From: Cytophagaceae bacterium | GTDB taxonomy: Bacteria > Bacteroidota > Bacteroidia > Cytophagales > Flexibacteraceae | Direction of reading: 5' to 3' | Assembly: GCA_947458545.1 (NCBI GenBank) | Contig: CANGYH010000006.1 | Span: 124,001 to 188,000, forward strand | Length of the DNA: 64,000 bases | The notes under the pieces: model-generated | The model's database searches: none | What the model was told of the DNA's origin: nothing | What the model saw: only the letters and a program-made list of their open reading frames with translations | Position numbers and translations under genes: made by a program | Shown here: positions 1-64,000 of the stretch, piece after piece | Layout: each line of letters starts with the position of its first letter | How positions within the stretch are numbered: the first letter of the stretch is position 1

Positions 1-885
1 GAGCAGGCTGCCCTGCTGGGCCTTGTCGGACAGGCTGGCCGATATGGCCCCGCCCGGCCCTGGAGAAACAGCCACCGGCAGGCCGATGCCGCCGCGGATG
101 TCGGTCAGGTGCTGCAGGTAGGCGTGCTTCTGCTCGGGCGTCTGCTTCTGCCAGGTGCGCTGCTGGATCTCCTCTATAAAGAAGGCCCGGTTCACGGCCT
201 GCTCAAAGGCGGACTCGGTGGCATCCTCTAAGATGGTGATGCCGATGGAGCTGCCCTGGCGCGGGGCCTTCACCACCAGGGGCAGGCCCAGTTGGGCCAC
301 CACGGTATGTAGCAGGCGCTCCCGGTCTTGGCGGTCTAGCCAGGCCTGGCGCTGCAGCACCAGGCTGCGGGGGCGGGCAAAGCCGGCCTGCGTCATCAGG
401 CCGCCCTGCACCAGCTTGTCTATGCCAATGGCCGAGGGCAACACCCCCGAGCCCGTGTAGGGGATACCGTACCACTCCAGCAATCCCTGAATGGCCCCAT
501 CTTCTCCATAAGGCCCGTGCAGGCAGAGGAAGGCCAGGTCCATCAGGCCGGGCAGCTCGTCGGGCCGCAGCTTGCGGCCTACCGAGGCGGCAATGGCATC
601 CAGCTCGGCCTGGGGCCGGTCGGCCAGGCTCTCGATGTAGTACTGAAACTGCCGGTTGCGGTCAGCCTCCCGCGGTTGGTAGGCGGGGGCAGGGTAAAAG
701 TCGCGGATGGTACCCTTGTAGATGAAGCTCCAGTCTAGCAGAATAAACTGCCCCAGCGAGTCTATAAAGATGGGTACCGGCTCAAAAAGCTGCTTGTTGA
801 GGTTGTCGTACACGGTGCGCCCACCGGCAAAAGACACTTCCCGCTCCCGGCTCTGCCCACCGAAGAGGATACCAACACGGATCAT
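1..885 (-). CDS. ddl: D-alanine--D-alanine ligase, 3' part missing
   Basis: ATP-dependent joining of two D-alanines for peptidoglycan precursors, in the cytoplasm. The first 295 codons are in the window; the gene runs off the left edge. The N-terminus MIRVGILFGGQSREREVSFAGG is the usual Ddl opening. LCLHGPYGEDGAIQG, PYTGSGVLPSAIGIDK and LPLVVKAPRQGSSIGI match the family's substrate-loop and ATP-grasp motifs. The ATP-binding Lys segment falls near residue 200, later than in ordinary Ddl, and about 90 further residues pass without reaching the metal-binding C-terminal motifs. This is therefore a longer variant with extra sequence after the ATP-grasp lysine. The ATG at 885-883 follows a TACCTTTG element by only four bases, so the mRNA may be leaderless. 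Confidence 0.9.
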   Translation of the reverse strand, partial: MIRVGILFGGQSREREVSFAGGRTVYDNLNKQLFEPVPIFIDSLGQFILLDWSFIYKGTIRDFYPAPAYQPREADRNRQFQYYIESLADRPQAELDAIAASVGRKLRPDELPGLMDLAFLCLHGPYGEDGAIQGLLEWYGIPYTGSGVLPSAIGIDKLVQGGLMTQAGFARPRSLVLQRQAWLDRQDRERLLHTVVAQLGLPLVVKAPRQGSSIGITILEDATESAFEQAVNRAFFIEEIQQRTWQKQTPEQKHAYLQHLTDIRGGIGLPVAVSPGPGGAISASLSDKAQQGSLL

Positions 886-889
886 ACCA

Positions 890-897
890 CAAAGGTA
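890..897 (-). promoter_or_regulatory. -7 promoter element (TACCTTTG) of ddl
   Basis: Exact match to the Bacteroidota -7 consensus TAnnTTTG. It ends four bases before the ddl ATG. No convincing -33 TTTG is seen at the expected distance. Confidence 0.55.
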
Positions 898-934
898 AAC
901 CCCGGGCCATGGGGTATCCGGGCACCAGTGCCAG

Positions 935-1489
935 CTACTCCAACCCGCTTTTAAACGTCTTCTGGTACTGCTCCCAGGGGGTCTTCTTGTAGGCGTTCTC
1001 GCCGTAGAAGCGGATAATGGGCTCAAACTGCTTCGGATCCAGGTACGAGCTGATGTGCTGCAACACGTTCAGCTTCTCGTCTAGATAGACGGTAGTGGGG
1101 TAGCCAAACTGCCCGCTGATGAGGGCAAAGACGACGTCGTGCGTGCCCCGGGCCTGGTTAAAGCCATACACCTGCCCGCGGAAGATGATGTTGGCCGTCT
1201 GCTCGGCGTTCAGCTTCACGGGGTAGTAGTGCTCGTTGAGGTACTTGGCAATGCCCGGCTGCGAGAAGGTCTTTTTGTCCATCACCTTGCACCACCCGCA
1301 CCAGTCGGTGTACACGTCTATAAAGATCTTCTTGGGTTTCTTTTTGGCCAGCTCCTGGGCTTGCTCCAGGGTGTACCAGGTTACTTTTTCGTCGGCCTGG
1401 GGGGTTACAGTTAGGGGCTGGGTGGGGCCACCTGCCAGGGCAGGGGCCAGGGTAAGCATGGCAAGGGCCAGGGTTAGCAGCGCTTTCAT
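935..1489 (-). CDS. Secreted thioredoxin-fold protein (thioredoxin_7/DUF255-like)
   Basis: Probable periplasmic thiol-disulfide protein of 184 residues. The ATG at 1489 gives a clean signal peptide (MKALLTLALAMLTLAPALAG); the frame stays open further upstream, but that stretch is not signal-like. The redox motif is WCGWCK with Cys64 and Cys67, preceded by a typical beta strand (KKIFIDVYTDWCGWCK). A later cis-Pro-like segment (FGYPTTVYLD) completes the fold. It lies downstream of the divergently oriented aminotransferase gene and reads in the same direction as ddl, with about 50 bases between the two. The physiological partner is unknown. The family assignment is firm, the role inferred. Confidence 0.85.
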   Translation of the reverse strand: MKALLTLALAMLTLAPALAGGPTQPLTVTPQADEKVTWYTLEQAQELAKKKPKKIFIDVYTDWCGWCKVMDKKTFSQPGIAKYLNEHYYPVKLNAEQTANIIFRGQVYGFNQARGTHDVVFALISGQFGYPTTVYLDEKLNVLQHISSYLDPKQFEPIIRFYGENAYKKTPWEQYQKTFKSGLE

Positions 1490-1502
1490 ATCGTTGTACC
1501 TG

Positions 1503-1510
1503 TAAAGGTA
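1503..1510 (-). promoter_or_regulatory. -7 promoter element (TACCTTTA) of the thioredoxin gene
   Basis: Matches the Bacteroidota -7 consensus. It lies 13 bases upstream of the ATG at 1489, implying a leader of roughly 8-10 nt. Confidence 0.45.
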
Positions 1511-1576
1511 AAGGCGGGGCCTTAGGTTCGTTAGTAACGTTGCTTCAGGCACGTTCCGTATGCCGGCGCTGTGCCC

Positions 1577-1584
1577 GACCTTTG
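1577..1584 (+). promoter_or_regulatory. -7-like element (GACCTTTG) before the aminotransferase gene
   Basis: The TTTG ends four bases before the ATG at 1589. This favours that ATG over the in-frame GTG at 1571 and again suggests a leaderless or near-leaderless transcript. Confidence 0.4.
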
Positions 1585-1588
1585 TGCC

Positions 1589-2773
1589 ATGGCCCACGCT
1601 ACCAACCGTGCCCTGTTCTTTGCCCACCAAGCCCAAACCACCCCCGAGCCCCTGGCTCTGGAGATTACGCGCGCCGAGGGCTGCTGGATGTACCGGCCCG
1701 ACGGCACCCGCGTGCTAGACCTGATATCGGGCATCTCCGTCTCCAACCTCGGCCACCGGCACCCGGCCGTGGTGGCCGCCATCCACCAGCAGGTAGATAC
1801 CTACCTGCACCTGCTGGTCTATGGCGAGGTGGTGCAGACCCCACAGGTGCAACTGGCCCAGGCGCTTGCAGCCACCACGGGCGGCAGGCTGGGCCAGGTG
1901 TATTTCGTAAGCTCAGGGTCAGAGGCTATAGAAGGGGCCATCAAGCTGGCCAAGCGCCATACCGGGCGCTACCAGATTGTCAGTTGCCGCCAGGCCTACC
2001 ACGGTTCTACCCATGGTGCCCTGGCCGCCGGCGGGGGCGAGGGCTACAAACCCGGCTACCTACCCCTGGTGCCAGGCTTTAAGCACATCCGCCACGGCGT
2101 ATTAGAGGATCTGGACCGCATCGGCTGCCGCACCGCCGCCGTCCTCATAGAGCCCGTGCAGGGCGAGGCCGGCGTGCGCGATGCCTCCCCCGCCTACTGG
2201 CAGGCCCTGCGCCAGCGCTGCACAGACATGGGCGCCCTGCTGATGGTAGATGAGATACAGACCGGCTACGGGCGCACCGGTACCTTCTGGCACTACCAGC
2301 AACTGGGCATCGAGCCAGACGTCATCGTCACGGCCAAGGGCATGGGTGGCGGTATGCCCCTGGGGGCGTTCATGGCCGCAGAGTCTGTAATGGCCAGCCT
2401 GAAGGCCAACCCCCTGCTGGGGCACATTACGACCTTCGGTGGCCACCCCGTCTGCTGCGCCGCCGGCCTGGCCACCCTAAACGTGCTGCAAAACTCAGAC
2501 CTCATTGCCCAAGTACCCCACAAGGCCCGCCGCTTTGCCCAAGGCCTCGCACCCATCGGCGAGCTCCGCCATGCCGGGCTGCTGATGGCCCTGGAGGTGG
2601 GCAGCTTCGAGCGCGTCCTGGCCATCCAAAAGCGCCTGCTAGAGGCCAACCCCGCCGTACTCACCGATTGGTTCCTCTACTGCGACACCGCCCTTCGCCT
2701 GGCCCCACCCCTCACCATTTCAGACCATGAGATAGACTTGGCTGTAGAAGCCATCCGCGCAGCAGTTTCGTAG
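1589..2773 (+). CDS. Class III PLP-dependent aminotransferase (acetylornithine/GABA type)
   Basis: Fold-type I pyridoxal-phosphate aminotransferase of 394 residues, moving an amino group between an omega-amino donor and 2-oxoglutarate. The motifs are complete: FVSSGSEAIEGAIKLAK (cofactor phosphate region), LMVDEIQTGYGRTG with Asp221 facing the pyridine nitrogen, and VTAKGMGGGMPLGAF with Lys250 as the Schiff-base lysine. The ATG at 1589 is preferred to the GTG at 1571 because it follows a -7-like element and matches the family N-terminus. No neighbouring arginine, lysine or GABA pathway gene identifies the substrate, so no gene symbol is given. A terminator follows the gene. Confidence 0.87.
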   Translation: MAHATNRALFFAHQAQTTPEPLALEITRAEGCWMYRPDGTRVLDLISGISVSNLGHRHPAVVAAIHQQVDTYLHLLVYGEVVQTPQVQLAQALAATTGGRLGQVYFVSSGSEAIEGAIKLAKRHTGRYQIVSCRQAYHGSTHGALAAGGGEGYKPGYLPLVPGFKHIRHGVLEDLDRIGCRTAAVLIEPVQGEAGVRDASPAYWQALRQRCTDMGALLMVDEIQTGYGRTGTFWHYQQLGIEPDVIVTAKGMGGGMPLGAFMAAESVMASLKANPLLGHITTFGGHPVCCAAGLATLNVLQNSDLIAQVPHKARRFAQGLAPIGELRHAGLLMALEVGSFERVLAIQKRLLEANPAVLTDWFLYCDTALRLAPPLTISDHEIDLAVEAIRAAVS

Positions 2774-2840
2774 CTAGTAAAAGGCAAAGCCCACCAGCCA
2801 TGAGCTAGCCATAGTGTTGCCATACAGTCTCCAAACGCAA

Positions 2841-2866
2841 AAAGCCCGGCACAGGTGCCGGGCTTT
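2841..2866. terminator. Bidirectional intrinsic terminator
   Basis: Perfect stem AAAGCCCGGCA (2841-2851) / TGCCGGGCTTT (2856-2866) with a four-base loop. It sits between the convergent aminotransferase and deoxyhypusine-synthase-like genes and can serve both. Confidence 0.8.
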
Positions 2867-2887
2867 GCCATAGGAGATGCAGGTAGC

Positions 2888-3943
2888 TTACGCCGCCACC
2901 GTCACCCCATCCAACACGTCGTTGAAGCGGCGCTCGGGTCGGTTGGCGTAGCTGCCTTTGTGGTAGGCGTAGCCAGCAATCAGCGGCATAGCCAAGGTGG
3001 CCTCGGCCCAGACCATCTGCTCGTACACGGTATCAACCTTGCCCCAGCTGCAGGCCTCCTTCAGCGTAGAGCCCGAGAGGGCACCGTCGCGCTCGTCGGC
3101 TACGGTAATCTGCACGGCGTAAGCGTGCATGGGGGCCTCTTGCTCCAGAATGTCGGTGGCCACCACAATGTCTTGCACAAAGTTTTTGGGTACGCCGCCG
3201 CCAATCATAAAGATGCCCGATGCCGGGTTGTGCAGCTTGATTTTGGTAATCTCCAAAAAGTCTTTGGCGCTGTCAATGCTCACGTGGCTCTCGGGGTTGT
3301 GCCACTGGTGGTGCACCAGGCCAAAACCGGCCGAGCAGTCAGAGAAGGCGGGCACGAAGATGGGCACACCCTTCTTGTAGCACTGCCACACGATGCTGTC
3401 CTCGCGGTAGGGGGCGTACTTCTCGTTCTCGTCCAAAAAGCGGCCCATCTCGCGGATAAACTCGCGGCTGCTGTGGGGCTTTCGGGGCAGCCAGTTGCAG
3501 ATGTCGCCAATCACGGCATCGCAAATGCGCAGGTCTTCTTCGTCGATGAAGGTGTCGTAGATGCGGTCGATCATCAGCTCGCGCAGCTCCTGATCGTCTA
3601 TGCCGTAAGGCGTGCCGATGTAGTGCTTGAAGCCAAGGGCCTCAAAAAAGTCCTGGTCCACGATGTTGGCACCCGTCGAGACGATGGCGTCCACCATGTT
3701 GTTCTTTACCAGATCTACAATCACCTGCTTGAGGCCAGCCGATATCAGCGAGCCGGCCAGGGTCAGAAACACGGCGCAGTCCTTATCCTCCTGCATCATG
3801 TTGAAGATCTTGGCGCCCCGGGCCAGGTTCCGGGCCTGGAAAGCCATGCCCTCCATAGCCTCTACCATCGGCACCACGTTGTGGGCCTTCATGTCTATGT
3901 GTTGGATGGTTGCCTGCAGCAACTCCTGCTTACGCGCGTTCAT
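2888..3943 (-). CDS. Deoxyhypusine synthase-family protein
   Basis: Cytoplasmic NAD-dependent enzyme of the deoxyhypusine/homospermidine synthase fold, 351 residues. Family features are clear: HNVVPMVEAMEGMAFQARNL near the N-terminus, LAGSLISAG and STGANIVDQDFFEALG in the NAD-binding core, FVPAFSDCSAGFGL, and EACSWGKVD, where Lys302 aligns with the lysine that carries the aminobutyl group in eukaryotic enzymes. Bacteria lack eIF5A, the eukaryotic target, so the likely reaction is transfer of a spermidine-derived aminobutyl group to a small polyamine (homospermidine-type) or an unknown acceptor. No polyamine gene is nearby. The family call is firm; the substrate is not. Confidence 0.88.
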   Translation of the reverse strand: MNARKQELLQATIQHIDMKAHNVVPMVEAMEGMAFQARNLARGAKIFNMMQEDKDCAVFLTLAGSLISAGLKQVIVDLVKNNMVDAIVSTGANIVDQDFFEALGFKHYIGTPYGIDDQELRELMIDRIYDTFIDEEDLRICDAVIGDICNWLPRKPHSSREFIREMGRFLDENEKYAPYREDSIVWQCYKKGVPIFVPAFSDCSAGFGLVHHQWHNPESHVSIDSAKDFLEITKIKLHNPASGIFMIGGGVPKNFVQDIVVATDILEQEAPMHAYAVQITVADERDGALSGSTLKEACSWGKVDTVYEQMVWAEATLAMPLIAGYAYHKGSYANRPERRFNDVLDGVTVAA

Positions 3944-4182
3944 TACTCAAAAATACAACGGTGCGGCCCCATAAGTTCAGCCCTTTATCTTCAAGAAATG
4001 CAGAAAGCTATTGGATAAACCGTGTAAAATGGGAAAGCAGGCGACCATTTTATAACCTTTCCGCGAATTTTTGGCCGCCTGTGGTGACGAAGTGGGAACA
4101 GAGTAGGACGGAAGCAGGATGAAAAAATTTCTGCTTTTTAACGCTCAGACGCATTCTGCCACAAGCATTTACCTGCGCCTCG

Positions 4183-4190
4183 CATCTTTA
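4183..4190 (+). promoter_or_regulatory. -7-like element (CATCTTTA) of the GH53 gene
   Basis: It lies five bases upstream of the ATG at 4196, in the divergent 250-base region shared with the deoxyhypusine-synthase-like gene. That region also holds an AAAATGG...CCATTTT inverted repeat (about 4027-4054). Confidence 0.35.
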
Positions 4191-4195
4191 CCCCC

Positions 4196-5227
4196 ATGCG
4201 TGCATGGCTTACCCTTGCGTTGCTTGGCCTGGCTGCTTGTGCCAAGCAGGCCCCGCCAGCACCACAGCCTACACTCCCTGCCCCTCCTGTAGTTGTGCCT
4301 GCCAGCATTGCCCGAGGCGCAGACATCAGCTGGCTCACAGAGATGGAAGACAGCGGCCGCACCTGGCGCAACCGCCAAGGCCAGCCACAACCCCTGCTCA
4401 CCATCCTCAAGGCGCAGGGCATCAACGCCATCCGCCTCCGCATCTGGGTGCAGCCTGCTACCCCCTACAACGCCCTGACTGACGTGCTGGCCAAGGCACG
4501 CCGAGCCCAGGCTGCAGGCATGCGCATCATGCTAGACTTCCACTACGCAGACAGTTGGGCAGACCCCGGCCAGCAGCCCAAGCCCCGCGCATGGGCAGGC
4601 CTCGCAGGCCGCGCCCTGGCAGGGGCGCTGCACACCTACACCCGCCGCACGCTAGATACCCTCCGCCAGGCAGGCATTGCCCCGGCCTGGGTGCAAGTAG
4701 GCAACGAGGCCAGCGCCGGTATGGTATGGCCCAATGGCCGCCTGCCAGATAGCCTGCCCACCATGGCAGCTTTGGTAGATACAGGCTACGCCGCCGTCAA
4801 GGCCGTGTTTCCGCAGGCGCAAGTCATCTTCCATCTCGATAATGGCTACAACAACCCCCTCTACCGCTACGTGCTAGATGGCCTGGCCCGCTACCGAGCC
4901 CGCTTCGACGTCGTCGGCATGTCGCTCTATGCCGATGCCAGCAACTGGCAGGCCTACAGCCAACTCTGCCTCTCCAACGCCCGAGACATAGCCAACCGCT
5001 ACGGCAAGCCCGTCTGCCTGGTAGAGGTCGGCATGCCGCAAAACCAAGGCCCCACCTGCAAGCAGTACATCCGCGGCCTGTTAGAGGGTATGGCTACGCT
5101 GCCCAATAGCCAAACCCAAGGCGTCTTCTACTGGGAGCCCCAGGCCTACCAATGGCGAGGCTACCGCCTAGGCGCCTGGCAAGACGACGGCCGCCCCACA
5201 GAAGCTTTAGAGGCATTTGCCCCCTAG
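4196..5227 (+). CDS. GH53 arabinogalactan endo-beta-1,4-galactanase, lipoprotein
   Basis: Hydrolyses beta-1,4-galactan chains of plant type I arabinogalactan. The 343-residue protein begins with a lipoprotein signal (LGLAAC, lipidated Cys15) and a Pro-rich linker, then a single GH53 TIM barrel: RGADISWLTEMEDSG, INAIRLRIWVQP, MRIMLDFHYADSWADPGQQ, WVQVGNEASAGMVWP. Glu171 (in GNE) fits the acid/base and Glu277 (in CLVEVGMP) the nucleophile. It is therefore anchored to the outer or inner membrane facing outward. No SusC/SusD pair or other glycan genes lie beside it, so this is not a typical polysaccharide-utilisation locus. Confidence 0.92.
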   Translation: MRAWLTLALLGLAACAKQAPPAPQPTLPAPPVVVPASIARGADISWLTEMEDSGRTWRNRQGQPQPLLTILKAQGINAIRLRIWVQPATPYNALTDVLAKARRAQAAGMRIMLDFHYADSWADPGQQPKPRAWAGLAGRALAGALHTYTRRTLDTLRQAGIAPAWVQVGNEASAGMVWPNGRLPDSLPTMAALVDTGYAAVKAVFPQAQVIFHLDNGYNNPLYRYVLDGLARYRARFDVVGMSLYADASNWQAYSQLCLSNARDIANRYGKPVCLVEVGMPQNQGPTCKQYIRGLLEGMATLPNSQTQGVFYWEPQAYQWRGYRLGAWQDDGRPTEALEAFAP

Positions 5228-5900
5228 GCTTTCAGGGCGACTTTTGCCCAACACTGCCCACCCCTTACACGCGCAAGCACAAGCACTTAATGTAGCATTA
5301 GGTGCCTTGGGCAGCCCTCTACTTTTGAATCGGTCGTAAGGCGCATCCCCCCTCTGGCATCAGCCGGGCGGAAGATACGAAGCACGGCCGACGTAGTTCC
5401 CATAGCCAATCAGATTTAGCCGGACGCTCAAAGCTCCACCTGTCCAGTTTGCTTCAGGCCCTTGGCCTGCAGGCGTAGGCAGCAGGGGGGCAGTGGTGCA
5501 GTTCCCATACGTTTGCAGGTCCCCTTGCGGCCAGGCCACCTTGAGTTTGCGCCGCCAGGGATGCCCCACAGCTTACGCATAGGCGCTGGCCCTGCGCCCC
5601 GGCACCCCACGCCGCTCGTTAGCTCTAAGGAGGAGCTTTGGCGGCCGACTAAATCTGAACCTGGCTAGCCCTGGGAGGCTACACCTACTCTAAAGCCAAC
5701 CCAGCCCTCGCACCTACCCAAAGCCTACACGGCAACGGGCACAGGCGCAGGCAGGCCCCGGCCCGGCAGAGTGTGGCAAGGCCCGTACGCCCCGCGCACA
5801 GGCTTTGCCCCTCTGCCGGGCCCACAACGGGCCCGCTTGCCTTGTACCACAGCCGCCACGGCCGCAGCCGGCGCAAGGGCACATTCCAAAAAAACACGCC
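5228..5900. other. Noncoding stretch, no supportable gene
   Basis: About 670 bases between the GH53 and ABC transporter genes. Short open frames on both strands (for example the minus-strand frames ending at 5360 and 5428) have no recognisable family, signal or codon-position pattern. The inverted repeat AGCTC/GAGCT occurs around 5620-5636. The second half is GC-rich and open in the transporter's frame upstream of its ATG, but that part is low-complexity and unlike the family N-terminus. It could be a decayed gene or an RNA leader; nothing here decides. Confidence 0.4.
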
Positions 5901-8900
5901 ATGCGTGAAGACGTACTCGCCAGCCTGATGCAGCTCTTTGCCATTTTGGGCAAGCTAGAGCAGGCACCCGGCTCGCACAGAGAGGTGGTTTCGCATTTTC
6001 TGCACGAGCAGCTCTCGGCAGAAGACCCCCACCGCTGGCTATCCATTTACGACGAATACCTGGCCACCATCCTGGGCCGGGCCGGGGCTAATGCCTATGG
6101 GGCTCACCTGTCTGTAAAAGACTCTAGCCGCCTGCTGCGCATCTGCATGCAGATCAACGGCGAGCTGGGCCAGCGCCAAAAAGCGCAGGTGCTCTTCATC
6201 CTCTTCAGCTTTTTGGCCTCGCAAGAGGTCCTCTTGGCAGAAGAGCGTGAGTTCCTCGTCTCTGTGGCCGACATCTTCAACATCACCCAGGCCGAGTTTG
6301 CCAATATAGAGGCCTTTGCCACCGGCCAAAGCCTGCCCCAAGCCCACGCGCAAGACCTGCTCACCATAGGCCGCACTGCAGAGCTGGCCACCGTTGGCAA
6401 CCCCCGCTGGCTAGAGGCCCCAGCGCTAGACGGCCAGCTCGCCGTTTTGCGCATGCCTGCCATCGGCATGTATTTGGTGCGCTACCAGGGCCGCGCGCCC
6501 ATGTACCTCAACGGTGTGGCCATGCGCCCCCAGGCCATCTATTGCCTAGAGAGTGGCGCATCTCTCCGCAGCAACACGCCAGACGAGCCGCCGATCTACT
6601 ACTCAGACATCGTCTCTAAGTTCTCTGAAGAGAGCCGCACCCACAGCCTCACCTTCGAGGCCCGAGACGTAACCTTTAAGTTTCCCAACGGCCGACAAGG
6701 CCTTCATACCCTAAGCTTTGCCGAGGAGGCCGGCCACATGATTGGCCTGATGGGCCCCTCCGGCGCAGGCAAAAGCACCCTGCTAGAGGTGCTCAACGGC
6801 AACCTGCGCCCCAGCAGCGGGCAAGTGCTCATCAACGGCAAAGACCTGTATGCCCACAAAGGCCTCTTCAAAGGCGTCATCGGCTACGTGCCACAAGACG
6901 ACCTACTGATAGAAGAGCTCACCGTAGAGCAAAACCTATTCTACGCCGCCAAACTCTCGCTCGGCAGTCATACAGACGAGCAACTGCATGGCGTAGTGGC
7001 CAAAACGCTAGAAAGCCTCGGCCTGAGCCACATCGGCCAGTTGCGCGTGGGCTCGCCCATGCAAAAGACCATCTCGGGTGGCGAGCGCAAGCGCGTCAAC
7101 ATCGGCCTGGAGCTGCTGCGTGCCCCGCAGGTGCTTTTTGTAGATGAGCCGACCTCGGGCCTCTCCAGCCGAGACTCGCTCAACGTCATGGAGCTGCTCA
7201 AGAGCCTGGCAGAAGACGGCAAGCTGGTCTTTGTCGTCATCCACCAGCCCAGCTCGGATATCTACAAGATGTTCGACCGCCTCTGCATCCTCGATACGGG
7301 CGGCTACCCCATCTACTACGGCAACCCCGTAGAGGCCATCCGCTACTTCAAAAGCCGGGCCGGCATCATCAACAAAGACCAAGCCCTCTGCCACGAGTGC
7401 GGCAACGTCAACCCAGAGCAAGTCTTCGACATCGTCGAGACACGCGTGGTAGACGAGTACGGCCGCTACCTCAACAAGCGCCGCTACAGCCCCCAGCACT
7501 GGTACGAGCAGTACCAGCAGTTCATCCGCCCGCCCAAGCTTAAAACAACGGTGGGCCGCTACCTGGCTGCTTATAAAAAGGCCCCCATCTGGCGGCAGCT
7601 CGTCACGTTTGTACAGCGCGACGTGCTGGCCAAGCTGCACAACCAGCAATACCTGGCCATCAACCTGCTAGAGGCGCCGTTGCTGGCCATCTTACTGGCT
7701 TACGTGTTCAAATACTACAAAGTAGATGAGCTCAACCCGACCGGCTACGTCTATCAAGAGAATGAGAACATCGTCGTCTATTTCTTCATCTCTGTGATTG
7801 TGGCGCTCTTCTTAGGGCTCACCGTCTCGGCCGAGGAGATTTTTAAAGACCGCCGCATCTTAAAGCGAGAGAGCTTTTTGCACCTGAGCCGCCATGCCTA
7901 CTTCACAAGCAAGGTGCTCATCCTCTTCACGCTCTCGGCGGTGCAGACGGCGCTCTTCGTCTGGATTGGCAACCACATTCTGGAGGTGCAAAGCCTGGGG
8001 TGGCAGAGCTGGCTGGTGCTGTTCTCTACCAGTTGCTTTGCCAACCTGCTGGGGCTCAACATCAGCTCGGCCTTCAATTCGGCAGTTACCATCTACATCC
8101 TAATCCCGATCTTGCTCATACCGCAGTTGGTGATGGGTGGCCTGGTCATCAAGTTTGACCAGATCAACCCTGGCCTGCGAGACGGTGACGCCGTACCCGT
8201 CTGGGGCGAGGTCATGGCCAGCCGCTGGGCGTTCGAGGCCCTGGCCGTCACGCAGTTTAAGGATAACCCGCACCAAGCCCCGCTCTACCCCTACGACCGT
8301 GTACTGGCCCAGGCCGACTACAAGCGCCAATACCTACTCCCCGTGCTAGAAGGTAAGGTAGAGTATTGCGACCTGCACCTCAACACCCGAGACCGTGCCG
8401 AGATGGCCCGCATAGACCGTGAGCTGCGCATCTTGTGCCAGACACTATCACAAGAGGCAGGCCGCCACCCCCGCCTCCGCCTAGAGCCACCCTGCGGCCT
8501 CAGCTTTGCCAACTACACCCTGGCCGAGGGCCAAAAGCTGCACACGGTTATAGCAGCCCTTAAAGACCGCTACGCCGACATCTACAACCAAGCCGCCCGC
8601 CGCCGAGATGCCTACGTGCAAAGCCAGATGGCCACCCCCGCCGCTGCAGAAGCTTACGTGGCCCGGGCCCGCCGCCTAACCAACAACGGCCTGGCAGAGC
8701 TCGTCAAAAACACACGCAGCACCGAGCGCATCGCCCAAGAGGGAGACCGCCTCGTCCAGAAGATTTCGCCCATCTACCACGTGCCCGCGCAACCGGCACA
8801 CTGGTACAACTTCCGCACCCACTTTTTTGCCCCGCAGAAGTACCTGGCGGGCCATTGGTGGGACACGCTCTACTTCAACCTGGCCATCCTCTGGCTGATG

Positions 8901-8984
8901 ACGGCGGCGCTCTACGGTATGCTCTACCACGGCACGCTGGCCCGTTTCATCCGCGCCCTGGAGGGCCTGCGCCGGCGCCCCTAG
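5901..8984 (+). CDS. ABCG-like ABC transporter, fused ATPase and ABC-2 permease with TerB-like N-terminus
   Basis: Half-transporter-like membrane ATPase of 1,027 residues. Residues about 1-150 form an all-helical TerB-like domain. Residues about 240-520 are the nucleotide-binding domain: GPSGAGKST (Walker A), ISGGERKR (signature), VLFVDEPTSGL (Walker B) and the switch His in FVVIHQPSSD. This is followed by the cytoplasmic segment LCHECGNVNPEQVFD and an ABC-2 membrane domain from about residue 580. Roughly 200 mostly polar residues separate the penultimate membrane segments from a final helix near the C-terminus (NLAILWLMTAALYGMLYHG). The ATG at 5901 is chosen because the longer frame upstream is low-complexity. 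The substrate is unknown; the ABCG relationship suggests a lipid or hydrophobic compound. A strong terminator follows. Confidence 0.87.
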   Translation: MREDVLASLMQLFAILGKLEQAPGSHREVVSHFLHEQLSAEDPHRWLSIYDEYLATILGRAGANAYGAHLSVKDSSRLLRICMQINGELGQRQKAQVLFILFSFLASQEVLLAEEREFLVSVADIFNITQAEFANIEAFATGQSLPQAHAQDLLTIGRTAELATVGNPRWLEAPALDGQLAVLRMPAIGMYLVRYQGRAPMYLNGVAMRPQAIYCLESGASLRSNTPDEPPIYYSDIVSKFSEESRTHSLTFEARDVTFKFPNGRQGLHTLSFAEEAGHMIGLMGPSGAGKSTLLEVLNGNLRPSSGQVLINGKDLYAHKGLFKGVIGYVPQDDLLIEELTVEQNLFYAAKLSLGSHTDEQLHGVVAKTLESLGLSHIGQLRVGSPMQKTISGGERKRVNIGLELLRAPQVLFVDEPTSGLSSRDSLNVMELLKSLAEDGKLVFVVIHQPSSDIYKMFDRLCILDTGGYPIYYGNPVEAIRYFKSRAGIINKDQALCHECGNVNPEQVFDIVETRVVDEYGRYLNKRRYSPQHWYEQYQQFIRPPKLKTTVGRYLAAYKKAPIWRQLVTFVQRDVLAKLHNQQYLAINLLEAPLLAILLAYVFKYYKVDELNPTGYVYQENENIVVYFFISVIVALFLGLTVSAEEIFKDRRILKRESFLHLSRHAYFTSKVLILFTLSAVQTALFVWIGNHILEVQSLGWQSWLVLFSTSCFANLLGLNISSAFNSAVTIYILIPILLIPQLVMGGLVIKFDQINPGLRDGDAVPVWGEVMASRWAFEALAVTQFKDNPHQAPLYPYDRVLAQADYKRQYLLPVLEGKVEYCDLHLNTRDRAEMARIDRELRILCQTLSQEAGRHPRLRLEPPCGLSFANYTLAEGQKLHTVIAALKDRYADIYNQAARRRDAYVQSQMATPAAAEAYVARARRLTNNGLAELVKNTRSTERIAQEGDRLVQKISPIYHVPAQPAHWYNFRTHFFAPQKYLAGHWWDTLYFNLAILWLMTAALYGMLYHGTLARFIRALEGLRRRP

Positions 8985-9035
8985 GGTTCTTGCAACAAGA
9001 CATATTTTTTGGATATAGTTTGGCTTAAAAACAGC

Positions 9036-9064
9036 AAAGCCCCCCGGTAGTGCCGGGGGGCTTT
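9036..9064. terminator. Bidirectional intrinsic terminator
   Basis: Perfect 12-bp stem AAAGCCCCCCGG (9036-9047) / CCGGGGGGCTTT (9053-9064) with a five-base loop, just after the ABC transporter gene. Confidence 0.85.
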
Positions 9065-9118
9065 CTATTTGTGCCTCAGGCTTACCTTAGTGCGGGCCCG
9101 AGGGCTCCCTGCACACAT

Positions 9119-9598
9119 ATGGACGCCACCCAAGCCTACCACCAGCACACCGAGACCATTGCCACCCTGCCCCAGCGCCTGCATACCGTGGCGCAGGCCC
9201 TGACCCCGGCCCGCATGGGCCTGAGCTACCGCCCCGGCGGGTGGACGGCCGCCCAGATCATCCACCACCTGGCCGACAGCCACCTCAACGCCTATACCAG
9301 GCTGAAACTATCGCTGACCGAGGCGCAGCCTACCATTAAGCCTTACGACCAGGACGCCTGGGCAGCCCTGCCTGACGCCGCCCAACCCGACGTGGCCGAC
9401 AGTCTGCAACTGCTGACAGCCCTGCACCGTCGCTGGGCCCAATGCCTCCGCACCCTGACCCCAGCCCAGCGCACCCGTACTTTTTACCATCCCGAAGACG
9501 ACGTCGTCCGCACCATAGACGAGCAGGCGGCGCTCTACGCCCGGCACGGAGACCACCACCTGGCCCAGCTCCATACCATTCTGGCACTGGATGCGTAG
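9119..9598 (+). CDS. DinB/YfiT-type putative metal-dependent hydrolase
   Basis: Small four-helix-bundle protein of 159 residues in the DinB/YfiT superfamily, whose members bind a metal through three histidines and often act as thiol (bacillithiol-type) transferases. The segments WTAAQIIHHLADSHLNAYTR and LYARHGDHHLAQLHTIL hold the conserved histidines, and SYRPGGWTAAQ is characteristic of YfiT-like members. The ATG at 9119 is preferred; upstream in-frame codons overlap the terminator. A -7-like element (TTACCTTA, 9082-9089) lies 29 bases upstream of the start. The substrate is not known. Confidence 0.85.
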   Translation: MDATQAYHQHTETIATLPQRLHTVAQALTPARMGLSYRPGGWTAAQIIHHLADSHLNAYTRLKLSLTEAQPTIKPYDQDAWAALPDAAQPDVADSLQLLTALHRRWAQCLRTLTPAQRTRTFYHPEDDVVRTIDEQAALYARHGDHHLAQLHTILALDA

Positions 9599-9806
9599 CC
9601 ACTTCCGGCGGTTAAAAGCCCTTGGTAAATCTTGCCCAGCAGGCTTAAGAAGACGTATGTGCGAACAATCTAAGCCATAACAAATTTTGCAACAATTGCA
9701 AAAATTGGAAAATAGTGTTCTAAATACGGAAAATTGGGCATCGGTCCTTAATAGCAAAACCCCAATAACACTGCATTCGGGGCTCTTTTAGAGGTTTGGT
9801 ACGCTT

Positions 9807-9823
9807 TGGCACAGCTATTGGCA
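9807..9823 (+). promoter_or_regulatory. Possible sigma-54-like promoter
   Basis: TGGCAC followed by TTGGCA resembles a -24/-12 promoter, but the spacing between the GG and GC pairs is one base longer than standard, so the match is weak. It lies just upstream of the structured noncoding stretch that ends in a strong terminator. Confidence 0.25.
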
Positions 9824-9834
9824 TAAGGAAAATC

Positions 9835-10180
9835 GTCTGGCCAGGGACGGCCCGGGCTCTACCTCCGGTTGGGGGTGAAGCCTGAGCCGCACCAGACTTG
9901 GGTACGGAGGATGGAAGCGATGCCCCTGCGGCGTCGGGCTATCTGGGCGCAAGCCCTTCCTGAGTCGGCTGGTCCTTCGGTAGCACAGGCCGGGGGAGGG
10001 AGAAGGGAAGGCGGTTGCCCTGCAGCCGCCCTCCTTAAAAAACCGCCGCGGTGGTCCAAACACCATCGGGTTGTGCCGGCAAGCCCAGGCTCACTACAAC
10101 AAGGTCTTGGCAACCAGCTAAAAAACGACTTAATAAACCGGGCTAGTTTGTGCCTAACAAGCTGGCCCGGTCTTTTTTAA
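9835..10180 (+). ncRNA. Candidate structured noncoding RNA
   Basis: No credible reading frame exists here, yet the + strand is rich in local pairing and ends in a strong intrinsic terminator. Stems visible: CCTCCG (9862-9867) with CGGAGG (9905-9910); GGGC-GCAA-GCCC (9945-9956), a GNRA tetraloop hairpin; GGCGGTT (10010-10016) with AGCCGCC (10024-10030). Purine-rich and pyrimidine-rich blocks lie around the last stem. It matches none of tmRNA, RNase P RNA or SRP RNA by their consensus cores as far as I can see. The 5' end is a guess from the weak promoter at 9807-9823. It could instead be an untranslated leader or repeat remnant. Confidence 0.4.
10137..10178 (+). terminator. Strong intrinsic terminator
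   Basis: A 15-bp stem with two G-U wobbles (10137-10151 / 10157-10171), a five-base loop and a TCTTTTTT tail. It lies about 540 bases after the DinB gene and before the next gene, so it most plausibly ends a separate transcript. Confidence 0.85.
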
Positions 10181-10314
10181 GGCAGCGGCATGCCGCCTTT
10201 CTAGACTACAAGCAGAGGTAATGGCCAAATCCATGCTCCTGCCAGGCAAACCGGACCCCCCTATGCCGCGCACAGAGGTCTCCGCTGTCCTGATTACCCA
10301 CAACCAGCTGCACC

Positions 10315-11565
10315 ATGTTAGTACCCGACTTGCCCTGCTCAGACCTACGGATGCTAGGTAAATTTCTGGCCATGATGCCTACGGGCATGCCGGGTGTATC
10401 TACCTGGCATTATACGCTGCATCCTGAGGGTAGTATGGCATGGCTCTGGCCAGACGAGGCCAGCCATGCTTTGATAGGCCAGGATTTGGCAGAGTGCGTA
10501 GAGATTAAAAACGACGGCCCTCTGGCCCAAGGCCAGGCACCGGCCGAGCAAATGCTGACGCTGCCAACTCCGGCCGAGCTTCTGGCGCCCTGGCATAAGG
10601 CACTGGGCACCTTTACGGCAGCCTTCTACATGGAGCCCCAGCGCCCCGGGCGGTGCCTGCATCTGCTGCTTGGCCGCGGTGCCGAGGTCGTAGGTAAAGT
10701 TTCCATCGGGTTAGACGATGCGGCCAGGCAGAGCCAGGCCCAGCAGCTAAGCCTGCTGATGCATTTGCAGCAGCAGCCCCTGGCGCACACCATGTTGCCC
10801 GAGCTGGTGCCGGTGCAAGGCCAGACGGCCATCTGCCTGCCCGCACACACGCGCCAAACGCAGCTAACCCAAACGCACTGGAGCGCCTTGCAGGCCTGGC
10901 AGGCACAAACGGCAAAGCCCTGTACCCTGGGCAGCCTGGCCTGGTGGACGGCAGCCTTGCAAAGGGTGGAGGCATTGGAAGATGCACCTAGCCTGTATCC
11001 ACAATTGGTGCCCATGCTCCGCATCCTGGCCGAGCGTGTGCAGGCAGACATGCCTGTGCTGGCCGGCTTGCACCACGGCAACTTTTGCCCCAAATACACT
11101 GCCGTGGCCGAGGGCAAACTGCTGGCCTGGCATTGGCTACAGGCCACTATGGCCGCACCGCTTGGGCTAGATGCCATGCATTTTGTATGGGAGAGCTACC
11201 TGGCCTCGGGCCGTGTGAGCTTTAGCCTGCTGCAAGCCCGCCTACAGGCGCTGGCCGGGCCCTTAGGCCCCATGTTAGTTGGTTTTAGCAGACACCAGCA
11301 GACCCTCTCTGCCCTGTATCTGGTAGATGCGGTGGGGCGCTACATGGCTGGACACAAGGCCGACGATATCCATGACGCTGCCGTGCGCCGGCGCCTGGCC
11401 CTGTACAACGATGCCCTGCGCCACTGCCTGCAAACGCCCAAAGCCGGCAAAACCGGCGGAGCCTGGGGCCGCGTGGCAGCCGTGGCCACCCGCATATTAC
11501 CACAGTGGGCCCATCGGATGGCTACACCGCAGCACCACCTAATAGGAAGTGTGGGCCACTGGTAG
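10315..11565 (+). CDS. Phosphotransferase-fold (APH-like) protein lacking catalytic residues
   Basis: 416 residues, no signal or membrane segment. The C-terminal part keeps the outline of an aminoglycoside/choline kinase-like fold: LAGLHHGNFCPKYTAVAEGKLLAWHWLQ corresponds to the HGDxxPxN...DWE region of that family. The catalytic Asp is replaced by Asn (His254-Gly255-Asn256) and the metal-binding Asp by His273. The N-terminal part (VVGKVSIGLDD, Lys128) could be the ATP-lysine strand. I read this as a pseudokinase or highly diverged phosphotransferase; the relationship is by motif only. Its end overlaps the convergent LOG-family gene by 27 bases. Confidence 0.55.
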   Translation: MLVPDLPCSDLRMLGKFLAMMPTGMPGVSTWHYTLHPEGSMAWLWPDEASHALIGQDLAECVEIKNDGPLAQGQAPAEQMLTLPTPAELLAPWHKALGTFTAAFYMEPQRPGRCLHLLLGRGAEVVGKVSIGLDDAARQSQAQQLSLLMHLQQQPLAHTMLPELVPVQGQTAICLPAHTRQTQLTQTHWSALQAWQAQTAKPCTLGSLAWWTAALQRVEALEDAPSLYPQLVPMLRILAERVQADMPVLAGLHHGNFCPKYTAVAEGKLLAWHWLQATMAAPLGLDAMHFVWESYLASGRVSFSLLQARLQALAGPLGPMLVGFSRHQQTLSALYLVDAVGRYMAGHKADDIHDAAVRRRLALYNDALRHCLQTPKAGKTGGAWGRVAAVATRILPQWAHRMATPQHHLIGSVGHW

Positions 11566-12120
11566 AGCAAGCGCGGTTCGCAAAGTGGGCAATACTTGCC
11601 TTGCCTCTTCTACCACGTGCCAGATGGCCCTTGCAGCCTCGGGCATAAAGCGCTCTGCTATGGCGTGGTTTAGCATTTGCAGCAGCGGGTCGTAATACCC
11701 GGCCGTATTTACGATCACGATAGGCTTGGCAAACAGGCCTAGCCTGCGCCAGGTAATCACCTCCAGCAGTTCTTCTAGCGTTCCGCAGCCGCCGGGCAGG
11801 GCCACCACGGCATCTGTACCTAGCAGAAAGGTGCGTTTTCGTTCGTGCATGTCTGCCACAAAGCGCATGTCGGCTACGGCGGTGTGGGCCCACTCCAGCT
11901 CGCGCATAAAATGCGGCATGATGCCCGTAACCTGCCCGCCGCCGGCCAGCACGGCGTCGGCCACGGCGCCCATCAGGCCAGTGCCACCACCGCCATAGAC
12001 AAGGGCAACTCCTTCTGCGGCCATATGCTCGCCCAAGGCCTGGGCAGCTTGCAGGTACACGGGGGCCACGTCGGCACTAGAGGCCGCATAGACACAAATC
12101 TGTTTGAGCGATGGTTCCAT
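11539..12120 (-). CDS. LOG-family (TIGR00730) Rossmann-fold protein
   Basis: 193-residue member of the LOG/lysine-decarboxylase-like family, whose active members release nucleobases from nucleoside 5'-monophosphates (cytokinin-riboside type). Hallmarks: LVYGGGGTGLMGAVADAVL (phosphate-binding loop) and VALPGGCGTLEELLEVITW (the PGGxGTxxE motif). The ATG at 12120 gives the usual start MEPSLKQICVYAASS. It follows the MFS gene with a 26-base gap on the same strand, so the two are probably cotranscribed. A second LOG protein is encoded at 29641-30396. Confidence 0.9.
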   Translation of the reverse strand: MEPSLKQICVYAASSADVAPVYLQAAQALGEHMAAEGVALVYGGGGTGLMGAVADAVLAGGGQVTGIMPHFMRELEWAHTAVADMRFVADMHERKRTFLLGTDAVVALPGGCGTLEELLEVITWRRLGLFAKPIVIVNTAGYYDPLLQMLNHAIAERFMPEAARAIWHVVEEARQVLPTLRTALALPVAHTSY

Positions 12121-12146
12121 CTTCTGGCCCGCAAGGTACGGTGTGG

Positions 12147-13367
12147 CTAGCCCACGGGTACGGCGTGCTGGGCTACACCCGGCCTGCGCAAAAACCAGCT
12201 GATTACGGCACTGACGGCCGTAAACGCCAGGCACCAGTAACCAACCCGCTCGTAGCCGCCGATGGGGGCCAGTTTGGTGGCACCCTCGTACACGAGCCAG
12301 CCTGCCACGTAGCTTGCCAGGCCACTGCTGACCTGCTGCACGCAGCTGATGAAGCCCATATAGCTGCCGCGGTGGCGGGCATCTACCTGGTCGTTAATGA
12401 GGGCCATGGCAGGTATAAACCGCGAGCCCGAGAAAACAAAAAACATGCCCGTAACGATGAGCACCTGCCACAGGGGTATGGGCGGCAAATGGCTAATCAA
12501 CCAGATGGGTACGGTAGAGGTAAAGCAAATAATCAGAAACATCTGCGCCCGGCCAAACCTGTCGGCCAGCCAGCCCGTGGCCGGGTTGGTGCCAAACTGC
12601 AGCAGCCCGCCCACGATGTAGATCAGCGATAGCTGGCCCTCTTGCAAGCCGACGTTGCGCATCATGTAGGTGCTCAGCAGGGGCACTAGGGTGAAGTGCC
12701 CAAAAACCTGGGTACACATCAGCCCCAGGCCCAGCAACTGCCCCCTGCTTTGCAACACGCGGCCCACAACCTCGGTTGGCAGGCTACGGCGCTCTTGGCG
12801 CATAAGGTGGCCGCGCAAGGCAGGGGCAAAGGCCCATACCAATACCCAGATGCCTACCGATAGCCCTGCCAACAGCAAGAAGGGCGCTTTCCAGCCCAGG
12901 TGCTGGGTGATGTACAGCGCCAGCGGGATGCCCAGCACACTGGCAATGGGGAAGGCCGCCATCACAAAGCCCAGCGCCTTGCCCCGGTCTTGCGGCGGGA
13001 CCACGTCTGCCACGATGGCCGTAACCAAAGAGCCCACAATGCCCCCAAAGGCACCGGCCAGGATGCGGGCTATCATCAGCCCGCCAAAGCCATTGGCCAG
13101 GCCGCACCAGGCCGTGCCACCAATAAAACCGGCAAAGAGCAAAAGCAGGGCCTGTTTCCTGTCGAAGCGGTCTATAAAGAATGCCCCTACAAACCCCACG
13201 ATGCCTGCGGCAAAGGTGTAGGCGCTCACCAGGGTAGCAAAGCGGGCCGGCGTCAGGTGCAGCTCGGCTTGCAGACGCGGGCCCAGCGGCAGCATCATCA
13301 CAAAGTCGAGCACGTGGGCAAACTGGATGGCCACCAGCAGCGCGATCAAAGAGGCGAGTTTTTTCAC
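12147..13367 (-). CDS. Major facilitator superfamily transporter
   Basis: Inner-membrane secondary transporter of 406 residues with about twelve hydrophobic segments. The first starts directly after MKKLASLIALLVAIQFAHVLDF. The loop after helix 2 (FFIDRFDRKQALL) is the MFS motif A region, and ADVVPPQDRGKALGFVMAAFP resembles AraJ/drug-efflux members. A matching loop recurs in the second half (GWLADRFGRAQMFL). The substrate cannot be named. It is the upstream gene of a probable two-gene unit with the LOG protein. Confidence 0.88.
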   Translation of the reverse strand: MKKLASLIALLVAIQFAHVLDFVMMLPLGPRLQAELHLTPARFATLVSAYTFAAGIVGFVGAFFIDRFDRKQALLLLFAGFIGGTAWCGLANGFGGLMIARILAGAFGGIVGSLVTAIVADVVPPQDRGKALGFVMAAFPIASVLGIPLALYITQHLGWKAPFLLLAGLSVGIWVLVWAFAPALRGHLMRQERRSLPTEVVGRVLQSRGQLLGLGLMCTQVFGHFTLVPLLSTYMMRNVGLQEGQLSLIYIVGGLLQFGTNPATGWLADRFGRAQMFLIICFTSTVPIWLISHLPPIPLWQVLIVTGMFFVFSGSRFIPAMALINDQVDARHRGSYMGFISCVQQVSSGLASYVAGWLVYEGATKLAPIGGYERVGYWCLAFTAVSAVISWFLRRPGVAQHAVPVG

Positions 13368-13476
13368 AGTTTCAGGTGGCCTGGCCCCGCTGCCGGGGCC
13401 AGGCCATTATGCAAAAGTCGTATATCGCAGGGGGCTGTGCCCGGGTTGGGGCAAAGTTGGCCTATATTGCCATCCC

Positions 13477-14409
13477 ATGAGTTTCTTGATTGTCTTAGGC
13501 TTGGTGGCCTTGGTGGCCCTGATGATTGTATTTGGCACGTTTGTAACCGTGCAGCAGGGCACGGTGGCCATCATCACCATTTTCGGGCGGTACAGCCGCA
13601 TCCTACGGCCCGGCCTGAACGTCAAGATTCCCTTCATCGAGGCCATCTACCGACGGTTCAGCGTGCAGAACCGCTCGGCCGAGCTGGCCTTTCAGGCCAT
13701 CACGCAAGACCAAGCCAACGTTCACTTTAAAGCGCTGCTGGTGTATGCCGTGCTGGATACGCAAGAGGAGACGCTCAAGAACGTGGCCTTCAAGTTTGAG
13801 AGTGAGGCTCAGTTTATGGTGGCCCTAACGCGCACCATCGAGGGGTCTGTGCGGGGGTTTGTGGCCACCAAGAAGCAGTACGAAATCCTGTCTCTGCGCA
13901 ACGAGATCGTCCACGACGTGAAAAACCAGCTAGACCAGGTGCTGGAGAGCTGGGGCTACCACCTCATAGACCTGCAGTTGAACGACGTAACCTTCGACGA
14001 TGCCATCACGCGCTCTATGGCCCAGGTGGTGGCCAGCGCCAACCTGAAGGCCGCCGCCGAAAATGAGGGCCAGGCCTTGCTTATTACCAAAACCAAGGCC
14101 GCCGAGGCAGAGGGCAACGCCGTCAAAATCAGCGCCGAGGCCGAGCGTATTGCCGCCCAGCTCCGCGGGCAGGGCATGGCCCTCTTCCGCAAAGAGGTAG
14201 CCAAGGGCATGGCCGATGCCGCCCAGCAGATGCAGACCCAAAACCTGGATGCCAGCTTCTTGCTCTTCTCTATGTGGACGGAGGCCATCAAAAACTTTGC
14301 CGAGGCAGGAGAAGGGAACACCATCTTCTTAGACGGCAGCCCAGAGGGTATGGAGCGCGTGCTGAAGCAGATCATGGTGCATACGCAGCGCCCCGGTTTG
14401 GGGGGCTAA
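13477..14409 (+). CDS. SPFH/Band 7 (stomatin-prohibitin) membrane protein
   Basis: 310 residues: an N-terminal membrane anchor (FLIVLGLVALVALMIVFG), then the SPFH domain (VQQGTVAIITIFGRYSRILRPGLNVKIPFIEA) through about residue 190, then an Ala/Glu-rich coiled coil with the typical KTKAAEAEGNAVKISAEAERIAAQL. Such proteins form large oligomeric membrane scaffolds and often partner proteases or order lipids. The ATG at 13477 is preferred because the frame upstream is unrelated and the protein then starts with the anchor. A TATATTG -7-like element lies at about 13462-13468. It converges on der. Confidence 0.9.
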   Translation: MSFLIVLGLVALVALMIVFGTFVTVQQGTVAIITIFGRYSRILRPGLNVKIPFIEAIYRRFSVQNRSAELAFQAITQDQANVHFKALLVYAVLDTQEETLKNVAFKFESEAQFMVALTRTIEGSVRGFVATKKQYEILSLRNEIVHDVKNQLDQVLESWGYHLIDLQLNDVTFDDAITRSMAQVVASANLKAAAENEGQALLITKTKAAEAEGNAVKISAEAERIAAQLRGQGMALFRKEVAKGMADAAQQMQTQNLDASFLLFSMWTEAIKNFAEAGEGNTIFLDGSPEGMERVLKQIMVHTQRPGLGG

Positions 14410-14494
14410 AGGCAAGGGTTAAAAATTGCCCGATAGCACCGCCTTTAACCTTTGGCCGACCGTAACGCTGGCCCTAACGATAGATGCCAGGCGC

Positions 14495-15808
14495 CTACTT
14501 CTTCTTATAAACAATACTTATCGGCACCCCCGCCAGGGGGAAGTGGCCGCGCAGCTTATTCTCTAGGTAGCGGGTGTAGCTGTCTGAGACGTACTGGGGC
14601 AGGTTGCAGTAAAAGGCGAAGGTGGGCGCGTGCGTAGGTAGCTGTGTTAGGTACTTAATCTTTACCGACTTGCCCTTGTGGATGGGCGGCGGGTAGGCCT
14701 CTATCTCGGGCAGCATTTTATCGTTGAGGGCAGAGGTGGGCAGCTTGTCGCGGCGGGCGTGGTACACCTCAATCATCGTCTCTACCGCTTTCATCAGACG
14801 CTGCTTGGTGTGGGCTGATACAAACACTACCGGCAGGTAGCTCAGCGTTGGCAGCCGCTCGCGGATGGCCTCTTCGAAAACGCGGGTAGAGCTTTGGTCT
14901 TTGCCCTCGTAGGCATCCCATTTGTTGACAAGCAGCACCACCCCTTTTTTGGCCTGTACCGCCGTCAGGATGATGGTGATGTCTTGCGCCTCTAGGCCGC
15001 GGGTGGCGTCTAGCACCACCAGGCACACGTCTGACGTTTCGATGGCCTTGATCGTGCGCAGGGTGCTGTAAAACTCAATCTGGTCTTCGCGCAGCTTGCT
15101 TTTGCGGCGCAGGCCGGCCGTATCGGTCAAGATAAACTCGTGCCCAAAGGCTTTGTAGCGGGCATCTATGGCATCGCGCGTGGTGCCAGCTATGTCGGTT
15201 ACGATGTTACGCTCGTAGCCGAGCAGGGCGTTGGTCAGGCTGCTTTTGCCGGCGTTGGGGCGGCCTACCACGGCCACGCGGGGGATGCCCGCATCGGGGT
15301 CTTCGTCTTGGTCTTCTTGCAGGTGGATGCAGATGGCGTCCAGCAGGTCTCCGGTGCCGCTGCCCGTCATGGCAGATATCTCCCAGACGTCGCCAAGGCC
15401 CAGGGCGTAAAACTCGCCGGTGTAGTGGTTCTCCAGCTTGGTTTCTGCTTTGTTGGCTACCAGAAACACCGGCTTTTTAGAGCGGCGCACCACGTTGGCA
15501 AACTCCTCATCCAGCCCGGTGAGGCCTTGGGTGGTATCTACCAGAAAAAGGATGACATCGGCCTCCTCCAGCGCGAGGCGGACCTGGTCTCGGATGGCGC
15601 CTTCGAAAACATCGTCTGAGCCCTCTACATAGCCCCCCGTGTCTATGACGGTGAAGTTCTTGTTCTGCCACTCGGCGTAGCCGTAGTGGCGGTCTCGGGT
15701 AACGCCGGCTTGGTTGTCCATTATAGCCTGGCGCTGGCCAATGAGGCGGTTGAACAGGGTGGACTTGCCCACGTTGGGGCGGCCTACGATGGCCACAAGG
15801 TTGCTCAT
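14495..15808 (-). CDS. der: Ribosome biogenesis GTPase Der (EngA)
   Basis: Essential double GTPase that binds the 50S subunit during assembly. 437 residues with both G domains: first VGRPNVGKSTLFNRL, DTGG, NKAE; second VGRPNAGKSSLTNALLG, DTAGLRRKSK, NKWD; then the C-terminal KH-like domain (SVKIKYLTQLPTHAPTFAFYCN). Length and order are typical. The start at 15808 is the family start MSNLVAIVGRPN. It is divergent from fabH; its promoter element (15902-15909) is near the middle of the intergenic region and shares sequence with the fabH promoter. Confidence 0.97.
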   Translation of the reverse strand: MSNLVAIVGRPNVGKSTLFNRLIGQRQAIMDNQAGVTRDRHYGYAEWQNKNFTVIDTGGYVEGSDDVFEGAIRDQVRLALEEADVILFLVDTTQGLTGLDEEFANVVRRSKKPVFLVANKAETKLENHYTGEFYALGLGDVWEISAMTGSGTGDLLDAICIHLQEDQDEDPDAGIPRVAVVGRPNAGKSSLTNALLGYERNIVTDIAGTTRDAIDARYKAFGHEFILTDTAGLRRKSKLREDQIEFYSTLRTIKAIETSDVCLVVLDATRGLEAQDITIILTAVQAKKGVVLLVNKWDAYEGKDQSSTRVFEEAIRERLPTLSYLPVVFVSAHTKQRLMKAVETMIEVYHARRDKLPTSALNDKMLPEIEAYPPPIHKGKSVKIKYLTQLPTHAPTFAFYCNLPQYVSDSYTRYLENKLRGHFPLAGVPISIVYKKK

Positions 15809-15901
15809 ATGTTTCTACCCCACGGCGGGGCCGGCCGCAAGGTGCGCGGGCCGGGGCGGGTTACCTGCGCTAAGCGCAAGCCTGCCAGGCGGTTGGGCCA
15901 G

Positions 15902-15929
15902 CAAAGGTACGGTGTGGAGGTTGAGAAGG
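15902..15929 (-). promoter_or_regulatory. der promoter with shared upstream block
   Basis: On the minus strand a TTCTCAACCTCCACAC block leads, two bases on, into TACCTTTG (15909-15902). Nearly the same block precedes the fabH -7 element at 15988-16013 on the other strand, so the two make an imperfect inverted repeat about 60 bases apart. Confidence 0.5.
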
Positions 15930-15987
15930 TGTCGAATTGACTTGCGTACATGTTGCCGTGGGCTGGCCCCCGCTACAACCACCTCAA

Positions 15988-16013
15988 CTTCTCAGCTCCA
16001 CACAGTACCTTTA
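15988..16013 (+). promoter_or_regulatory. fabH promoter with shared upstream block
   Basis: The block TTCTCAGCTCCACAC is followed by TACCTTTA at 16006-16013, then a 29-base leader to the fabH ATG. It mirrors the der promoter block at 15902-15929. Confidence 0.5.
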
Positions 16014-16042
16014 GCCCGATTCGCTGTCTGCACACCATTTCT

Positions 16043-17035
16043 ATGCCTTATGCCCGCCTGGCCGGTGTCGGCCACTATGTACCGAGCCGCGTGGTAACCA
16101 ACCACGAGCTGGCCACCTACATGGATACCTCTGATGCCTGGATTCAAGAGCGCACGGGCATCAGAGAGCGTCGCTGGTATGCCCAAGGGCAAGATACCGT
16201 GGCTGGTATGGGCACCGCTGCCGCCCGCCAAGCCCTAGAGCGTGCCGGGCTGCAGCCGGCAGACGTGGACTTTATCGTCTTCTGTACCATTACGCCAGAC
16301 TATTACTTTCCAGGTGGGGGGGTGCTGCTAGGCAGAGACCTGGGCCTTGTGGGCGTGGGGGCGCTAGACATCCGCAACCAGTGCTCGGCATTTGTCTATG
16401 GCCTCTCCGTGGCCGACCAGTACGTCCGCTCGGGCATGTACAAGTGTGTGCTGGTGGTAGGCTCAGAGATACAAAGCTCGCTGCTAGACCTATCTGACCG
16501 GGGCCGGAGCGTGTCGGTCATCTTCGGAGACGGGGCCGGGGCGGCCGTTGTAACGGCGTCTGACAGGCCCGGTATCCTATCTACGCACCTGCACGCCGAC
16601 GGCCGCTATGCCGAGGAGCTCTACGTGCGCGAGCCCAGCAGCAGCGGCGGCCACCGCCGCTACGTAGAGATGCAGGGCGACGAAGGCACCTGGGCCCACA
16701 TGAATGGCAACGCCGTCTTTAAGCATGCCGTGCAGCAGTTTCCGGCAGCCGTGCGCGAGGCCCTGGCAGCCAACGGCAAAACCGTCGAAGAGCTAGACTT
16801 GCTGGTGCCGCACCAGGCCAACCTGCGCATCAGCCAATACATTGCCCAAGAGCTGGGCCTGCCGGCGGCCAAGGTCGTCTCTAACATAGAGCATTATGGC
16901 AACACGACGGCGGCCTCAATACCCATCGCCCTCTCTGAGGCGTGGGAGCAGGGCCGGGTGCACGAGGGTGACCTGATTTGCCTGGCGGCCTTTGGCTCGG
17001 GCTTTACCTGGGGCTCGGCCCTGCTGTACTGGTAG
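16043..17035 (+). CDS. fabH: 3-oxoacyl-ACP synthase III
   Basis: Initiates fatty acid synthesis by condensing an acyl-CoA with malonyl-ACP. 330 residues with the complete triad: Cys114 (DIRNQCSAFVYG), His257 (VPHQANLRI) and Asn287 (EHYGNTTAASIPIAL), plus the GDGAGAAVV and C-terminal FGSGFTWGSALL motifs. The ATG at 16043 gives the canonical start (MPYARLAGVGHYVPSRVVTN) and follows a clear -7 element; upstream in-frame ATG at 15950 lies before that promoter. It is not in the usual plsX-fabH-fabD cluster. Confidence 0.94.
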   Translation: MPYARLAGVGHYVPSRVVTNHELATYMDTSDAWIQERTGIRERRWYAQGQDTVAGMGTAAARQALERAGLQPADVDFIVFCTITPDYYFPGGGVLLGRDLGLVGVGALDIRNQCSAFVYGLSVADQYVRSGMYKCVLVVGSEIQSSLLDLSDRGRSVSVIFGDGAGAAVVTASDRPGILSTHLHADGRYAEELYVREPSSSGGHRRYVEMQGDEGTWAHMNGNAVFKHAVQQFPAAVREALAANGKTVEELDLLVPHQANLRISQYIAQELGLPAAKVVSNIEHYGNTTAASIPIALSEAWEQGRVHEGDLICLAAFGSGFTWGSALLYW

Positions 17036-17074
17036 GTACACCTTGCGCCTGCCACACCCTTAACCTATAATAAC

Positions 17075-17106
17075 TTGCAGCCGAGGCCTGCCCGGGCCTT
17101 ACTTTG
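17075..17106 (+). promoter_or_regulatory. Promoter of the DUF4476 gene
   Basis: TTG at 17075-17077 and TTACTTTG at 17099-17106, separated by 21 bases. This is the best -33/-7 pair seen in the window, 50 bases before the ATG. Confidence 0.5.
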
Positions 17107-17156
17107 CCCGGGTGCGGCCCTAGAGGCGTTGCACCTGCCCTCAACTAAACTTGCCT

Positions 17157-17990
17157 ATGACAACCCTCCGATACTTGTTGATGGCCTGCCTGCTGCTGCC
17201 AGGCCTGGCCCTGGCCCAAACCACCGCCACACCGCCCGAAGGCCACCACCTGACCGTTTTCAGCGAGGATGGAGACCGCTTCTTTTTGGTGCTGGATGGA
17301 GAGCGCATCAACAAAGAGCCCAACCACCGGGTAGAGCGCTACGGCCTGCGCCGTGGCTGGTACAAGGCCCGCATCATCTTTGACAACGAGAAGCTGACCG
17401 ACATCAACCAAAACGTGCAGCTAGAGGGCGTAGACCCCGGCTACAACGAGGTGGTCTATGCCATCAAAAAGCGCACGCGCAGGGGCAAGACTACCTACGC
17501 CTTGGCCGTTAGCGGCTTCCGGGGTATGAACGAAGGCGCCCCCAAGGGCGTAACCCTAGAGGATGAAACCCCGCCTGCCCCCGCCCCCGGCCTGCCAGAC
17601 CCCCGGCCCATCCCCGGGCTGGACGATGCCCCCAAGCCGGTGCGAGACGAGCAGCCAAACGTAGATCCCAAGCCGCGCCCCGCCCCCAAAGGCCAGCCAT
17701 GCCGCCCCGAGCCCGCCATCGAGGCATACATGACGGCCATTGGCGCCGAGGCCTTCCGCGAGGATAAACTGAACGTGGCCAAACAAATCTTGGCAGGCCA
17801 TTGCTTCACTACGGCGCAGATTCAGCGCATGGCCCCCTTGTTTGCCTTTGAAGACGACCGCCTGGCCTTTGTGAAGGCAGCCTACCCCGCCGTGGCAGAC
17901 CCTGCCAACTATTTCAGGCTCAACAGCGTCTTTTCTTTTAGCAGCAACAAACAGGCGCTTAGCAGTTTCATCCAAAGCCAGCGGCGCTAG
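17157..17990 (+). CDS. Secreted DUF4476 protein
   Basis: 277 residues with an N-terminal signal peptide (LRYLLMACLLLPGLALAQ). The middle has a beta-rich segment (residues about 30-115) and a long Pro-rich linker (about 135-185). The C-terminus is a DUF4476 helical domain: MTAIGAEAFREDKLNVAKQIL, FTTAQIQRMAPLFAFEDDRLAFVKAAYP and VADPANYFRLNSVFSFSSNK. DUF4476 proteins are common in Bacteroidota and their function is unknown. The ATG at 17157 is preferred to a TTG two codons earlier. A bidirectional terminator follows. Confidence 0.83.
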   Translation: MTTLRYLLMACLLLPGLALAQTTATPPEGHHLTVFSEDGDRFFLVLDGERINKEPNHRVERYGLRRGWYKARIIFDNEKLTDINQNVQLEGVDPGYNEVVYAIKKRTRRGKTTYALAVSGFRGMNEGAPKGVTLEDETPPAPAPGLPDPRPIPGLDDAPKPVRDEQPNVDPKPRPAPKGQPCRPEPAIEAYMTAIGAEAFREDKLNVAKQILAGHCFTTAQIQRMAPLFAFEDDRLAFVKAAYPAVADPANYFRLNSVFSFSSNKQALSSFIQSQRR

Positions 17991-18010
17991 CCTTAGGGCC
18001 AGCAGCTATA

Positions 18011-18048
18011 AACAAGAAAGCCCGGCACGTATGCCGGGCTTTCTTGTT
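18011..18048. terminator. Bidirectional intrinsic terminator
   Basis: Perfect 17-bp stem, 18011-18027 / 18032-18048, core AAAGCCCGGCA, loop of four. It serves the convergent DUF4476 and small secreted protein genes. Confidence 0.88.
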
Positions 18049-18065
18049 TATGGGATTGTCAGGCC

Positions 18066-18437
18066 TTAGCGGACTTCAAAAGTCTCTACCGCTACCTGGC
18101 CGCCGCGGCTAAGCTCTAGCTGGTAGGTGCCAGGTGCCAGCGCAGCCAGGTTAAAGGGCTGCAAGGCGCGGTCTTCTGCAATGCGGAGCACCATCAGCTC
18201 GGCACCATGCGCATCCAGAATGCGGGCTTTGACGGGCGCCGCCTCTTGCTTGATGATGGCCACCTTCAGGCTATGGGGTGCGGCCGCGTTGCGGTAGGTC
18301 TGGTACACAAAAGCCGTCAGCCCATGGGCGTTGGGCTGGGCGCTTGGCTTGGCCGCGCCAGAGGCAGGGCCTGCCTGGGCAATGGGGGCGGCCAGGGCGG
18401 TAAGGGCAAAGAGGGCAGAGGCGAGCAGCGTTTTCAT
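18066..18437 (-). CDS. Small secreted protein of unknown function
   Basis: 123 residues with a clear signal peptide (MKTLLASALFALTALAAPIAQAGPA), then an Ala/Pro-rich spacer and a beta-strand-rich C-terminal part (LKVAIIKQEAAPVKARILDAHGAELMVLRI, NLAALAPGTYQLELSRGGQVAVETFEVR). The end resembles the short beta-sandwich tails of Bacteroidota secreted proteins, but is not a convincing T9SS signal. The ATG at 18437 is chosen because it starts the signal peptide; the frame stays open upstream. No function can be assigned. Confidence 0.65.
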   Translation of the reverse strand: MKTLLASALFALTALAAPIAQAGPASGAAKPSAQPNAHGLTAFVYQTYRNAAAPHSLKVAIIKQEAAPVKARILDAHGAELMVLRIAEDRALQPFNLAALAPGTYQLELSRGGQVAVETFEVR

Positions 18438-18569
18438 AGGGTTGTGTTTGGGTTTGTTTTGATACAATACTACCCAAAAGCCCAGCGGGCCGCTATTGCC
18501 AAGCCGGCCTGCTGCCCAACCCCGCGGGTGAACGGTAGGCACCAACGGGTTGAGTGGCAGCCCGCAAGG

Positions 18570-18986
18570 CTACCGCCGGTTGCGCTCCATCCAGCTCTGC
18601 AAGATGATGCTGGCCGACACTTTGTCGTACAGGGCCTTGTTTTGCCGGGCCGTTTTGGTAAGGCCTGCCTGGCGGATGGCGGCCGTAGCCATGCGGGTGG
18701 TGTAGCGCTCGTCTTCGGGCTCTACGCGCAGGGCGGGGTAGGCATTCCGCAGCCGGTTGATGAGCTGCTGGGCCTGGGTATGCAGGGCACCAGGCTCGCC
18801 CTTCTCGTTGACGGGCAACCCGACAATTACGGCCTCTACCGCCTCTTTTGCCAGGTAGGCCTGTAGCCAGGCCCAAAGGCCTTTGGTCTCTACCGTCTCT
18901 AGCGGCGAGGCTATGATCTGCAACGGATCTGTGGCGGCCACGCCGGTGCGTTTCTGGCCCAGGTCAATAGCAACAAGGCGAGGCAC
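18570..18986 (-). CDS. ruvX: RuvX/YqgF-type Holliday junction resolvase-like nuclease
   Basis: 138-residue RNase H-fold protein implicated in pre-16S rRNA 5'-end processing and proposed as a Holliday junction resolvase. Motifs: VAIDLGQKRTGVAATDP (first acidic residue Asp8), AVIVGLPVNEKGEPG, VEPEDERYTTRMA and the C-terminal NKALYDKVSASIILQSWM (last acidic residue). Length and order are typical. The ATG at 18986 fits the family start. Confidence 0.9.
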   Translation of the reverse strand: MPRLVAIDLGQKRTGVAATDPLQIIASPLETVETKGLWAWLQAYLAKEAVEAVIVGLPVNEKGEPGALHTQAQQLINRLRNAYPALRVEPEDERYTTRMATAAIRQAGLTKTARQNKALYDKVSASIILQSWMERNRR

Positions 18987-19088
18987 GGTCTTATTTAATT
19001 AAAAATTAAGAATGAAGAATTAAAAATTACTGTGGGCCGCACGCCTAAAGTAATGGGGTGGGGGTGCAAGGCTTCTCTTTAATAAAGC

Positions 19089-19121
19089 AACGTGCCACCC
19101 CTGGGGTAGGGGTGGCACGTT
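19089..19121. terminator. Intrinsic terminator
   Basis: Perfect 14-bp stem AACGTGCCACCCCT (19089-19102) / AGGGGTGGCACGTT (19108-19121), loop GGGGT. It lies 24 bases past the end of the minus-strand T9SS-secreted protein gene, which it most likely terminates. Confidence 0.75.
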
Positions 19122-19145
19122 TTGAAGGCAGGCTGTTGGGTGGGC

Positions 19146-21005
19146 CTAGCGCGTAAGCACGATTTTGGTCCGCAGGCCTTCTGCTTGCAACGTATAGATG
19201 CCGGGGGCAACGTCAGACAGGTCTAACTGCTCGGCCAGGGCCAGGGTGCGGATGACCTTGCCAGACACGTCTAGCAGTTGGGCGGTGCGGCCTACCGATT
19301 GGGCAGGCAGGCCAGCCAGGCTGATGCGGCCTGTGCTGGGGTTGGGTAGCGCACGCACCTGCAACGCAGCCACGGCGGGGCGGGCGGCCACCAAAGAGCC
19401 AATGGAGAGTGTAAAGGCATCAATGGCCATGTTGTCGCCATCGGCACCGCCGGCTACGAAGGCCAGCCGCAGGTTGTCTTGCCCGCGGAAGCGTGTCATG
19501 TTGATGAACTCAGCGGCCCACTCGGCCTCGTTAGAGCCCAGCGCGTTGTTGCTGTTGCGGAAGAGGGTCTTCAGCAAGCGGTAGGTCAGCCCGCCGTCGG
19601 TAGAGACGCGCACCTGGATAGAATCTGCCCGGGCCAAAAAGTTGCCCGTACGCATGTAGCTCACCGTTAGCACCAGGCTGTCGTTGGGGTAGGCCGCCAG
19701 GTTGATGATGGGCGACGTTGCCTGAGACAGTGCCCCGTTGGTAGCGCTGTTGTACGAGGGGAAAACCAGCGCCCCGTCGCCGTCAATGGCAGACAGCGTC
19801 GGGCCGCTAGATGCGCCCAAAGGGATGTCTGGCCCGAAAACCAACCACGCACCGGTGCCGCGCAGGGTGGTCACCGTCCAGGGGGCGGGCAGGGTGTCTG
19901 GGCTGGCAAAGTTTTCTGTATAAGGCAGTGTGGCAACGGCCTGTCCGCTCACAAAGGTGGCGCGGGCGGTGTCGTTGCCGGCCAGGTCAGCACCTTCGCG
20001 CGGGTAGCGGGCCAGGGCCAGCACACGATAGGTGCCGCTGGCCTGCAGGTTGGCCGTGGCGGTAAACACCAGCGTGCCGCTATCGCCAACGGCCAGGGCA
20101 GGGCTAAACACAAAGGTTTGCGCGGGCCACGCCACCCCGTTGATGTTGTAGCTGCCCACCACCGTATCTACGGCAGCGCCGCCAACGTTGCGCACCAGCA
20201 CGCGGATGGGCTCTGTGGCAGACAGTTGCCCGCCGTTGTTGGCAGGCACCAAGATGCGCCGTGCGGCAATGTCTCGCAGCGGGGCAGCGCCGGGGGCGTA
20301 GGTAAACTGGAGGCCACTAGCAGGCGCTATGCCCGTAGCAAACCGTACATTGTCTAGAGCGCTTACCATGCGCGTGGTGGTAGCCCAACTGGTGGTGCTG
20401 GCGCGGCCGTTAAAGTCTCCGATGGTGCCGCGTAGGCCCACCTGCGCGCCAATAGGTGCGGTGGTGGTGGTGGTCACGTCTCCGTAATGGATGCGGATGG
20501 TATTGGTACCCTCTTGCAGGCGGATCTGGAAGTTGATGGAGATGGTCCCCATCAGCCCATAAAGGGCGTATTCTACCCATTGCACCACCAGCTCGCGGTT
20601 GGGGGCTGTGCCTAGGGTAGAGTAGGTAAGGCTAGAGGTGGCCTGGCCGAGCAGGTCCATATTGAAGCCTGCGATGGTGTTGACGTTAAAGGCCGAAGAC
20701 AACGCCCGGCCATTGCCCTGAAACAAGGCCGCGCCCACCTCAGCCGATGCGGTGTCGCCCATTACGATGTAACCGTTGGAGCTGGCCGAAAAGGTTGTGT
20801 ATGCCGTACCGTTAAAGGTAAAGGTGAAGCCAATGGGCAGGCCGTCGAACGTCTCGTCGTCGTTGGCGGCGGTGCCCAGCTCTGTGCCTGCGGTAATTTC
20901 CGAATAAGGCGCCTGTTGTTGGGCAAAGGAGTAGTTGATAACCTGGGCCATGCCTAAGCTTGGCAGGGCCAGGGCAGCGAGGCAGAAAAGTAAAAGTTTG
21001 CGCAT
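19146..21005 (-). CDS. Secreted choice-of-anchor-type protein with T9SS type A sorting domain
   Basis: 619 residues. Signal peptide MRKLLLFCLAALALPSLGMAQ. Residues about 21-220 form a beta-rich domain starting VINYSFAQQQAPYSEITAG with FDGLPIGFTFTFNGTAYTTFSASSNGYIVMG, common in Bacteroidota surface proteins. A CARDB-like segment (residues about 240-340: LVRNVGGAAVDTVVGSYNINGV) and a choice-of-anchor J-like domain (YTENFASPDTLPAPWTV ... NLRLAFVAGGADGDNMAIDAFTLS) follow. The last 75 residues (ALPNPSTGRISL ... LSDVAPGIYTLQAEG) are a T9SS type A signal, so the protein is exported across the outer membrane. The ligand is unknown. Confidence 0.85.
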   Translation of the reverse strand: MRKLLLFCLAALALPSLGMAQVINYSFAQQQAPYSEITAGTELGTAANDDETFDGLPIGFTFTFNGTAYTTFSASSNGYIVMGDTASAEVGAALFQGNGRALSSAFNVNTIAGFNMDLLGQATSSLTYSTLGTAPNRELVVQWVEYALYGLMGTISINFQIRLQEGTNTIRIHYGDVTTTTTAPIGAQVGLRGTIGDFNGRASTTSWATTTRMVSALDNVRFATGIAPASGLQFTYAPGAAPLRDIAARRILVPANNGGQLSATEPIRVLVRNVGGAAVDTVVGSYNINGVAWPAQTFVFSPALAVGDSGTLVFTATANLQASGTYRVLALARYPREGADLAGNDTARATFVSGQAVATLPYTENFASPDTLPAPWTVTTLRGTGAWLVFGPDIPLGASSGPTLSAIDGDGALVFPSYNSATNGALSQATSPIINLAAYPNDSLVLTVSYMRTGNFLARADSIQVRVSTDGGLTYRLLKTLFRNSNNALGSNEAEWAAEFINMTRFRGQDNLRLAFVAGGADGDNMAIDAFTLSIGSLVAARPAVAALQVRALPNPSTGRISLAGLPAQSVGRTAQLLDVSGKVIRTLALAEQLDLSDVAPGIYTLQAEGLRTKIVLTR

Positions 21006-21170
21006 GGTTAGAGCAGTTTGGGAGGTTTGGAAAACGGAGCAGGACGCGCCGCAGGCATGAGCCCTTACGTGCGCAACTGCAATTTAGGTGCAAGTTGGGG
21101 CATTGTTTCTGATTTTTAGGAGAAACGGTGCAGGCAGAGGCCCCGCTGGCCCCGCTCGGTTTGGGGGTTG

Positions 21171-21178
21171 CATCTTTG
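21171..21178 (+). promoter_or_regulatory. -7-like element (CATCTTTG) of upp
   Basis: It ends six bases before the upp ATG at 21185, suggesting a very short leader. Confidence 0.35.
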
Positions 21179-21184
21179 CAACCT

Positions 21185-21835
21185 ATGGCCCTCACCGTAC
21201 TGACCCGCCAACCGTCTGCGGCATCGCCCTTGCTGGCGGCCTTGCGAGACAAAAGCCTGAACACCGACCCAGACCGTTTCCGCGCCAATCTGCGGCGCCT
21301 GGGCATGATGACGGCCTACGAGATCAGCAAGACCCTGGCCTACCAGGCCCAGCAGGTAGAGACACCCCTGGGCACCGCAGATGCCCACACCCTGGCCGCC
21401 CAGCCCGTGCTGGCCTGCCTGATGCGTGCCGCCCTGCCGTTTTACGACGGCTTTCTGGATGTTTTTCCGCAAGCCGAAAGCGCTTTTCTGGGTACCTACC
21501 GGGCTGCCCACAGGCCAGATCATAGCTTTGAGATAGCAACTGATTACCTGGCCTCGCCCAGCCTGGAGGGGCGCGACCTGATCTTGTGCGACCCTATGCT
21601 GGCCACAGGCAAGAGCCTAGTGCTCAACTATCAGGCACTGCTCGAACACGGAACGCCTCGGTCTCTGACGGTGGCCTGCGTGGTAGCCGCAGAGCCTGGC
21701 ATAGAGTATGTGGCCCACAGCCTGCCCCAGGCCAAGATTTTTGCCGTGGCCGTAGATGCCGCCCTCAACGGGCACTTCTACATAGTACCCGGCCTGGGCG
21801 ATGCCGGAGACCTGGCCTTTGGGCCTAAACTTTAA
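21185..21835 (+). CDS. upp: Uracil phosphoribosyltransferase
   Basis: Pyrimidine salvage: uracil + PRPP to UMP, in the cytoplasm. 216 residues. The PRPP-binding loop reads LILCDPMLATGKSLVLNYQALL and the uracil-binding C-terminal motif is GHFYIVPGLGDAGDLAFG, both diagnostic for Upp. FRANLRRLGMMTAYEISKTL is the conserved N-terminal segment. The ATG at 21185 is chosen because it follows a -7 element and matches family length; the open frame upstream overlaps the promoter. A perfect 17-bp terminator follows. Confidence 0.93.
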   Translation: MALTVLTRQPSAASPLLAALRDKSLNTDPDRFRANLRRLGMMTAYEISKTLAYQAQQVETPLGTADAHTLAAQPVLACLMRAALPFYDGFLDVFPQAESAFLGTYRAAHRPDHSFEIATDYLASPSLEGRDLILCDPMLATGKSLVLNYQALLEHGTPRSLTVACVVAAEPGIEYVAHSLPQAKIFAVAVDAALNGHFYIVPGLGDAGDLAFGPKL

Positions 21836-21861
21836 TGGCCTGGCCGTTATCAATCTATTAA

Positions 21862-21907
21862 GAAACACCCCCGGGCTTTCCTAAGCCCGGGGGTGTTTCG
21901 TTTTTTT
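21862..21907 (+). terminator. Strong intrinsic terminator after upp
   Basis: Perfect 17-bp stem 21862-21878 / 21883-21899, core ACACCCCCGGGC, followed by seven T residues at 21901-21907. Confidence 0.92.
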
Positions 21908-21994
21908 GTATAGAGAGAAAAAAGGCCGCACCGATACCCTCCCACATCGGCAAGCCTGGCAGGTGCCCTCTTTTTCAGCAGCACTGTTCGGTTG

Positions 21995-23146
21995 ATGTAC
22001 GCAGCACCGGCCCCCCTGGCCAACAACGATGCCATAGGCGAAGGTCGCCTGGCGCGGCCCAATGCCTTGTTGCTGGCTTTTTTTGGCCTTGCGCTGCTCT
22101 ATGCCTTTTTGCTGGCGCTAGAGCTGCTCACCCGCTCTGTAAGCCTGCTGGCAGGCCAGAGCCTGCAAACAGTGGTGGCGGCCGCCAATGCACCATTGGT
22201 TGGCATATCCATCGGGCTTCTGCTTACGGCCACCGTCCAATCCAGCTCTGCCGTTACGGCCTTGCTGGTGGCGCTGGTATCAGCACAAACGCTGAGCCTG
22301 CAGCAGGCCGTGCCCATTGTGTTGGGGGCCAACATTGGCACCACCTTCACGGCGCTGCTGGTGTCTTTCTCGCACATCAAAAGCAAAAAGGAGTTTCGCA
22401 AAGGGGTGGGCGCGGCCTTGCTGCACAACTTTTTCAACCTCTGGGGGTGCCTGCTTTTTTATCCGCTAGAGCAAGGCTACCACGTATTGAGCCGTGCCAG
22501 CGAGGCTCTTGGCCAGGTGGCGGCACAGTATCTGGGTGTTGGCGCCGGCGCACCGGTGGGCGGGCTTATTACGGCGCTGGTGGGGCCGGTGGCAAGCCGC
22601 CTGGTGGGCCCGGGCAAAAGCGCATGGCTGTGGGCCGTAGTAGCACTGATGATTCTGTTTGGGTGCATCCTGCTGTTCCGCACGGTGCTGCGTATTCTTT
22701 GGGTCAGAGACTACGAGCTGCGGCTCAACCAGACCGTCTTCAGCAAGCCCTGGCGCAGCCTGAGCCTTGGGGCAGGCCTTACGGCCTTTATCCACTCAAG
22801 CACGGTTACTACCACCCTCACTGTGCCCATGGCGGCAGAGGGCGTGGTGAGCATCCGCAAGCTGCTGCCCTACATCATCGGGGCCAATATTGGCACCACC
22901 GTCACGGCGTTGATTGCGGCGCTGGGGCGGCCGGGCCCGGCGCTGGCGCTGGCTTTCTCGCACTTTTTGTTTAACCTGGCCGTAGGCCTGCTGGTGATGT
23001 GGACGCCCTTGCTCTACAATGGCTTGTTGTTGGCCGTGAGGCGCACGGCCATGGTGTTTGCCCGGCAGCGGGTGCTTGCGCTGGCGTATCTGGTGCTGTT
23101 CTTTTTTGCCCTGCCGCTGGTAGTAATCTACCTGAGCGCGCGTTAG
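21995..23146 (+). CDS. Na/Pi cotransporter family protein
   Basis: Inner-membrane sodium-phosphate symporter family (PF02690), 383 residues. Two inverted family repeats are visible: TVQSSSAVTALLVALVSAQTLSLQQAVPIVLGANIGTT and HSSTVTTTLTVPMAAEGVVSIRKLLPYIIGANIGTT, with the QSSS and GANIGTT signatures. Eight or nine hydrophobic segments are present. The cytosolic PhoU-like domain found in some members is absent. The start is the ATG at 21995; the previous codon is TTG. Phosphate transport is inferred from the family. Confidence 0.9.
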   Translation: MYAAPAPLANNDAIGEGRLARPNALLLAFFGLALLYAFLLALELLTRSVSLLAGQSLQTVVAAANAPLVGISIGLLLTATVQSSSAVTALLVALVSAQTLSLQQAVPIVLGANIGTTFTALLVSFSHIKSKKEFRKGVGAALLHNFFNLWGCLLFYPLEQGYHVLSRASEALGQVAAQYLGVGAGAPVGGLITALVGPVASRLVGPGKSAWLWAVVALMILFGCILLFRTVLRILWVRDYELRLNQTVFSKPWRSLSLGAGLTAFIHSSTVTTTLTVPMAAEGVVSIRKLLPYIIGANIGTTVTALIAALGRPGPALALAFSHFLFNLAVGLLVMWTPLLYNGLLLAVRRTAMVFARQRVLALAYLVLFFFALPLVVIYLSAR

Positions 23147-23221
23147 GGCCTGCAGCATTACCAATTTAAGATAGAGTTGTGTAGTTTAGCAGCAGGGAAA
23201 TCCAAACCCTGCCAATACTTT

Positions 23222-23719
23222 ATGTTGCGTTCATACTCCCTCCTGGGCCTGGCTTTGGCCCTCCTGGTGTCTTTCTCTGGCTGCAAGAAAGACGAAGACA
23301 ACCCGTCGCGTCGCGCTATGCTTACGGCTGGCAACGGTACCTGGAAGCTCACCGCAGTTACGGTTAGTCCTGGCCTGCCCATTGGCGGCACTTTGGTGAC
23401 AGACTTCTACTCTCAGATTCCTGACTGCACCAAGGACGACCTCTCCGTCTTCTTGACCGCCAGCTCTAATAACTACCGCGAAGAAGAGGGTGCTACCAAG
23501 TGCAGCCAGAGCAATCCGCAGGTGAGCGCAACCGGCAACTGGACACTCAGCAACGACGAGAAGACGCTGTCTATCACCAGCACCGATGCTGGCTCTACCA
23601 CGCCTTCAACAGAAGAAATCACCATCACAAGCATGTCAGGCTCGCAAATGGTGGGTACCTTCCGTGAAGAGTTTGGTACTGTGACATATACCCTAACCGC
23701 TACCTGGACGAAGCAATAG
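23222..23719 (+). CDS. Lipocalin-like lipoprotein, first tandem copy
   Basis: 165-residue lipoprotein: signal ending LVSFSGCKKDEDN (lipidated Cys21), then a beta-rich domain starting LTAGNGTWKLTAVTVSPGL, typical of Bacteroidota lipocalin-like (DUF5004-type) proteins, with two further cysteines (DCTKDD, TKCSQ). The neighbour at 23934-24431 has the same length and about 60% identical residues by eye. The C-terminal TYTLTATWTKQ and the region after the stop codon are nearly the same, so the two arose by tandem duplication. The function is unknown; such proteins sit at the outer membrane. The ATG at 23222 starts the signal peptide. Confidence 0.83.
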   Translation: MLRSYSLLGLALALLVSFSGCKKDEDNPSRRAMLTAGNGTWKLTAVTVSPGLPIGGTLVTDFYSQIPDCTKDDLSVFLTASSNNYREEEGATKCSQSNPQVSATGNWTLSNDEKTLSITSTDAGSTTPSTEEITITSMSGSQMVGTFREEFGTVTYTLTATWTKQ

Positions 23720-23738
23720 CCTAGCCCGACGCCTAGAA

Positions 23739-23774
23739 AAAGCGCCCACCCCGGTTTGCCGGGGTGGGCGCTTT
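23739..23774. terminator. Terminator of first lipoprotein copy
   Basis: Perfect 16-bp stem AAAGCGCCCACCCCGG (23739-23754) / 23759-23774, loop TTTG. Identical stem and loop recur at 24453-24488. Confidence 0.9.
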
Positions 23775-23933
23775 GCTTTGTTGCCTTTAGCGGATTGTCG
23801 GCGTATGAATGATGATATTAACTATTACCAATAAAAAATTGACTAAAAAAATATTTATAGATAAGGCGTTTGGCAAAAAGAAAGAGCCGCCTTATGTTTG
23901 TTGCGACATTTCAACCAGTCATATCACATAATC

Positions 23934-24431
23934 ATGCGTAAACTCGCTCTACTTAGCCTGCTGGGTATTGGTCTGCTCTCGCTGGGCAGCTGCAAGAAGG
24001 AGGAAGAAGCCGCCCCTACTCGTAAATCACTGCTAACGGCCGGCACCGGTACCTGGAAGCTCACCGCATCTACCATCAGCCCGGGCATCAATGTTGGCGG
24101 CACCACCATCACCGACTTCTACGGACAGATGGATGCCTGCGAAAAGGATGACCTTTTCATCTTCACCTCTGCGTCTGCCAACAACTACAAAGAAGAGGAA
24201 GGCGCTACCAAGTGCGACCCTGCTGATCCTCAGATTGCCGCAACCGGCAACTGGACGATGAGCAGCGACGAGAAGAAACTCTCAATCACCAGCACCGAGA
24301 CAGGTGAGACTGTGTCTGAGACAGAGGAGGTTACCATATCCTCTATGACCAGCACGCAAATGGTAGGCACCTTCACGGAGGAGATTGACGGCATTAACTA
24401 CACACTGACAGCTACTTGGACGAAGCAATAG
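23934..24431 (+). CDS. Lipocalin-like lipoprotein, second tandem copy
   Basis: 165 residues. Lipoprotein signal MRKLALLSLLGIGLLSLGSC (Cys20), then LTAGTGTWKLTASTISPGINVGG and the same order of motifs as the upstream copy (TDFYxQ, CxKDDL, NNYxEEEGATKC, ATGNWT, TQMVGTF, NYTLTATWTKQ). The mature parts are conserved and the signal peptides differ. The 135 bases upstream are AT-rich, unlike the surroundings, and probably hold a separate promoter. The function is unknown. Confidence 0.83.
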   Translation: MRKLALLSLLGIGLLSLGSCKKEEEAAPTRKSLLTAGTGTWKLTASTISPGINVGGTTITDFYGQMDACEKDDLFIFTSASANNYKEEEGATKCDPADPQIAATGNWTMSSDEKKLSITSTETGETVSETEEVTISSMTSTQMVGTFTEEIDGINYTLTATWTKQ

Positions 24432-24452
24432 CCTAGCCCTACGCCTAGAAAA

Positions 24453-24488
24453 AAAGCGCCCACCCCGGTTTGCCGGGGTGGGCGCTTT
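24453..24488. terminator. Terminator of second lipoprotein copy
   Basis: Same 16-bp stem and TTTG loop as the terminator at 23739-23774. The linker from stop codon to stem differs by one substitution and two or three extra A residues. Confidence 0.9.
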
Positions 24489-24509
24489 GCTTTTTGGGGC
24501 CCTACATTG

Positions 24510-25268
24510 CTAGTTGCGCTGTGCCAGGGTAGCAAAGCCGCTGCGGACGTAGCCCTCTAGCTTGAGGGCTTTGGGGAGCAGCACCTGGTTCTCTAGGTTG
24601 GCGTGGGTGGCCAGGTCAGCCTCAAAGGTGGCCAGCTCGTGGTAGAGCACGCGCAGGGGCAGGCTCATACCGGGGCTCACGGTGTAGTTGTGGGTAAGGG
24701 CGCGGATGCCAGCCATTTCATCGTCGTGCACCTGGTGCTCGGCGGCAAAGCGGCCGATGGAATGGCGCTCCATCTGCAGCCAGAGCTTCCCGGGGCGGCG
24801 CAGCTGGTGGCTGGCCCGCTCAAGCTCGGCTATGTAGATGAAAAGCGTGTCTTCTTCTTCGTGGATGTGGGCGATGAACTCCTCGGCAAACAGGGGGAAG
24901 ATCAGGCGCAGGTCTTGCGCCAGGGTTTGCTCTGGCCCGTCTGCCCCCTCTAGCCCGCCGATGAGGTAGAGCAAAAAGGGCAACCGCTCGCGGATGAAGA
25001 GGTGGTGGGCATGGCGCAGATACTCAATGACCAGGCGGATGGGCATATCTGCCAATACGGCGCGCGAGCCTGCCAGACGCTGCTGCTGCTCTAGCAGGGC
25101 CAGCAGGTTGCCCTCGGCCAGGCCCATGCGGGCACATACCTGCTCTAAGGGCTGGCCTGCATGGGCAAAAAGCGATATGCCGTAGCCATGCAAGGCACGG
25201 GCCCGGCTCAGGTCTTGCTCCACAAAGGCCCCTACGGTGGCGGGGGCATAAGTTTGGGTATTGGCCAT
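24510..25268 (-). CDS. RIC/ScdA-like hemerythrin-domain protein without the N-terminal Cys pair
   Basis: 252 residues. Residues about 10-50 align with the DUF542/ScdA N-terminal domain (PATVGAFVEQDLSRARALHGYGISLFAHAGQPLEQVCARMGL), but the usual adjacent cysteines are absent (YGISLF instead). The rest is a hemerythrin-like bundle with metal-ligand candidates YLRHAHHLFIRERL, EFIAHIHEEEDTLF, HQVHDDEMAGI and DLATHANLENQVLLPKAL. RIC proteins repair iron-sulfur clusters after nitric oxide or oxidative stress; this one keeps the di-iron site only. The ATG at 25268 is preferred over an upstream TTG. Confidence 0.8.
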   Translation of the reverse strand: MANTQTYAPATVGAFVEQDLSRARALHGYGISLFAHAGQPLEQVCARMGLAEGNLLALLEQQQRLAGSRAVLADMPIRLVIEYLRHAHHLFIRERLPFLLYLIGGLEGADGPEQTLAQDLRLIFPLFAEEFIAHIHEEEDTLFIYIAELERASHQLRRPGKLWLQMERHSIGRFAAEHQVHDDEMAGIRALTHNYTVSPGMSLPLRVLYHELATFEADLATHANLENQVLLPKALKLEGYVRSGFATLAQRN

Positions 25269-25288
25269 TGCTACAGGCAAGTTAGCGC

Positions 25289-26254
25289 CTAAGCATCCAA
25301 AGCGTTGTGGTGCTTTTCGGCGGTTTTGTCTTTTTCTACTTCCACAGCGCCGTCGGCGTTTTTGTGCACCTCCTTCACTTCTACTTTGACGGCGTGGGCG
25401 CTGGGCTCTATCTCTTGGCCATTATAAAGGCTGTACACCTTGGTGAACTCTGCCCCCAGCAGCAGGATGACGGCCGAGTAGTACACCCACACCATAAGCA
25501 GCACCACGCTGCCCGCCGCCCCATAGGCAGACTCCGTATCGCTGAACTCGATGTACCAGCCGATAAGGCTGCGCCCGATGCTGAAGAGCAGCGCCGTGAT
25601 GAAGGCGCCCGTCCAGACGTTGCGCCAGCGCACCACAGCATCGGGCAGCACTTTGAAGATGATGGCAAACAGCACCGTGGTAAACCCGGCCGACACGGCC
25701 AGGTCTATGACTTTGGCCAGCAGCTCGGCAAAGGGGCCGAAGACCACCTGCAGATAGCCCGATACCAGGCGCACGGCAGCCTCAACGGCCAGCGACACCA
25801 GCAGTAAGAAGGCAATGGCCCCCACCACCGACACCGACAGCCCCCGGTTGATAAGGTACTTGAGCCAGCCTTTCTCGGGCTTGGCCTTAACGCCCCAAAC
25901 GTTGTTGAGGGCCTCTTGCAGGGCCACAAAGACGGTGGTGCCCGAGATGATGAGCGTCACCAGCCCCACGATGGTGGCCACCGTGCCGCTGTCTGACTTA
26001 GACGATGCTGCCACGATGCCCTGGATATCCTTGGCCGTTTGCGCGCCAACAATGCCGCTTAGCTGGCCAAAAAGCTCGCCGCTTACGGCCTCTTGGCCCA
26101 GGACCAACCCCGCCAGCCGCAGGATGAGTATGATGACGGCCGGCAGGCTGAAGACGGTGTAGTAGCTCAGGATGGCGGCGTAGTTCATCGGGTTGTTTTC
26201 CGAGAAGTCCGTCACGGTTTTTTTGGTGATGGCCCAGAGGTCGGCGGCTTTCAT
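25289..26254 (-). CDS. YihY/virulence factor BrkB family membrane protein
   Basis: 321-residue inner-membrane protein. Family segments: NPMNYAAILSYYTVFSLPAVIILIL, ISGTTVFVALQEALNNVWGVK, KGWLKYLINRGLSVSVVGAIAFLLLVSLAVEA, LPDAVVRWRNVWTGAFITALLFSIGRSLIGWYI and YGAAGSVVLLMVWVYYSAVILLLGAEFTKVY. About six membrane helices. The last 45 residues form a charged tail (KEVHKNADGAVEVEKDK). The start is ATG 26254; a longer frame would need a TTG at 26302. The family function is unsettled. It lies upstream of the RIC-like gene on the same strand with a 20-base gap. Confidence 0.88.
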   Translation of the reverse strand: MKAADLWAITKKTVTDFSENNPMNYAAILSYYTVFSLPAVIILILRLAGLVLGQEAVSGELFGQLSGIVGAQTAKDIQGIVAASSKSDSGTVATIVGLVTLIISGTTVFVALQEALNNVWGVKAKPEKGWLKYLINRGLSVSVVGAIAFLLLVSLAVEAAVRLVSGYLQVVFGPFAELLAKVIDLAVSAGFTTVLFAIIFKVLPDAVVRWRNVWTGAFITALLFSIGRSLIGWYIEFSDTESAYGAAGSVVLLMVWVYYSAVILLLGAEFTKVYSLYNGQEIEPSAHAVKVEVKEVHKNADGAVEVEKDKTAEKHHNALDA

Positions 26255-26333
26255 GGGGTTTGGGGCGTTTGGGGGCGTGGTGGCTTGCGCTTTTGTACGC
26301 AACTGCGCCTGGCTCTGTTGGCCCGGTGGGCTG

Positions 26334-26341
26334 CACCTTTG
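26334..26341 (+). promoter_or_regulatory. -7-like element (CACCTTTG) of the cytidylyltransferase gene
   Basis: Ten bases upstream of the ATG at 26352. It supports that start over the open frame upstream. Confidence 0.4.
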
Positions 26342-26351
26342 CCCTTGCTAT

Positions 26352-27086
26352 ATGGAAGTATTGGCCGTAATACCCGCCCGCGGTGGCTCTAAAGGCCTGC
26401 CGGGCAAAAACATCCGCGCGCTGGCAGGCCACCCGCTCATTGCCTACTCGGTGGCGGCGGCCCGGCAAACGCCCGGCATTACCCGCACCGTCTGCAGCAC
26501 AGACGATGCCGCCATTGCCGAGATTGCCCGGCAATACGGAGCCGAGGTGCCCTTTATGCGCCCGGCCCACCTGGCCCAGGACCTCAGCACCGATCTAGAG
26601 GTATTTGCCCACCTGCTGGCCGAGCTGGAGGCGCGCGAGGGCTACGTGCCAGACCTGGTGGTGCAGCTGCGGCCCACCAGCCCCCTGCGCCGCGTGGCCG
26701 ACATAACCTATGCCCTAGAGCAGATGCAGGCCCACCCGCAGGCCCAGAGCATCCGCGCCGTGGCCGAGAGCCCCAAGACGCCCTACAAAATGTGGACGCT
26801 GCCCAGCGCTGAGGCCGGCAGCCCCTATTTACAGCCCATTTTGCCCGCGCCGCCGGACGTGGCAGAGCCCTTTAACGCGCCGCGGCAGGTGCTGCCAGCC
26901 ATCTACGTACACACGGGTATGCTGGACGTGGTGCGGCCTGCCGTAGTGCGGGCAGGGTCTATGTCAGGCCGGCAGATATTGCCGCTGGTGCACAATGCCG
27001 CCCTGGCCGTGGACATAGACACCCTGGCCGACTTTGAAAAGGCTCAGGCCCGGCTGGCTACGCTGCCGGGCCTGGTACGCCCCTAA
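26352..27086 (+). CDS. Acylneuraminate cytidylyltransferase-family protein (CMP-sugar synthetase)
   Basis: Transfers CMP from CTP to a nonulosonic or Kdo-like sugar, feeding surface glycan synthesis. 244 residues. The N-terminal nucleotide-binding motif is MEVLAVIPARGGSKGLPGKNIRALAG, followed by VCSTDDAAIAEIARQYGAEVPFMRP, LVVQLRPTSPLRRVADI and VDIDTLADFEKAQARL, all typical of NeuA/PseF-like enzymes. No sialic, pseudaminic or legionaminic acid gene lies nearby, so the sugar is unknown. Its stop codon overlaps that of the convergent TonB receptor gene by four bases (CTAA). Confidence 0.88.
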   Translation: MEVLAVIPARGGSKGLPGKNIRALAGHPLIAYSVAAARQTPGITRTVCSTDDAAIAEIARQYGAEVPFMRPAHLAQDLSTDLEVFAHLLAELEAREGYVPDLVVQLRPTSPLRRVADITYALEQMQAHPQAQSIRAVAESPKTPYKMWTLPSAEAGSPYLQPILPAPPDVAEPFNAPRQVLPAIYVHTGMLDVVRPAVVRAGSMSGRQILPLVHNAALAVDIDTLADFEKAQARLATLPGLVRP

Positions 27087-29524
27087 AACTCGACGATGAA
27101 GCCGATGGTAGGCGTGGTGAGGGTGCTGCTGTTGTCTAAGAAGAGGGGAATGGCATTGCTGCCGTCTGCCCGCAAAGGTTGGCCATCTGTGGTGACGAAG
27201 CTCTGGCCGTCGGGCGTGCGCTTAAAGGTGTAATTGTCTGGCGCAGGTTGGGCAAAGGCAAAGGCGTTGACAAGGTCCAGGTATAGGTCTAGCGTGAAGC
27301 GGCGCCAGTTCCACTTCTTATCGACCCGGATGTCCACCTGGTTGAAGGGCCGCAGCCGCAATGCGTTGAGGCGGCTAAAGTCTAGCACGCCCCTCCCGTT
27401 GCTGACGAAGTTGAGGCGGCTGGCAACCGTGTCGAAGGGCGTGAAAGGCGAGCCACCGGCGTAGCGGTACTTGATGCCGACCTCCCAGTTGCGGGGCAGC
27501 TTGTAGCCCAGCAGGCCCGAGAAGAGGTGGCGGTTGTCCCATGCGCTGGCCACCAGGCGGCCGTCTCTGCCCGAGAAGCGGCTGACGACGTAGGTATAGC
27601 TGGCCGTGGCAAACCAGCGTTTGATGAGCTTCTGCTGGAAAAACAGCTCTATACCATACGTGCGGCCGCGGCCGTCGGCAATGGTGCGCTCGTTGCCGAT
27701 AGCATCGAACTGTACGCCCTGGTTGGCCAACGAAATGCCATCGCGGGCCGAGAAGGGGTAGTGCTGGTACCACTTGTAAAAACCCTCTACGGTAATGCGT
27801 GTGGAGGGCCTTGGCAGATACTCTACCCCAGCCACGGCGTGGTCAGAGATGATGTAGCGGTTGTCTTTGTTGGCAAAGGTGCCTGCGGCATCCTTGTAGC
27901 CCAGCACGGTGTAGATGGGCAGCTTGGCATAGCGCCCCAGGCTGGCGTTGATGCGCCAGGCTTCGGCCAGGGCATAGCTGCCCGACAGGCGCGGCGAGAG
28001 GGCATCGAGCGGGTTGCGGCCCCGGCTGGTAAAGGTGTTCATGTCTGTCCGCACGCCGAGGGAGACATCGAGGCGGCCATCCAAAAAGCTGCGCGTAGCC
28101 TGGCCGAAGACGCCGTAGCGCAAAAAACCCAGCTGCACGTTGCTGCGCACCGATACGCCCGGCTGGATGATGTTGCCGGCCGTGTCTGCAATCTGGTTGC
28201 GGACGACGATAAACACGTTGTTGGTAAAGTCTGCCCATTGGGCCGAGGCACCTGCCGCCAGGCGCCAGCCGCCCTTGCGCTTGTTCCACTCAAAACGCAG
28301 CTTGTTCTCCGTCTCTACGCTGCGGATGCCGAGGCGGCGGGCGGCGGGGTCAAAGTCGCGGCGGTCTTCAAAACGGTCTAGCCGGTTGTTGAAGGTATTG
28401 CGCGACAGGGCCAGTTGCAAAAAGCCATCCTCAATGGTGTGCTTTAGCACCGCGCCGGTGGTGTAGGTCCACTGGTTGACGGTAGGCGCGCTGCGGATGG
28501 CAAACTCTTTGTCTGGGGTGGACTCGCGCGGGGCCACAAACTGAAACTCGTCGATGGCCCCGATGCCCAGCACCGAGATGGTGGTACGGTCTGACAGCTT
28601 ACGGGTGAGCTTGAACTGAAAGTCCCAGAAGTTGGGGCGGATGGGCAGGTCTATGAGTTGGAACAGGTACTGGAAGTAGCTACGCCGGGCCGAGGCCAGA
28701 AAGGTGGTCTTTTTATCAATAGGCCCCTCCAGGGTAAGGGCCACCTCGGAGCTGGAAGTACGGAGGTTGCCCTGGAGGCGCTCGGGGTTACCTTCTTTTT
28801 GCTTGAACTGGAAGACGGAGGCCAGGGCGTTGTCGTACCGGGCGGGGAAGGCCGAGGTGGCCAGCGTGACGTCTTCTATGAAGCTCACGTTGATGATGCC
28901 TGCCGGGCCGCCCGAGCTGCCCTGCGTCTGGAAGTGGTTGATGACCGGCACCTCGATGCCATCCAGGTAAAAGACGTTCTCGTTGGGGGCACCGCCGCGG
29001 ATGATGATGTCGTTGCGGAAGCCGGCCCCGCCGGTGCTACCGGCCACGCCGGGCAGCACCTGGATGACGCGGCTGATGTCGAAGTTGCCGCCGGGGTTGG
29101 AGCGGATCTCCTCGGCCGTGAGGCGCTGCACGGACAGCGGCGTAAGGGCCGTGGCGGCCGTGGCCTGGCGGCGCTTGTCTGCCACGACCTCGACCTCGGC
29201 CTGCTGGGTGGCTTCTTCTTCCAGCTCTATTTGGAGCGTGTTTACGTTGCCCGTCGTCAGCACGACGTTGAAGCGCTCTTGCAGCTTAAAGCCCAGGCTA
29301 GAAATACGAACCGTATAGCTGCCGGGCTTGGCGCTCAAGGTAGTGCGGCCATCGGCGTCGGTTGTGCCGCCGACGAGGGGATCGGTGCCGGGCAGCACGA
29401 CGGCGGCCCCGGGCAGGGCGGCCCCGGTGCTGGCCTCCGTTACTTTGACGGAGAGCTTGGCTTGGGCGGCGGCCTGCTGCAGACACAAGAGCAGGGCACA
29501 GGCCGTGAGTAGAAGTTTAGGCAT
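27083..29524 (-). CDS. TonB-dependent outer-membrane receptor with carboxypeptidase-regulatory-like domain
   Basis: 813 residues: signal peptide (PKLLLTACALLLCLQQAAAQ), an Ig-like carboxypeptidase-regulatory domain (residues about 22-105: VTEASTGAALPGAAVVLPGTD), a plug domain (SVQRLTAEEIRSNPGGNFDISRVIQVLPGVAGST ... NDIIIRGGAPNENVFYLDGIEVP) and a beta-barrel to the end (TIGFIVEF). Energy-coupled uptake of a siderophore, vitamin or oligosaccharide is inferred; no SusD partner adjoins. The ATG at 29524 starts the signal peptide. Confidence 0.92.
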   Translation of the reverse strand: MPKLLLTACALLLCLQQAAAQAKLSVKVTEASTGAALPGAAVVLPGTDPLVGGTTDADGRTTLSAKPGSYTVRISSLGFKLQERFNVVLTTGNVNTLQIELEEEATQQAEVEVVADKRRQATAATALTPLSVQRLTAEEIRSNPGGNFDISRVIQVLPGVAGSTGGAGFRNDIIIRGGAPNENVFYLDGIEVPVINHFQTQGSSGGPAGIINVSFIEDVTLATSAFPARYDNALASVFQFKQKEGNPERLQGNLRTSSSEVALTLEGPIDKKTTFLASARRSYFQYLFQLIDLPIRPNFWDFQFKLTRKLSDRTTISVLGIGAIDEFQFVAPRESTPDKEFAIRSAPTVNQWTYTTGAVLKHTIEDGFLQLALSRNTFNNRLDRFEDRRDFDPAARRLGIRSVETENKLRFEWNKRKGGWRLAAGASAQWADFTNNVFIVVRNQIADTAGNIIQPGVSVRSNVQLGFLRYGVFGQATRSFLDGRLDVSLGVRTDMNTFTSRGRNPLDALSPRLSGSYALAEAWRINASLGRYAKLPIYTVLGYKDAAGTFANKDNRYIISDHAVAGVEYLPRPSTRITVEGFYKWYQHYPFSARDGISLANQGVQFDAIGNERTIADGRGRTYGIELFFQQKLIKRWFATASYTYVVSRFSGRDGRLVASAWDNRHLFSGLLGYKLPRNWEVGIKYRYAGGSPFTPFDTVASRLNFVSNGRGVLDFSRLNALRLRPFNQVDIRVDKKWNWRRFTLDLYLDLVNAFAFAQPAPDNYTFKRTPDGQSFVTTDGQPLRADGSNAIPLFLDNSSTLTTPTIGFIVEF

Positions 29525-29561
29525 ACGGAGACGGGTTTTGCGCGGAGCGCAGACGGGCTTG

Positions 29562-29607
29562 CTAAAAACAACCGGCCAGGCCCCCAATCGTTTTGGAGGG
29601 CCTGGCC
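29562..29607 (-). terminator. Terminator of the second LOG-family gene
   Basis: Stem GGCCAGGCCC (29574-29583) / GGGCCTGGCC (29598-29607). On the minus strand it is followed by GGTTGTTTTT, fitting an end for the gene at 29641-30396. Confidence 0.65.
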
Positions 29608-29640
29608 AGGTTAAAAAATTCGTATGGTGTAGGGTAGGCC

Positions 29641-30396
29641 CTAGAAGTTAGGCTGCAGCAGGTACTTGCTGTAGAACTCATCTATGACTTTGACGGCGTC
29701 TTCGGCGGTATCTACGACAGAGAAGAGGTACATGTCCTCTTTGTTGATGTTGGCCTCGCGCTCTAGCACGACGGTGCGGATCCAGTCTACAAGGCCGCCC
29801 CAGAAGCTGGTGCCAACGAGCACAACGGGGAAGCGGGCCACCTTCTTGGTTTGGATCAGGGTCAGGGCCTCGAAGAGCTCGTCGAGCGTGCCCATGCCGC
29901 CGGGCATCACGACAAAGCCCTGGGCATATTTGAGGAACATGACCTTGCGGACAAAGAAGTAGTCGAAGTTGATGAGCTTGTCGCGGTCTATGTAGGGGTT
30001 GTTGAACTGCTCGAAGGGCAGCTCTATGTTGAGGCCTACGGACTTGCCGCCGTTTTGGTAGGCACCCTTGTTGCCGGCCTCCATGATGCCGGGGCCGCCC
30101 CCGGTGATGACCCCATAGCCCAGCTGCACGAGCTTGCCGGCGATGTCTTCTGCCATGAGGTAGTAGGGATGGTCGGGCTGGGTGCGTGCCGAGCCGAAGA
30201 TCGAGACGCATGGGCCGATGCGGGCCAGCTTCTCGAAGCCTTCCACAAACTCGGCCATCACTTTGAAGATGGCCCAAGAGTCAGAGCTTTTTATCTCGTT
30301 CCAGTCGCGCTCCTGGAAGGCGCGGCGGATCTTGCTTTCGTCGTCGTGCGGGGCGTTGGCGGCCGGCGTCTGGGCAACGGCGGTGGGGTTGTTCAT
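29641..30396 (-). CDS. LOG-family (TIGR00730) Rossmann-fold protein, second copy
   Basis: 251 residues, longer than the copy at 11539-12120 by an N-terminal extension of about 60 residues (SKIRRAFQERDWNEIKSSDSWAIFKVMAEFVEGFEKL), the usual form of a distinct LOG subgroup. Motifs: CVSIFGSARTQPDHPYY, GVITGGGPGIMEAGNKGA and VVMPGGMGTLDELFEALTL (PGGxGTxxE). Nucleotide phosphoribohydrolase activity is inferred from the family. Cytoplasmic. Confidence 0.9.
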   Translation of the reverse strand: MNNPTAVAQTPAANAPHDDESKIRRAFQERDWNEIKSSDSWAIFKVMAEFVEGFEKLARIGPCVSIFGSARTQPDHPYYLMAEDIAGKLVQLGYGVITGGGPGIMEAGNKGAYQNGGKSVGLNIELPFEQFNNPYIDRDKLINFDYFFVRKVMFLKYAQGFVVMPGGMGTLDELFEALTLIQTKKVARFPVVLVGTSFWGGLVDWIRTVVLEREANINKEDMYLFSVVDTAEDAVKVIDEFYSKYLLQPNF

Positions 30397-30446
30397 GCGG
30401 TAAATGGGGTACAGTGCATGGATTGCGGGGCAGGCGTTCTGCGGGC

Positions 30447-30468
30447 AAAAAAGCGGCCCTTAGGCCGC
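30447..30468 (-). terminator. Terminator of the T9SS type B protein gene
   Basis: Stem GCGGCC (30453-30458) / GGCCGC (30463-30468), then six T residues on the minus strand (30452-30447). A wider GTTCTGC/GCAGAAC pair brackets it. Confidence 0.7.
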
Positions 30469-30575
30469 ATAATGCAGAACGAGGCAGCAGACGCCCCGCT
30501 GGCTAAAGAAATAAAGGGCCGCAAAGATAGCACATACACATGGGCCGCTGATGGCAGAGGTCTAAGCCCCAACGT

Positions 30576-33074
30576 TTAGCGTACGATTTCTAGCCAGCCG
30601 GTGAAGGCCCAACCCTTAGAGGGCACCTCTAGACGGTAGTAATACACGCCGCTCTGCCCAGCCAGGCCTTGCCAGTTATTGTCATAGGCTTTGGCCTCAA
30701 ATACCAACCTGCCGTACCGATTGAATATCTGCAGGCGGTTGTCTGGATAAAACTCTAGGTTGCGGATGCGGAAAGCGTCGTTGGCACCATCTGCCACCCC
30801 TGGGGTAACTACGTTGGGAATCTCCAAGGGCCTAGCACAGTTGATGTTGGGGGGCGTTGGCTCGTACCCGATTGGATACACGGTGACGGTGGTAGTGTCT
30901 TGGCTTCGGCATTCGGGCAACAGGCCCGGCACCGTCACGGTATAGGTAAGTACCTGCGGCTGTGCCAAAAGATTGAAGCCAATGGCGGATAGCAGGGGCC
31001 GAGCCATGGTGGCATCGCTTAGCAAGGTGCTTGGCTGCCAGCTGTAGGCATAGCCTGGCAGCGGGGCTTCGCCAAGCCTGACGGTGTCTCCCTGGCAAAT
31101 GGCCTGGGGTAGGCCAGCCAGCAGAGGCAGGGGTCGAATGATGGCCAATACGGTGTCGCTGTTGCGGGGGCAACCCTCTGGGCTTATGGAGGTAACCCAG
31201 TAGGCCTGGGCACGGCTTGGGTTTAGCGTTGTGCCTGGTTGGCCAGTGTTCCAGGTGTAGCGGTCTAGCAGGCGGATGTTTTGCACAGCAATTTGCCGAG
31301 GCCCGGGCTGGCAAAGGTCTATGGTGCCCGCAGGGGCAATGATGGGCCGCACGGGGTTACTTTTCGCTACTACGATAACCGTATCTGTAAACTGTTGGCA
31401 GCCGCTGGGGTAGGTTATTACGGCAGCATAAATGCCGCTTTGTTGCACATTGATAGCAGAGTCCGTCTGGCCGTTGCTCCATCGAATGGAAACGCCCGAG
31501 GGCGCACCCCGCACCAGCAGCCGCACAGAGCCTGGCACGCAAAACCGCAGCGGCCCCGATGTATCGATGGGCAAGCGGTTGGAGGGTCTTAATCGGATGC
31601 GGACGGTATCTGTAAAGGAGCCACAACCATTGGTGATGCGCACCCAATAGGTGCCGGGTTGTGTTGGGGCCAGGGTGGCACCGGTGCTGCCATCGCTCCA
31701 CAGGTAGGTGCTGTTGGGGTAGGTGGCATCGAGGGGGGTTGGAGCTACGCCAGGGCAGATGTATTGGTCTGGCCCTAAAACGTTGGCCCCAAGGCTGCCG
31801 GCGCACGCTAGCTGGCAAGGCTCTGCGTCTGCTACAGAGAGGTTGGTGCCGAGGCTGGCCAGCGGGGCAAGGTCTCGGGCCTGCCAGGAGGGTGCGGCAG
31901 ATTGCACACTGGTGTCGGCCCGCTCAGTAAGCACATAATCGTTGGGCAGGCAGCTGGTATTGGTGGCGGGCTGGTAGCGAAGTAGCATCAAATCGAACCC
32001 ACCCTGGCCTTGCCTTACGGCATTGGTAAAGCCCGTGCTGAAGAAGTGACTGCCTACCCGTACGGTATGGTTGGGGCCGTTGTCTACCCCTTCGTCTGAT
32101 GGGCTGCTTTGCGTTTTACCCCAAAGCATACGGCCGCTTGGGGTAAACTTGCCCACCACAAAGTCTGTATGGGCTACAGACGGTGGAAAGGTGTAGCCCG
32201 TCAGGATAACGTTGCCGTCGGTGTCTAGATAGCAGCCATAGCCTACGTCTTCATTGTCGGCACGGGTTAGGGCTCTGGCCCAAAGCAAGCGGCCATCGGC
32301 AGAGATGCGTGCCATCAATACATCTCGGCCCTGGCTTTGTATGAGGTAGCCGTGGACGAAGAATTGGCCGTTGGGCAGCTCCACAAAGCTTTTGGCAGAC
32401 CATAGCCCGCCATTGCCAAAAGAGCGCGTCCACTGGGTTGTGCCGGTGGCGGTCAGCTTCATGACGAAGGCGGCGTTGTCTATCATGCCGCAAACAGCTA
32501 TACCGCCGTCGGCTGTCTCTTGGATCTGGTAAAGCTGGTTGGTAAGGCTGCCGAAGGTGAGGTCTTTGCGCCAGCGCATGGTGCCGTCTGGCGCTAGGCG
32601 GTAGATTTCTGCCGAGAAGTAGTCGTAGCAGACGGCTACCAGCCAGTCTCCGTTGCGGGTTTGGCTGAGGCCATAAGGGTAGCTTTTGGCGCCTCTACCG
32701 CTGAAGGTGCGTTGCCAGATGGTCCTACCATCGGGCCTGGTGCGTAAGAAGAATACGTTGCCTCCGTCGCCGCCCAACAGGTAAAGGGTGGTATCTGCCG
32801 TGCGACAAACGAAGCCATCGGCTTGGCTACTGCCCTCGTAACGCTTAAACGTCTGGAGTCGGCCCAGAGAATCTGTAACGGTGAGTATGGCCCGAGCCTG
32901 GGGATTTAGCTCAGAGCCCCACATTACGATTTGTTTACCATGGGTTGCTGCAATGGAGCGGCTAATCTCGTTGGCTGCCGTACCATAGGTATAACGAGCA
33001 TTCTCTTGTGCAGTGGCCGCCCAACTGCACAATGTCGCAACCAAAAAAGCAAATAAACGGAGACAAAGGCCCAT
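30576..33074 (-). CDS. Secreted protein with T9SS type B (gliding-motility-associated) C-terminal domain
   Basis: 832 residues. Signal peptide GLCLRLFAFLVATLCSWAATAQ. Residues about 25-375 are repeat strands of a beta-propeller-like kind (GGDGGNVFFLRTRPDGRTIWQRTFSG, GGIAVCGMIDNAAFVMKLTATGTTQWTRSFGN, DGNVILTGYTF). They are followed by Ig/PKD-like repeats (YLWSDGSTGATLAPTQPGTYWVRITNGCGSFTDT; IRWSNGQTDSAINVQQSGIYAAVITYPSGC). The last 90 residues (NVVTPGVADGANDAFRIRNLEFYPDNRLQIFNRYGRLVFE ... GVYYYRLEV) are the CHU_C/type B sorting domain, so the protein is exported by T9SS. Ligand unknown. Confidence 0.88.
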   Translation of the reverse strand: MGLCLRLFAFLVATLCSWAATAQENARYTYGTAANEISRSIAATHGKQIVMWGSELNPQARAILTVTDSLGRLQTFKRYEGSSQADGFVCRTADTTLYLLGGDGGNVFFLRTRPDGRTIWQRTFSGRGAKSYPYGLSQTRNGDWLVAVCYDYFSAEIYRLAPDGTMRWRKDLTFGSLTNQLYQIQETADGGIAVCGMIDNAAFVMKLTATGTTQWTRSFGNGGLWSAKSFVELPNGQFFVHGYLIQSQGRDVLMARISADGRLLWARALTRADNEDVGYGCYLDTDGNVILTGYTFPPSVAHTDFVVGKFTPSGRMLWGKTQSSPSDEGVDNGPNHTVRVGSHFFSTGFTNAVRQGQGGFDLMLLRYQPATNTSCLPNDYVLTERADTSVQSAAPSWQARDLAPLASLGTNLSVADAEPCQLACAGSLGANVLGPDQYICPGVAPTPLDATYPNSTYLWSDGSTGATLAPTQPGTYWVRITNGCGSFTDTVRIRLRPSNRLPIDTSGPLRFCVPGSVRLLVRGAPSGVSIRWSNGQTDSAINVQQSGIYAAVITYPSGCQQFTDTVIVVAKSNPVRPIIAPAGTIDLCQPGPRQIAVQNIRLLDRYTWNTGQPGTTLNPSRAQAYWVTSISPEGCPRNSDTVLAIIRPLPLLAGLPQAICQGDTVRLGEAPLPGYAYSWQPSTLLSDATMARPLLSAIGFNLLAQPQVLTYTVTVPGLLPECRSQDTTTVTVYPIGYEPTPPNINCARPLEIPNVVTPGVADGANDAFRIRNLEFYPDNRLQIFNRYGRLVFEAKAYDNNWQGLAGQSGVYYYRLEVPSKGWAFTGWLEIVR

Positions 33075-33119
33075 TCTATAATGGCTATGTTACAATAATA
33101 GCCAGCAATAGACCTTTTT

Positions 33120-34010
33120 TTACATCAATCCTAAGGCTTCGGCGCGCTCTTGGGGCACCAAGAGGACGTTGCTGATGCCTTGGCCAAGGTCTTGCGTGAG
33201 GCGCTGGATGCGCTTGGGCTGGTTACCGTCAAGGTCGAAGAGGAGGTAGTTGTCGTTGGCGATGCGCGTCTCGATGAGTTGAGCCATCTCTGCCGAGAAC
33301 ACCTCTGTGATGATAACGGGCCTGAACCTGCCAATCGTCTGCATACCGCCCTGAAGGATGAGATGCTCGGCGTTTTCGGCATCCATCTTCATAAGGTCTA
33401 AAGAAGTGATGTTGTGCTCGGCCACAAAGGCATCCAGGGTCTGGGTGCGGACGTCGAGCTTCATGGTCAGATTAGAGTCTCGCACCTCTGAGATATGCCC
33501 GCCACCGCCCAGCGTGTTGAATTTGAGGTATTTGTACTTGGGCGTAGCAGCAATGGAGAACGTAACCTGCCCGTTGCTGTCGCTCAGGGCTAGGTCGTAG
33601 GCATGCACCCGGCCTTCTAACCCGTTGAGGGCAATGTTGCGCTTGAGGTAATGGAACGGCCCGGGCGAAGGGTCGAACGCATAGACCTGGATGCCAGGGT
33701 TGTGTTTGGCCGCCAGCATGGCATAGTAGCCAATATTGGCACCTACATCAAAGAATGTCTTGGCCTCTGCAATGAGCTTTAAGAAGAATTCGGAGTACTC
33801 GTAGTTTTGATAGCCGTGGTAGTAAACCACCTTGGTAACGTGGCAGGTCTGGTTGGTGTCTAGCACTACCTCTTTGCCTTGGCTGGTGGTAAACCGCATT
33901 ATGCCGCTGGGAGGAATCTCGACTTCGCCGCCCAGCACGTTTTTGCAGAATCCACGCACCAGCGGGTTTAGGGCAGAAGAATACAGGGCTTGGTAAACAG
34001 CTTGCAGCAT
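33120..34010 (-). CDS. FkbM family methyltransferase
   Basis: S-adenosylmethionine-dependent O-methyltransferase of 296 residues. The SAM-binding motif is KTFFDVGANIGYYAMLAAKHNPGIQVYAFDPSPGPFHYLKRNIALN; TLDAFVAEHNITSLDLMKMDAENAEHLILQGG is the conserved FkbM block. FkbM enzymes methylate sugars of surface glycans or secondary metabolites; the target here is unknown. It is upstream of the type B protein gene on the same strand with a 45-base gap, and divergent from the T9SS plug gene. Confidence 0.9.
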   Translation of the reverse strand: MLQAVYQALYSSALNPLVRGFCKNVLGGEVEIPPSGIMRFTTSQGKEVVLDTNQTCHVTKVVYYHGYQNYEYSEFFLKLIAEAKTFFDVGANIGYYAMLAAKHNPGIQVYAFDPSPGPFHYLKRNIALNGLEGRVHAYDLALSDSNGQVTFSIAATPKYKYLKFNTLGGGGHISEVRDSNLTMKLDVRTQTLDAFVAEHNITSLDLMKMDAENAEHLILQGGMQTIGRFRPVIITEVFSAEMAQLIETRIANDNYLLFDLDGNQPKRIQRLTQDLGQGISNVLLVPQERAEALGLM

Positions 34011-34119
34011 AATAGGCTAGCGGAGCCCAAGTTTCGTTTCAGACTCCAAATCAGCGTGCAAGTTACAGGCTTCGCTGCCGGATAGGCCCCATTATTGCAG
34101 GGCTAACCTCCACCACCCC

Positions 34120-34127
34120 TTACCTTG
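34120..34127 (+). promoter_or_regulatory. -7-like element (TTACCTTG) of the plug gene
   Basis: It ends five bases before the ATG at 34133. Confidence 0.35.
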
Positions 34128-34132
34128 CTGCT

Positions 34133-35446
34133 ATGCGCCATTGCCTATTGCTCTGCCTGGCTTATATGTGTTTACTGCCCCTGGCGGCCCACGCGCAGTA
34201 CGTAAAAGACAAAACCCTGCGCCTAGAGGACGCGGAGTACGAGCCCAACATCCGCACGGTGCTGCTGGTGCCCAATACGGGCCGCCTCTCAGACGATATG
34301 CAGTATCCGCTGGTGGCGCTGGGGGCTCCCAACCCGCTGCGGCTGGAGTTTGACGAGGTCGGCAACCAGTACCACAACTACTACTACCGCATCTTGCCCT
34401 GCACCTGGGACTGGAAGCCCGGCCTGCTGCAAGACATGGAACTGGCCGACCAGATCAACGAGTATGTGATGGACGGCTACGCCCTCTCGGAAGGGACACG
34501 GGTGCCTTACATCCACTACTATGCCCAGTTGCCGATGCTCAAGCTCTCTGGCAATTACGTGGTGGTGGTGTATCGCGAGGGCAACCGAGACGACATCGTG
34601 CTGACGCGGCGCTTCATGGTGTTTGAGACGCTGACACCCATCATGCTAGACCCCAAATTCGGCCCCGGGGCCGATACCCGCCTGACGCACCAGCAGATCG
34701 ACGCGCAGGTGAACTACATGGCCTACCCGATCGTGAATCCGCTCAACCTGGCCCACCTCATGATTCGGCAAAATGGCCGCTGGGACAATTCCATCTACAA
34801 CCCGCCGCTCAACGTGCGGGAGTTTGATAAGATTCTGGACTACAACTACTTTGCCCTAGAGAACGCCTTTGAGGCCGGCAACGAGTGGCGCGTGTTCGAC
34901 ATACGCAACCTGCGGGCGCGGGGCTTCAACGTGGCGGGCATGAGCTACAACAACGATAATGCCACCGCCGCCCTGGCCCTAGACCTGAGCCGTAATATCC
35001 GCACCTATTCGCAGTATGTGGACATTAACGGGCGGTATGCCATCCAGCGGACGGATGTGGGCGACTATTGGCAGGGCTCGCTGACGGCAGACTACATCAA
35101 CGTAACCTTTACCGTGCAGCCACCGCCGGGGCTAGACCTGCGCCAAGGTAAGCTATACGTCTGCGGGCAGTTTACCAACTACCAGCAAGAGGAGCGCTAC
35201 CGCCTCCAACCCACGCCAGACGGCAGGTACCTGCAGGTAACCGTGCCGCTGAAGCAGGGCCTTTACAGCTACCAGTATGGCTATGTAGGGCCAGGGGCCA
35301 GGCGCTTTAGCTTTAGAGAGATGGAGGGCAACTACAACCAGACCGAAAACGAGTACGATGCCTTCTTTTACTACCGCCCCATCGGCGCACGCTACGATCA
35401 GTTGGCCGGGTACACCAGCATCCAGTATAATGGGCGGACGCGGTAG
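34133..35446 (+). CDS. Type IX secretion system plug protein (DUF5103)
   Basis: 437 residues. Signal peptide RHCLLLCLAYMCLLPLAAHAQ, then the DUF5103 family: KDKTLRLEDAEYEPNIRTVLLVPN, YPLVALGAPNPLRLEFDEVGNQYHNYYYRILPCTWDWKPGLLQDMELADQINEYVMDG and LSGNYVVVVYREGNRDDIVLTRRFMVFE. In Flavobacterium the homologous Plug seals the SprA translocon of T9SS from the periplasmic side. Its presence agrees with the T9SS cargo encoded around it (19146-21005, 30576-33074, 36275-37279, 48880-60906). Length is typical. Confidence 0.88.
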   Translation: MRHCLLLCLAYMCLLPLAAHAQYVKDKTLRLEDAEYEPNIRTVLLVPNTGRLSDDMQYPLVALGAPNPLRLEFDEVGNQYHNYYYRILPCTWDWKPGLLQDMELADQINEYVMDGYALSEGTRVPYIHYYAQLPMLKLSGNYVVVVYREGNRDDIVLTRRFMVFETLTPIMLDPKFGPGADTRLTHQQIDAQVNYMAYPIVNPLNLAHLMIRQNGRWDNSIYNPPLNVREFDKILDYNYFALENAFEAGNEWRVFDIRNLRARGFNVAGMSYNNDNATAALALDLSRNIRTYSQYVDINGRYAIQRTDVGDYWQGSLTADYINVTFTVQPPPGLDLRQGKLYVCGQFTNYQQEERYRLQPTPDGRYLQVTVPLKQGLYSYQYGYVGPGARRFSFREMEGNYNQTENEYDAFFYYRPIGARYDQLAGYTSIQYNGRTR

Positions 35447-35453
35447 GGGGGCA

Positions 35454-36182
35454 TTAAAGCAGCAGTTGGGCCAGCAGGTAGTCTGAGATGAGGATGGCGA
35501 TGCAACTGTTTACCACCGCCTTGGTGGAGTTTTGGCCAACCTCGAGCGAGCCGCCTTGGGTGATGTAGCCCCGGTAAGCCGAGATGCTGGTAATCAGAAA
35601 CCCGAACACTACGGCTTTGATAAGGGCAAAGGTGATGTTGTAGGGAATGAACCCATACCGAATGCCGTACACATACTGGTAATCCGTCATGGCACCGGTG
35701 AGGGTGGCGGCCATGTAGCCACCCAGCAAAGAGAGGAAGGCCGACAGGATGACCAGCATCGGGAACATAATCAGCCCTGCCACGATCTTAGGCAGTACCA
35801 GGTAGCTGGCCGAGTTGATGCCCATCACCTCCAAGGCATCTATCTGCTCGGTGATGCGCATGGTGCCTAGGTTGCCCGCAATGTTGGAGCCCACCTTGCC
35901 CGCCAGGATGACGCAGGTAAAGGTGGTGCAAAGCTCCAGAATGGTCATGTCTCGCACTATGAGGCTGATCGTCCAAGTGGGCACGAAGGGCGACACCAGG
36001 TTGGCCGCCGTCTGGATGGCCGTAACCGCCCCGATGGAGAAGCTGACGATGGAGACGATGAAGATGGAATCTATGCCGATACGGTCCATCTCTTCTACCA
36101 CCAGCGGGGGGTAGGTCTTAAACTTCTCTGGGTTGCGAAACACAGAGGCCAGAAAGAGCAGGTATCGGCCGAGGTTCTTCAA
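35454..36182 (-). CDS. MlaE-family lipid ABC transporter permease, solitary
   Basis: Inner-membrane permease of a phospholipid (Mla-type) transporter, 242 residues from the TTG at 36182. Family core: IVSIVSFSIGAVTAIQTAANLVSPF, ILAGKVGSNIAGNLGTMRITEQIDALEVMGINSASYLVLPKIVAG and GYITQGGSLEVGQNSTKAVVNSC. No ATG exists near the 5' end; the longer frame from a TTG at 36221 would start inside the -7 element TACCTTTG (36226-36219), so the TTG at 36182, giving the usual LKNLGRYLLFLASVFRNPEKF, is chosen. No ATPase or MCE partner adjoins, unlike the second copy at 41516-42346. Confidence 0.87.
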   Translation of the reverse strand: MKNLGRYLLFLASVFRNPEKFKTYPPLVVEEMDRIGIDSIFIVSIVSFSIGAVTAIQTAANLVSPFVPTWTISLIVRDMTILELCTTFTCVILAGKVGSNIAGNLGTMRITEQIDALEVMGINSASYLVLPKIVAGLIMFPMLVILSAFLSLLGGYMAATLTGAMTDYQYVYGIRYGFIPYNITFALIKAVVFGFLITSISAYRGYITQGGSLEVGQNSTKAVVNSCIAILISDYLLAQLLL

Positions 36183-36218
36183 AAGTAGCGGGATGGCAGC
36201 AGGGTGGCAGCGGGTTTG

Positions 36219-36226
36219 CAAAGGTA
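36219..36226 (-). promoter_or_regulatory. -7 element (TACCTTTG) of the solitary mlaE gene
   Basis: Exact Bacteroidota -7 consensus, 36 bases before the TTG start at 36182. It rules out the longer reading frame. Confidence 0.5.
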
Positions 36227-36257
36227 GCAGGCTGTGCTGGTGGGCGGGTAGGTTGCG

Positions 36258-36265
36258 TACCTTAG
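36258..36265 (+). promoter_or_regulatory. -7-like element (TACCTTAG) of the SGNH hydrolase gene
   Basis: Nine bases before the ATG at 36275, divergent from the mlaE promoter at 36219-36226. Confidence 0.35.
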
Positions 36266-36274
36266 GGTCGTTAT

Positions 36275-37279
36275 ATGAGGCAGTGGTTGCACATCTGGCT
36301 TGGGCTTTGGCTATTGCTGGGCTCGGTACCTGCCTGGGGCCAGGGCCGCCGCTGGCGGGTACTTTTTATTGGCAACAGCTACACGGCCACCAACGACCTA
36401 CCTGCCATGCTGGCCCGCCTGATGGCCGCCGGTGGTGATACGCTCATCTATGATGCCAGCACACCGGGGGGGTTTACCTTCCAGGGCCATACGACATTGC
36501 CCGCAACGGTGGACAAGATCCGCCAAGGCGGGTGGGACCGAGTGGTGCTGCAAGAGCAGAGCCAGCGCCCGGCCTTTCCCCAGGCGCAGGTAGAGGCTAC
36601 GGTTTTTCCGTTTGCCCGCCGGCTCGATAGCCTGGTGCGGGTGCACAACCCCCAGGCGCGGACGTACTTCTACATCACCTGGGGCCGCCAGAATGGCGAT
36701 GCCAGCAACTGCGCCTTTTACCCGCCGCTATGCACCTACGCGGGTATGGACAGCCTGCTGCGCGCCCGCTACGAGCAGATGGCCGACCAAACCGGGGCTG
36801 CCCTGGCCCCCGCCGGGCCGGTGTGGCGGCGCATCCGCAGGCTGCACCCTACGCTGGCCCTGTATGTGGCAGATGGCAGCCATCCGAGTGTGGCGGGCAC
36901 GTACGCTGCGGCTTGTGCGCACTATGCCACGTTGCTGGCTAAAGATCCGTCTAACCTGCCCACCGTGCCGGGGCTGGGTGCCCCAGAGGCTGCCTTGATA
37001 CGCGCCGCGGCCAAAACCGTAGCCTTCGACAGCCTGGCGCATTGGCGAGTGGCGCAGCCGACGGGCGTTGCCTACCCCGGTGCTTTACCAGCACGGGCCT
37101 ATCCCAACCCGGTGCAAAACTGGCTGCACGTGCCTGGCGCGGGCGGGCTATACGATGCGGCGGGCGTAATGCGGGCACAGGGCGCGGCCCCGGGCTTAGA
37201 CGTTGGCCACCTGCCGCCGGGGCTCTACTATTGGCGCGGGCGGGCACGCAAGCCGCAGCCGATCGTCATCGTGCGCTAG
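36275..37279 (+). CDS. Secreted SGNH hydrolase with T9SS type A tail
   Basis: 334 residues. Signal peptide RQWLHIWLGLWLLLGSVPAWGQ, then an SGNH/GDSL-type esterase domain: LFIGNSYTATNDLPAM with Ser35 as nucleophile, WDRVVLQEQSQRP, and ADGSHPSVAGTY with Asp200 and His203. The C-terminus (RAYPNPVQNWLHVPGAGGLYDAAG ... LPPGLYYWRGR) is a T9SS type A sorting domain, so the enzyme is likely exported to the surface to deacylate carbohydrate or ester substrates. The substrate is unknown. Its stop codon overlaps that of the convergent NTF2-like gene by four bases (CTAG). Confidence 0.85.
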   Translation: MRQWLHIWLGLWLLLGSVPAWGQGRRWRVLFIGNSYTATNDLPAMLARLMAAGGDTLIYDASTPGGFTFQGHTTLPATVDKIRQGGWDRVVLQEQSQRPAFPQAQVEATVFPFARRLDSLVRVHNPQARTYFYITWGRQNGDASNCAFYPPLCTYAGMDSLLRARYEQMADQTGAALAPAGPVWRRIRRLHPTLALYVADGSHPSVAGTYAAACAHYATLLAKDPSNLPTVPGLGAPEAALIRAAAKTVAFDSLAHWRVAQPTGVAYPGALPARAYPNPVQNWLHVPGAGGLYDAAGVMRAQGAAPGLDVGHLPPGLYYWRGRARKPQPIVIVR

Positions 37280-37653
37280 GCCAGCTCGCAGATATAGGAG
37301 CGGACCTCGGCTACGGTATCGCCTTCAAAACGGTACAAATCTGCAAAGGCACAGCGGTAGGGTTTACCGGTTAGCTCTGTGGCCTCAACACGGCCCATCA
37401 CGGTGATGGTGTCGTTTTCTGCCACCATATGCTCTACCGACGTCCGCATATCGTCTCTGAAGGGGGTCTGCTGCATAGAGGCCCTGATGTTGCTGCGGCC
37501 TTGGAGGGTTACGCTGCCCCCGTCGGCCACGGGGCCGTACCATGTCCAGACGACGTGCTCGTGTAGCAGCTCCCAAAAGGCCTCGTCGTTGGCGCTGCCG
37601 AAGGATTCTACCCCTTGGCGGAGTTGGTCTTTGCTTGCTTGTGAAAAGGCCAT
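37276..37653 (-). CDS. SnoaL/NTF2-like protein
   Basis: 125-residue cone-shaped NTF2-fold protein: FSQASKDQLRQGVESFGSANDEAFWELLHEHVVWTWYGP opens the alpha-helical part, GRSNIRASMQQTPFRDDMRTSVEHMVAENDTITVMGRVEATELTGKPYRCAFADLYRFEGDTVAEVRSYICE forms the sheet. SnoaL-like members may be isomerases or ligand binders. It follows the SDR gene with a 32-base gap on the same strand, so the two probably act on the same small molecule. Confidence 0.83.
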   Translation of the reverse strand: MAFSQASKDQLRQGVESFGSANDEAFWELLHEHVVWTWYGPVADGGSVTLQGRSNIRASMQQTPFRDDMRTSVEHMVAENDTITVMGRVEATELTGKPYRCAFADLYRFEGDTVAEVRSYICELA

Positions 37654-37685
37654 GGTACTGAATAGGTTAAAGAAAGAACAAGTAA

Positions 37686-38507
37686 CTACTGGTGCTGCTT
37701 GGGTGCCGAGGCCGACCCTGCCAGCACGCCTCCGTCAATATTAAGCTCTGCGCCGGTAACAAACTTGGCATCGTCAGACGCTAAGAAGACGGCCGCCGCC
37801 GCTACGTCGGCAGGGTCTCCCATGTGGCCAAGGGGTATGCCGGCCACTACCTCGCGCAAGGCCCGGGCGCGGGCATCGCCCTGGCCCAGCATCTGCTCCC
37901 ACATGTCCGTCAGGATGTCGGCCGGGTTTAGTGCGTTGCAGCGGATGTTATACCCCTGCCGCCCGCAGTAGAGCGCCACAGAGCGGGTATGGTTGCGCAC
38001 GGCTGCCTTGCTGCTTGCATAGGCGGCCATGTCTGCCACGCCCACCACGCCCGAGCGGCTGGCGATGTTGACGATGGAGCCGCCCCGCTCGGGATGGCCC
38101 TTCATGGCGCGGATGGCGTGCTTGCAACCTAAGAAAACGCCTGCCAGGTTGATGCGGTGGATAAGCTCCCAGCTCTCCAGGCTGGATTCTTCAGGATTTT
38201 GCGGGCCGTGGCCCAGGCCCAAGATCCCGGCGTTGTTCACCAATACGTCCAGGTGCCCTTGCTCGGCCACGATGCGATCTACGGCAGCGGCCCAGGCGCC
38301 CTCGTTTTGCACATCGAGCACGAGGTAATGCATCCGCGGTTGGGCAGCCATGGCCCCTACGGCCTCAGGGGCGAAGACGTCAGAGAGGTAAACGGTGGCA
38401 CCCTCCTGCCAAAAGCGCTGCCCGATGGCCAGCCCGATGCCTTTGGCCGCGCCGCTTATCAAGGCCACCTTGCCAGCCAGGCGGCCTATGTGTAGGGTTG
38501 GTTCCAT
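37686..38507 (-). CDS. Short-chain dehydrogenase/reductase
   Basis: 273-residue classical SDR: cofactor motif LISGAAKGIGLAIG, NNAG, catalytic Ser150 (VNIASRSG), Tyr163 and Lys167 (YASSKAAV). The Asp after strand 2 (YLSDVFAPE) points to NAD(H) preference. It is paired with the NTF2-like gene downstream, a combination often found with ketone or alcohol metabolism. The substrate is unknown. Ends with a short Ser/Ala tail. Confidence 0.9.
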   Translation of the reverse strand: MEPTLHIGRLAGKVALISGAAKGIGLAIGQRFWQEGATVYLSDVFAPEAVGAMAAQPRMHYLVLDVQNEGAWAAAVDRIVAEQGHLDVLVNNAGILGLGHGPQNPEESSLESWELIHRINLAGVFLGCKHAIRAMKGHPERGGSIVNIASRSGVVGVADMAAYASSKAAVRNHTRSVALYCGRQGYNIRCNALNPADILTDMWEQMLGQGDARARALREVVAGIPLGHMGDPADVAAAAVFLASDDAKFVTGAELNIDGGVLAGSASAPKQHQ

Positions 38508-38566
38508 AGCTGCAAACTAGCCATGCGCGGCCCTTGCAAAAAACGGGACTCCTTATTTTTACACAG

Positions 38567-39742
38567 ATGAGCCAGCCCCACCCACAGCCCACTGCCACTA
38601 CCGCTGCCGGGCGGGTGCCCTTTCTGCCACTGCTGGGCGGGTTGGGGCTGCTGTATCTGCCCGCCTGCTGGCAGGGCTATGGCACCGACAACGACATCTA
38701 CCTGGTGCTGCGCGTGGGCCAGGCCTGGTGGCAGGGCCAGGGCTATGCGCCCAGCCGCAACCAAGGCTTTCCGGCTTTTGAGGGTGCGCTGGGCGGGCTG
38801 TCGCTGCTGGGCGGGCCGGTGCTTTGCAACCTGGTGACGCTGGGTATGGGCTTGCTGGCCCTGTGGGCCCTGGGTAAGCTGGCCCAGCGGATGGGCCTGC
38901 GGCATATAGTTTGGGGCCTGCTGTTGGTGGGTTTGCATCCGCTTTATATGCGGGCGGCCAACTCGTCGGTAGATTATCTGTGGGCGCTGGCATGCTACCT
39001 GCTGGCACTAGAGCGGCTCTCGGCACATAGACATGCGCCGCTGCGGGGGGCTGGGTTGGCCACGGCCTTGCTGGCCGGGTTGCTGCTGGGCACGGGGGTA
39101 GGCTTGCGCAACGGCACCGCGGTGCTGGCCCTGGCCGCCTTGGCGCTGGGCCCTTGGCTGGGCTGGGCCCGGCTGCTGGTGGCGGTAGGGTTGGGTGGCC
39201 TGGTGGGCATGGCCTGGTATTGGCCGCCGTTTGCGGCAGCAGGCCACAGCCTTGCCTTTTTAGAAGTGCACAACGTGCCGGCTTGGTCTGCCATGCAACG
39301 CCTGGTGCGGTTTTTATACCGCAATGTGTACTTCTGGGGCCTGGCGGCTACGGCGGTGCTGGGTGTGGGTAAGTTGCTGTTTGCCCGCCGATTTTTGCAG
39401 GTGCCCGCCCCTTGGCTGGCGTGGCTGGCCGCGGTTGCACTTGGTGCCGAGGCGCTGTTTGCCTGGCTACCCTTCGAGCCAGAGTATCTGTTGCCCATAC
39501 TGCCCCTGGCAGGCCCTGTCGTGGCCCACGCCTGGCCCCACCGCTGGACGATGGCCCTCTTGGCGGCCATCGTAAGCTATCATTTCGTCAGCCTCAATCT
39601 CATCGAGCCCGATAGGCCCAATGCCGCCACCTCGGGCAGGGTGCGGCCGCAGTTTGGGCCAGGCATTACCCTGCAAGACTGGCACCAGCGCCAGCAGCGA
39701 GACTCGCTCTGGCACCACAAAGAGCCCCAGATTTTCGAATAG
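38567..39742 (+). CDS. Multi-pass membrane protein, GT-C glycosyltransferase-like
   Basis: 391 residues with about nine to ten hydrophobic segments. The first periplasmic loop (YGTDNDIYLVLRVGQAWWQGQGYAPSRNQGFPAFE) resembles the acidic-residue loop of GT-C/PMT-type lipid-linked sugar transferases, as does the late loop LPFEPEYLLPILPLAGPVVAHAW. The rest is low-similarity membrane sequence. It could transfer a sugar from polyprenyl phosphate to a surface glycan or protein; this is inference from topology and loop pattern. The ATG at 38567 is taken. Two bases separate its stop from the convergent repeat-protein gene. Confidence 0.6.
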   Translation: MSQPHPQPTATTAAGRVPFLPLLGGLGLLYLPACWQGYGTDNDIYLVLRVGQAWWQGQGYAPSRNQGFPAFEGALGGLSLLGGPVLCNLVTLGMGLLALWALGKLAQRMGLRHIVWGLLLVGLHPLYMRAANSSVDYLWALACYLLALERLSAHRHAPLRGAGLATALLAGLLLGTGVGLRNGTAVLALAALALGPWLGWARLLVAVGLGGLVGMAWYWPPFAAAGHSLAFLEVHNVPAWSAMQRLVRFLYRNVYFWGLAATAVLGVGKLLFARRFLQVPAPWLAWLAAVALGAEALFAWLPFEPEYLLPILPLAGPVVAHAWPHRWTMALLAAIVSYHFVSLNLIEPDRPNAATSGRVRPQFGPGITLQDWHQRQQRDSLWHHKEPQIFE

Positions 39743-39744
39743 GC

Positions 39745-41217
39745 CTAGCGGTACCAGATGCCCTTCTCTACGTCTGAGTAGCGGGCGCGCTCGGCGTCTT
39801 TGCGCAGAAAGGTAGGCAAGAAAGCCTTGCGGTTGCGGGCCACGTAGCGGGCGCCCTTGCGCTGGGCCGCGGCGCGGCTGCCCATAGAGGCCAGGGCTAT
39901 GCGGTCGTTGTAGGGCTTGCTGCTGGGGTGGGCGTTTTCGATTTTGCGGCGGGCGCTGCGCTTGCGGTGGCCCTCAAAGGCCGCCAAGGTTTGGTTTTGT
40001 TTTTTGGCCCGGGCCTTTTGCTCTTGGGGGCTGTTGGGCGCAAAGTCTTTGGGGTGCAGCAACTGCTGCCAGCGGGCGCGCCGCTCTGCCTTGGTGTTGA
40101 GGTAGCCTGCCTCGTAGTTGGCGATGTCTTCGCTTTTGTTTTTCATCAGGCGCTCGTGCTCTGCCGGGGCCAGCGTGTTGCCGGGTGTCGCCTCGGCCAT
40201 GCGGCGGCTGCGGCGCTCTACCATCTGCTCGTATTGGGTGCGGCCCATAGTGTTGCCGCGTTGGGCCTCGGCCAGTTGGCGGCCCCGCTTTTTGAGCATC
40301 TGCCGGTAGGCCAGGCGGTCCATGGTATTGCCGCCTTGGTAGTCGGCCAGTTTATCGCTTTTGGCCTTAGCGCGGGCCTCTGTGGCCTCTGGGGTTGGTA
40401 TGGCCATCAGCTTGTCGCCTTCGGCTATTTTACCAGAGGTTGCCTTCGTTCTGGCTTTTACCGCCTCTGGCGTGGGGGCCGTCATCAGTTTCAGGCCCTG
40501 GTCTAAGGTGCGGGCCCGGTCGTATATCATCGTCTTGCGCCCTTCGGCAGGCATGTGGGTTTGCAGCTTTATGCCTGCCCCAATGGTACGGCTCTTGTCG
40601 TAGGCCAGGCCTTTTTTATACTCTCGGCTGCGCGCGCGGGCCAGCTTGGGGTCGTTGTTGGTCTGCCTGCTCTTGTCGTAGGCCAGGCCTTTTTTATACT
40701 CTCGGCTACGGGCGCGGGCCAGGCGCGGGTCTTGGTTAATCTGCCGGTTTTTGTCGTAGGCGCGTGCCTGTTTTTCTACCAGGGGTGTGCCGTCGCCGTC
40801 CTTAAAGTCGGCTTGCAGGTTGCTTTGCTCGGCGCGCAGGGCTTTTTGCTGGTCTGGGTTGGGGGCGTTGCCAATCTTGCTTTGGGCCAGGCGTTTGCTC
40901 TTCCTTTTGGCTTTGGCCTTTTGCGTAGTGCCGGTTTCGCCCTCGCCGGTTATGGCCGTACCCTGCAGGGCAGACTGCTCTCTGCGCAGCGCCTCTTGCT
41001 GGTCTGCCGGGGTGCCTACGCGGGGCAAGATGCTCTCGGCATATTTGCGTTGCTTGCTCTGGATGGCTGCCTTGCGCCCGGCGCCGCCTTCCACCTTTTT
41101 ATTGCTCGGCATCTGCGACCGCGTCTGCTGGGATTGCCCCAGTGCCGGCAGGCCCAAGGCCATGCAAAGGCCCAGGCAGATACACCCTAGTTTAACAAAC
41201 GCCTGCACAGCAATCAA
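39745..41217 (-). CDS. Basic repeat protein, probably secreted, unknown function
   Basis: 490 residues, strongly Lys/Arg-rich. An N-terminal hydrophobic stretch (FVKLGCICLGLCMALGLPALGQS) looks like a signal peptide. Residues about 160-240 hold units of 26 residues (KGLAYDKSRQTNNDPKLARARSREYK and variants); the first two are near-identical at DNA level with a 78-base period (40593 and 40671). A second repeat class follows (GNTMDRLAYRQMLKKRGRQLAEAQR, GNTMGRTQYEQMVERRSRRMAEATP, GNTLAPAEHERLMKNKSEDIAN). No family is recognised. The start is uncertain: TTG 41217, GTG 41208 or ATG 41163; a -7 element at 41301-41294 lies upstream of all. Confidence 0.72.
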   Translation of the reverse strand: MIAVQAFVKLGCICLGLCMALGLPALGQSQQTRSQMPSNKKVEGGAGRKAAIQSKQRKYAESILPRVGTPADQQEALRREQSALQGTAITGEGETGTTQKAKAKRKSKRLAQSKIGNAPNPDQQKALRAEQSNLQADFKDGDGTPLVEKQARAYDKNRQINQDPRLARARSREYKKGLAYDKSRQTNNDPKLARARSREYKKGLAYDKSRTIGAGIKLQTHMPAEGRKTMIYDRARTLDQGLKLMTAPTPEAVKARTKATSGKIAEGDKLMAIPTPEATEARAKAKSDKLADYQGGNTMDRLAYRQMLKKRGRQLAEAQRGNTMGRTQYEQMVERRSRRMAEATPGNTLAPAEHERLMKNKSEDIANYEAGYLNTKAERRARWQQLLHPKDFAPNSPQEQKARAKKQNQTLAAFEGHRKRSARRKIENAHPSSKPYNDRIALASMGSRAAAQRKGARYVARNRKAFLPTFLRKDAERARYSDVEKGIWYR

Positions 41218-41293
41218 ACAAACCTGTGGCCAGAGCCGCCGAGCCGCTTGCCCGTCTGAGCATGCGGCAGCGCCTACTACACCAGCCTAACGC

Positions 41294-41301
41294 CAAAGGT
41301 A
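41294..41301 (-). promoter_or_regulatory. -7 element (TACCTTTG) of the basic repeat protein gene
   Basis: Exact -7 consensus 76 or more bases before the possible starts. The rest of the 298-base divergent region (41218-41515) shows no gene. Confidence 0.45.
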
Positions 41302-41515
41302 CGGCGATAGCGTGGCCGTGCAGGGCGTTTTGCCTCAAATACTTACGCCCTGCCCGCACGCCCCCGCCCGGCAACCCCGGCCCGCGGGGCTGCGTATGTA
41401 GCTACATCAATGCGGGCCCATTGCCGGCCCGCCCGGCAGGTGCCTGCAGATGCAGCTATGCCACCGCGCCCTTGGCCATGGGTGCTTGCTGTAAGCCTGC
41501 CCTAACCCGCCAGCT

Positions 41516-42346
41516 ATGGATGCAAAAGCTACTACCGACGGCCACACCGGCGTGCGCCTACCTGCCAGCCTGAGCGCGCTCTTAGAGGCCTTGGGCCAGA
41601 CGGCGCGCTTTGTAGGGCGGTTTTTCAGGCAGGTGTTTGTACCCCCTTACGAGCTGGGCGAGGTAGTGCGACAGTGCTACCTGATCGGTAACGGATCGCT
41701 GCTGCTGGTGGGGCTGACGGCCTTTATCATGGGGCTTGTGCTGGCCCTGCAGTCTTTGCCTACGCTGGAGGACTTCGGTGCCGAGAGTATGGCTCCCAGT
41801 ATGGTGTCTATCTCTGTGGTGCGAGAGATCGGCCCCGTCATCACGGCCATCATCTGTGCGGGCAAGGTGGGCTCCAGCATCGGTGCCGAGCTGGCGGGCA
41901 TGCGCGTAACCGAGCAGATAGACGCCATGGAGGTGTCGGCCGTCAACCCGTTCAAGTATTTGGTGGTGAGCCGGGTGCTGGCCTGTACGCTGATGCTGCC
42001 CCTGTTGGTGGTGTATGCAGATGCCATATCGCTGCTGGGCGGATTGGCGGGTGTCAACATCTATGGTGATACGAGCTGGGTGCTCTACAAAAGCCACGTT
42101 TTTGCCTCGGTAGAGTTTTACGACCTGGTGCCTGCGCTGATCAAGTCGGTCTTCTTTGGGTTTTTTATTGGCATTGCCAGTTGCGTGGCTGGCTACAATG
42201 CCACCAACGGCACGGAAGGGGTAGGCCAGGCCGCCAACTCGGCCGTGGTGGCCTCTATCCTCTGGGTTTTCGTTCTAGACATGCTCGCCGTGCAGATTAC
42301 CAACGTAGCCTACGAGCTCTACTTTGCCCCTTCCATCACGTTGTAA
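41516..42346 (+). CDS. mlaE: MlaE-family lipid ABC transporter permease
   Basis: 276 residues. Family core: LVGLTAFIMGLVLALQSLPTLEDFGAESM, SVVREIGPVITAIICAGKVGSSIGAELAGMRVTEQIDAMEVSAVNPFKYLVVSRVLA and CVAGYNATNGTEGVGQAANSAVVASILWVFVLDM. First gene of an mlaE-mlaF-mlaD operon; mlaF begins three bases after its stop. The operon moves phospholipid between inner membrane and periplasmic MCE protein. MlaB and MlaC are not seen here. A polar 35-residue N-terminal extension precedes the first helix. Confidence 0.9.
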   Translation: MDAKATTDGHTGVRLPASLSALLEALGQTARFVGRFFRQVFVPPYELGEVVRQCYLIGNGSLLLVGLTAFIMGLVLALQSLPTLEDFGAESMAPSMVSISVVREIGPVITAIICAGKVGSSIGAELAGMRVTEQIDAMEVSAVNPFKYLVVSRVLACTLMLPLLVVYADAISLLGGLAGVNIYGDTSWVLYKSHVFASVEFYDLVPALIKSVFFGFFIGIASCVAGYNATNGTEGVGQAANSAVVASILWVFVLDMLAVQITNVAYELYFAPSITL

Positions 42347-42349
42347 CCT

Positions 42350-43174
42350 ATGGCATTTTTCGGACTCACCCTTCCGTTTATGGCTACCGCCGCCAACGAG
42401 CCCGACGTCGGGGCCAAGGCTGCCATGCCGACCGAGGCGCCGCAAGATGGCGTCGTTATCCGGGTACAGAACCTGCAAAAGACCTTTGGCGATAAGCAGA
42501 TTCTGAGCGGCCTGACGGTTGACCTGCACCATGGCGAAAACTTGGTCGTGATGGGTAAGTCCGGCACGGGCAAGTCTGTGCTGATCAAGTGCATCGTGCG
42601 CCTCATCGAGCCGGATGCGGGCCGCATCGAGGTATTTGGCCAAGACATGGACGGGCTCGACGACGATGCCGTGGACGCCCTGCGCCTGCGGATGGGCTTC
42701 CTCTTCCAAAGCGGGGCCCTCTACGACTCGATGAGCGTGCGCGAGAATATGGAGTTCCCCCTGAGGCGGCATCAAAAGGGCTTGAGCCGGCGCCAGATCA
42801 ACCAACAAGTAGAGCAGGTGCTGACCTCCGTCGGGCTTATGCACGCCATAGACAAGATGCCCGCCGAGCTATCGGGTGGTATGCGCAAGCGGGCCGGGCT
42901 GGCGCGGACACTCATCCTAAAGCCCGAGGTTATGCTCTACGACGAGCCCACCACCGGCCTCGACACCGCCACCAGCCACGAGATCAGCGACCTGATCAAC
43001 GCCGTGCGAGACGAGTACCGCGTAAGCTCCATCATCATCACGCACGACCTGCCCTGCGCCCGCACCTGTGCAGACCGCATCATGATCCTCAAAGAAGGGA
43101 AAGTGGGTGCCCTGGGCACCTACGACGAGCTCGACGCCTCAGACGACCCCTTCGTGCGGTCGCTCTTCCACTAA
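42350..43174 (+). CDS. mlaF: MlaF-family lipid ABC transporter ATPase
   Basis: 274 residues. ATPase motifs complete: VVMGKSGTGKSVLIKCIV (Walker A), FLFQSGALYDSMSVRENMEF (Q-loop in the MlaF style), AELSGGMRKRAGLARTLILKPEVMLYDEPTTGLD (signature, Walker B), IIITHDLPCARTCADR (switch His). Powers the MlaE permease. The ATG at 42350 is close behind mlaE; Met11 or Met26 would also match family length, so the first 25 residues are uncertain. Confidence 0.92.
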   Translation: MAFFGLTLPFMATAANEPDVGAKAAMPTEAPQDGVVIRVQNLQKTFGDKQILSGLTVDLHHGENLVVMGKSGTGKSVLIKCIVRLIEPDAGRIEVFGQDMDGLDDDAVDALRLRMGFLFQSGALYDSMSVRENMEFPLRRHQKGLSRRQINQQVEQVLTSVGLMHAIDKMPAELSGGMRKRAGLARTLILKPEVMLYDEPTTGLDTATSHEISDLINAVRDEYRVSSIIITHDLPCARTCADRIMILKEGKVGALGTYDELDASDDPFVRSLFH

Positions 43175-43291
43175 AAGCGCAGAACCCCGCCCGGCCCTGG
43201 CCGTACCACCGTGCAAGGCATTGTGCGCCAGTAGGCCTGCCTGCTGTTTTGCGGCAAATCATTCCATAAAAACCACTTCTACTCAACCACT

Positions 43292-44203
43292 ATGGCAGCT
43301 TCTAACTCCCGCAACCTGGGCCTGGGCATATTTATCCTGGCAGGCTTGCTGCTCCTGACGGCCTTCGTCTATTACATAGGCGCCAACCAAAGTCTTTTCG
43401 GCGCTTCTACGCAGGTATCTACGCTTTTCCGCAACATTGCGGGGCTGCAGCCGGGGGCCAACGTGCGCTTTTCGGGCATCAGCGTCGGCACGGTAGAGGG
43501 CATCCAGATCGTGTCTGATACCAGCGTCAAGGTCTTTTTGCGGGTAGACAATGGTGTGGTGCGCTTCATCAAGAAAGACAGCCACGTCTCCATCGGTTCA
43601 GACGGTATCATGGGCGACAAGGTCGTCAACATCTCGCCGGGCTCGGCCGGGCAACCCGCCATCCAGGGCGGAGACCTGCTGGCCAGCGAAGAGCCCCTGC
43701 AGATGGACTCCATCTTCGCCACGGCACAGCGTATGGTAGGCACCGTCAATACCATCACCACCAACGTGGCCGACATGACCAGCTCCATCCGCAACGGCCA
43801 TGGCGTGCTGGGCAAGCTCATGTACGACGACGGCATGGCCCGCAGCACCGGCCGCCTGCTGGCAGGCCTCAACACTACCGTCCGCAACCTGAACCAAAAC
43901 CTAGAGAACACCAAAACAGGCACCGCCGCCTTCTCTGAAAACATGAAGGCCCTGCAAGGCAACGTGCTGCTGCGCGGCTACTTCAAAAAGAAAGAGCGCG
44001 CCCGCCAAGACTCTATCAAAGAGATTGAAAAAGCCGCCCGCCGCCGCCAAGAGGCACTGAGAGACTCCATCCGCAAAGAGGAAAAGGCCGCCCGCAAACA
44101 GGCCCGTGCCGACCGCCGCGAGGCCCGCCGCCAAAAACGCCGCCTCATGCGCGAGGGCCGCATCGGGCCAGACCAGATGCAGGCCGGCGTCAACGTCAAC
44201 TAA
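43292..44203 (+). CDS. mlaD: MlaD-family MCE protein with basic C-terminal tail
   Basis: 303 residues: N-terminal membrane anchor (LGLGIFILAGLLLLTAFVYYIG), one MCE domain (STLFRNIAGLQPGANVRFSGISVGTVEGIQIVSDTSVKVFLRVDN ... DGIMGDKVVNISPGS), then a helical segment and about 60 residues almost wholly of Lys, Arg, Glu, Asp and Ala (KKKERARQDSIKEIEKAARRRQEALRDSIRKEE). MCE rings carry lipid through the periplasm. The charged tail is unusual. It follows mlaF after 117 bases and ends overlapping the convergent methyltransferase gene by four bases (CTAA). Confidence 0.9.
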   Translation: MAASNSRNLGLGIFILAGLLLLTAFVYYIGANQSLFGASTQVSTLFRNIAGLQPGANVRFSGISVGTVEGIQIVSDTSVKVFLRVDNGVVRFIKKDSHVSIGSDGIMGDKVVNISPGSAGQPAIQGGDLLASEEPLQMDSIFATAQRMVGTVNTITTNVADMTSSIRNGHGVLGKLMYDDGMARSTGRLLAGLNTTVRNLNQNLENTKTGTAAFSENMKALQGNVLLRGYFKKKERARQDSIKEIEKAARRRQEALRDSIRKEEKAARKQARADRREARRQKRRLMREGRIGPDQMQAGVNVN

Positions 44204-45480
44204 ACACGGCAGACCTGCGCCACGGCAAAGCCGGCCGCATCTTGCAGAAAGTATAGGTGGGCCGCCGCGCCTGCCTTAAGGCCGTATTTTTTGCGCAAGG
44301 CCTCTGGCTCTTGCCCACCAAAGTTGCGGGCAGATACCTGGCACCCCCCCAGCGCCTGCAAGGCCTTGGCCTGCAGGGCGGGCCGGGCCAGCACTTCGTA
44401 CACCTTGCCGAACCAGCCGGATAGGGGCGCAGGCGCCACATATATATGTGTATGGGCATGCAGCTTGGCCGCAGCACCTGCCTGCCGGGCGTAAGCGTCT
44501 TGCGCGCCGGCTTTGAGCAACCCGGCGGCAGGCTCGTGCAAGTACTGGCCGGGGGCTAGCGTAGCCAGGGGCAGCGTGGGCACAGGCGCGGCGGGGTTGT
44601 GGGTGTAGGCCTGGCCGGTTTGCAGCTCTACCACATGGCGCGGAGGGATAGCGGGTGATAGGTCAGCACTGTCGAAGGGATGTACCCCCTCACCCCCCCG
44701 CCCCCTCTCCCCCTCTAGGGGAGAGGGGGAGCCATGTACGGTTGTATTACTCAAATTGTCGGTGCCGATGGCGGACGGTACTTCTATCCAGGCAAGCAGC
44801 TCCTTTACCTCGTTGCCGATGCTGAGCACGTGCCAGGCGGCCACCGGGGGCAGGTGCCGCTCCACCTCCGTAAAATCTTGCGCCGGCGAGAGCTTGAGCA
44901 GTACCTGCCCGGGCCGCTGCCAGAGCCAGGGCATCTGCGTCAGGTCAGGTTGCATCTGGGCCCAGCTCCAGGCGCGGCCTCCGCCCTGGGTACGGCGGCT
45001 GGGGTCTAGGTAAACGACCTTGTAACCCTGCAGGTCGTCAGCAGAAAAGGCCTCTGCCATCTGCTGGGCAAAGGCTAGGGGAGGGCCCGCGGGCAACAGG
45101 CCCAGGTTGTGGCGGGCCAGGGCCAGCAGGCCAGCCTCTGGCTCGTTAAAGAGGTAGCCTGCAGAGCCAGGCCACGCAAACCAGGCATCTACCCCGGTGC
45201 CGCCGCACAGGTCTGCCACGGTGCGGCCTTGCAGCAGTTGGGCTTTGTAGCGGGCCGTAGCCTCGGCGCTGGCCTGGGCCAGATTCGCAGAGGGTGGGTA
45301 GGCCAGGCGCGGCTCGGCCCACCAACTGGGCAGCTTGGTGCGGGCCGTTTGCCTGCCTTTGAGCTGGCGCGCCAGCCAGGCACCGTCTGCGCCCGCGGGC
45401 GGGGCCAGGGCCACACGGTCTGGGTCGGCGTTTTGGGCCTCCAGGCGCAGCAAAAGGTCTGTGTCGGCGCGGGCATCCAT
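44200..45480 (-). CDS. SAM-dependent methyltransferase with THUMP-like domain, carrying an inserted palindromic element
   Basis: 426 residues. The Rossmann core shows TVADLCGGTGVDAWFAW (motif I) and YKVVYLDPSRRTQGGGRAW; the C-terminal part (PLSGWFGKVYEVLARPALQAKALQALGGCQVSARNFGGQEPEALRKKYGLKAG) is a THUMP-like domain, pointing to RNA or protein methylation. Between them, SPSPLEGERGRGGEG (about residues 252-266) is the in-frame translation of a GC-rich palindrome (44680-44735), not family sequence. The ATG at 45480 is preferred to 45489, which directly abuts the -7 element (45497-45490). Confidence 0.82.
   Translation of the reverse strand: MDARADTDLLLRLEAQNADPDRVALAPPAGADGAWLARQLKGRQTARTKLPSWWAEPRLAYPPSANLAQASAEATARYKAQLLQGRTVADLCGGTGVDAWFAWPGSAGYLFNEPEAGLLALARHNLGLLPAGPPLAFAQQMAEAFSADDLQGYKVVYLDPSRRTQGGGRAWSWAQMQPDLTQMPWLWQRPGQVLLKLSPAQDFTEVERHLPPVAAWHVLSIGNEVKELLAWIEVPSAIGTDNLSNTTVHGSPSPLEGERGRGGEGVHPFDSADLSPAIPPRHVVELQTGQAYTHNPAAPVPTLPLATLAPGQYLHEPAAGLLKAGAQDAYARQAGAAAKLHAHTHIYVAPAPLSGWFGKVYEVLARPALQAKALQALGGCQVSARNFGGQEPEALRKKYGLKAGAAAHLYFLQDAAGFAVAQVCRV
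44680..44735. repeat. Palindromic element inserted in frame in a coding sequence
   Basis: A 12-bp perfect stem CCCCCTCTCCCC (44701-44712) / GGGGAGAGGGGG (44718-44729), loop CTCTA, flanked by a C-tract arm. The shape and sequence resemble the dispersed CTCTCC palindromes found in many Bacteroidota genomes. Element edges are estimated. Confidence 0.65.
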
Positions 45481-45489
45481 GCAAGGCAT

Positions 45490-45497
45490 TAAAGGTA
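45490..45497 (-). promoter_or_regulatory. -7 element (TACCTTTA) of the methyltransferase gene
   Basis: Nine bases before the ATG at 45480; divergent from the TonB receptor promoter at 45535-45542. Confidence 0.45.
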
Positions 45498-45534
45498 CGG
45501 CCTCTGTGGCTGGGCCAAGGCCTTGCCTAAGTGG

Positions 45535-45542
45535 CACCTTTG
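45535..45542 (+). promoter_or_regulatory. -7-like element (CACCTTTG) of the TonB receptor gene
   Basis: 38 bases before the ATG at 45581. Confidence 0.4.
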
Positions 45543-45580
45543 CAGGGCCAAGGCTTGCCTCCCGGGCTTGGCCATGTTTT

Positions 45581-48046
45581 ATGCGTAGCCGTAGCCTTCT
45601 GATTGCCTTAGCGATTGTCTGCCCCTGCCTGGTTGCCCATGCCCAGGGCATTGCCGGCCAAGTGCGCCAGCCAGACGGTGCCCCCGTGCCCTTTGCCACC
45701 CTGGCACTATTGCGGCCAGACTCTACCCTGGCAGGTGGTGCCCTGGCCGACGAGCAAGGCCGGTTCAGCGTGCAGGCGCCCCAGCCGGGCAGCTACCGCC
45801 TGCGGGCGCAGGCCTTGGGCTTTGCACAGCAAACCCGGCCTGTACAGGTGGGTGCCGCAGGCATCGCAAGCCTGCTTTTTACACTCTTACCTGATAGTAA
45901 ACAACTGGCCGAGGTAGAAGTGGTGGGCCGCAAGCCCTTTTTGGTGCAGGCAGCCGGGCGTACGATATTAAACGTAGAGGGCTCTATCGTAGCCACCGGC
46001 GCCACCGCACTAGAGGTGCTGCAGCGCGCCCCCGGCGTGATTGCAGACCAAAACGGCAACATCAGCCTGAAAGGCAAAAGCGATGTACTGGTGCTCATCG
46101 ACGGCAAGCCGACGCAGTTGCCTGCCGAACAGTTGGGCAATTACCTCAAAACCCTGCAAGCCAGCCAGATAGCCCAGATAGAGCTCATAACCAACCCAGA
46201 CGCCCGCTACGACGCCCAGGGCAACGCAGGCATCATCAACATCCGCCTCCGCAAAGGCGGGCCAGAGGGCACCACGGGCCGCGTATCTATCATGGCCGGG
46301 CATGGGCGCACGCACAAAAGCAACTCGACGGTGGCATTCTCTGCCCGGCGAGAAGGCCGCCATGTAGAGGCAACCTATACCTATGGAGACAACGGAGACC
46401 AGTTTGTGGCCCGCAACACCCGCATACAGGCACCAGGCTCTGGCCAAGAGGGCTACCAGCTCTACAACAACCAAGACTATTACTCAGTACGGGAGCGCGT
46501 CCATACCCTTGCCGCCACGGCGGGGCTGCCCCTGGGCCGCCGCACCACGGCCGAGGTGCAAGCCACCGGCTCGCGCCAGCGCAACCTGTACTTGGCAGAT
46601 GTAACCAGCCTGCTGACCAACCCCCAGGGCCAACTGGTGAAGCAGGTAAAGAGCTTCGACTACAACCCAGACCATTTCTTGAACGGCAGCGGCCGGCTGA
46701 CACTGCGCCACAAGCTGGGCCCAGACACCGGCCAGGCACAGCCCCACGAGCTGTCGGCCTGGGCCGACGTGGCCGCCTACAACCAAATAAGCCGGCAGAA
46801 CACCCCGTTTAACTATACCTTTTTTGCCGTGCCCGGTGGCCCCCGGCAAGACAGCACCGCTCAACAGTTGCTGCTCAACTACCTGCCTGCGCAAACCCGG
46901 GTACAAGTGGCCGCCATAGATTATACCCGCCCATTGGGCAACCGATGGCGGTTAGATGCAGGCGGCAAAACCACGGCCGTGCAGGTACGGTCTGAGGCAG
47001 AGGCACGCCTTGGCACGCCCGAGCCCGGCGGCAGGCCACCGGTAGATACAGGGCGATCGTCTGACTTCCGCTACCGCGAGACCATCGCCGCCGCCTACGG
47101 ATCTGCCACCTACAAGCACCGCCGGTGGGACATTACCCTCGGCCTGCGCCTAGAGCGTTGGCTGGCCCAGGGAGACCAGCGCCAGCGCAGCGGCGGCACC
47201 TTTACCCGAGACAGGCTCTGGCCCTTCCCCAATGTGCAGGCCAGCTATAGGCTAGACACAGCCCATACCTTCAGCTTCAGCTACAGCCGCCGCATAGACA
47301 GGCCCGCCTACAACAACCTGAACCCGATCCGCTTCTTTGCCGATCCTTTCAACTTTTTTGCAGGCAACCCGGCCCTGCGGCCCCAGCTTACCCAAAACGC
47401 AGAGCTGGCCCACACCCTGCTAGACGGCCTTCTGGTAACTACCCTAAACGCCAGCCGCACCCAAGACCTGATAGAGGAATATGCCCCCACACCGCTGGAG
47501 GGTAACCCAGCCGTCATCGGCATCAGCCCCCAAAACCTGGGCCGTCAAGACAATGTCGGCATAGCCGTGGCCGCCATGCTGCCCCTCGTCAACGAGAAGA
47601 GCCCCACCAGTCTATTTGTAAACGCCTTCCATTTGCGCACCGTGGCCAACTATTTTGGCATACCTATCAATGTGGGCTACAACACCTTTAACCTGAACCT
47701 GAACCAGCAACTGGTGTGGGGCAAGGGCTGGGCGGCAGAGGTATCGTGCTTTTACCAGCACTACATAAACGGTGGCCTAGGCACCACCCGGCCCGTGGCC
47801 AACCTGTCGGCCGGGGTGCAGCGCGAGCTTTGGGCCGGCCGCGGCAGCCTGAGGCTAACGGCAACAGACATGCTCTGGACGCAGAAATACCGCACAGACC
47901 GCAACGTGGGCTTCTTGCAGCAGAGCAGCTTCTTTAGGCAAGACTCGCGCCAGGTACGGCTAATCTTTAGCTACAGGTTTGGAGACCTTAAGGCCCCCAA
48001 GCCAGAGGTCAAAATCGAGCGCGACGAGCGGGCCAAAACCCGGTAA
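45581..48046 (+). CDS. TonB-dependent receptor, outer-membrane beta-barrel (OMP_b-brl_3 type)
   Basis: 821 residues: signal peptide (RSRSLLIALAIVCPCLVAHAQG), carboxypeptidase-regulatory-like domain (residues about 24-105: VRQPDGAPVPFATLALLRPDS), plug (RTILNVEGSIVATGATALEVLQRAPGVIADQNGNISLKGKSDVLVLIDGKPTQLPAEQLGNYLKTLQASQIAQIELITNPDARYDAQGNAGIINIRL), then a barrel of the OMP_b-brl_3 kind, ending in a strand with FSYRFGD and a basic tail. This class often imports metals or peptides. The ATG at 45581 starts the signal; the longer open frame upstream overlaps the divergent methyltransferase gene. Confidence 0.9.
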   Translation: MRSRSLLIALAIVCPCLVAHAQGIAGQVRQPDGAPVPFATLALLRPDSTLAGGALADEQGRFSVQAPQPGSYRLRAQALGFAQQTRPVQVGAAGIASLLFTLLPDSKQLAEVEVVGRKPFLVQAAGRTILNVEGSIVATGATALEVLQRAPGVIADQNGNISLKGKSDVLVLIDGKPTQLPAEQLGNYLKTLQASQIAQIELITNPDARYDAQGNAGIINIRLRKGGPEGTTGRVSIMAGHGRTHKSNSTVAFSARREGRHVEATYTYGDNGDQFVARNTRIQAPGSGQEGYQLYNNQDYYSVRERVHTLAATAGLPLGRRTTAEVQATGSRQRNLYLADVTSLLTNPQGQLVKQVKSFDYNPDHFLNGSGRLTLRHKLGPDTGQAQPHELSAWADVAAYNQISRQNTPFNYTFFAVPGGPRQDSTAQQLLLNYLPAQTRVQVAAIDYTRPLGNRWRLDAGGKTTAVQVRSEAEARLGTPEPGGRPPVDTGRSSDFRYRETIAAAYGSATYKHRRWDITLGLRLERWLAQGDQRQRSGGTFTRDRLWPFPNVQASYRLDTAHTFSFSYSRRIDRPAYNNLNPIRFFADPFNFFAGNPALRPQLTQNAELAHTLLDGLLVTTLNASRTQDLIEEYAPTPLEGNPAVIGISPQNLGRQDNVGIAVAAMLPLVNEKSPTSLFVNAFHLRTVANYFGIPINVGYNTFNLNLNQQLVWGKGWAAEVSCFYQHYINGGLGTTRPVANLSAGVQRELWAGRGSLRLTATDMLWTQKYRTDRNVGFLQQSSFFRQDSRQVRLIFSYRFGDLKAPKPEVKIERDERAKTR

Positions 48047-48879
48047 GGTTTGCCGGAAAAGAGATTGCAAAAATTGGAAAGTTTGCAATGAGCGAATAAT
48101 TAGAAAAGTGCAATCGCGTAGAAACTGAAGCAACTAAATGGGCTCGGGTCTGGCAACCCCATGTAAAAGCCTGCCCGAAGGTGTTGTGTTATGGGAGAAA
48201 GGCTCCAGAATCAGCAAAAAATTTCCGGAATTAGAAACGAGGATTCGCCGGCCCTGCTGACGCCAGCTGCCTGCGGCAAGGCCAAACTTACGCTTTCTGG
48301 TGTAAGGCTGAGGCTGGTTCTCCATTTTTGATGCATGAAATGGCGAGTAAAAAATAAATAAACAAATAAAACATATACATAAACCAATATACTGTTTAGA
48401 TACAAAATTAAAGTTGAATAAGTCATTTTCTGAACCTTGCCTGCATTTCTTACAGCCTATGCCAAGAGCGCAAAGGCCGCTAGGGGGGGTGGTTGTGGTG
48501 TTGAAGTTTTGTAAGGCGCAATTGAGCAAGCCCGGCAGGTACCACGAGTCCCCAAAAGCAGTGGCCGGTCTGGACTGTTTGACGGCGCAAGCCTCTACCC
48601 CAAGAGGCAACCTCCAAACTGCAAGGAGCGGGTGCTGCACCTGCTGCTAGCGCTTCAACCAAAAGGCAAGGCATAACAAGTGCCTTGGGTCTAAAAAAAC
48701 CGCCTAAGCCAGGCGGGCAGGCCTGTACTGCCTTTACTGAAACAGCTAGCGGCAATGTAAGTGCCTGGTAAACAGTAACAACACCCATAGCCCCCTCTGT
48801 GCCTAGCTGCCGCGCCAAGCCATTCTCCCCTTGGCGCAGTGGCAGCAAAAGCCAGAAAACCCCACTTTCTAACCCGTTT
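48047..48879. other. Noncoding upstream region of the giant gene
   Basis: About 830 bases without a credible gene. 48330-48430 is strikingly AT-rich for this GC-rich window and probably holds promoter DNA. Hairpins: CCGCCT/AGGCGG (48700-48716), with seven T residues downstream on the minus strand; AAGGCA/TGCCTT (48663-48686); GCGCCAAG/CTTGGCGC (48812-48837), extended by CTGCC/GGCAG. The last would lie in the giant gene's leader, ending 35 bases before the ATG. Confidence 0.5.
48693..48716 (-). terminator. Minus-strand terminator-like hairpin upstream of the giant gene
   Basis: Six-bp stem 48700-48705 / 48711-48716, followed on the minus strand by seven T residues (48699-48693). No minus-strand gene feeds it, so it may stop antisense transcription. 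Confidence 0.4.
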
Positions 48880-51800
48880 ATGAAAGCACCCCTACCCAAC
48901 GTATTTGGACGGATTGCAAGCCCTGGCCGCCTCTCGGCAAGGCAGATACGCCCTGGCGTACCCTTTGCGTCAGACGATGGCAACATTTATCTAAAGGTCT
49001 CTTGGGCACCATGGCTCAGTTTGGCCGAGCGTAGCATTACGCTGGGCATCGGGCTCTGGCTGGCACTGGCCCTAACCTTTAGCAGCCGTGCCTGGGCACA
49101 AACCAACTGCAACTGCCCAGCACCCGGGCAGACGATTACAGCCAATACGCTGGCAGGCTATGACCAGAACAATGCCAATCCGCTGTGCATAAACCTGCCC
49201 GGTAGTGGAGGGGCCTACACCTTTAACCAAGGCATTACCTACAACGGCAATACGCTTTGTATTGCAACCGGGGTAACGTTTGCGCCAAGCACGGCCAGCT
49301 ACAACGGCAGCAACCTGGTCATCACCAACAACGGCACATACCAGGGCCCTACCCTAAACCTGACGGCGGGCCGTGTGTTCCATAATTACGGCACCTTCTC
49401 CGGTGCAGTAAACCTAGACGGTGGGCGGATCTTCAACTACCCGGGGGCTTCGCTCAACATCACCGGGGGCACCAACAACAGCGGCCGCATCGTCAACCTG
49501 GCTGGCGGCAGCCTGGTGTGGAGCGGTAGCGGCACGCTGCGCCTCAACAACAACCTACGCCTAGACAATGCCGGCAACGGCCGCCTGGCCTTCAGCAACG
49601 TAAACTGGGAGACCATCACAGACACCATCCGCGGCAACCTGACGGTGGCCGGCAACGTCAGCAACGACCTGCCCACTGGCCAGACACTCTGGCTAAGCGG
49701 CATGCTCCGTGTAGAGGGCAACTATCAGCAAGGCAACAATGCTACGGTAGCTAGCCTAACGGGGGCTGGCTGTGCGGCATTGTCTGCCACCGGCAACATC
49801 CAAGGGCGTGGGTTTTACAATGGCACAGCCGGGCCTGGCCTGGCCTTGAGCACTACGCTGAACCCCAGCTGCCCCTCTTGCCTCTCTGGCACGGTAACTA
49901 CCACCATGCCGGGCAACCCAAATAACCAAGTAACTCTGAGCGCTACACTGACGGCCAGCGCCAACTACCGCAACATCAGCGGTAGCATTCAGGCTTATAC
50001 GCAAGGTGCTACCCAAGCTACGCACTACATCGTAGTGCGCCGTTTGGGAGCCGCCCCTGGCGCTGCCGAGACGCCTCAACCATTGGGCACCTACACCGTG
50101 GGCCAGCGCTTGGGCGCAGGCACCATCGTTGCCATTAACCCCATCGGCACCACCGGCTGGACGGACTTCGGCATTTTGGCCCAAAATGGTTGCCTGAGCA
50201 ACTACCAGTATGCGGCCTTTGCGCTAAACGGAACCTTTGGCGGAACTGCCTGCGGCGGGGGTGTTAACACCTCTGCCCCTACCGTCCGCACCTTTACAAA
50301 CGTAAATGCCGTGGCAGGCACCGTAACCCCCACACCGAGCGGCACCACCGTATGCGCTGGCGCAACACCCGCGCTGGCCCTGAGCGGCCACACGGGCCGT
50401 ATCATCCGCTGGGAGGTGGGGCCTGCGGGCTTTGCGACCTCAACGCCTATTGCCGGCTCTGACAGCCTGGCCAGTATCATCGCCCCTGCATTTACCACGG
50501 CTGCGCCTGCAGTGCGCGCCGTTGTTACTACAGGCCCTGGTTGCACCAATGCCACACCATCCCAGACGTTTACGGTCAATACTCCGCCCACGGTCAATGT
50601 CGGGCCCGCAATGGCTGCTACGTGCGCTGGTGTGGCTTCTGCACCGCTAGGCGGTTCAGTTAGCGCGGGTGCAACAGCGAGCTGGAGTAGCACACCATCT
50701 GGCGGAGCTTTTACTAACTCTACACAGCCCAATACCACCTTTACAGGCACTGCAGCAAACACCTATACATTAACGCTGACGGCCATTATAGCTGGCTGTA
50801 GCAATGCTACGGCCACCAAAACCATTGTGGTGCAGGCACCGGCTACAGTAAGCGCAGGTGCGGCCATGGTGGCCCAATGTACCAACAGCAGCTCAGTCGC
50901 CCTTGGCGGCTCGGTAGGCGGCGGCGCCACGGGCAGCACGTGGACGATTACGGCGGCCCCCGGCGGCCACACCGCCACCCTTACCAATGCCAACGACCCT
51001 GCCAATGCCACCTTTAACAGCGGCACGGTAGCAGGCACTTATACCCTGACCCTGACGGCCACCGGCTCGGTATGCGGCACGCCAACCGCCACCAAAAACA
51101 TTGTGGTGAACGCGCCACCGACCGCCAACGCGGGTGCCGCCATAGGACCCTTGTGTACCACCACGGGCAACACCACCCTGGGTGGTAGCATCAGCGCCGG
51201 CGCCACCGCAGCTTGGACGGTTAGCCCCACGGCCAGCACCACGCTGACCAACACCACCAGCGCAGCCAACGGCACCTTTGCAGCCATCGCAACGGGCACC
51301 TACACCGTTACGCTGACGGCCAGCATTGCCGGTTGCGCCAATGCCACGGCCTCGAAGAACATTGTGGTGAACGCGCCTGCCACCCTCAACGTGGGCCCGG
51401 CCATGGCGTCTATGTGCCCCGGCCAGACCTCGCTGGCGCTCGGTGGGTCCGTATCCGGTGGTGCAACCACAGGGGTATGGAACATCTCTGCGGCACCGGG
51501 CGGTAGCACGGCTACACTTACCAACGCCACCAATGCGGCGGCCGCCACCTTTAGCAGCGGCGCCGTAGCAGGTACCTACACCGTGCGCCTTGTGGCCGAT
51601 GCCGTGGCAGGTTGTGCGGCCCCGGCTGCCGTCACTAAAAACATTGCCGTGGTCGCCTTCCCCGTAGTGGCGGCCATTACGGGCCCGCAGGTAACCTGCG
51701 TGGGGGGCACAACACCCTTTGCCAACACCACCGCAGGCGGCACCTGGGCCAGCGACAATGTAGCCGTGGCCACAGTAAACAGTAGTGGTCTAGTAACAGG

Positions 51801-54800
51801 TGTAAGTGCAGGCACGGCCAACATCACCTACACCGTAACCACCAGCGGCTGCCCCACCACGGTGAGCCGCGCCGTTACGATCGTAACCACGCCCCAGGGC
51901 ACCGAGGGCCAGCCAGGCAACGGCCAGTGGAACGCCTACGTGTACAATGGTACCACCATCAGCACGGCCAATTATGCAGGCTGGTTTGCAGGCCCCGCGG
52001 CGCTGGGTTTCAACACCAACAGTGCTGCTATTTATCCGGCTACGGTGGCCCCCAGCACCAACAGCGCCTACCAGGGCTGCCAGGTGAGCGCCACCAACTA
52101 TGCCGTCAGGTTTCTGCGCACCGGGTTTGCACCTGGGGTGTACAGCATCGCCATTAATGCCGACGATCAAGGCATTTTCTTCTTAGACGGCCAGCAGATA
52201 CTCTCTGCTACCGCCAGTACCCTCAACTGGACAGGCAGCCTGACGCCCACCAGCGTCGTAGAGATGCGCCATCTCAATGCCTCTGGCAACGGCAATCTCA
52301 ACTTCGCCATTGCTTTGGTTGCGGCGCCTACCATGCCAACGCCGGGCAGCATAACCGGGGGAATGGGTATCTGTGCAACAGACAACCTGGCCGTAGCCCT
52401 CACCAGCACCGCCAACCCCGGAGCCGGCAGCTGCACAGGCCTCACGCCCCTCGTCCAGTGGGAGAGCTCGACCGATAAAGCCACCTGGGCCCCCATTGCC
52501 GGGGCTACGGGCAACGCCTACACCGTGCCCGCAGGCCTGGCTCAGACAACCTACTTCCGCCGTGCCCTGCGCACCTGGTGCGGCATCTACTACACCAACA
52601 CAGACTCTGTTGTTGTAAGCAACGGCCCCCAGGGAGACCCTGCCGCCTACCCTACCAACCAATGGAACGCCTACGTATACAGCAGCACCGGCTTCGGCAA
52701 CCTGGGCACGTACTTCGGCTACTTTACAGAGCCGCAGACCAACGTCAACACCTTTAACCAGGCCACCGTAGGCGGTTATGTGTCTGGTGCCTCGCCCAGT
52801 ATGGCCGGTACCTACCAGGGCTGCCTGGCGCCTGCCTCTAACCTGGGCATCAGCTTTAAGCGGACGGGCTTTGCCCCCGGCGCTTACCGCATCAACCTGC
52901 CCAACCACGACGACGGCGTCGAGCTCTACATAGATGGCACCCTTGCCTACAGCCTGAATGGATGCTGCCAAGACCGTGGCATAATCTGGACAGGGCAACT
53001 CACGGCTGCCTCGCAGGTAGAGGTGCGCCTCTTCCAGGGCGGCGGCGGCAGCGGCATCAACTTTACGCTGACGCCTTACACGCTGCAAGCCTCAGATTCT
53101 CTGCAGCCCGCCACCATCTCGCGCAGCCAGAGCATTTGCACAGGCCAGGTGCCTCAGTGGCCGCTGACGATCACCACCCCGGCCACCTCGGGCTGCAGCA
53201 TCCGCGGCTACCAGTGGCAGATCTCTACAGACAACATCGTCTTTACAGACATTGCCGGCGCCACCAATGCCACCTACAGCATCCCCAGCAACCTGACGGA
53301 GAACACCTGGTTCCGCCAGGTGGTAACAGACTGGTGCGGGGCCACCAAGGTGTCCAACGTCATTGTAATCACGATAGACAATACCACCCCAGGCGACCCT
53401 TCTATCTGGCCTGCCGGCCGCTGGAACGCCTACAGCTTTGCGGGCAACAACTATCAGGATTACGCGGGCTTCTTCCCGGTAAACAGTCTCTCCTTCATCT
53501 CTACAGATTTTTACGGTACCACGCAAAGCCCCTCGTTTGCGCCCGGCTACGGTGGCTGCCAGATCCCGCCCGTAAATCACTCGGTGATTTACCGCCGCGT
53601 GGGGGCGCCTGCACTGCCCGCCGGCCAGGTGTACCGCATAGACGTTACCCAGCTCGATGATCAGGGCGCATTGCTGATAGACTCTCAGCAGGTTTGGTCT
53701 GCCAACTGCTGCATTGCGCCACTGACGCCTGCCACCGGTGTCTGGACGGGCCCCATAGATGCCACCACCAACCTAGAGGTGCGCCACCGCGCCTTTGGTA
53801 GCCCCAACTCCATCGGCCTCACCTTTACGGCTGTGCCCCGGCCAACGTCTGTTAATCCGGGCGCCATCGCTGGCAGCACCACCATCTGCTCGGGCGACAT
53901 CCCCATGGCGGGCTTCAGCAACGCCACCTTGCCCAGCAACGGCTGCTCGGTAGATTACTACCGCTGGCAGATTTCCACCGACGCCGGTGCCACCTGGCTA
54001 GACCTGCCCAACTCCAACAGTGCCAGCTTTACGCCGGTGCAGTCTATCTACGGAGCACCTGGCGCGCAGACACTGTTCCGCCGCCGCGTGTTCGACCTCT
54101 GCGGCAACGTGGCCGCCACCGCCCCCGTGGTAGTAACCATCCAGAATACGGTGCCCGGCAACCCGGCCACCTTTGGCACCAACACTTGGAACGTCTATGC
54201 CTACGACGATCCCAACTTTGCCCTCTACGTTGGCTTCTATACAGAAGACAACCTGGCCTTCAACACCCGGACGCGCTACGCGGCCACGCTTCCGCCTTCT
54301 GCCGCAGGTACCACGGCCAGCGGGCAGGGCTTCGTGGGTTGCCAGCAGACCAACACCCAATGGTCTGCCTCTGCCCGGCGCCGTGGCCTGGGCACCAACC
54401 CAGCCGGCTACTACCGCTTCAACATCAATTGGCACGACGACAACATCACCTTCTTGGTAAACGGCCAGCAGGTTTTCCAGCACATTGGCTGCTGCGACAG
54501 CCACGCCGACGTGTGGACGGGCTACGTTGACAACACCACCACGCTGGAGTGGCGCTGGGTCAACTTCCCCGGCCCGGGCGGCCTGGATTTTACGGCCGTG
54601 TACCTGGGCACCACCCCGCCTACCAACCTGCGCCCCGGCACGCTGCAAACCAGCCAGCTAAGCTTCTGCCCCGGCGACCCCGTCAATGTTTATTCTGACT
54701 CTGCCGCCTACAACGCCTGCTATCCGCAATACCAGTGGCAGCGCTGGGACGGCACCGCCTGGCAAAACGTATCAGGCGGCACCTCCGAAGATCTGCTCAA

Positions 54801-57800
54801 CCAGCCCTCTATTACAGACTCTGCCACCTACCGCCGCGGCGCTACCGACATCTGCGGCAACGCCATGGTGTACACCGCTCCCATCACGGTGCGGGCCTCA
54901 TCAAACACGCCGCCAACCCTGCTGCCCAACCGGTGGACGGTGATGCTCTACAACAGCAACGACTACACCTCTAACTACGCTGGCTTCTATACAGAAGACA
55001 ACGTTGACATCAACACGACGCTGCGCCACGGCAACTCGGCGCCGCCCTCGCAGGCCAATGCCCTTACGGGCCAGGCATACACCGGCTGCCTCACCAACTC
55101 TACCAACTACACGGTTCGGTATGTGCGCACGGGGTTCCCAGCGGGTCGGTATTCCATAGACATCCTCGGCCACGACGATGACGTAATCTTGCTGGTAAAC
55201 GGCGTAGAGGTTTACCGCCACCTTGGCTGCTGCGATGCCCATGCCGGCGTATGGCTCGGAGACCTTGGCGCTGCCAGCACGGTAGAGTTCCGCTACCGCA
55301 ACGGTGGCGGCCCCGGCAACCTGCACGCCGTATTTGCCCCGGCCGTAGCCCCCATACCCCTGAGCCCCGGCACCATTGCCGCTGCCCAGAGCTCTGTGTG
55401 TGCAGGCAGCCCGGCAACCATTAACCAGGCCACGGCCGCCTCGGGCTCTTGCACGGTGGCCAACTTCCAGTGGCAGCAATCGCCAGACGGTAGCAGCTGG
55501 GCCGATATAGCCGGGGCTACGCTGGCCAACTACACCAGCGGCCCACTAGCGGCAGCTACTTGGTTCCGCCGTCAAGACATTGACGCCTGCGGTGCCACCG
55601 CCTTTACCAACGCTGTGCAGGTTACCCTTTTGCCTGCCGTGTCTGCCCCGGTAATAGGTGCTAACCAGGCCATTTGCGCCGGTGCTACGCCAGCGGCCCT
55701 TACCGTGCCTACGGCAGCCTCTGGCGGCAACGGCACGTTTAGCTACCGCTGGGAGGTCTCTACGGATAGCATCACCTTCAGCCCCACGGGCTCTGCCTCG
55801 GCCACACCACAAAGCCTGGCACTGCCTGCCCTATCCAGCCCGCGCTGGTATCGCCTGGGCGTAACGGCCTGCGGCGGCACAGTGTACTCTAATGTGGTGC
55901 GCGTACGCATCAATCCCAATACGGCCATCACGGCCCAGCCTCAGAACTGGACGGGCTGCAGCGGCGCGCAGGCGGTGTTCACCGTCGGGGCAAACGGCAC
56001 CAACCTTACCTACCAGTGGCAGCTGTCAACCAACAGCGGCAGCACCTGGGCAAACATCACCTCTGGGGCCGCCGGCGAGTCTGGCTGGGCAACATCTACC
56101 CTGACGGTAAACATCCCCGCGCCGATTCCGGCCAATACGCGCCGCTACCGGGTCATCGTTAGCGGGGCCTGCGGTACCAACCCGGCAACGTCTGGCCAGG
56201 CCAACCTGAACCTGGGCGCTCCTACGATGCGCACCCAGCCCACCAACGCCTCGGCTTGCGTAGGGGCTACGGCCACCTTTGCGGCCGCAGGTACAGGCGC
56301 TACGCTTTTCCAGTGGCAAACCTTCCGCAGCGGTGCCTGGCGCAACGTTGCCAACGCAGGTGCCTACAGCGGTGCCAATACGGGTACGCTCACCATCAAC
56401 CCCGTGCAAGACACGCTCAACGGCAGGCAGTTCCAGTGCATCCTCACCAACGGATGCGCCGGCAGCACCACCTCTACGGCTGCCACGCTCAGCACCAACC
56501 AGCCCATTGCCAACAACACCGTGCCTGCCACCTTTACGCTCTGTGCCCTGGGCACGGGCACCCCACTTGGGGCCTCTACCCCATCGGGCGGCTCTGGCAG
56601 CTACACCTACCAGTGGGAGCGCTCGCTCGTAGGCCCTAGCAGTGGCTTTGTAGCCATGGCAGGCCAAACCGGGCTAGACTATACGCCTGCAGGCTGGGCT
56701 CAAAACGTGTGGGTGCGCCGTGTGGTAACATCCGGTGGCTGCACCAGCACCAGCAACGCGACGGCCATCACCGTGGCCCCTACGTTTGCCATCAACACGC
56801 AGCCCGTCTCTGCCACGGTGTGCCCCAGCGGCACGGCCACATTTTCTGTAGATGTAACCGGCTCGGCAGTAACCTATCAGTGGCAAGACAGCACCGGCGC
56901 CAGCGGCTGGAACAACGCCAACGGCGGCGTGTACAGCGGCCAGAACACCCCTACGCTCACGGTAACCAACCCCGGCCTGGGCCGAGACGGCCACCGCTTC
57001 CGCGTGCTTATTACCGGCACGGGCAGCTGCACAGGCACTACCGTCACCTCGCGCTCGGCCAGGCTTACGACGGCCGGCGTGCTGCCTACCATTACCCTGC
57101 AGCCTGCCGCCACCACCAACTGGTGCACAGCCAGCCCGGCTACCATACCCATGGCAGCCACCGGCACCGGCCTCACCTATCAGTGGCAGTTGCGCCAGCC
57201 CGGCGGCAGCTTCGTAAACCTGATCAACGGAGCCATCTATAATGGCGTGGCCACCAATACACTCACCATCCTGAACCCCTCTGCCGTGTACCAGGGCTAC
57301 GAGTACCGCGTGGTAGTCAACAACAGCTGCGGCGTGCCCGTAACCAGCAACAGCAGCTTCTACAACCAGGTAAGCGCCATTGCCAACAACTCGGTAAGCT
57401 CTCCGCAAAACCTTTGCGCGGGCTCTGTGCCGGTGGGCCTGGTAGGCAGCACCCCTACGGGTGGGTCTGGCACCTACGTCTATCAGTGGCAGATGGCCCC
57501 CGCCTCTACAGGTACCTGGGCCAACATTGCCGGGGCCACGGGCATCAACTACAACCCGCCTGCCCTCAACGAGACGACGCAGTTCCGCCGCCTGGTAACC
57601 TCTACCGGCACCAATTGCGCCACCTCCATCAGCCTGGCCATCAACCTCTCTGTAGATCAGCCACCCACCGTAGCCCCGCTGCCCGCCAACACGGGTACCT
57701 GTGCAGGCACCAGCGTCAACATTGCCGCTACGGCCACGGGCAACAACATCAGCTACCAGTGGCAGGTTAGCACCAACAACGGTGCCAGCTGGGCCAATGT

Positions 57801-60800
57801 GGCCAACGGCTCGCAGTATGCCAACGCCACCACGGCTACCATGCGCATCAACGGTACACCGGCCGGTTTCAACGGCTACCTCTACCGTGTGCTGGTAACC
57901 GGAGACTGCGGCGGCGTAGCCAACAGCGTTGTAACCTCTACGGCAACTACCCTGGTGGTAAACCCCGGCGCAACCATCACCGCCGAGCCTGCCAACCGCA
58001 CCATCTGCGCCAACGGCTCTACCACCTACACCTTTAGCTACACGCTGCCAGCCCCTGGCACCTTGCCGCTAACCTTCCAGTGGCAAGAGCGTATCGGCGG
58101 CGGTGGCTATGCCAACATCAGCAACGGAGGCACCTTCTCTGGCGTAACCACTCAGACGCTGACGCTAACGGCCGTACCCGCCAGCTGGAACAACAACCGA
58201 CGCTACCGCTGCGTGGTTACCTACGGCGGCTGCCCCGTGTTTACATCGGCCGGGCAAGGCACGCTTACGGTGCAGCCCCTGCCAACGCTGGCGCTTACGG
58301 CCACGGCCAACCCCATCTGCGTAGGGCAGAGCACCACCCTCAACATCGGCGGAGCTACCACCTACAGCTGGAGCACAGGCTCTACGGCCAACGCCATCAC
58401 GGTATCGCCTACGGCCTCTACCGTCTATAGCGTAACGGGCACCAACACGGCTACCGGTTGCCAAAACACAGCCAGCCTAACGGTAACCGTCAACCCGCTT
58501 GTTACCCCCGCGGTATCCATCAGCACCGCGGCCACCACCATCTGCGCAGGCACCACGGCCACCTTTACGGCCACGCCTACCAACGGCGGAGCCAGCCCTG
58601 TCTACCAGTGGCGCATCAACGGCAATCCGGTGGGCACCAACAGCCCGACGTTTGCCACCAGCGCCTTGGCCAATGGCGACGTAGTAACCTGCCGCCTGAC
58701 GAGCAACGCAACCTGCGCCAGCCCGGCCCAGGCCACCAGCAGCGGCATTACCATGGCGGTAACCCCCACCGTGCAGGCGCCGACGGCCATCGCCGGCCCG
58801 GCCGAGCTTTGCCAGGCCACCGCCAGCACAGACTTTACGGCCACCGTGGGCGGCGTGTACACCAGCCTGACCTGGTCTGTAACGGCAGGTGCGGGCACGG
58901 CCACCGGTACGGGCACAACAGGCACCATCAGCTGGAACCCCGCCTTCACCGGAACGGCCACCGTGTCTGCGGTAGCCAACGGCTGCGGCGGTGCCTCTGC
59001 GGCGCGCACTTTCGACGTACGCGTCATCCCCTCGGGCACATGGCTGGGCACCACGGCAGACTGGAACAACCCCGCCAACTGGTGCGGTGGCGTGCCAACG
59101 CTAACCTCTACCGTGCTTATCCCGGCCGGTGTGCCCAACATGCCTGCCGTCTCTGCCAATGCAGCTACGGGTGCGCTCACCATCCAGCCAGGTGCGGGCC
59201 TCACCCTCACGGGCACATCGGTGCTTACCATTGCAGGCTCTGTATCGCAGTTGGGCACCTTTGCCCCAGGGGCTGCCTCTACCGTGGCCTACACCGCCAC
59301 GGCCGCGCAAGCGGTGGTGCCAGCCAACTACGGCCACCTTACCTTGAGCGGTGGGCCCAAGGTCCTCACAGGCACCGTGCGCATCAGCGGAGACTTTACC
59401 GCCGCTGCCAGCAGCTACACCGTTGCAGGCTCTACCATCGAGTTTAACGGCACAGCCGCGCAAACGGTGCCTGCCTTCACCTTCAACAACCTGACGGTGA
59501 GCGGCGGCAGCACCAAGACGATGGACGGGAACGTGACCGTCAACGGCGGCCTCAACCTGACGGCCGGTAAACTGGCCCTGGGGGCCAACACCCTGGCCAT
59601 CAATGGGCCCATCGGCGGCACGGGTACGCTGGTGCCTGCCTGCGCCTCTACCCTGTCTATCGGTGGTGCAGGTGCTACGGGTACCCTCCGGTTCGACCCT
59701 GCTGCCCAAGACCTGGGCACCCTGGCCATGGCCAAGGCAAGCGCCGGCAACGTTGCCCTGGGCAACAACGTCAACATCTGCACCAGCCTGCAGCTTACCC
59801 AAGGCAACATCTTGCTGGGCGGCAATACCCTCACCGTGCTGCCGGGTGCCACGCTCAGCGGCGGCAGCGCCAACAGCTACATCGTCACGCCAGACCAGGT
59901 CAGCCCCACGGGCGCCGGTTTCTTGGTGCAGCGGCTGGCTACGGGTGCTGGCCAGCGCCTCTTCCCCGTAGGCACGGCCGGTAGTTACACCCCGGCCCTG
60001 ATGGCCAACGTGGGCACCAGCCGAGACATGCGCGTGCGCGTCTTCAACAACGTGTACGAGAACGGCATAGCCGGGCCAGCCATCCAAAACCTGGAGGCAT
60101 CGGTGAAAAAGACCTGGGAGATTGAGCCCCTGCCCGGTGCCGGTACGCCCGACGTTGCCATCACCCTGCAGTGGAACCCTGCCGACGAGGGCACCTTCTT
60201 TGCCGGGGCGCGTGTCAACCGCCTCGCTTACATCGGCAAAAACACCGGCGTCGGCAACAGCCCCTGGGTAAAGCAAACCGTATCTGCCCTGCAGGTTACC
60301 ACGGCACCCTACCGCATAGCCACGCCGTCTATCACCAGCTTTAGCAAGTTTGCCATCGGCAGCGAGATGACGCCGCTGCCCGTGACGATGGGGGACCTGA
60401 CGGTAGATGCCGACAAGGCCCACAACGTACTGCACTGGAGCACCTACGCCGAGATCGAAAGCCGCGGCTTCGAGGTGCTGCGCTCGGCAGACGGCCAGCG
60501 GTTCGAGAAGATCGCCTTCGTAGAAGGTGCCGGCAACAGCCAGACGGTACGCCAATACAGCCACCAAGACGTAGCCCGCCCCGGCCGCACCTACTACAAG
60601 ATTCGCTTCGTAGGCCGTGCCGAAGGTGATGAGGCCTTCTCTAACACAGTGCAGGTAGTCGGTACGGCCGAGCAGCCCTTCAGCGTGTACCCCAACCCGG
60701 CTACAGACATCCTGTACCTGGAGGGTGCCGACGAAGAGGCCACCTTTACCCTGACAGACCTCAAGGGCACCCAGTTCTACCTCGACACCCGCCGCAAGGC

Positions 60801-60906
60801 ACCCGGTGCGCTGCGGGTAGATATCCGCCACCTGCCGCAGGGTGTGTATGTGCTAGAAAAACGCGACGCCAACGGCCGGGCTACCGTCCGTGTGGTAAAG
60901 CAGTAA
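48880..60906 (+). CDS. Giant multidomain surface protein with T9SS type A sorting domain
   Basis: About 4,008 residues from ATG 48880 (a TTG at 49021 is an alternative; the first gives an unusually long signal-peptide n-region before ERSITLGIGLWLALALTFSSRAWAQ). Order: beta-helix-like start (49100-50250); four Ig-like repeats of about 88 residues (50592-51650); a BIG2-like domain (ASDNVAVATVNSSGLVTGVSAGTANITY); five units of about 250 residues, each a PA14/lectin-like domain plus an Ig-like domain (51916 to about 55600); many Ig-like repeats with YQWQ motifs (to about 59030); WLGTTADWNNPANWCGG; a second beta-helix-like stretch; and the T9SS tail YPNPATDILYLEGADEEATFTLTDLKG. Adhesion or carbohydrate binding at the cell surface is inferred. 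A terminator follows. Confidence 0.9.
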   Translation: MKAPLPNVFGRIASPGRLSARQIRPGVPFASDDGNIYLKVSWAPWLSLAERSITLGIGLWLALALTFSSRAWAQTNCNCPAPGQTITANTLAGYDQNNANPLCINLPGSGGAYTFNQGITYNGNTLCIATGVTFAPSTASYNGSNLVITNNGTYQGPTLNLTAGRVFHNYGTFSGAVNLDGGRIFNYPGASLNITGGTNNSGRIVNLAGGSLVWSGSGTLRLNNNLRLDNAGNGRLAFSNVNWETITDTIRGNLTVAGNVSNDLPTGQTLWLSGMLRVEGNYQQGNNATVASLTGAGCAALSATGNIQGRGFYNGTAGPGLALSTTLNPSCPSCLSGTVTTTMPGNPNNQVTLSATLTASANYRNISGSIQAYTQGATQATHYIVVRRLGAAPGAAETPQPLGTYTVGQRLGAGTIVAINPIGTTGWTDFGILAQNGCLSNYQYAAFALNGTFGGTACGGGVNTSAPTVRTFTNVNAVAGTVTPTPSGTTVCAGATPALALSGHTGRIIRWEVGPAGFATSTPIAGSDSLASIIAPAFTTAAPAVRAVVTTGPGCTNATPSQTFTVNTPPTVNVGPAMAATCAGVASAPLGGSVSAGATASWSSTPSGGAFTNSTQPNTTFTGTAANTYTLTLTAIIAGCSNATATKTIVVQAPATVSAGAAMVAQCTNSSSVALGGSVGGGATGSTWTITAAPGGHTATLTNANDPANATFNSGTVAGTYTLTLTATGSVCGTPTATKNIVVNAPPTANAGAAIGPLCTTTGNTTLGGSISAGATAAWTVSPTASTTLTNTTSAANGTFAAIATGTYTVTLTASIAGCANATASKNIVVNAPATLNVGPAMASMCPGQTSLALGGSVSGGATTGVWNISAAPGGSTATLTNATNAAAATFSSGAVAGTYTVRLVADAVAGCAAPAAVTKNIAVVAFPVVAAITGPQVTCVGGTTPFANTTAGGTWASDNVAVATVNSSGLVTGVSAGTANITYTVTTSGCPTTVSRAVTIVTTPQGTEGQPGNGQWNAYVYNGTTISTANYAGWFAGPAALGFNTNSAAIYPATVAPSTNSAYQGCQVSATNYAVRFLRTGFAPGVYSIAINADDQGIFFLDGQQILSATASTLNWTGSLTPTSVVEMRHLNASGNGNLNFAIALVAAPTMPTPGSITGGMGICATDNLAVALTSTANPGAGSCTGLTPLVQWESSTDKATWAPIAGATGNAYTVPAGLAQTTYFRRALRTWCGIYYTNTDSVVVSNGPQGDPAAYPTNQWNAYVYSSTGFGNLGTYFGYFTEPQTNVNTFNQATVGGYVSGASPSMAGTYQGCLAPASNLGISFKRTGFAPGAYRINLPNHDDGVELYIDGTLAYSLNGCCQDRGIIWTGQLTAASQVEVRLFQGGGGSGINFTLTPYTLQASDSLQPATISRSQSICTGQVPQWPLTITTPATSGCSIRGYQWQISTDNIVFTDIAGATNATYSIPSNLTENTWFRQVVTDWCGATKVSNVIVITIDNTTPGDPSIWPAGRWNAYSFAGNNYQDYAGFFPVNSLSFISTDFYGTTQSPSFAPGYGGCQIPPVNHSVIYRRVGAPALPAGQVYRIDVTQLDDQGALLIDSQQVWSANCCIAPLTPATGVWTGPIDATTNLEVRHRAFGSPNSIGLTFTAVPRPTSVNPGAIAGSTTICSGDIPMAGFSNATLPSNGCSVDYYRWQISTDAGATWLDLPNSNSASFTPVQSIYGAPGAQTLFRRRVFDLCGNVAATAPVVVTIQNTVPGNPATFGTNTWNVYAYDDPNFALYVGFYTEDNLAFNTRTRYAATLPPSAAGTTASGQGFVGCQQTNTQWSASARRRGLGTNPAGYYRFNINWHDDNITFLVNGQQVFQHIGCCDSHADVWTGYVDNTTTLEWRWVNFPGPGGLDFTAVYLGTTPPTNLRPGTLQTSQLSFCPGDPVNVYSDSAAYNACYPQYQWQRWDGTAWQNVSGGTSEDLLNQPSITDSATYRRGATDICGNAMVYTAPITVRASSNTPPTLLPNRWTVMLYNSNDYTSNYAGFYTEDNVDINTTLRHGNSAPPSQANALTGQAYTGCLTNSTNYTVRYVRTGFPAGRYSIDILGHDDDVILLVNGVEVYRHLGCCDAHAGVWLGDLGAASTVEFRYRNGGGPGNLHAVFAPAVAPIPLSPGTIAAAQSSVCAGSPATINQATAASGSCTVANFQWQQSPDGSSWADIAGATLANYTSGPLAAATWFRRQDIDACGATAFTNAVQVTLLPAVSAPVIGANQAICAGATPAALTVPTAASGGNGTFSYRWEVSTDSITFSPTGSASATPQSLALPALSSPRWYRLGVTACGGTVYSNVVRVRINPNTAITAQPQNWTGCSGAQAVFTVGANGTNLTYQWQLSTNSGSTWANITSGAAGESGWATSTLTVNIPAPIPANTRRYRVIVSGACGTNPATSGQANLNLGAPTMRTQPTNASACVGATATFAAAGTGATLFQWQTFRSGAWRNVANAGAYSGANTGTLTINPVQDTLNGRQFQCILTNGCAGSTTSTAATLSTNQPIANNTVPATFTLCALGTGTPLGASTPSGGSGSYTYQWERSLVGPSSGFVAMAGQTGLDYTPAGWAQNVWVRRVVTSGGCTSTSNATAITVAPTFAINTQPVSATVCPSGTATFSVDVTGSAVTYQWQDSTGASGWNNANGGVYSGQNTPTLTVTNPGLGRDGHRFRVLITGTGSCTGTTVTSRSARLTTAGVLPTITLQPAATTNWCTASPATIPMAATGTGLTYQWQLRQPGGSFVNLINGAIYNGVATNTLTILNPSAVYQGYEYRVVVNNSCGVPVTSNSSFYNQVSAIANNSVSSPQNLCAGSVPVGLVGSTPTGGSGTYVYQWQMAPASTGTWANIAGATGINYNPPALNETTQFRRLVTSTGTNCATSISLAINLSVDQPPTVAPLPANTGTCAGTSVNIAATATGNNISYQWQVSTNNGASWANVANGSQYANATTATMRINGTPAGFNGYLYRVLVTGDCGGVANSVVTSTATTLVVNPGATITAEPANRTICANGSTTYTFSYTLPAPGTLPLTFQWQERIGGGGYANISNGGTFSGVTTQTLTLTAVPASWNNNRRYRCVVTYGGCPVFTSAGQGTLTVQPLPTLALTATANPICVGQSTTLNIGGATTYSWSTGSTANAITVSPTASTVYSVTGTNTATGCQNTASLTVTVNPLVTPAVSISTAATTICAGTTATFTATPTNGGASPVYQWRINGNPVGTNSPTFATSALANGDVVTCRLTSNATCASPAQATSSGITMAVTPTVQAPTAIAGPAELCQATASTDFTATVGGVYTSLTWSVTAGAGTATGTGTTGTISWNPAFTGTATVSAVANGCGGASAARTFDVRVIPSGTWLGTTADWNNPANWCGGVPTLTSTVLIPAGVPNMPAVSANAATGALTIQPGAGLTLTGTSVLTIAGSVSQLGTFAPGAASTVAYTATAAQAVVPANYGHLTLSGGPKVLTGTVRISGDFTAAASSYTVAGSTIEFNGTAAQTVPAFTFNNLTVSGGSTKTMDGNVTVNGGLNLTAGKLALGANTLAINGPIGGTGTLVPACASTLSIGGAGATGTLRFDPAAQDLGTLAMAKASAGNVALGNNVNICTSLQLTQGNILLGGNTLTVLPGATLSGGSANSYIVTPDQVSPTGAGFLVQRLATGAGQRLFPVGTAGSYTPALMANVGTSRDMRVRVFNNVYENGIAGPAIQNLEASVKKTWEIEPLPGAGTPDVAITLQWNPADEGTFFAGARVNRLAYIGKNTGVGNSPWVKQTVSALQVTTAPYRIATPSITSFSKFAIGSEMTPLPVTMGDLTVDADKAHNVLHWSTYAEIESRGFEVLRSADGQRFEKIAFVEGAGNSQTVRQYSHQDVARPGRTYYKIRFVGRAEGDEAFSNTVQVVGTAEQPFSVYPNPATDILYLEGADEEATFTLTDLKGTQFYLDTRRKAPGALRVDIRHLPQGVYVLEKRDANGRATVRVVKQ
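50592..51650 (+). repeat. Four tandem Ig-like repeats within the giant gene
   Basis: Copies begin near 50592, 50848, 51124 and 51385, period about 260-275 bases. Each runs from VNVGPAMA/VSAGAAMV-like to TATKxIVV-like, with LGGSVS in the first half and YTLTLTA near the end. Confidence 0.8.
51916..55600 (+). repeat. Five tandem PA14/lectin-like plus Ig-like compound units within the giant gene
   Basis: Units begin near 51916, 52654, 53419, 54181 and 54928, period 738-765 bases. Shared landmarks: W(N/T)xY or WTVMLY at the start, GCQ or GCL, RTGFAPG-like, a D(D/H)(Q/D)G or HDD segment, GCC or NCC, VWTG-like. Copy 1 lacks the Cys-Cys. Confidence 0.8.
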
Positions 60907-60954
60907 GCTAGCCCAAAGGGCTGTGGCCAGCTACGGACCCAGGGTTATACCGAG

Positions 60955-60987
60955 CCCCGCCTGCCAGCCGGCAGGTGGGGTTTTTTT
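60955..60987 (+). terminator. Terminator after the giant gene
   Basis: Stem CCCCGCCTGCC (60955-60965) / GGCAGGTGGGG (60970-60980) with one G-U pair, then seven T residues. Confidence 0.88.
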
Positions 60988-61077
60988 ATGCCCATGGCAG
61001 GCATGGGCGTAGCGTATCTTTAGGGCTGCAAATAGGAGCAGCGCCTCCTGCCGCCGCCGCCCACCGCGGGCCGTGAG

Positions 61078-61728
61078 ATGAACGCAGATTTCTACAAGAA
61101 ACTCCACCTCGACCCGGGCCAGCGATTTTTGGCCCTAAACGTGCCAGAGGGCTACGTGGAGGCCCTCCAACAAGCCACCGGCGTGGTAGCAGATACGGCC
61201 TCTCGCCGTGGCGATTTTTACGAGTGCGTCCACCTGTTTGTGAAAACGGTGGCAGAGTTGGGCCTCTTTGGGCCCGTAGCCCTCAATGCCCTCGTAGATG
61301 ACGGCTTCTTTTGGGTAAGCTATCCCAAAAAAAGCAGTGGCATCCCTAGCGAGATGAGCCGAGACGAAAACTGGGACCTGCTCATGCGCGACGGTTGGCG
61401 CCCCGTAGCCGCCTTGAGCGTTGACGACACCTGGACCTGCCTGCGGTTTCGCCACCAAAGCAAGGTAAAGCTAGACCCGCGCACCCGCCAGGCCCGCATG
61501 GTGGCCAGCAGCGCCCAAAAGCGCGTCCACAAGCCCATTGCCGTGCCGCCCGATCTGCTGGCCGCCCTAGAGGCCCAGCCAGACGCCCTCAAGCGGTTCG
61601 AGGCCTTTGCCTACACCCACCGCCGCGAGTACGTAGAGTGGATTTCCGACGCCAAGCGCCCCGAAACCCGCCAACGCCGGCTAGAGAAAGCCGTCAACCT
61701 CATTGCCCAAGGCAAAAAGTTTAGCTAA
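61078..61728 (+). CDS. OmdA (YdeI/OmpD-associated)-domain protein
   Basis: 216 residues. The C-terminal third (PIAVPPDLLAALEAQPDALKRFEAFAYTHRREYVEWISDAKRPETRQRRLEKAVNLIAQGKK) is an OmdA domain, the YdeI-type region linked to bacteriocin protection. The N-terminal part (LHLDPGQRFLALNVPEGYVEALQQ ... LFVKTVAELGLFGPVALNALVDDGFFWVSYPKKSSG) looks like the DUF3052-like half often fused to it. Cytoplasmic, no signal peptide. The exact role is unknown. A bidirectional terminator follows. Confidence 0.8.
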   Translation: MNADFYKKLHLDPGQRFLALNVPEGYVEALQQATGVVADTASRRGDFYECVHLFVKTVAELGLFGPVALNALVDDGFFWVSYPKKSSGIPSEMSRDENWDLLMRDGWRPVAALSVDDTWTCLRFRHQSKVKLDPRTRQARMVASSAQKRVHKPIAVPPDLLAALEAQPDALKRFEAFAYTHRREYVEWISDAKRPETRQRRLEKAVNLIAQGKKFS

Positions 61729-61753
61729 CCAAGGCCCGCCCCTCCAATAATCA

Positions 61754-61785
61754 AAAGGCCCGGCGCTACCATGCGCCGGGCCTTT
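61754..61785. terminator. Bidirectional intrinsic terminator
   Basis: Stem AAAGGCCCGGCGC (61754-61766) / GCGCCGGGCCTTT (61773-61785), six-base loop, between convergent genes. Confidence 0.88.
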
Positions 61786-61816
61786 CGTCATTTTATGGCC
61801 AAGGCGAGCTACTAGC

Positions 61817-62326
61817 CTACTGCATAGGCACGGGCAGCTCCAGCTTGTCCCATTGCAGGGCAAAGCCGGCCGGGGTCACCACATAGCGCAGGCGCTCTTG
61901 GGGTTGTGCCAGGGTGGTGGGCTTCAGCGTCAGGCGTAGGGCATCTTTCTTTTCGTCGTATTTGTAGGCCCCCCATTGTGCGGCGTCTTTGTTGAAGATG
62001 ACCGTCCAGCTCTCTTTGCCGGGGATGGTAAAGAAGGCGTAGGTGCCCGCAGGCAGCGTTTTGCCCTCTATGCTTACAGGCTGATCTACCGATACGGTGG
62101 TGGCCTCGTTGGCACCCGAGCGCCACACCTGGTCGTAGGGCACAAGCGCACCCCAAACCTGGCGGCCCTTTACAGAGGGGCTGCCATACTTGATTTTGAC
62201 GTTGGCCTTGCCCACGCGCCCCAGGGCGCTATCGGCAGGGCTTTGGCGCGGTTTTTTGTCTTGAGCCCAGGCAGGCGCGCTGGCCAGCGCCAGGCATAAG
62301 ATTAAGAGTTGCAATGTGTTTTTCAT
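61817..62326 (-). CDS. Secreted DUF2911 protein
   Basis: 169 residues. Signal peptide KNTLQLLILCLALASAPAWAQ; then the DUF2911 beta-sandwich: ANVKIKYGSPSVKGRQVWGALVPYDQVWRSGANEATTVSVDQPVSIEGKTLPAGTYAFFTIPGKESWTVIFNKDAAQWGAYKYDEKKDALRLTLKP. Common in Bacteroidota, function unknown; periplasmic location is inferred from the signal. The ATG at 62326 is taken; an in-frame ATG five codons earlier adds only MPHFT. Confidence 0.87.
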   Translation of the reverse strand: MKNTLQLLILCLALASAPAWAQDKKPRQSPADSALGRVGKANVKIKYGSPSVKGRQVWGALVPYDQVWRSGANEATTVSVDQPVSIEGKTLPAGTYAFFTIPGKESWTVIFNKDAAQWGAYKYDEKKDALRLTLKPTTLAQPQERLRYVVTPAGFALQWDKLELPVPMQ

Positions 62327-62437
62327 GGTAAAATGCGGCAAGCACAGATGCCACGTGCAAGGTAGCCCCCGCGCCCGATTGGAGCCTCGGTTGTAGCTTG
62401 CCTCCGCGTACAGCTTCCACCCTCCACTACGCCTGCT

Positions 62438-64000
62438 TTGACTTTACGCCAATTCATTCAGATAATTGCCATAGGCCTGGCCTGTTGCCAGGCGGGCAAG
62501 GCCAACGCCCAGGGCATCCGAGGGCTCGTCAGCGGCGACGACGGCCCCATCGCCTACGCCAGCATACGGGCCGAAGGCAACGGCACTGGCACCATGGCCA
62601 ACCCCGAGGGCCGCTACGAGCTAAAGCTGCCCCCCGGCCGCCATACGGTGCTGTTTCAGTCGCTGGGCTACAAGGTAGAGCGGCGTACCGTAGAGGTGCC
62701 TGCCCAAGGCTGGGCCGACCTGGACATTCGCCTGCAAACACAGGCCATCCAACTCAAAGAGGCCAACGTAGGCACGCGCGAGGACCCGGCCTACTCCATC
62801 ATGCGGCGGGCCATTGCCAAGGCCCCCATACACCGCATGCAGGTGCTGGGCTACCAGGCCAAGGCCTACATACGCGGCGGTGGGCAGCTTAAAGAGGTGC
62901 CCTGGCTCATCCGGGGCAAGGTAAAAGAGGCCGGCATAGACCCCAACACCGTCTTCTTTATCGAGAACGTGTCTGAGATCACCTACCGGGCACCCAACTT
63001 CTATAAAAACCGGGCCATCTCCATCCGCAGCAACATGCAGGCTCTGGGCAACAACCTACCCAATCCGGCGGGCTACGTCAGCCAGTCGTTTTACGAGACC
63101 AAGGTGGGCAGTGCCGTGTCGCCCCTCTCGCCTCGGGCCTTTAGCTACTACCGCTTCAGCTACGAGGGCATCTTTGAAGACCGCGGCGTAGAAGTAAACA
63201 AAATCCGCGTGCAGCCCCGGCAGCGGGGCGACGACGTCTTTGACGGCTACATCTACGTCATAGAAGGCGACTGGAGCCTGCACAGCCTGCAGCTTACCAC
63301 CCGCCACGAGGGCATCACCGCCACCTATAACCACCTCTACAGCCCCATGCAAGGTGTATGGATGCCCGCCACGCAGAAGTATCTGATAACAGGCAAGGTA
63401 TATGGGTTTAGGTTTGAGTTTACCTACGTGGCCAGCCTGCGAGACTATAAGCTGCAGGTGAACCCCGCCCTGGTAAAACCCATTGAGGTGATAGACGAAA
63501 AGGCCGCGCCCGAAGAAGCACGCGCCCTCCGCAAAGCTGAGCGCCGCAAAAGCGACCAGGCCCTGGCCCAAACCCTGGCAGACACCAACGGCCGCATGAC
63601 ACGCAAAACCATGCGCAAACTGGCCCGCAACCTGCGCCGCCAAGAGCGCGCCGAGGCCCGCGCCGCCAACAACGGGCACGACGTCGTAGCCCAAGACAGC
63701 ACCGTCATAGACAGCAACGCCTACAAGCGCGACAGCACCTACTGGGCCAGCGCCCGCCCCATTCCGCTGACGGCCCAAGAGGTGCGCAGCACCCGCAAGC
63801 TCGACAGCCTGGGCGTAGAAATCAAGAAAGAAATGGCCAAAGACTCTGCCAAGGCCAAAAAGAGCGAGGGCGGTTTTGACATTGGCTGGATTACCTGGGG
63901 CCGCACCTTTTACACCTACCGCCGCACCGGCGACACCCTGCCCGGCGGCAAGCCCAAGCGCGAGCGCACCCCGCACCAGATTATCTACCGCGGCCTGCTA
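62438..64000 (+). CDS. DUF5686 protein with carboxypeptidase-regulatory-like domain, 3' part missing
   Basis: 521 codons are in the window, reading off the right edge. Signal-like start from a TTG at 62438 (TLRQFIQIIAIGLACCQAGKANAQ); no ATG is available nearby. Residues about 26-110 are a carboxypeptidase-regulatory-like domain (GLVSGDDGPIAYASIRAEGNGTGTMANPEGRYELKLPPGRHTVLFQSLGYKVERR). Then comes the DUF5686 core (AYSIMRRAIAKAPIHRMQVLGYQAKAYIRGGG ... GYVSQSFYETKVGSAV, PRQRGDDVFDGYIYVIEGDWSLHSLQL) and a basic helical stretch (residues about 365-415). DUF5686 proteins are outer-membrane barrels of unknown cargo. The start codon is uncertain. Confidence 0.83.
   Translation, partial: MTLRQFIQIIAIGLACCQAGKANAQGIRGLVSGDDGPIAYASIRAEGNGTGTMANPEGRYELKLPPGRHTVLFQSLGYKVERRTVEVPAQGWADLDIRLQTQAIQLKEANVGTREDPAYSIMRRAIAKAPIHRMQVLGYQAKAYIRGGGQLKEVPWLIRGKVKEAGIDPNTVFFIENVSEITYRAPNFYKNRAISIRSNMQALGNNLPNPAGYVSQSFYETKVGSAVSPLSPRAFSYYRFSYEGIFEDRGVEVNKIRVQPRQRGDDVFDGYIYVIEGDWSLHSLQLTTRHEGITATYNHLYSPMQGVWMPATQKYLITGKVYGFRFEFTYVASLRDYKLQVNPALVKPIEVIDEKAAPEEARALRKAERRKSDQALAQTLADTNGRMTRKTMRKLARNLRRQERAEARAANNGHDVVAQDSTVIDSNAYKRDSTYWASARPIPLTAQEVRSTRKLDSLGVEIKKEMAKDSAKAKKSEGGFDIGWITWGRTFYTYRRTGDTLPGGKPKRERTPHQIIYRGLL

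Follow-up and report, generated by a model that had tools for sequence, protein, structure and literature searches.

The stretch of DNA analysed here (the window, 64,000 nucleotides) comes from a Cytophagaceae bacterium (Bacteroidota; GCA_947458545.1, contig CANGYH010000006.1, positions 124,001 to 188,000, forward strand) and contains an open reading frame of 4,035 codons for a giant surface protein (48799..60906; this and all features below lie on the + strand). Three in-frame start codons lie upstream of a signal-peptide-like stretch (GTG at 48799 and the alternatives ATG at 48880 and TTG at 49021), and since the start is not settled the protein is approximately 3,960 to 4,035 amino acids long. 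Its C-terminus (residues 3963 to 4035; 60685..60903) is a type IX secretion type A sorting domain, TIGR04183, scoring 38 bits against a cut-off of 23. The host genome holds 90 C-terminal tails at E ≤ 0.001 in a TIGR04183 search together with the SprA translocon, so that the protein combines the two features of type IX cargo, a C-terminal TIGR04183 domain and SprA in the same genome. These data bear out an earlier note on this DNA, which described a surface protein of approximately 4,000 residues.

Five repeat units and their fold

We found that the protein contains five repeat units of 142 to 149 residues (approximately 145), delimited by alignment and together spanning 51895-55335: unit 1 (51895..52320), unit 2 (52630..53070), unit 3 (53389..53820), unit 4 (54154..54600), and unit 5 (54901..55335). 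Ig-like spacers separate them (52321..52629, 53071..53388, 53821..54153, and 54601..54900), and a further Ig-like domain lies downstream of unit 5 (55336..55632). One domain and its spacer give a period of 245 to 255 residues, close to the 250 residues per copy, Ig-like spacer included, of the earlier note. Units 2 to 5 are 34 to 38% identical to unit 1, and 17 columns are invariant across all five. The BLOSUM62 scores of all 10 unit pairs fall between 140 and 298, far above the best of 300 shuffled comparisons (62) and the best of 165 comparisons with windows from the remaining protein (65). The repeat is thus real; a chance origin is ruled out, and even the lowest-scoring pair aligns well beyond the background likeness to the Ig-like remainder of the protein.

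The AlphaFold2 models of unit 5 (pLDDT 95.6, pTM 0.90) and unit 1 (pLDDT 93.3) are both PA14 beta-sandwiches. The top Foldseek match for both was the bacterial lectin MhPA14 (6m8m), which in the VIA comparison reached Z 11.2 over 130 residues of the unit 5 model and 127 of the unit 1 model; the lectin MpPA14 and the yeast Flo/Epa adhesins were also among the structural matches. VIA ranked a domain of an anti-sigma factor highest (Z 12.6 for one model and 12.9 for the other), and carbohydrate-enzyme domains (GH31, GH3) lay near the lectins at Z 9-11. At the level of the Pfam profile the support is divided: the whole protein scored 29.1 bits for PA14 (PF07691) against a cut-off of 24, whereas no single unit or stretch passes alone. 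For isolated units, three of the five were reported at E ≤ 10, unit 1 with 14.7 bits (E 0.028), and among the relatives 19 of 79 members match at E ≤ 1 (best E 0.0011). GLEYA is absent among the Pfam-A families listed for the units and the relatives (25 of 35 families for the latter). Together, the models, the structural matches, and the whole-protein score support a PA14-type fold for the units, as the earlier note had proposed.

The closest known systems are the PA14 lectins of RTX adhesins, MhPA14 and MpPA14 (PDB 6m8m, 5j6y, and 6x7j, among others), which share with the units the beta-sandwich, the Asp-Asp, and a place inside a giant surface adhesin, and probably also the second calcium loop and a loop near the sugar after the Asp-Asp hairpin. 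They differ in size (PDB chains of 177 to 188 residues), in their 10-18% identity to the units, and in secretion, which is type I there and type IX here; the five copies and the cysteine pair described below are features of the present protein. The word "disulfide" is absent from the main text of the MpPA14 and MhPA14 papers (PMC8092209, PMC6650083). Canonical bacterial PA14 domains (PF07691) share the Asp-Asp hairpin, whereas single units here fall below the Pfam cut-off. The host genome also encodes five canonical PA14 domains on contigs 1 and 2, and hhalign matched the family to these weakly (probability 15.7, E 0.0016). In other genomes, six canonical PA14 copies are fused to members of the family.

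An Asp-Asp occupies the position of the predicted DcisD calcium motif in all five units (52162..52167, 52909..52914, 53656..53661, 54436..54441, and 55174..55179) and in 168 of 195 domains of the family, as assigned by sequence alone. It is preceded by His in units 2, 4, and 5, where the earlier note had correctly seen HDD, and by Leu in unit 3. In a weak profile alignment with MhPA14 6m8m (E 0.3), the Asp-Asp falls on Asp136-Asp137 and the residue of the second calcium loop on Asp181; Asp136, Asp137, and Asp181 are the ligands of calcium 1 in MhPA14 (PMC6650083). In MpPA14 the same Asp-Asp motif holds calcium and sugar, with loops 9 and 11 helping (PMC8092209). The second-loop residue is Asn in units 1, 4, and 5, Gln in unit 2, and Ala in unit 3. 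Our data thus place the acidic residues that the earlier note had linked to calcium on a known calcium motif, and calcium binding itself is predicted, as are the sugar and the disulfide discussed below.

The cysteine pair in the protein and its relatives

Only four Cys-Cys dipeptides occur in the whole protein, one each in units 2 to 5 and at a common aligned place (52963..52968, residues 1389-1390; 53707..53712, residues 1637-1638; 54490..54495, residues 1898-1899; and 55228..55233, residues 2144-2145). Since their number alone is not significant (4 observed where composition predicts 1.6, P(≥4) = 0.08), enrichment was not used, and it is the common position of the pairs that serves as evidence. 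In units 4 and 5 the pair lies within an HxGCCDxH loop. A W-(T/L)-G follows 8 to 12 residues after each pair; this motif had been noted in the same copies as their end, and it lies approximately 35 residues before the end of the unit. Unit 1 has a shorter loop with neither the pair nor an aromatic residue at that place, in line with the earlier note, in which copy 1 lacks the pair and may have lost or changed its binding. "Changed" fits better than "dead", because unit 1 keeps both the Asp-Asp and the second-loop Asn.

Among the 195 related domains, spread across Bacteroidota and mostly found within type IX secreted proteins (a type IX tail at E ≤ 0.01 in 27 of the 28 C-termini given), the pair is all-or-none: both columns are cysteine in 98 domains and neither in 93, and the four mixed rows are two alignment shifts and two cysteine-rich loops. 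Conservation of the pair in homologues, as the earlier note expected, thus holds in its all-or-none form but extends to only about half of the domains (100 of 195). Where the pair is absent, the first cysteine column is aromatic in 46 of 95 copies (24 Trp, 14 Tyr, 8 Phe). In the 180-domain set used for the tree, aromatic residues fill this column in 43 of 88 copies and the other tested loop columns in 0 to 4, except for column 277 (14) and a conserved core Trp column (76). Orthologous middle copies carry GCCD versus GWGD at 79% and 74% identity, and the six fused canonical PA14 copies have Tyr or Phe aligned to the first cysteine. The cysteine pair therefore alternates with an aromatic residue at one site; 49 of the 195 copies have neither.

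Of the 100 copies with the pair, 99 keep the Asp-Asp, as do 42 of 46 with the aromatic residue and 27 of 49 with neither (Fisher P 8e-12 for the pair and 7e-5 for the aromatic residue, each against "neither" and with relatedness ignored). After thinning to below 60% identity these counts are 53/53, 21/23, and 22/38. The second calcium loop has Asp, Glu, Asn, or Gln in 97/100, 45/46, and 41/49 copies of the three classes, and Asp or Asn alone in 34/100, 20/46, and 19/49. On the 180-domain tree the pair is gained or lost 36 times or more, with only 11 independent pairs on well-supported branches. The tree-corrected comparisons point in the expected direction but are underpowered: pair or aromatic residue against Asp-Asp gave 2.2 the same way and 0.2 the other way (9 supported pairs), and the cysteine pair against Asp-Asp 2.0 and 0.2 (11 supported pairs). 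More than half of the copies that lack both residue types still retain the Asp-Asp.

Besides the pair, the only cysteine inside units 2 to 5 is that of a GC dipeptide. It is kept in 98 of 100 copies with the pair and 83 of 95 without it, and is thus independent of the pair. Extra cysteines in the Ig-like domains may be its partners, the pairings resting on counts: Cys 1212, the third of spacer 1, with Cys 1094 of unit 1; Cys 1466 of spacer 2 with Cys 1342; Cys 1716 of spacer 3 with Cys 1587; Cys 1974 of spacer 4 with Cys 1848; and Cys 2218 of the downstream domain with Cys 2097. With the pair left out, a unit and its single Ig spacer have an even cysteine count in 15 of 16 copies with the pair and 18 of 22 without; with double spacers the count is not even in 10 of 36 copies that have the pair and 14 of 35 that do not. 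These counts suggest that the remaining cysteines mostly balance without the pair. An even count fits a vicinal bond and two free thiols alike and so does not discriminate between them. A search of the host genome gave no match to VKOR or DsbB, which counts against the disulfide.

Alternative readings and proposed mechanism

We hypothesize that the units are calcium-dependent PA14 lectin domains in which a vicinal disulfide stands in for an aromatic residue that would stack on the sugar, a reading to which we give an even chance. Against it count the Ala in the second calcium loop of unit 3, the weak sequence matches to MhPA14 and to the canonical PA14 domains of the host genome, the closeness of GH31 and GH3 domains to the lectins in the fold comparison, the uneven cysteine counts with double spacers, the low power of the tree-corrected comparisons, the lack of VKOR and DsbB matches, and the Asp-Asp retained in copies with neither the pair nor an aromatic residue. 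It is unlikely, in our judgement, that the units are instead PA14-fold modules that bind no sugar, in which the loop and cysteines only stabilize a domain that acts as a spacer or binds protein, and the Asp-Asp holds structural calcium or nothing. The fold alone does not imply an adhesin, since the anti-sigma factor and carbohydrate-enzyme domains score as high or close, and the 49 copies with neither pair nor aromatic residue point the same way. However, the Asp-Asp is best retained where one or the other is present, and, judging from spacing and from the weak alignment of profiles, the residue that changes would belong to the loop that adjoins the sugar in MhPA14 and MpPA14. The strong variation of this one loop between copies also fits ligand choice better than stability.

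The yeast Flo/Epa/Cea1 adhesins are calcium lectins with the same fold and Asp-Asp, and Flo1 and Flo5 have a Cys-Cys shortly after it (4lhl, 2xjp alignments). In Flo/Epa-type adhesins this Cys-Cys is said to tie the terminal ends to the core. That the pair here is used in this way, rather than forming a bond between its own two cysteines, seems to us quite improbable: the spacing from first Asp to first Cys differs by 2 to 3 residues (15 residues in 4lhl versus 17 to 18 here), units 2 to 5 contain no N- or C-terminal-end cysteines to which the pair could be linked, and the GC cysteine, the only other one inside them, is independent of the pair. Partner cysteines in the Ig-like spacers are nevertheless possible. 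Still less credible is a transition-metal (zinc or copper) site formed by HDD...HxGCCDxH. The loop residues His240, Asp264, and His277, numbered by alignment column, and the His that precedes the Asp-Asp are strongly associated with the pair (Fisher P 3e-10 to 2e-16, uncorrected), and 65 of the 100 copies with the pair have all three loop residues, but 32 have none of them, and eight copies keep at least two with Trp or Tyr at the first cysteine, which is incompatible with a Cys-ligated metal. Tree-corrected values (11 pairs, low power) were approximately 2.7 with and 1.0 against the pair for His240, 2.6 and 1.0 for His277, 2.6 and 0.0 for Asp264, and 0.7 and 1.3 for the His before the Asp-Asp. 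A viral source was set aside: the 25 pattern matches obtained from IMG/VR included no relative, and a viral fold library gave generic PA14 proteins.

There are known vicinal disulfides that contact a sugar ring on its bare face (PMC12102755), for example in the arabinofuranosidase 1wd4. The adjacent cysteines there touch the sugar and here are proposed to lie next to the sugar site; the protein family is a different one, and the disulfide in our units is putative. Literature searches returned only Pseudomonas surface sensing work for PA14 and vicinal disulfide, only a caprolactamase paper for vicinal disulfide, sugar binding, and stacking, only PMC6218569 for PA14 domain and consecutive cysteine, and nothing on this domain by title for PA14, type IX secretion, and adhesin. 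The published sources drawn on were PMC8092209, PMC6218569, PMC12102755, PMC6650083, PMC6308950, and PMC8286594.

In the lectin reading that we prefer, type IX secretion would put each PA14-type domain on the cell surface, and the adjacent aspartates together with the Asn, Glu, Gln, or Asp of the second loop would hold a calcium that grips neighbouring sugar hydroxyls. The loop after the next beta-hairpin (in the unit 5 model, approximately residues 108-113) would supply a surface that contacts the sugar ring; the strand order of this model suggests that the Asp-Asp and the cysteine pair share one end of the domain. The contact surface would be a vicinal disulfide in about half of the members and an aromatic side chain in about a quarter, and unit 1 would keep the calcium residues and lack this platform. 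Five units on Ig-like spacers may allow multivalent binding, and loop changes between copies may alter what is bound. The position of the loop relative to calcium, the stacking, and the adhesion are predictions from fold and alignment. A bolder idea, which we regard as a long shot, is a redox-gated lectin array, in which the vicinal disulfide is both platform and switch, the oxidized pair binding and the reduced pair not, and aromatic copies are always on. If so, oxygen or thiols would alter the grip of the adhesin, and exchange of Cys-Cys and Trp-Gly would let evolution tune the switchable fraction.

Our data suggest that the cysteine pair and a large aromatic residue are two interchangeable ways to grip a sugar. 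If the lectin reading is true, one site of a bacterial lectin family alternates between vicinal disulfide and aromatic residue, a natural experiment indicating that the former can substitute for an aromatic sugar platform. Cytophagales-like bacteria and their relatives would then hold, in their type IX secreted adhesins, a repertoire for sugar recognition that domain databases barely register; in this protein, single units do not reach the Pfam cut-off.

Five PA14-like units in one exported protein

We found that 48799-60906 on the forward strand of the window is a single ORF, whose product has 4,035 residues. It contains five units (51895-55335, + strand) of 142-149 residues each, with an Ig-like stretch after every one and 17 invariant columns in their alignment. 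All ten unit pairs have pairwise scores of 140-298, compared with top scores of 62 among 300 shuffled controls and 65 among 165 comparisons against other parts of the protein. The predicted calcium motif, Asp-Asp, is present in all five units. The whole protein contains exactly four Cys-Cys dipeptides among a total of 80 cysteines, one in each of units 2-5; unit 1 has neither this pair nor an aromatic residue at the corresponding place. Pfam Big_2 and PKD_6 match elsewhere in the protein, above and below their cut-offs, respectively. TTG at 49021, one of the candidate start codons, adjoins a signal-peptide-like stretch directly downstream that was read by eye.

AlphaFold2 models were obtained for unit 5 (79-row alignment; pLDDT 95.6, pTM 0.90) and unit 1 (46-row alignment; pLDDT 93.3, pTM 0.88), and the first Foldseek match of both was MhPA14 (6m8m), with E values of 5.2e-5 and 1.1e-5. 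Comparison with 6m8m in VIA gave Z 11.2 for both units (2.8 Å over 130 residues for unit 5; 2.7 Å over 127 for unit 1), while an anti-sigma factor domain ranked higher (Z 12.6 and 12.9), and GH31 and GH3 enzyme domains (Z about 9-11) and yeast Flo/Epa/Cea1 domains (Z about 8-11) were also matched. The PA14 fold of the models is thus clear, but by itself it leaves a lectin role undecided. Pfam PA14 reaches 29.1 bits on the whole protein (cut-off 24), with no single unit passing.

The C-terminus of the protein matches the type IX secretion type A sorting domain at 38 bits (cut-off 23). The window's genome (3.23 Mb, 9 contigs) contains 90 matches to this domain at E ≤ 0.001, of which 84 exceed the cut-off, as well as a SprA encoded by a 2,551-residue open frame. 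The same genome encodes another giant protein (open frame of 5,583 aa) that carries a type IX sorting domain (G000:C4:30844-31083). The ORF is neighbored by genes for a TonB-receptor-like protein (45335-48046) and a DUF5686 protein with a CarboxypepD_reg-like domain (62438-64000), and we saw no link between the adhesin and either neighbor.

Relatives and the position of the Cys pair

The five-unit profile gave matches in 19 of the 395 genomes sampled from the phylum, and a nine-row profile did so in 7 of 11 from the family and 36 of 390 from the order; these tallies count the window's own genome and contain some weak matches, possibly ordinary PA14, and the large genome searches scored no more than 10 candidates per genome. 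A scan of named genomes gave 33 loci, with hosts including Chryseolinea lacunae, Ohtaekwangia koreensis, Adhaeribacter soli, and Mesonia sp., and further hosts are metagenome genomes labelled Flammeovirgaceae, Cyclobacteriaceae, Cytophagaceae, Chitinophagaceae, and others. Relatives carry one to six copies per ORF. Among 28 C-termini (the window protein and 27 of the 28 relative ORFs ending within their locus), 27 match the type A domain at E ≤ 0.01 and two match type B; the ORF at 6351-8609 of relative locus L124 was omitted because its end falls inside the repeat. In L124, a three-copy protein is split between this ORF and one at 8558-10906, which overlap in different frames (frameshift or assembly error).

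From 222 domain matches of at least 20 bits, we retained the 195 that scored 45 bits or more and spanned 110 model positions, dropping 27; the retained domains come from 72 loci. The Cys-Cys pair is present in 100 of these and absent from 95. Both cysteine columns are filled or lacking together in 191 rows. The remaining four rows are mixed: a genuine pair is shifted in two of them (window unit 3 and L121), and the other two have a Cys-rich loop but no pair. Family domains of L083 and L099, which lack the pair, instead have a lengthened loop with several non-adjacent cysteines. The commonest type is HxGCCDxH, with all three His/Asp/His residues in 65 copies with the pair and none of them in 32.

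We found that 46 of the 95 rows without the pair have W, Y, or F at the first Cys column. In a set of 180 rows below 90% identity, aromatics make up 43 of 88 letters there; among the other loop columns printed, column 277 has 14 and the column of the conserved core Trp has 76, and all others have 0-4. In eight copies the His/Asp frame is kept and the first Cys is replaced by Trp or Tyr, and the pair of an L115 copy corresponds to WG in its counterparts in L118 and L124 (79% and 74% identity). Furthermore, in other genomes of the same class, six PA14 domains of canonical appearance have Tyr or Phe aligned with the first Cys, each of them directly preceding a family domain within one protein (L028, L031, L029, L011, L012, and L013). 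The aromatic may therefore be ancestral; the tree is unrooted and gives no direction.

The predicted calcium site and its loop

The units share their fold and Asp-Asp motif with bacterial PA14 lectins of RTX adhesins, to which their mode of action is likened by analogy. In MhPA14, residues 136-137 and 181 are described as ligands of the sugar-holding calcium 1 (PMC6650083); in a weak alignment of the family profile (E 0.3), Asp-Asp falls on 136-137, and 181 is matched by the acidic or amide residue that precedes the GG loop, so this correspondence is suggestive only. MpPA14 is described as holding calcium with the same Asp-Asp motif, with sugar binding aided by loop 9 (Ser130, about 20 residues past Asp-Asp) and loop 11 (PMC8092209). 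Given that the Cys pair of units 2-5 lies 17-18 residues past the first Asp, it is probably part of the loop equivalent to loop 9.

Asp-Asp is retained in 99/100 copies with the pair, 42/46 aromatic copies, and 27/49 with neither (53/53, 21/23, and 22/38 after thinning to below 60% identity). The second calcium-loop position is D, E, N, or Q in 97/100, 45/46, and 41/49, respectively; in units 1-5 it is Asn, Gln, Ala, Asn, and Asn. On a quick tree made without the loop and Asp-Asp columns, the pair requires a minimum of 36 changes, compared with a mean of 61 and a lowest count of 54 over 50 label shuffles, and Asp-Asp requires a minimum of 20. Independent pairs on supported branches gave 2.2 toward coupling and 0.2 against (n = 9), which is below significance with too few pairs.

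Remaining cysteines and a proposed role

Family domains have further single cysteines, termed GC and CG. Copies with GC, without CG, and with a single Ig-like spacer have an odd spacer cysteine number in 36 of 38 cases. Each spacer following a window unit has a third cysteine (residues 1212, 1466, 1716, 1974, and 2218; window 52432-52434, 53194-53196, 53944-53946, 54718-54720, and 55450-55452), which may be bonded to the unit's GC cysteine as an inter-domain disulfide. The protein's other Ig-like domains apparently have mostly two cysteines, as judged by eye from the Cys list. Copies with both GC and CG and a double spacer have four spacer cysteines in 61 of 76 cases. With the pair set aside, cysteine totals are even in 15/16 copies with the pair and 18/22 without it for single spacers, and in 26/36 and 21/35 for double spacers. 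The pair thus seems to be self-contained for the most part, although exceptions occur. The modelled strands run from the CG position to Asp-Asp, back, and then forward again to the pair; from this secondary structure we infer that the pair and Asp-Asp lie at one domain end and CG at the opposite end.

We rejected a domain of the Flo/Epa type. The Cys-Cys motif of that type is said to join the ends to the core (PMC6218569), its Asp-to-pair spacing is 15 residues in Flo1 rather than 17-18, and the Flo/Epa end cysteines are missing here. Searches of open-licence literature, mostly at the level of listings, turned up no account of such a pair in a bacterial PA14 domain.

Counting against the mechanism proposed here are the lack of any DsbB or VKOR match in the whole of the window's genome, the weakness of the sequence matches to lectins of known structure, the cysteine counts that break the pattern, and the underpowered tree test. 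Vicinal disulfides have been described as contacting the undecorated face of a sugar ring (PMC12102755). We propose that calcium held by the two aspartates would grip sugar hydroxyls, while the loop near it would offer a flat hydrophobic patch, which an aromatic ring would provide in certain copies and a vicinal disulfide in other ones. The bound calcium, the sugar, the disulfide, and the adhesive role are all predicted. Carried on Ig-like arms and exposed via type IX secretion, such copies would together form a multivalent adhesin.
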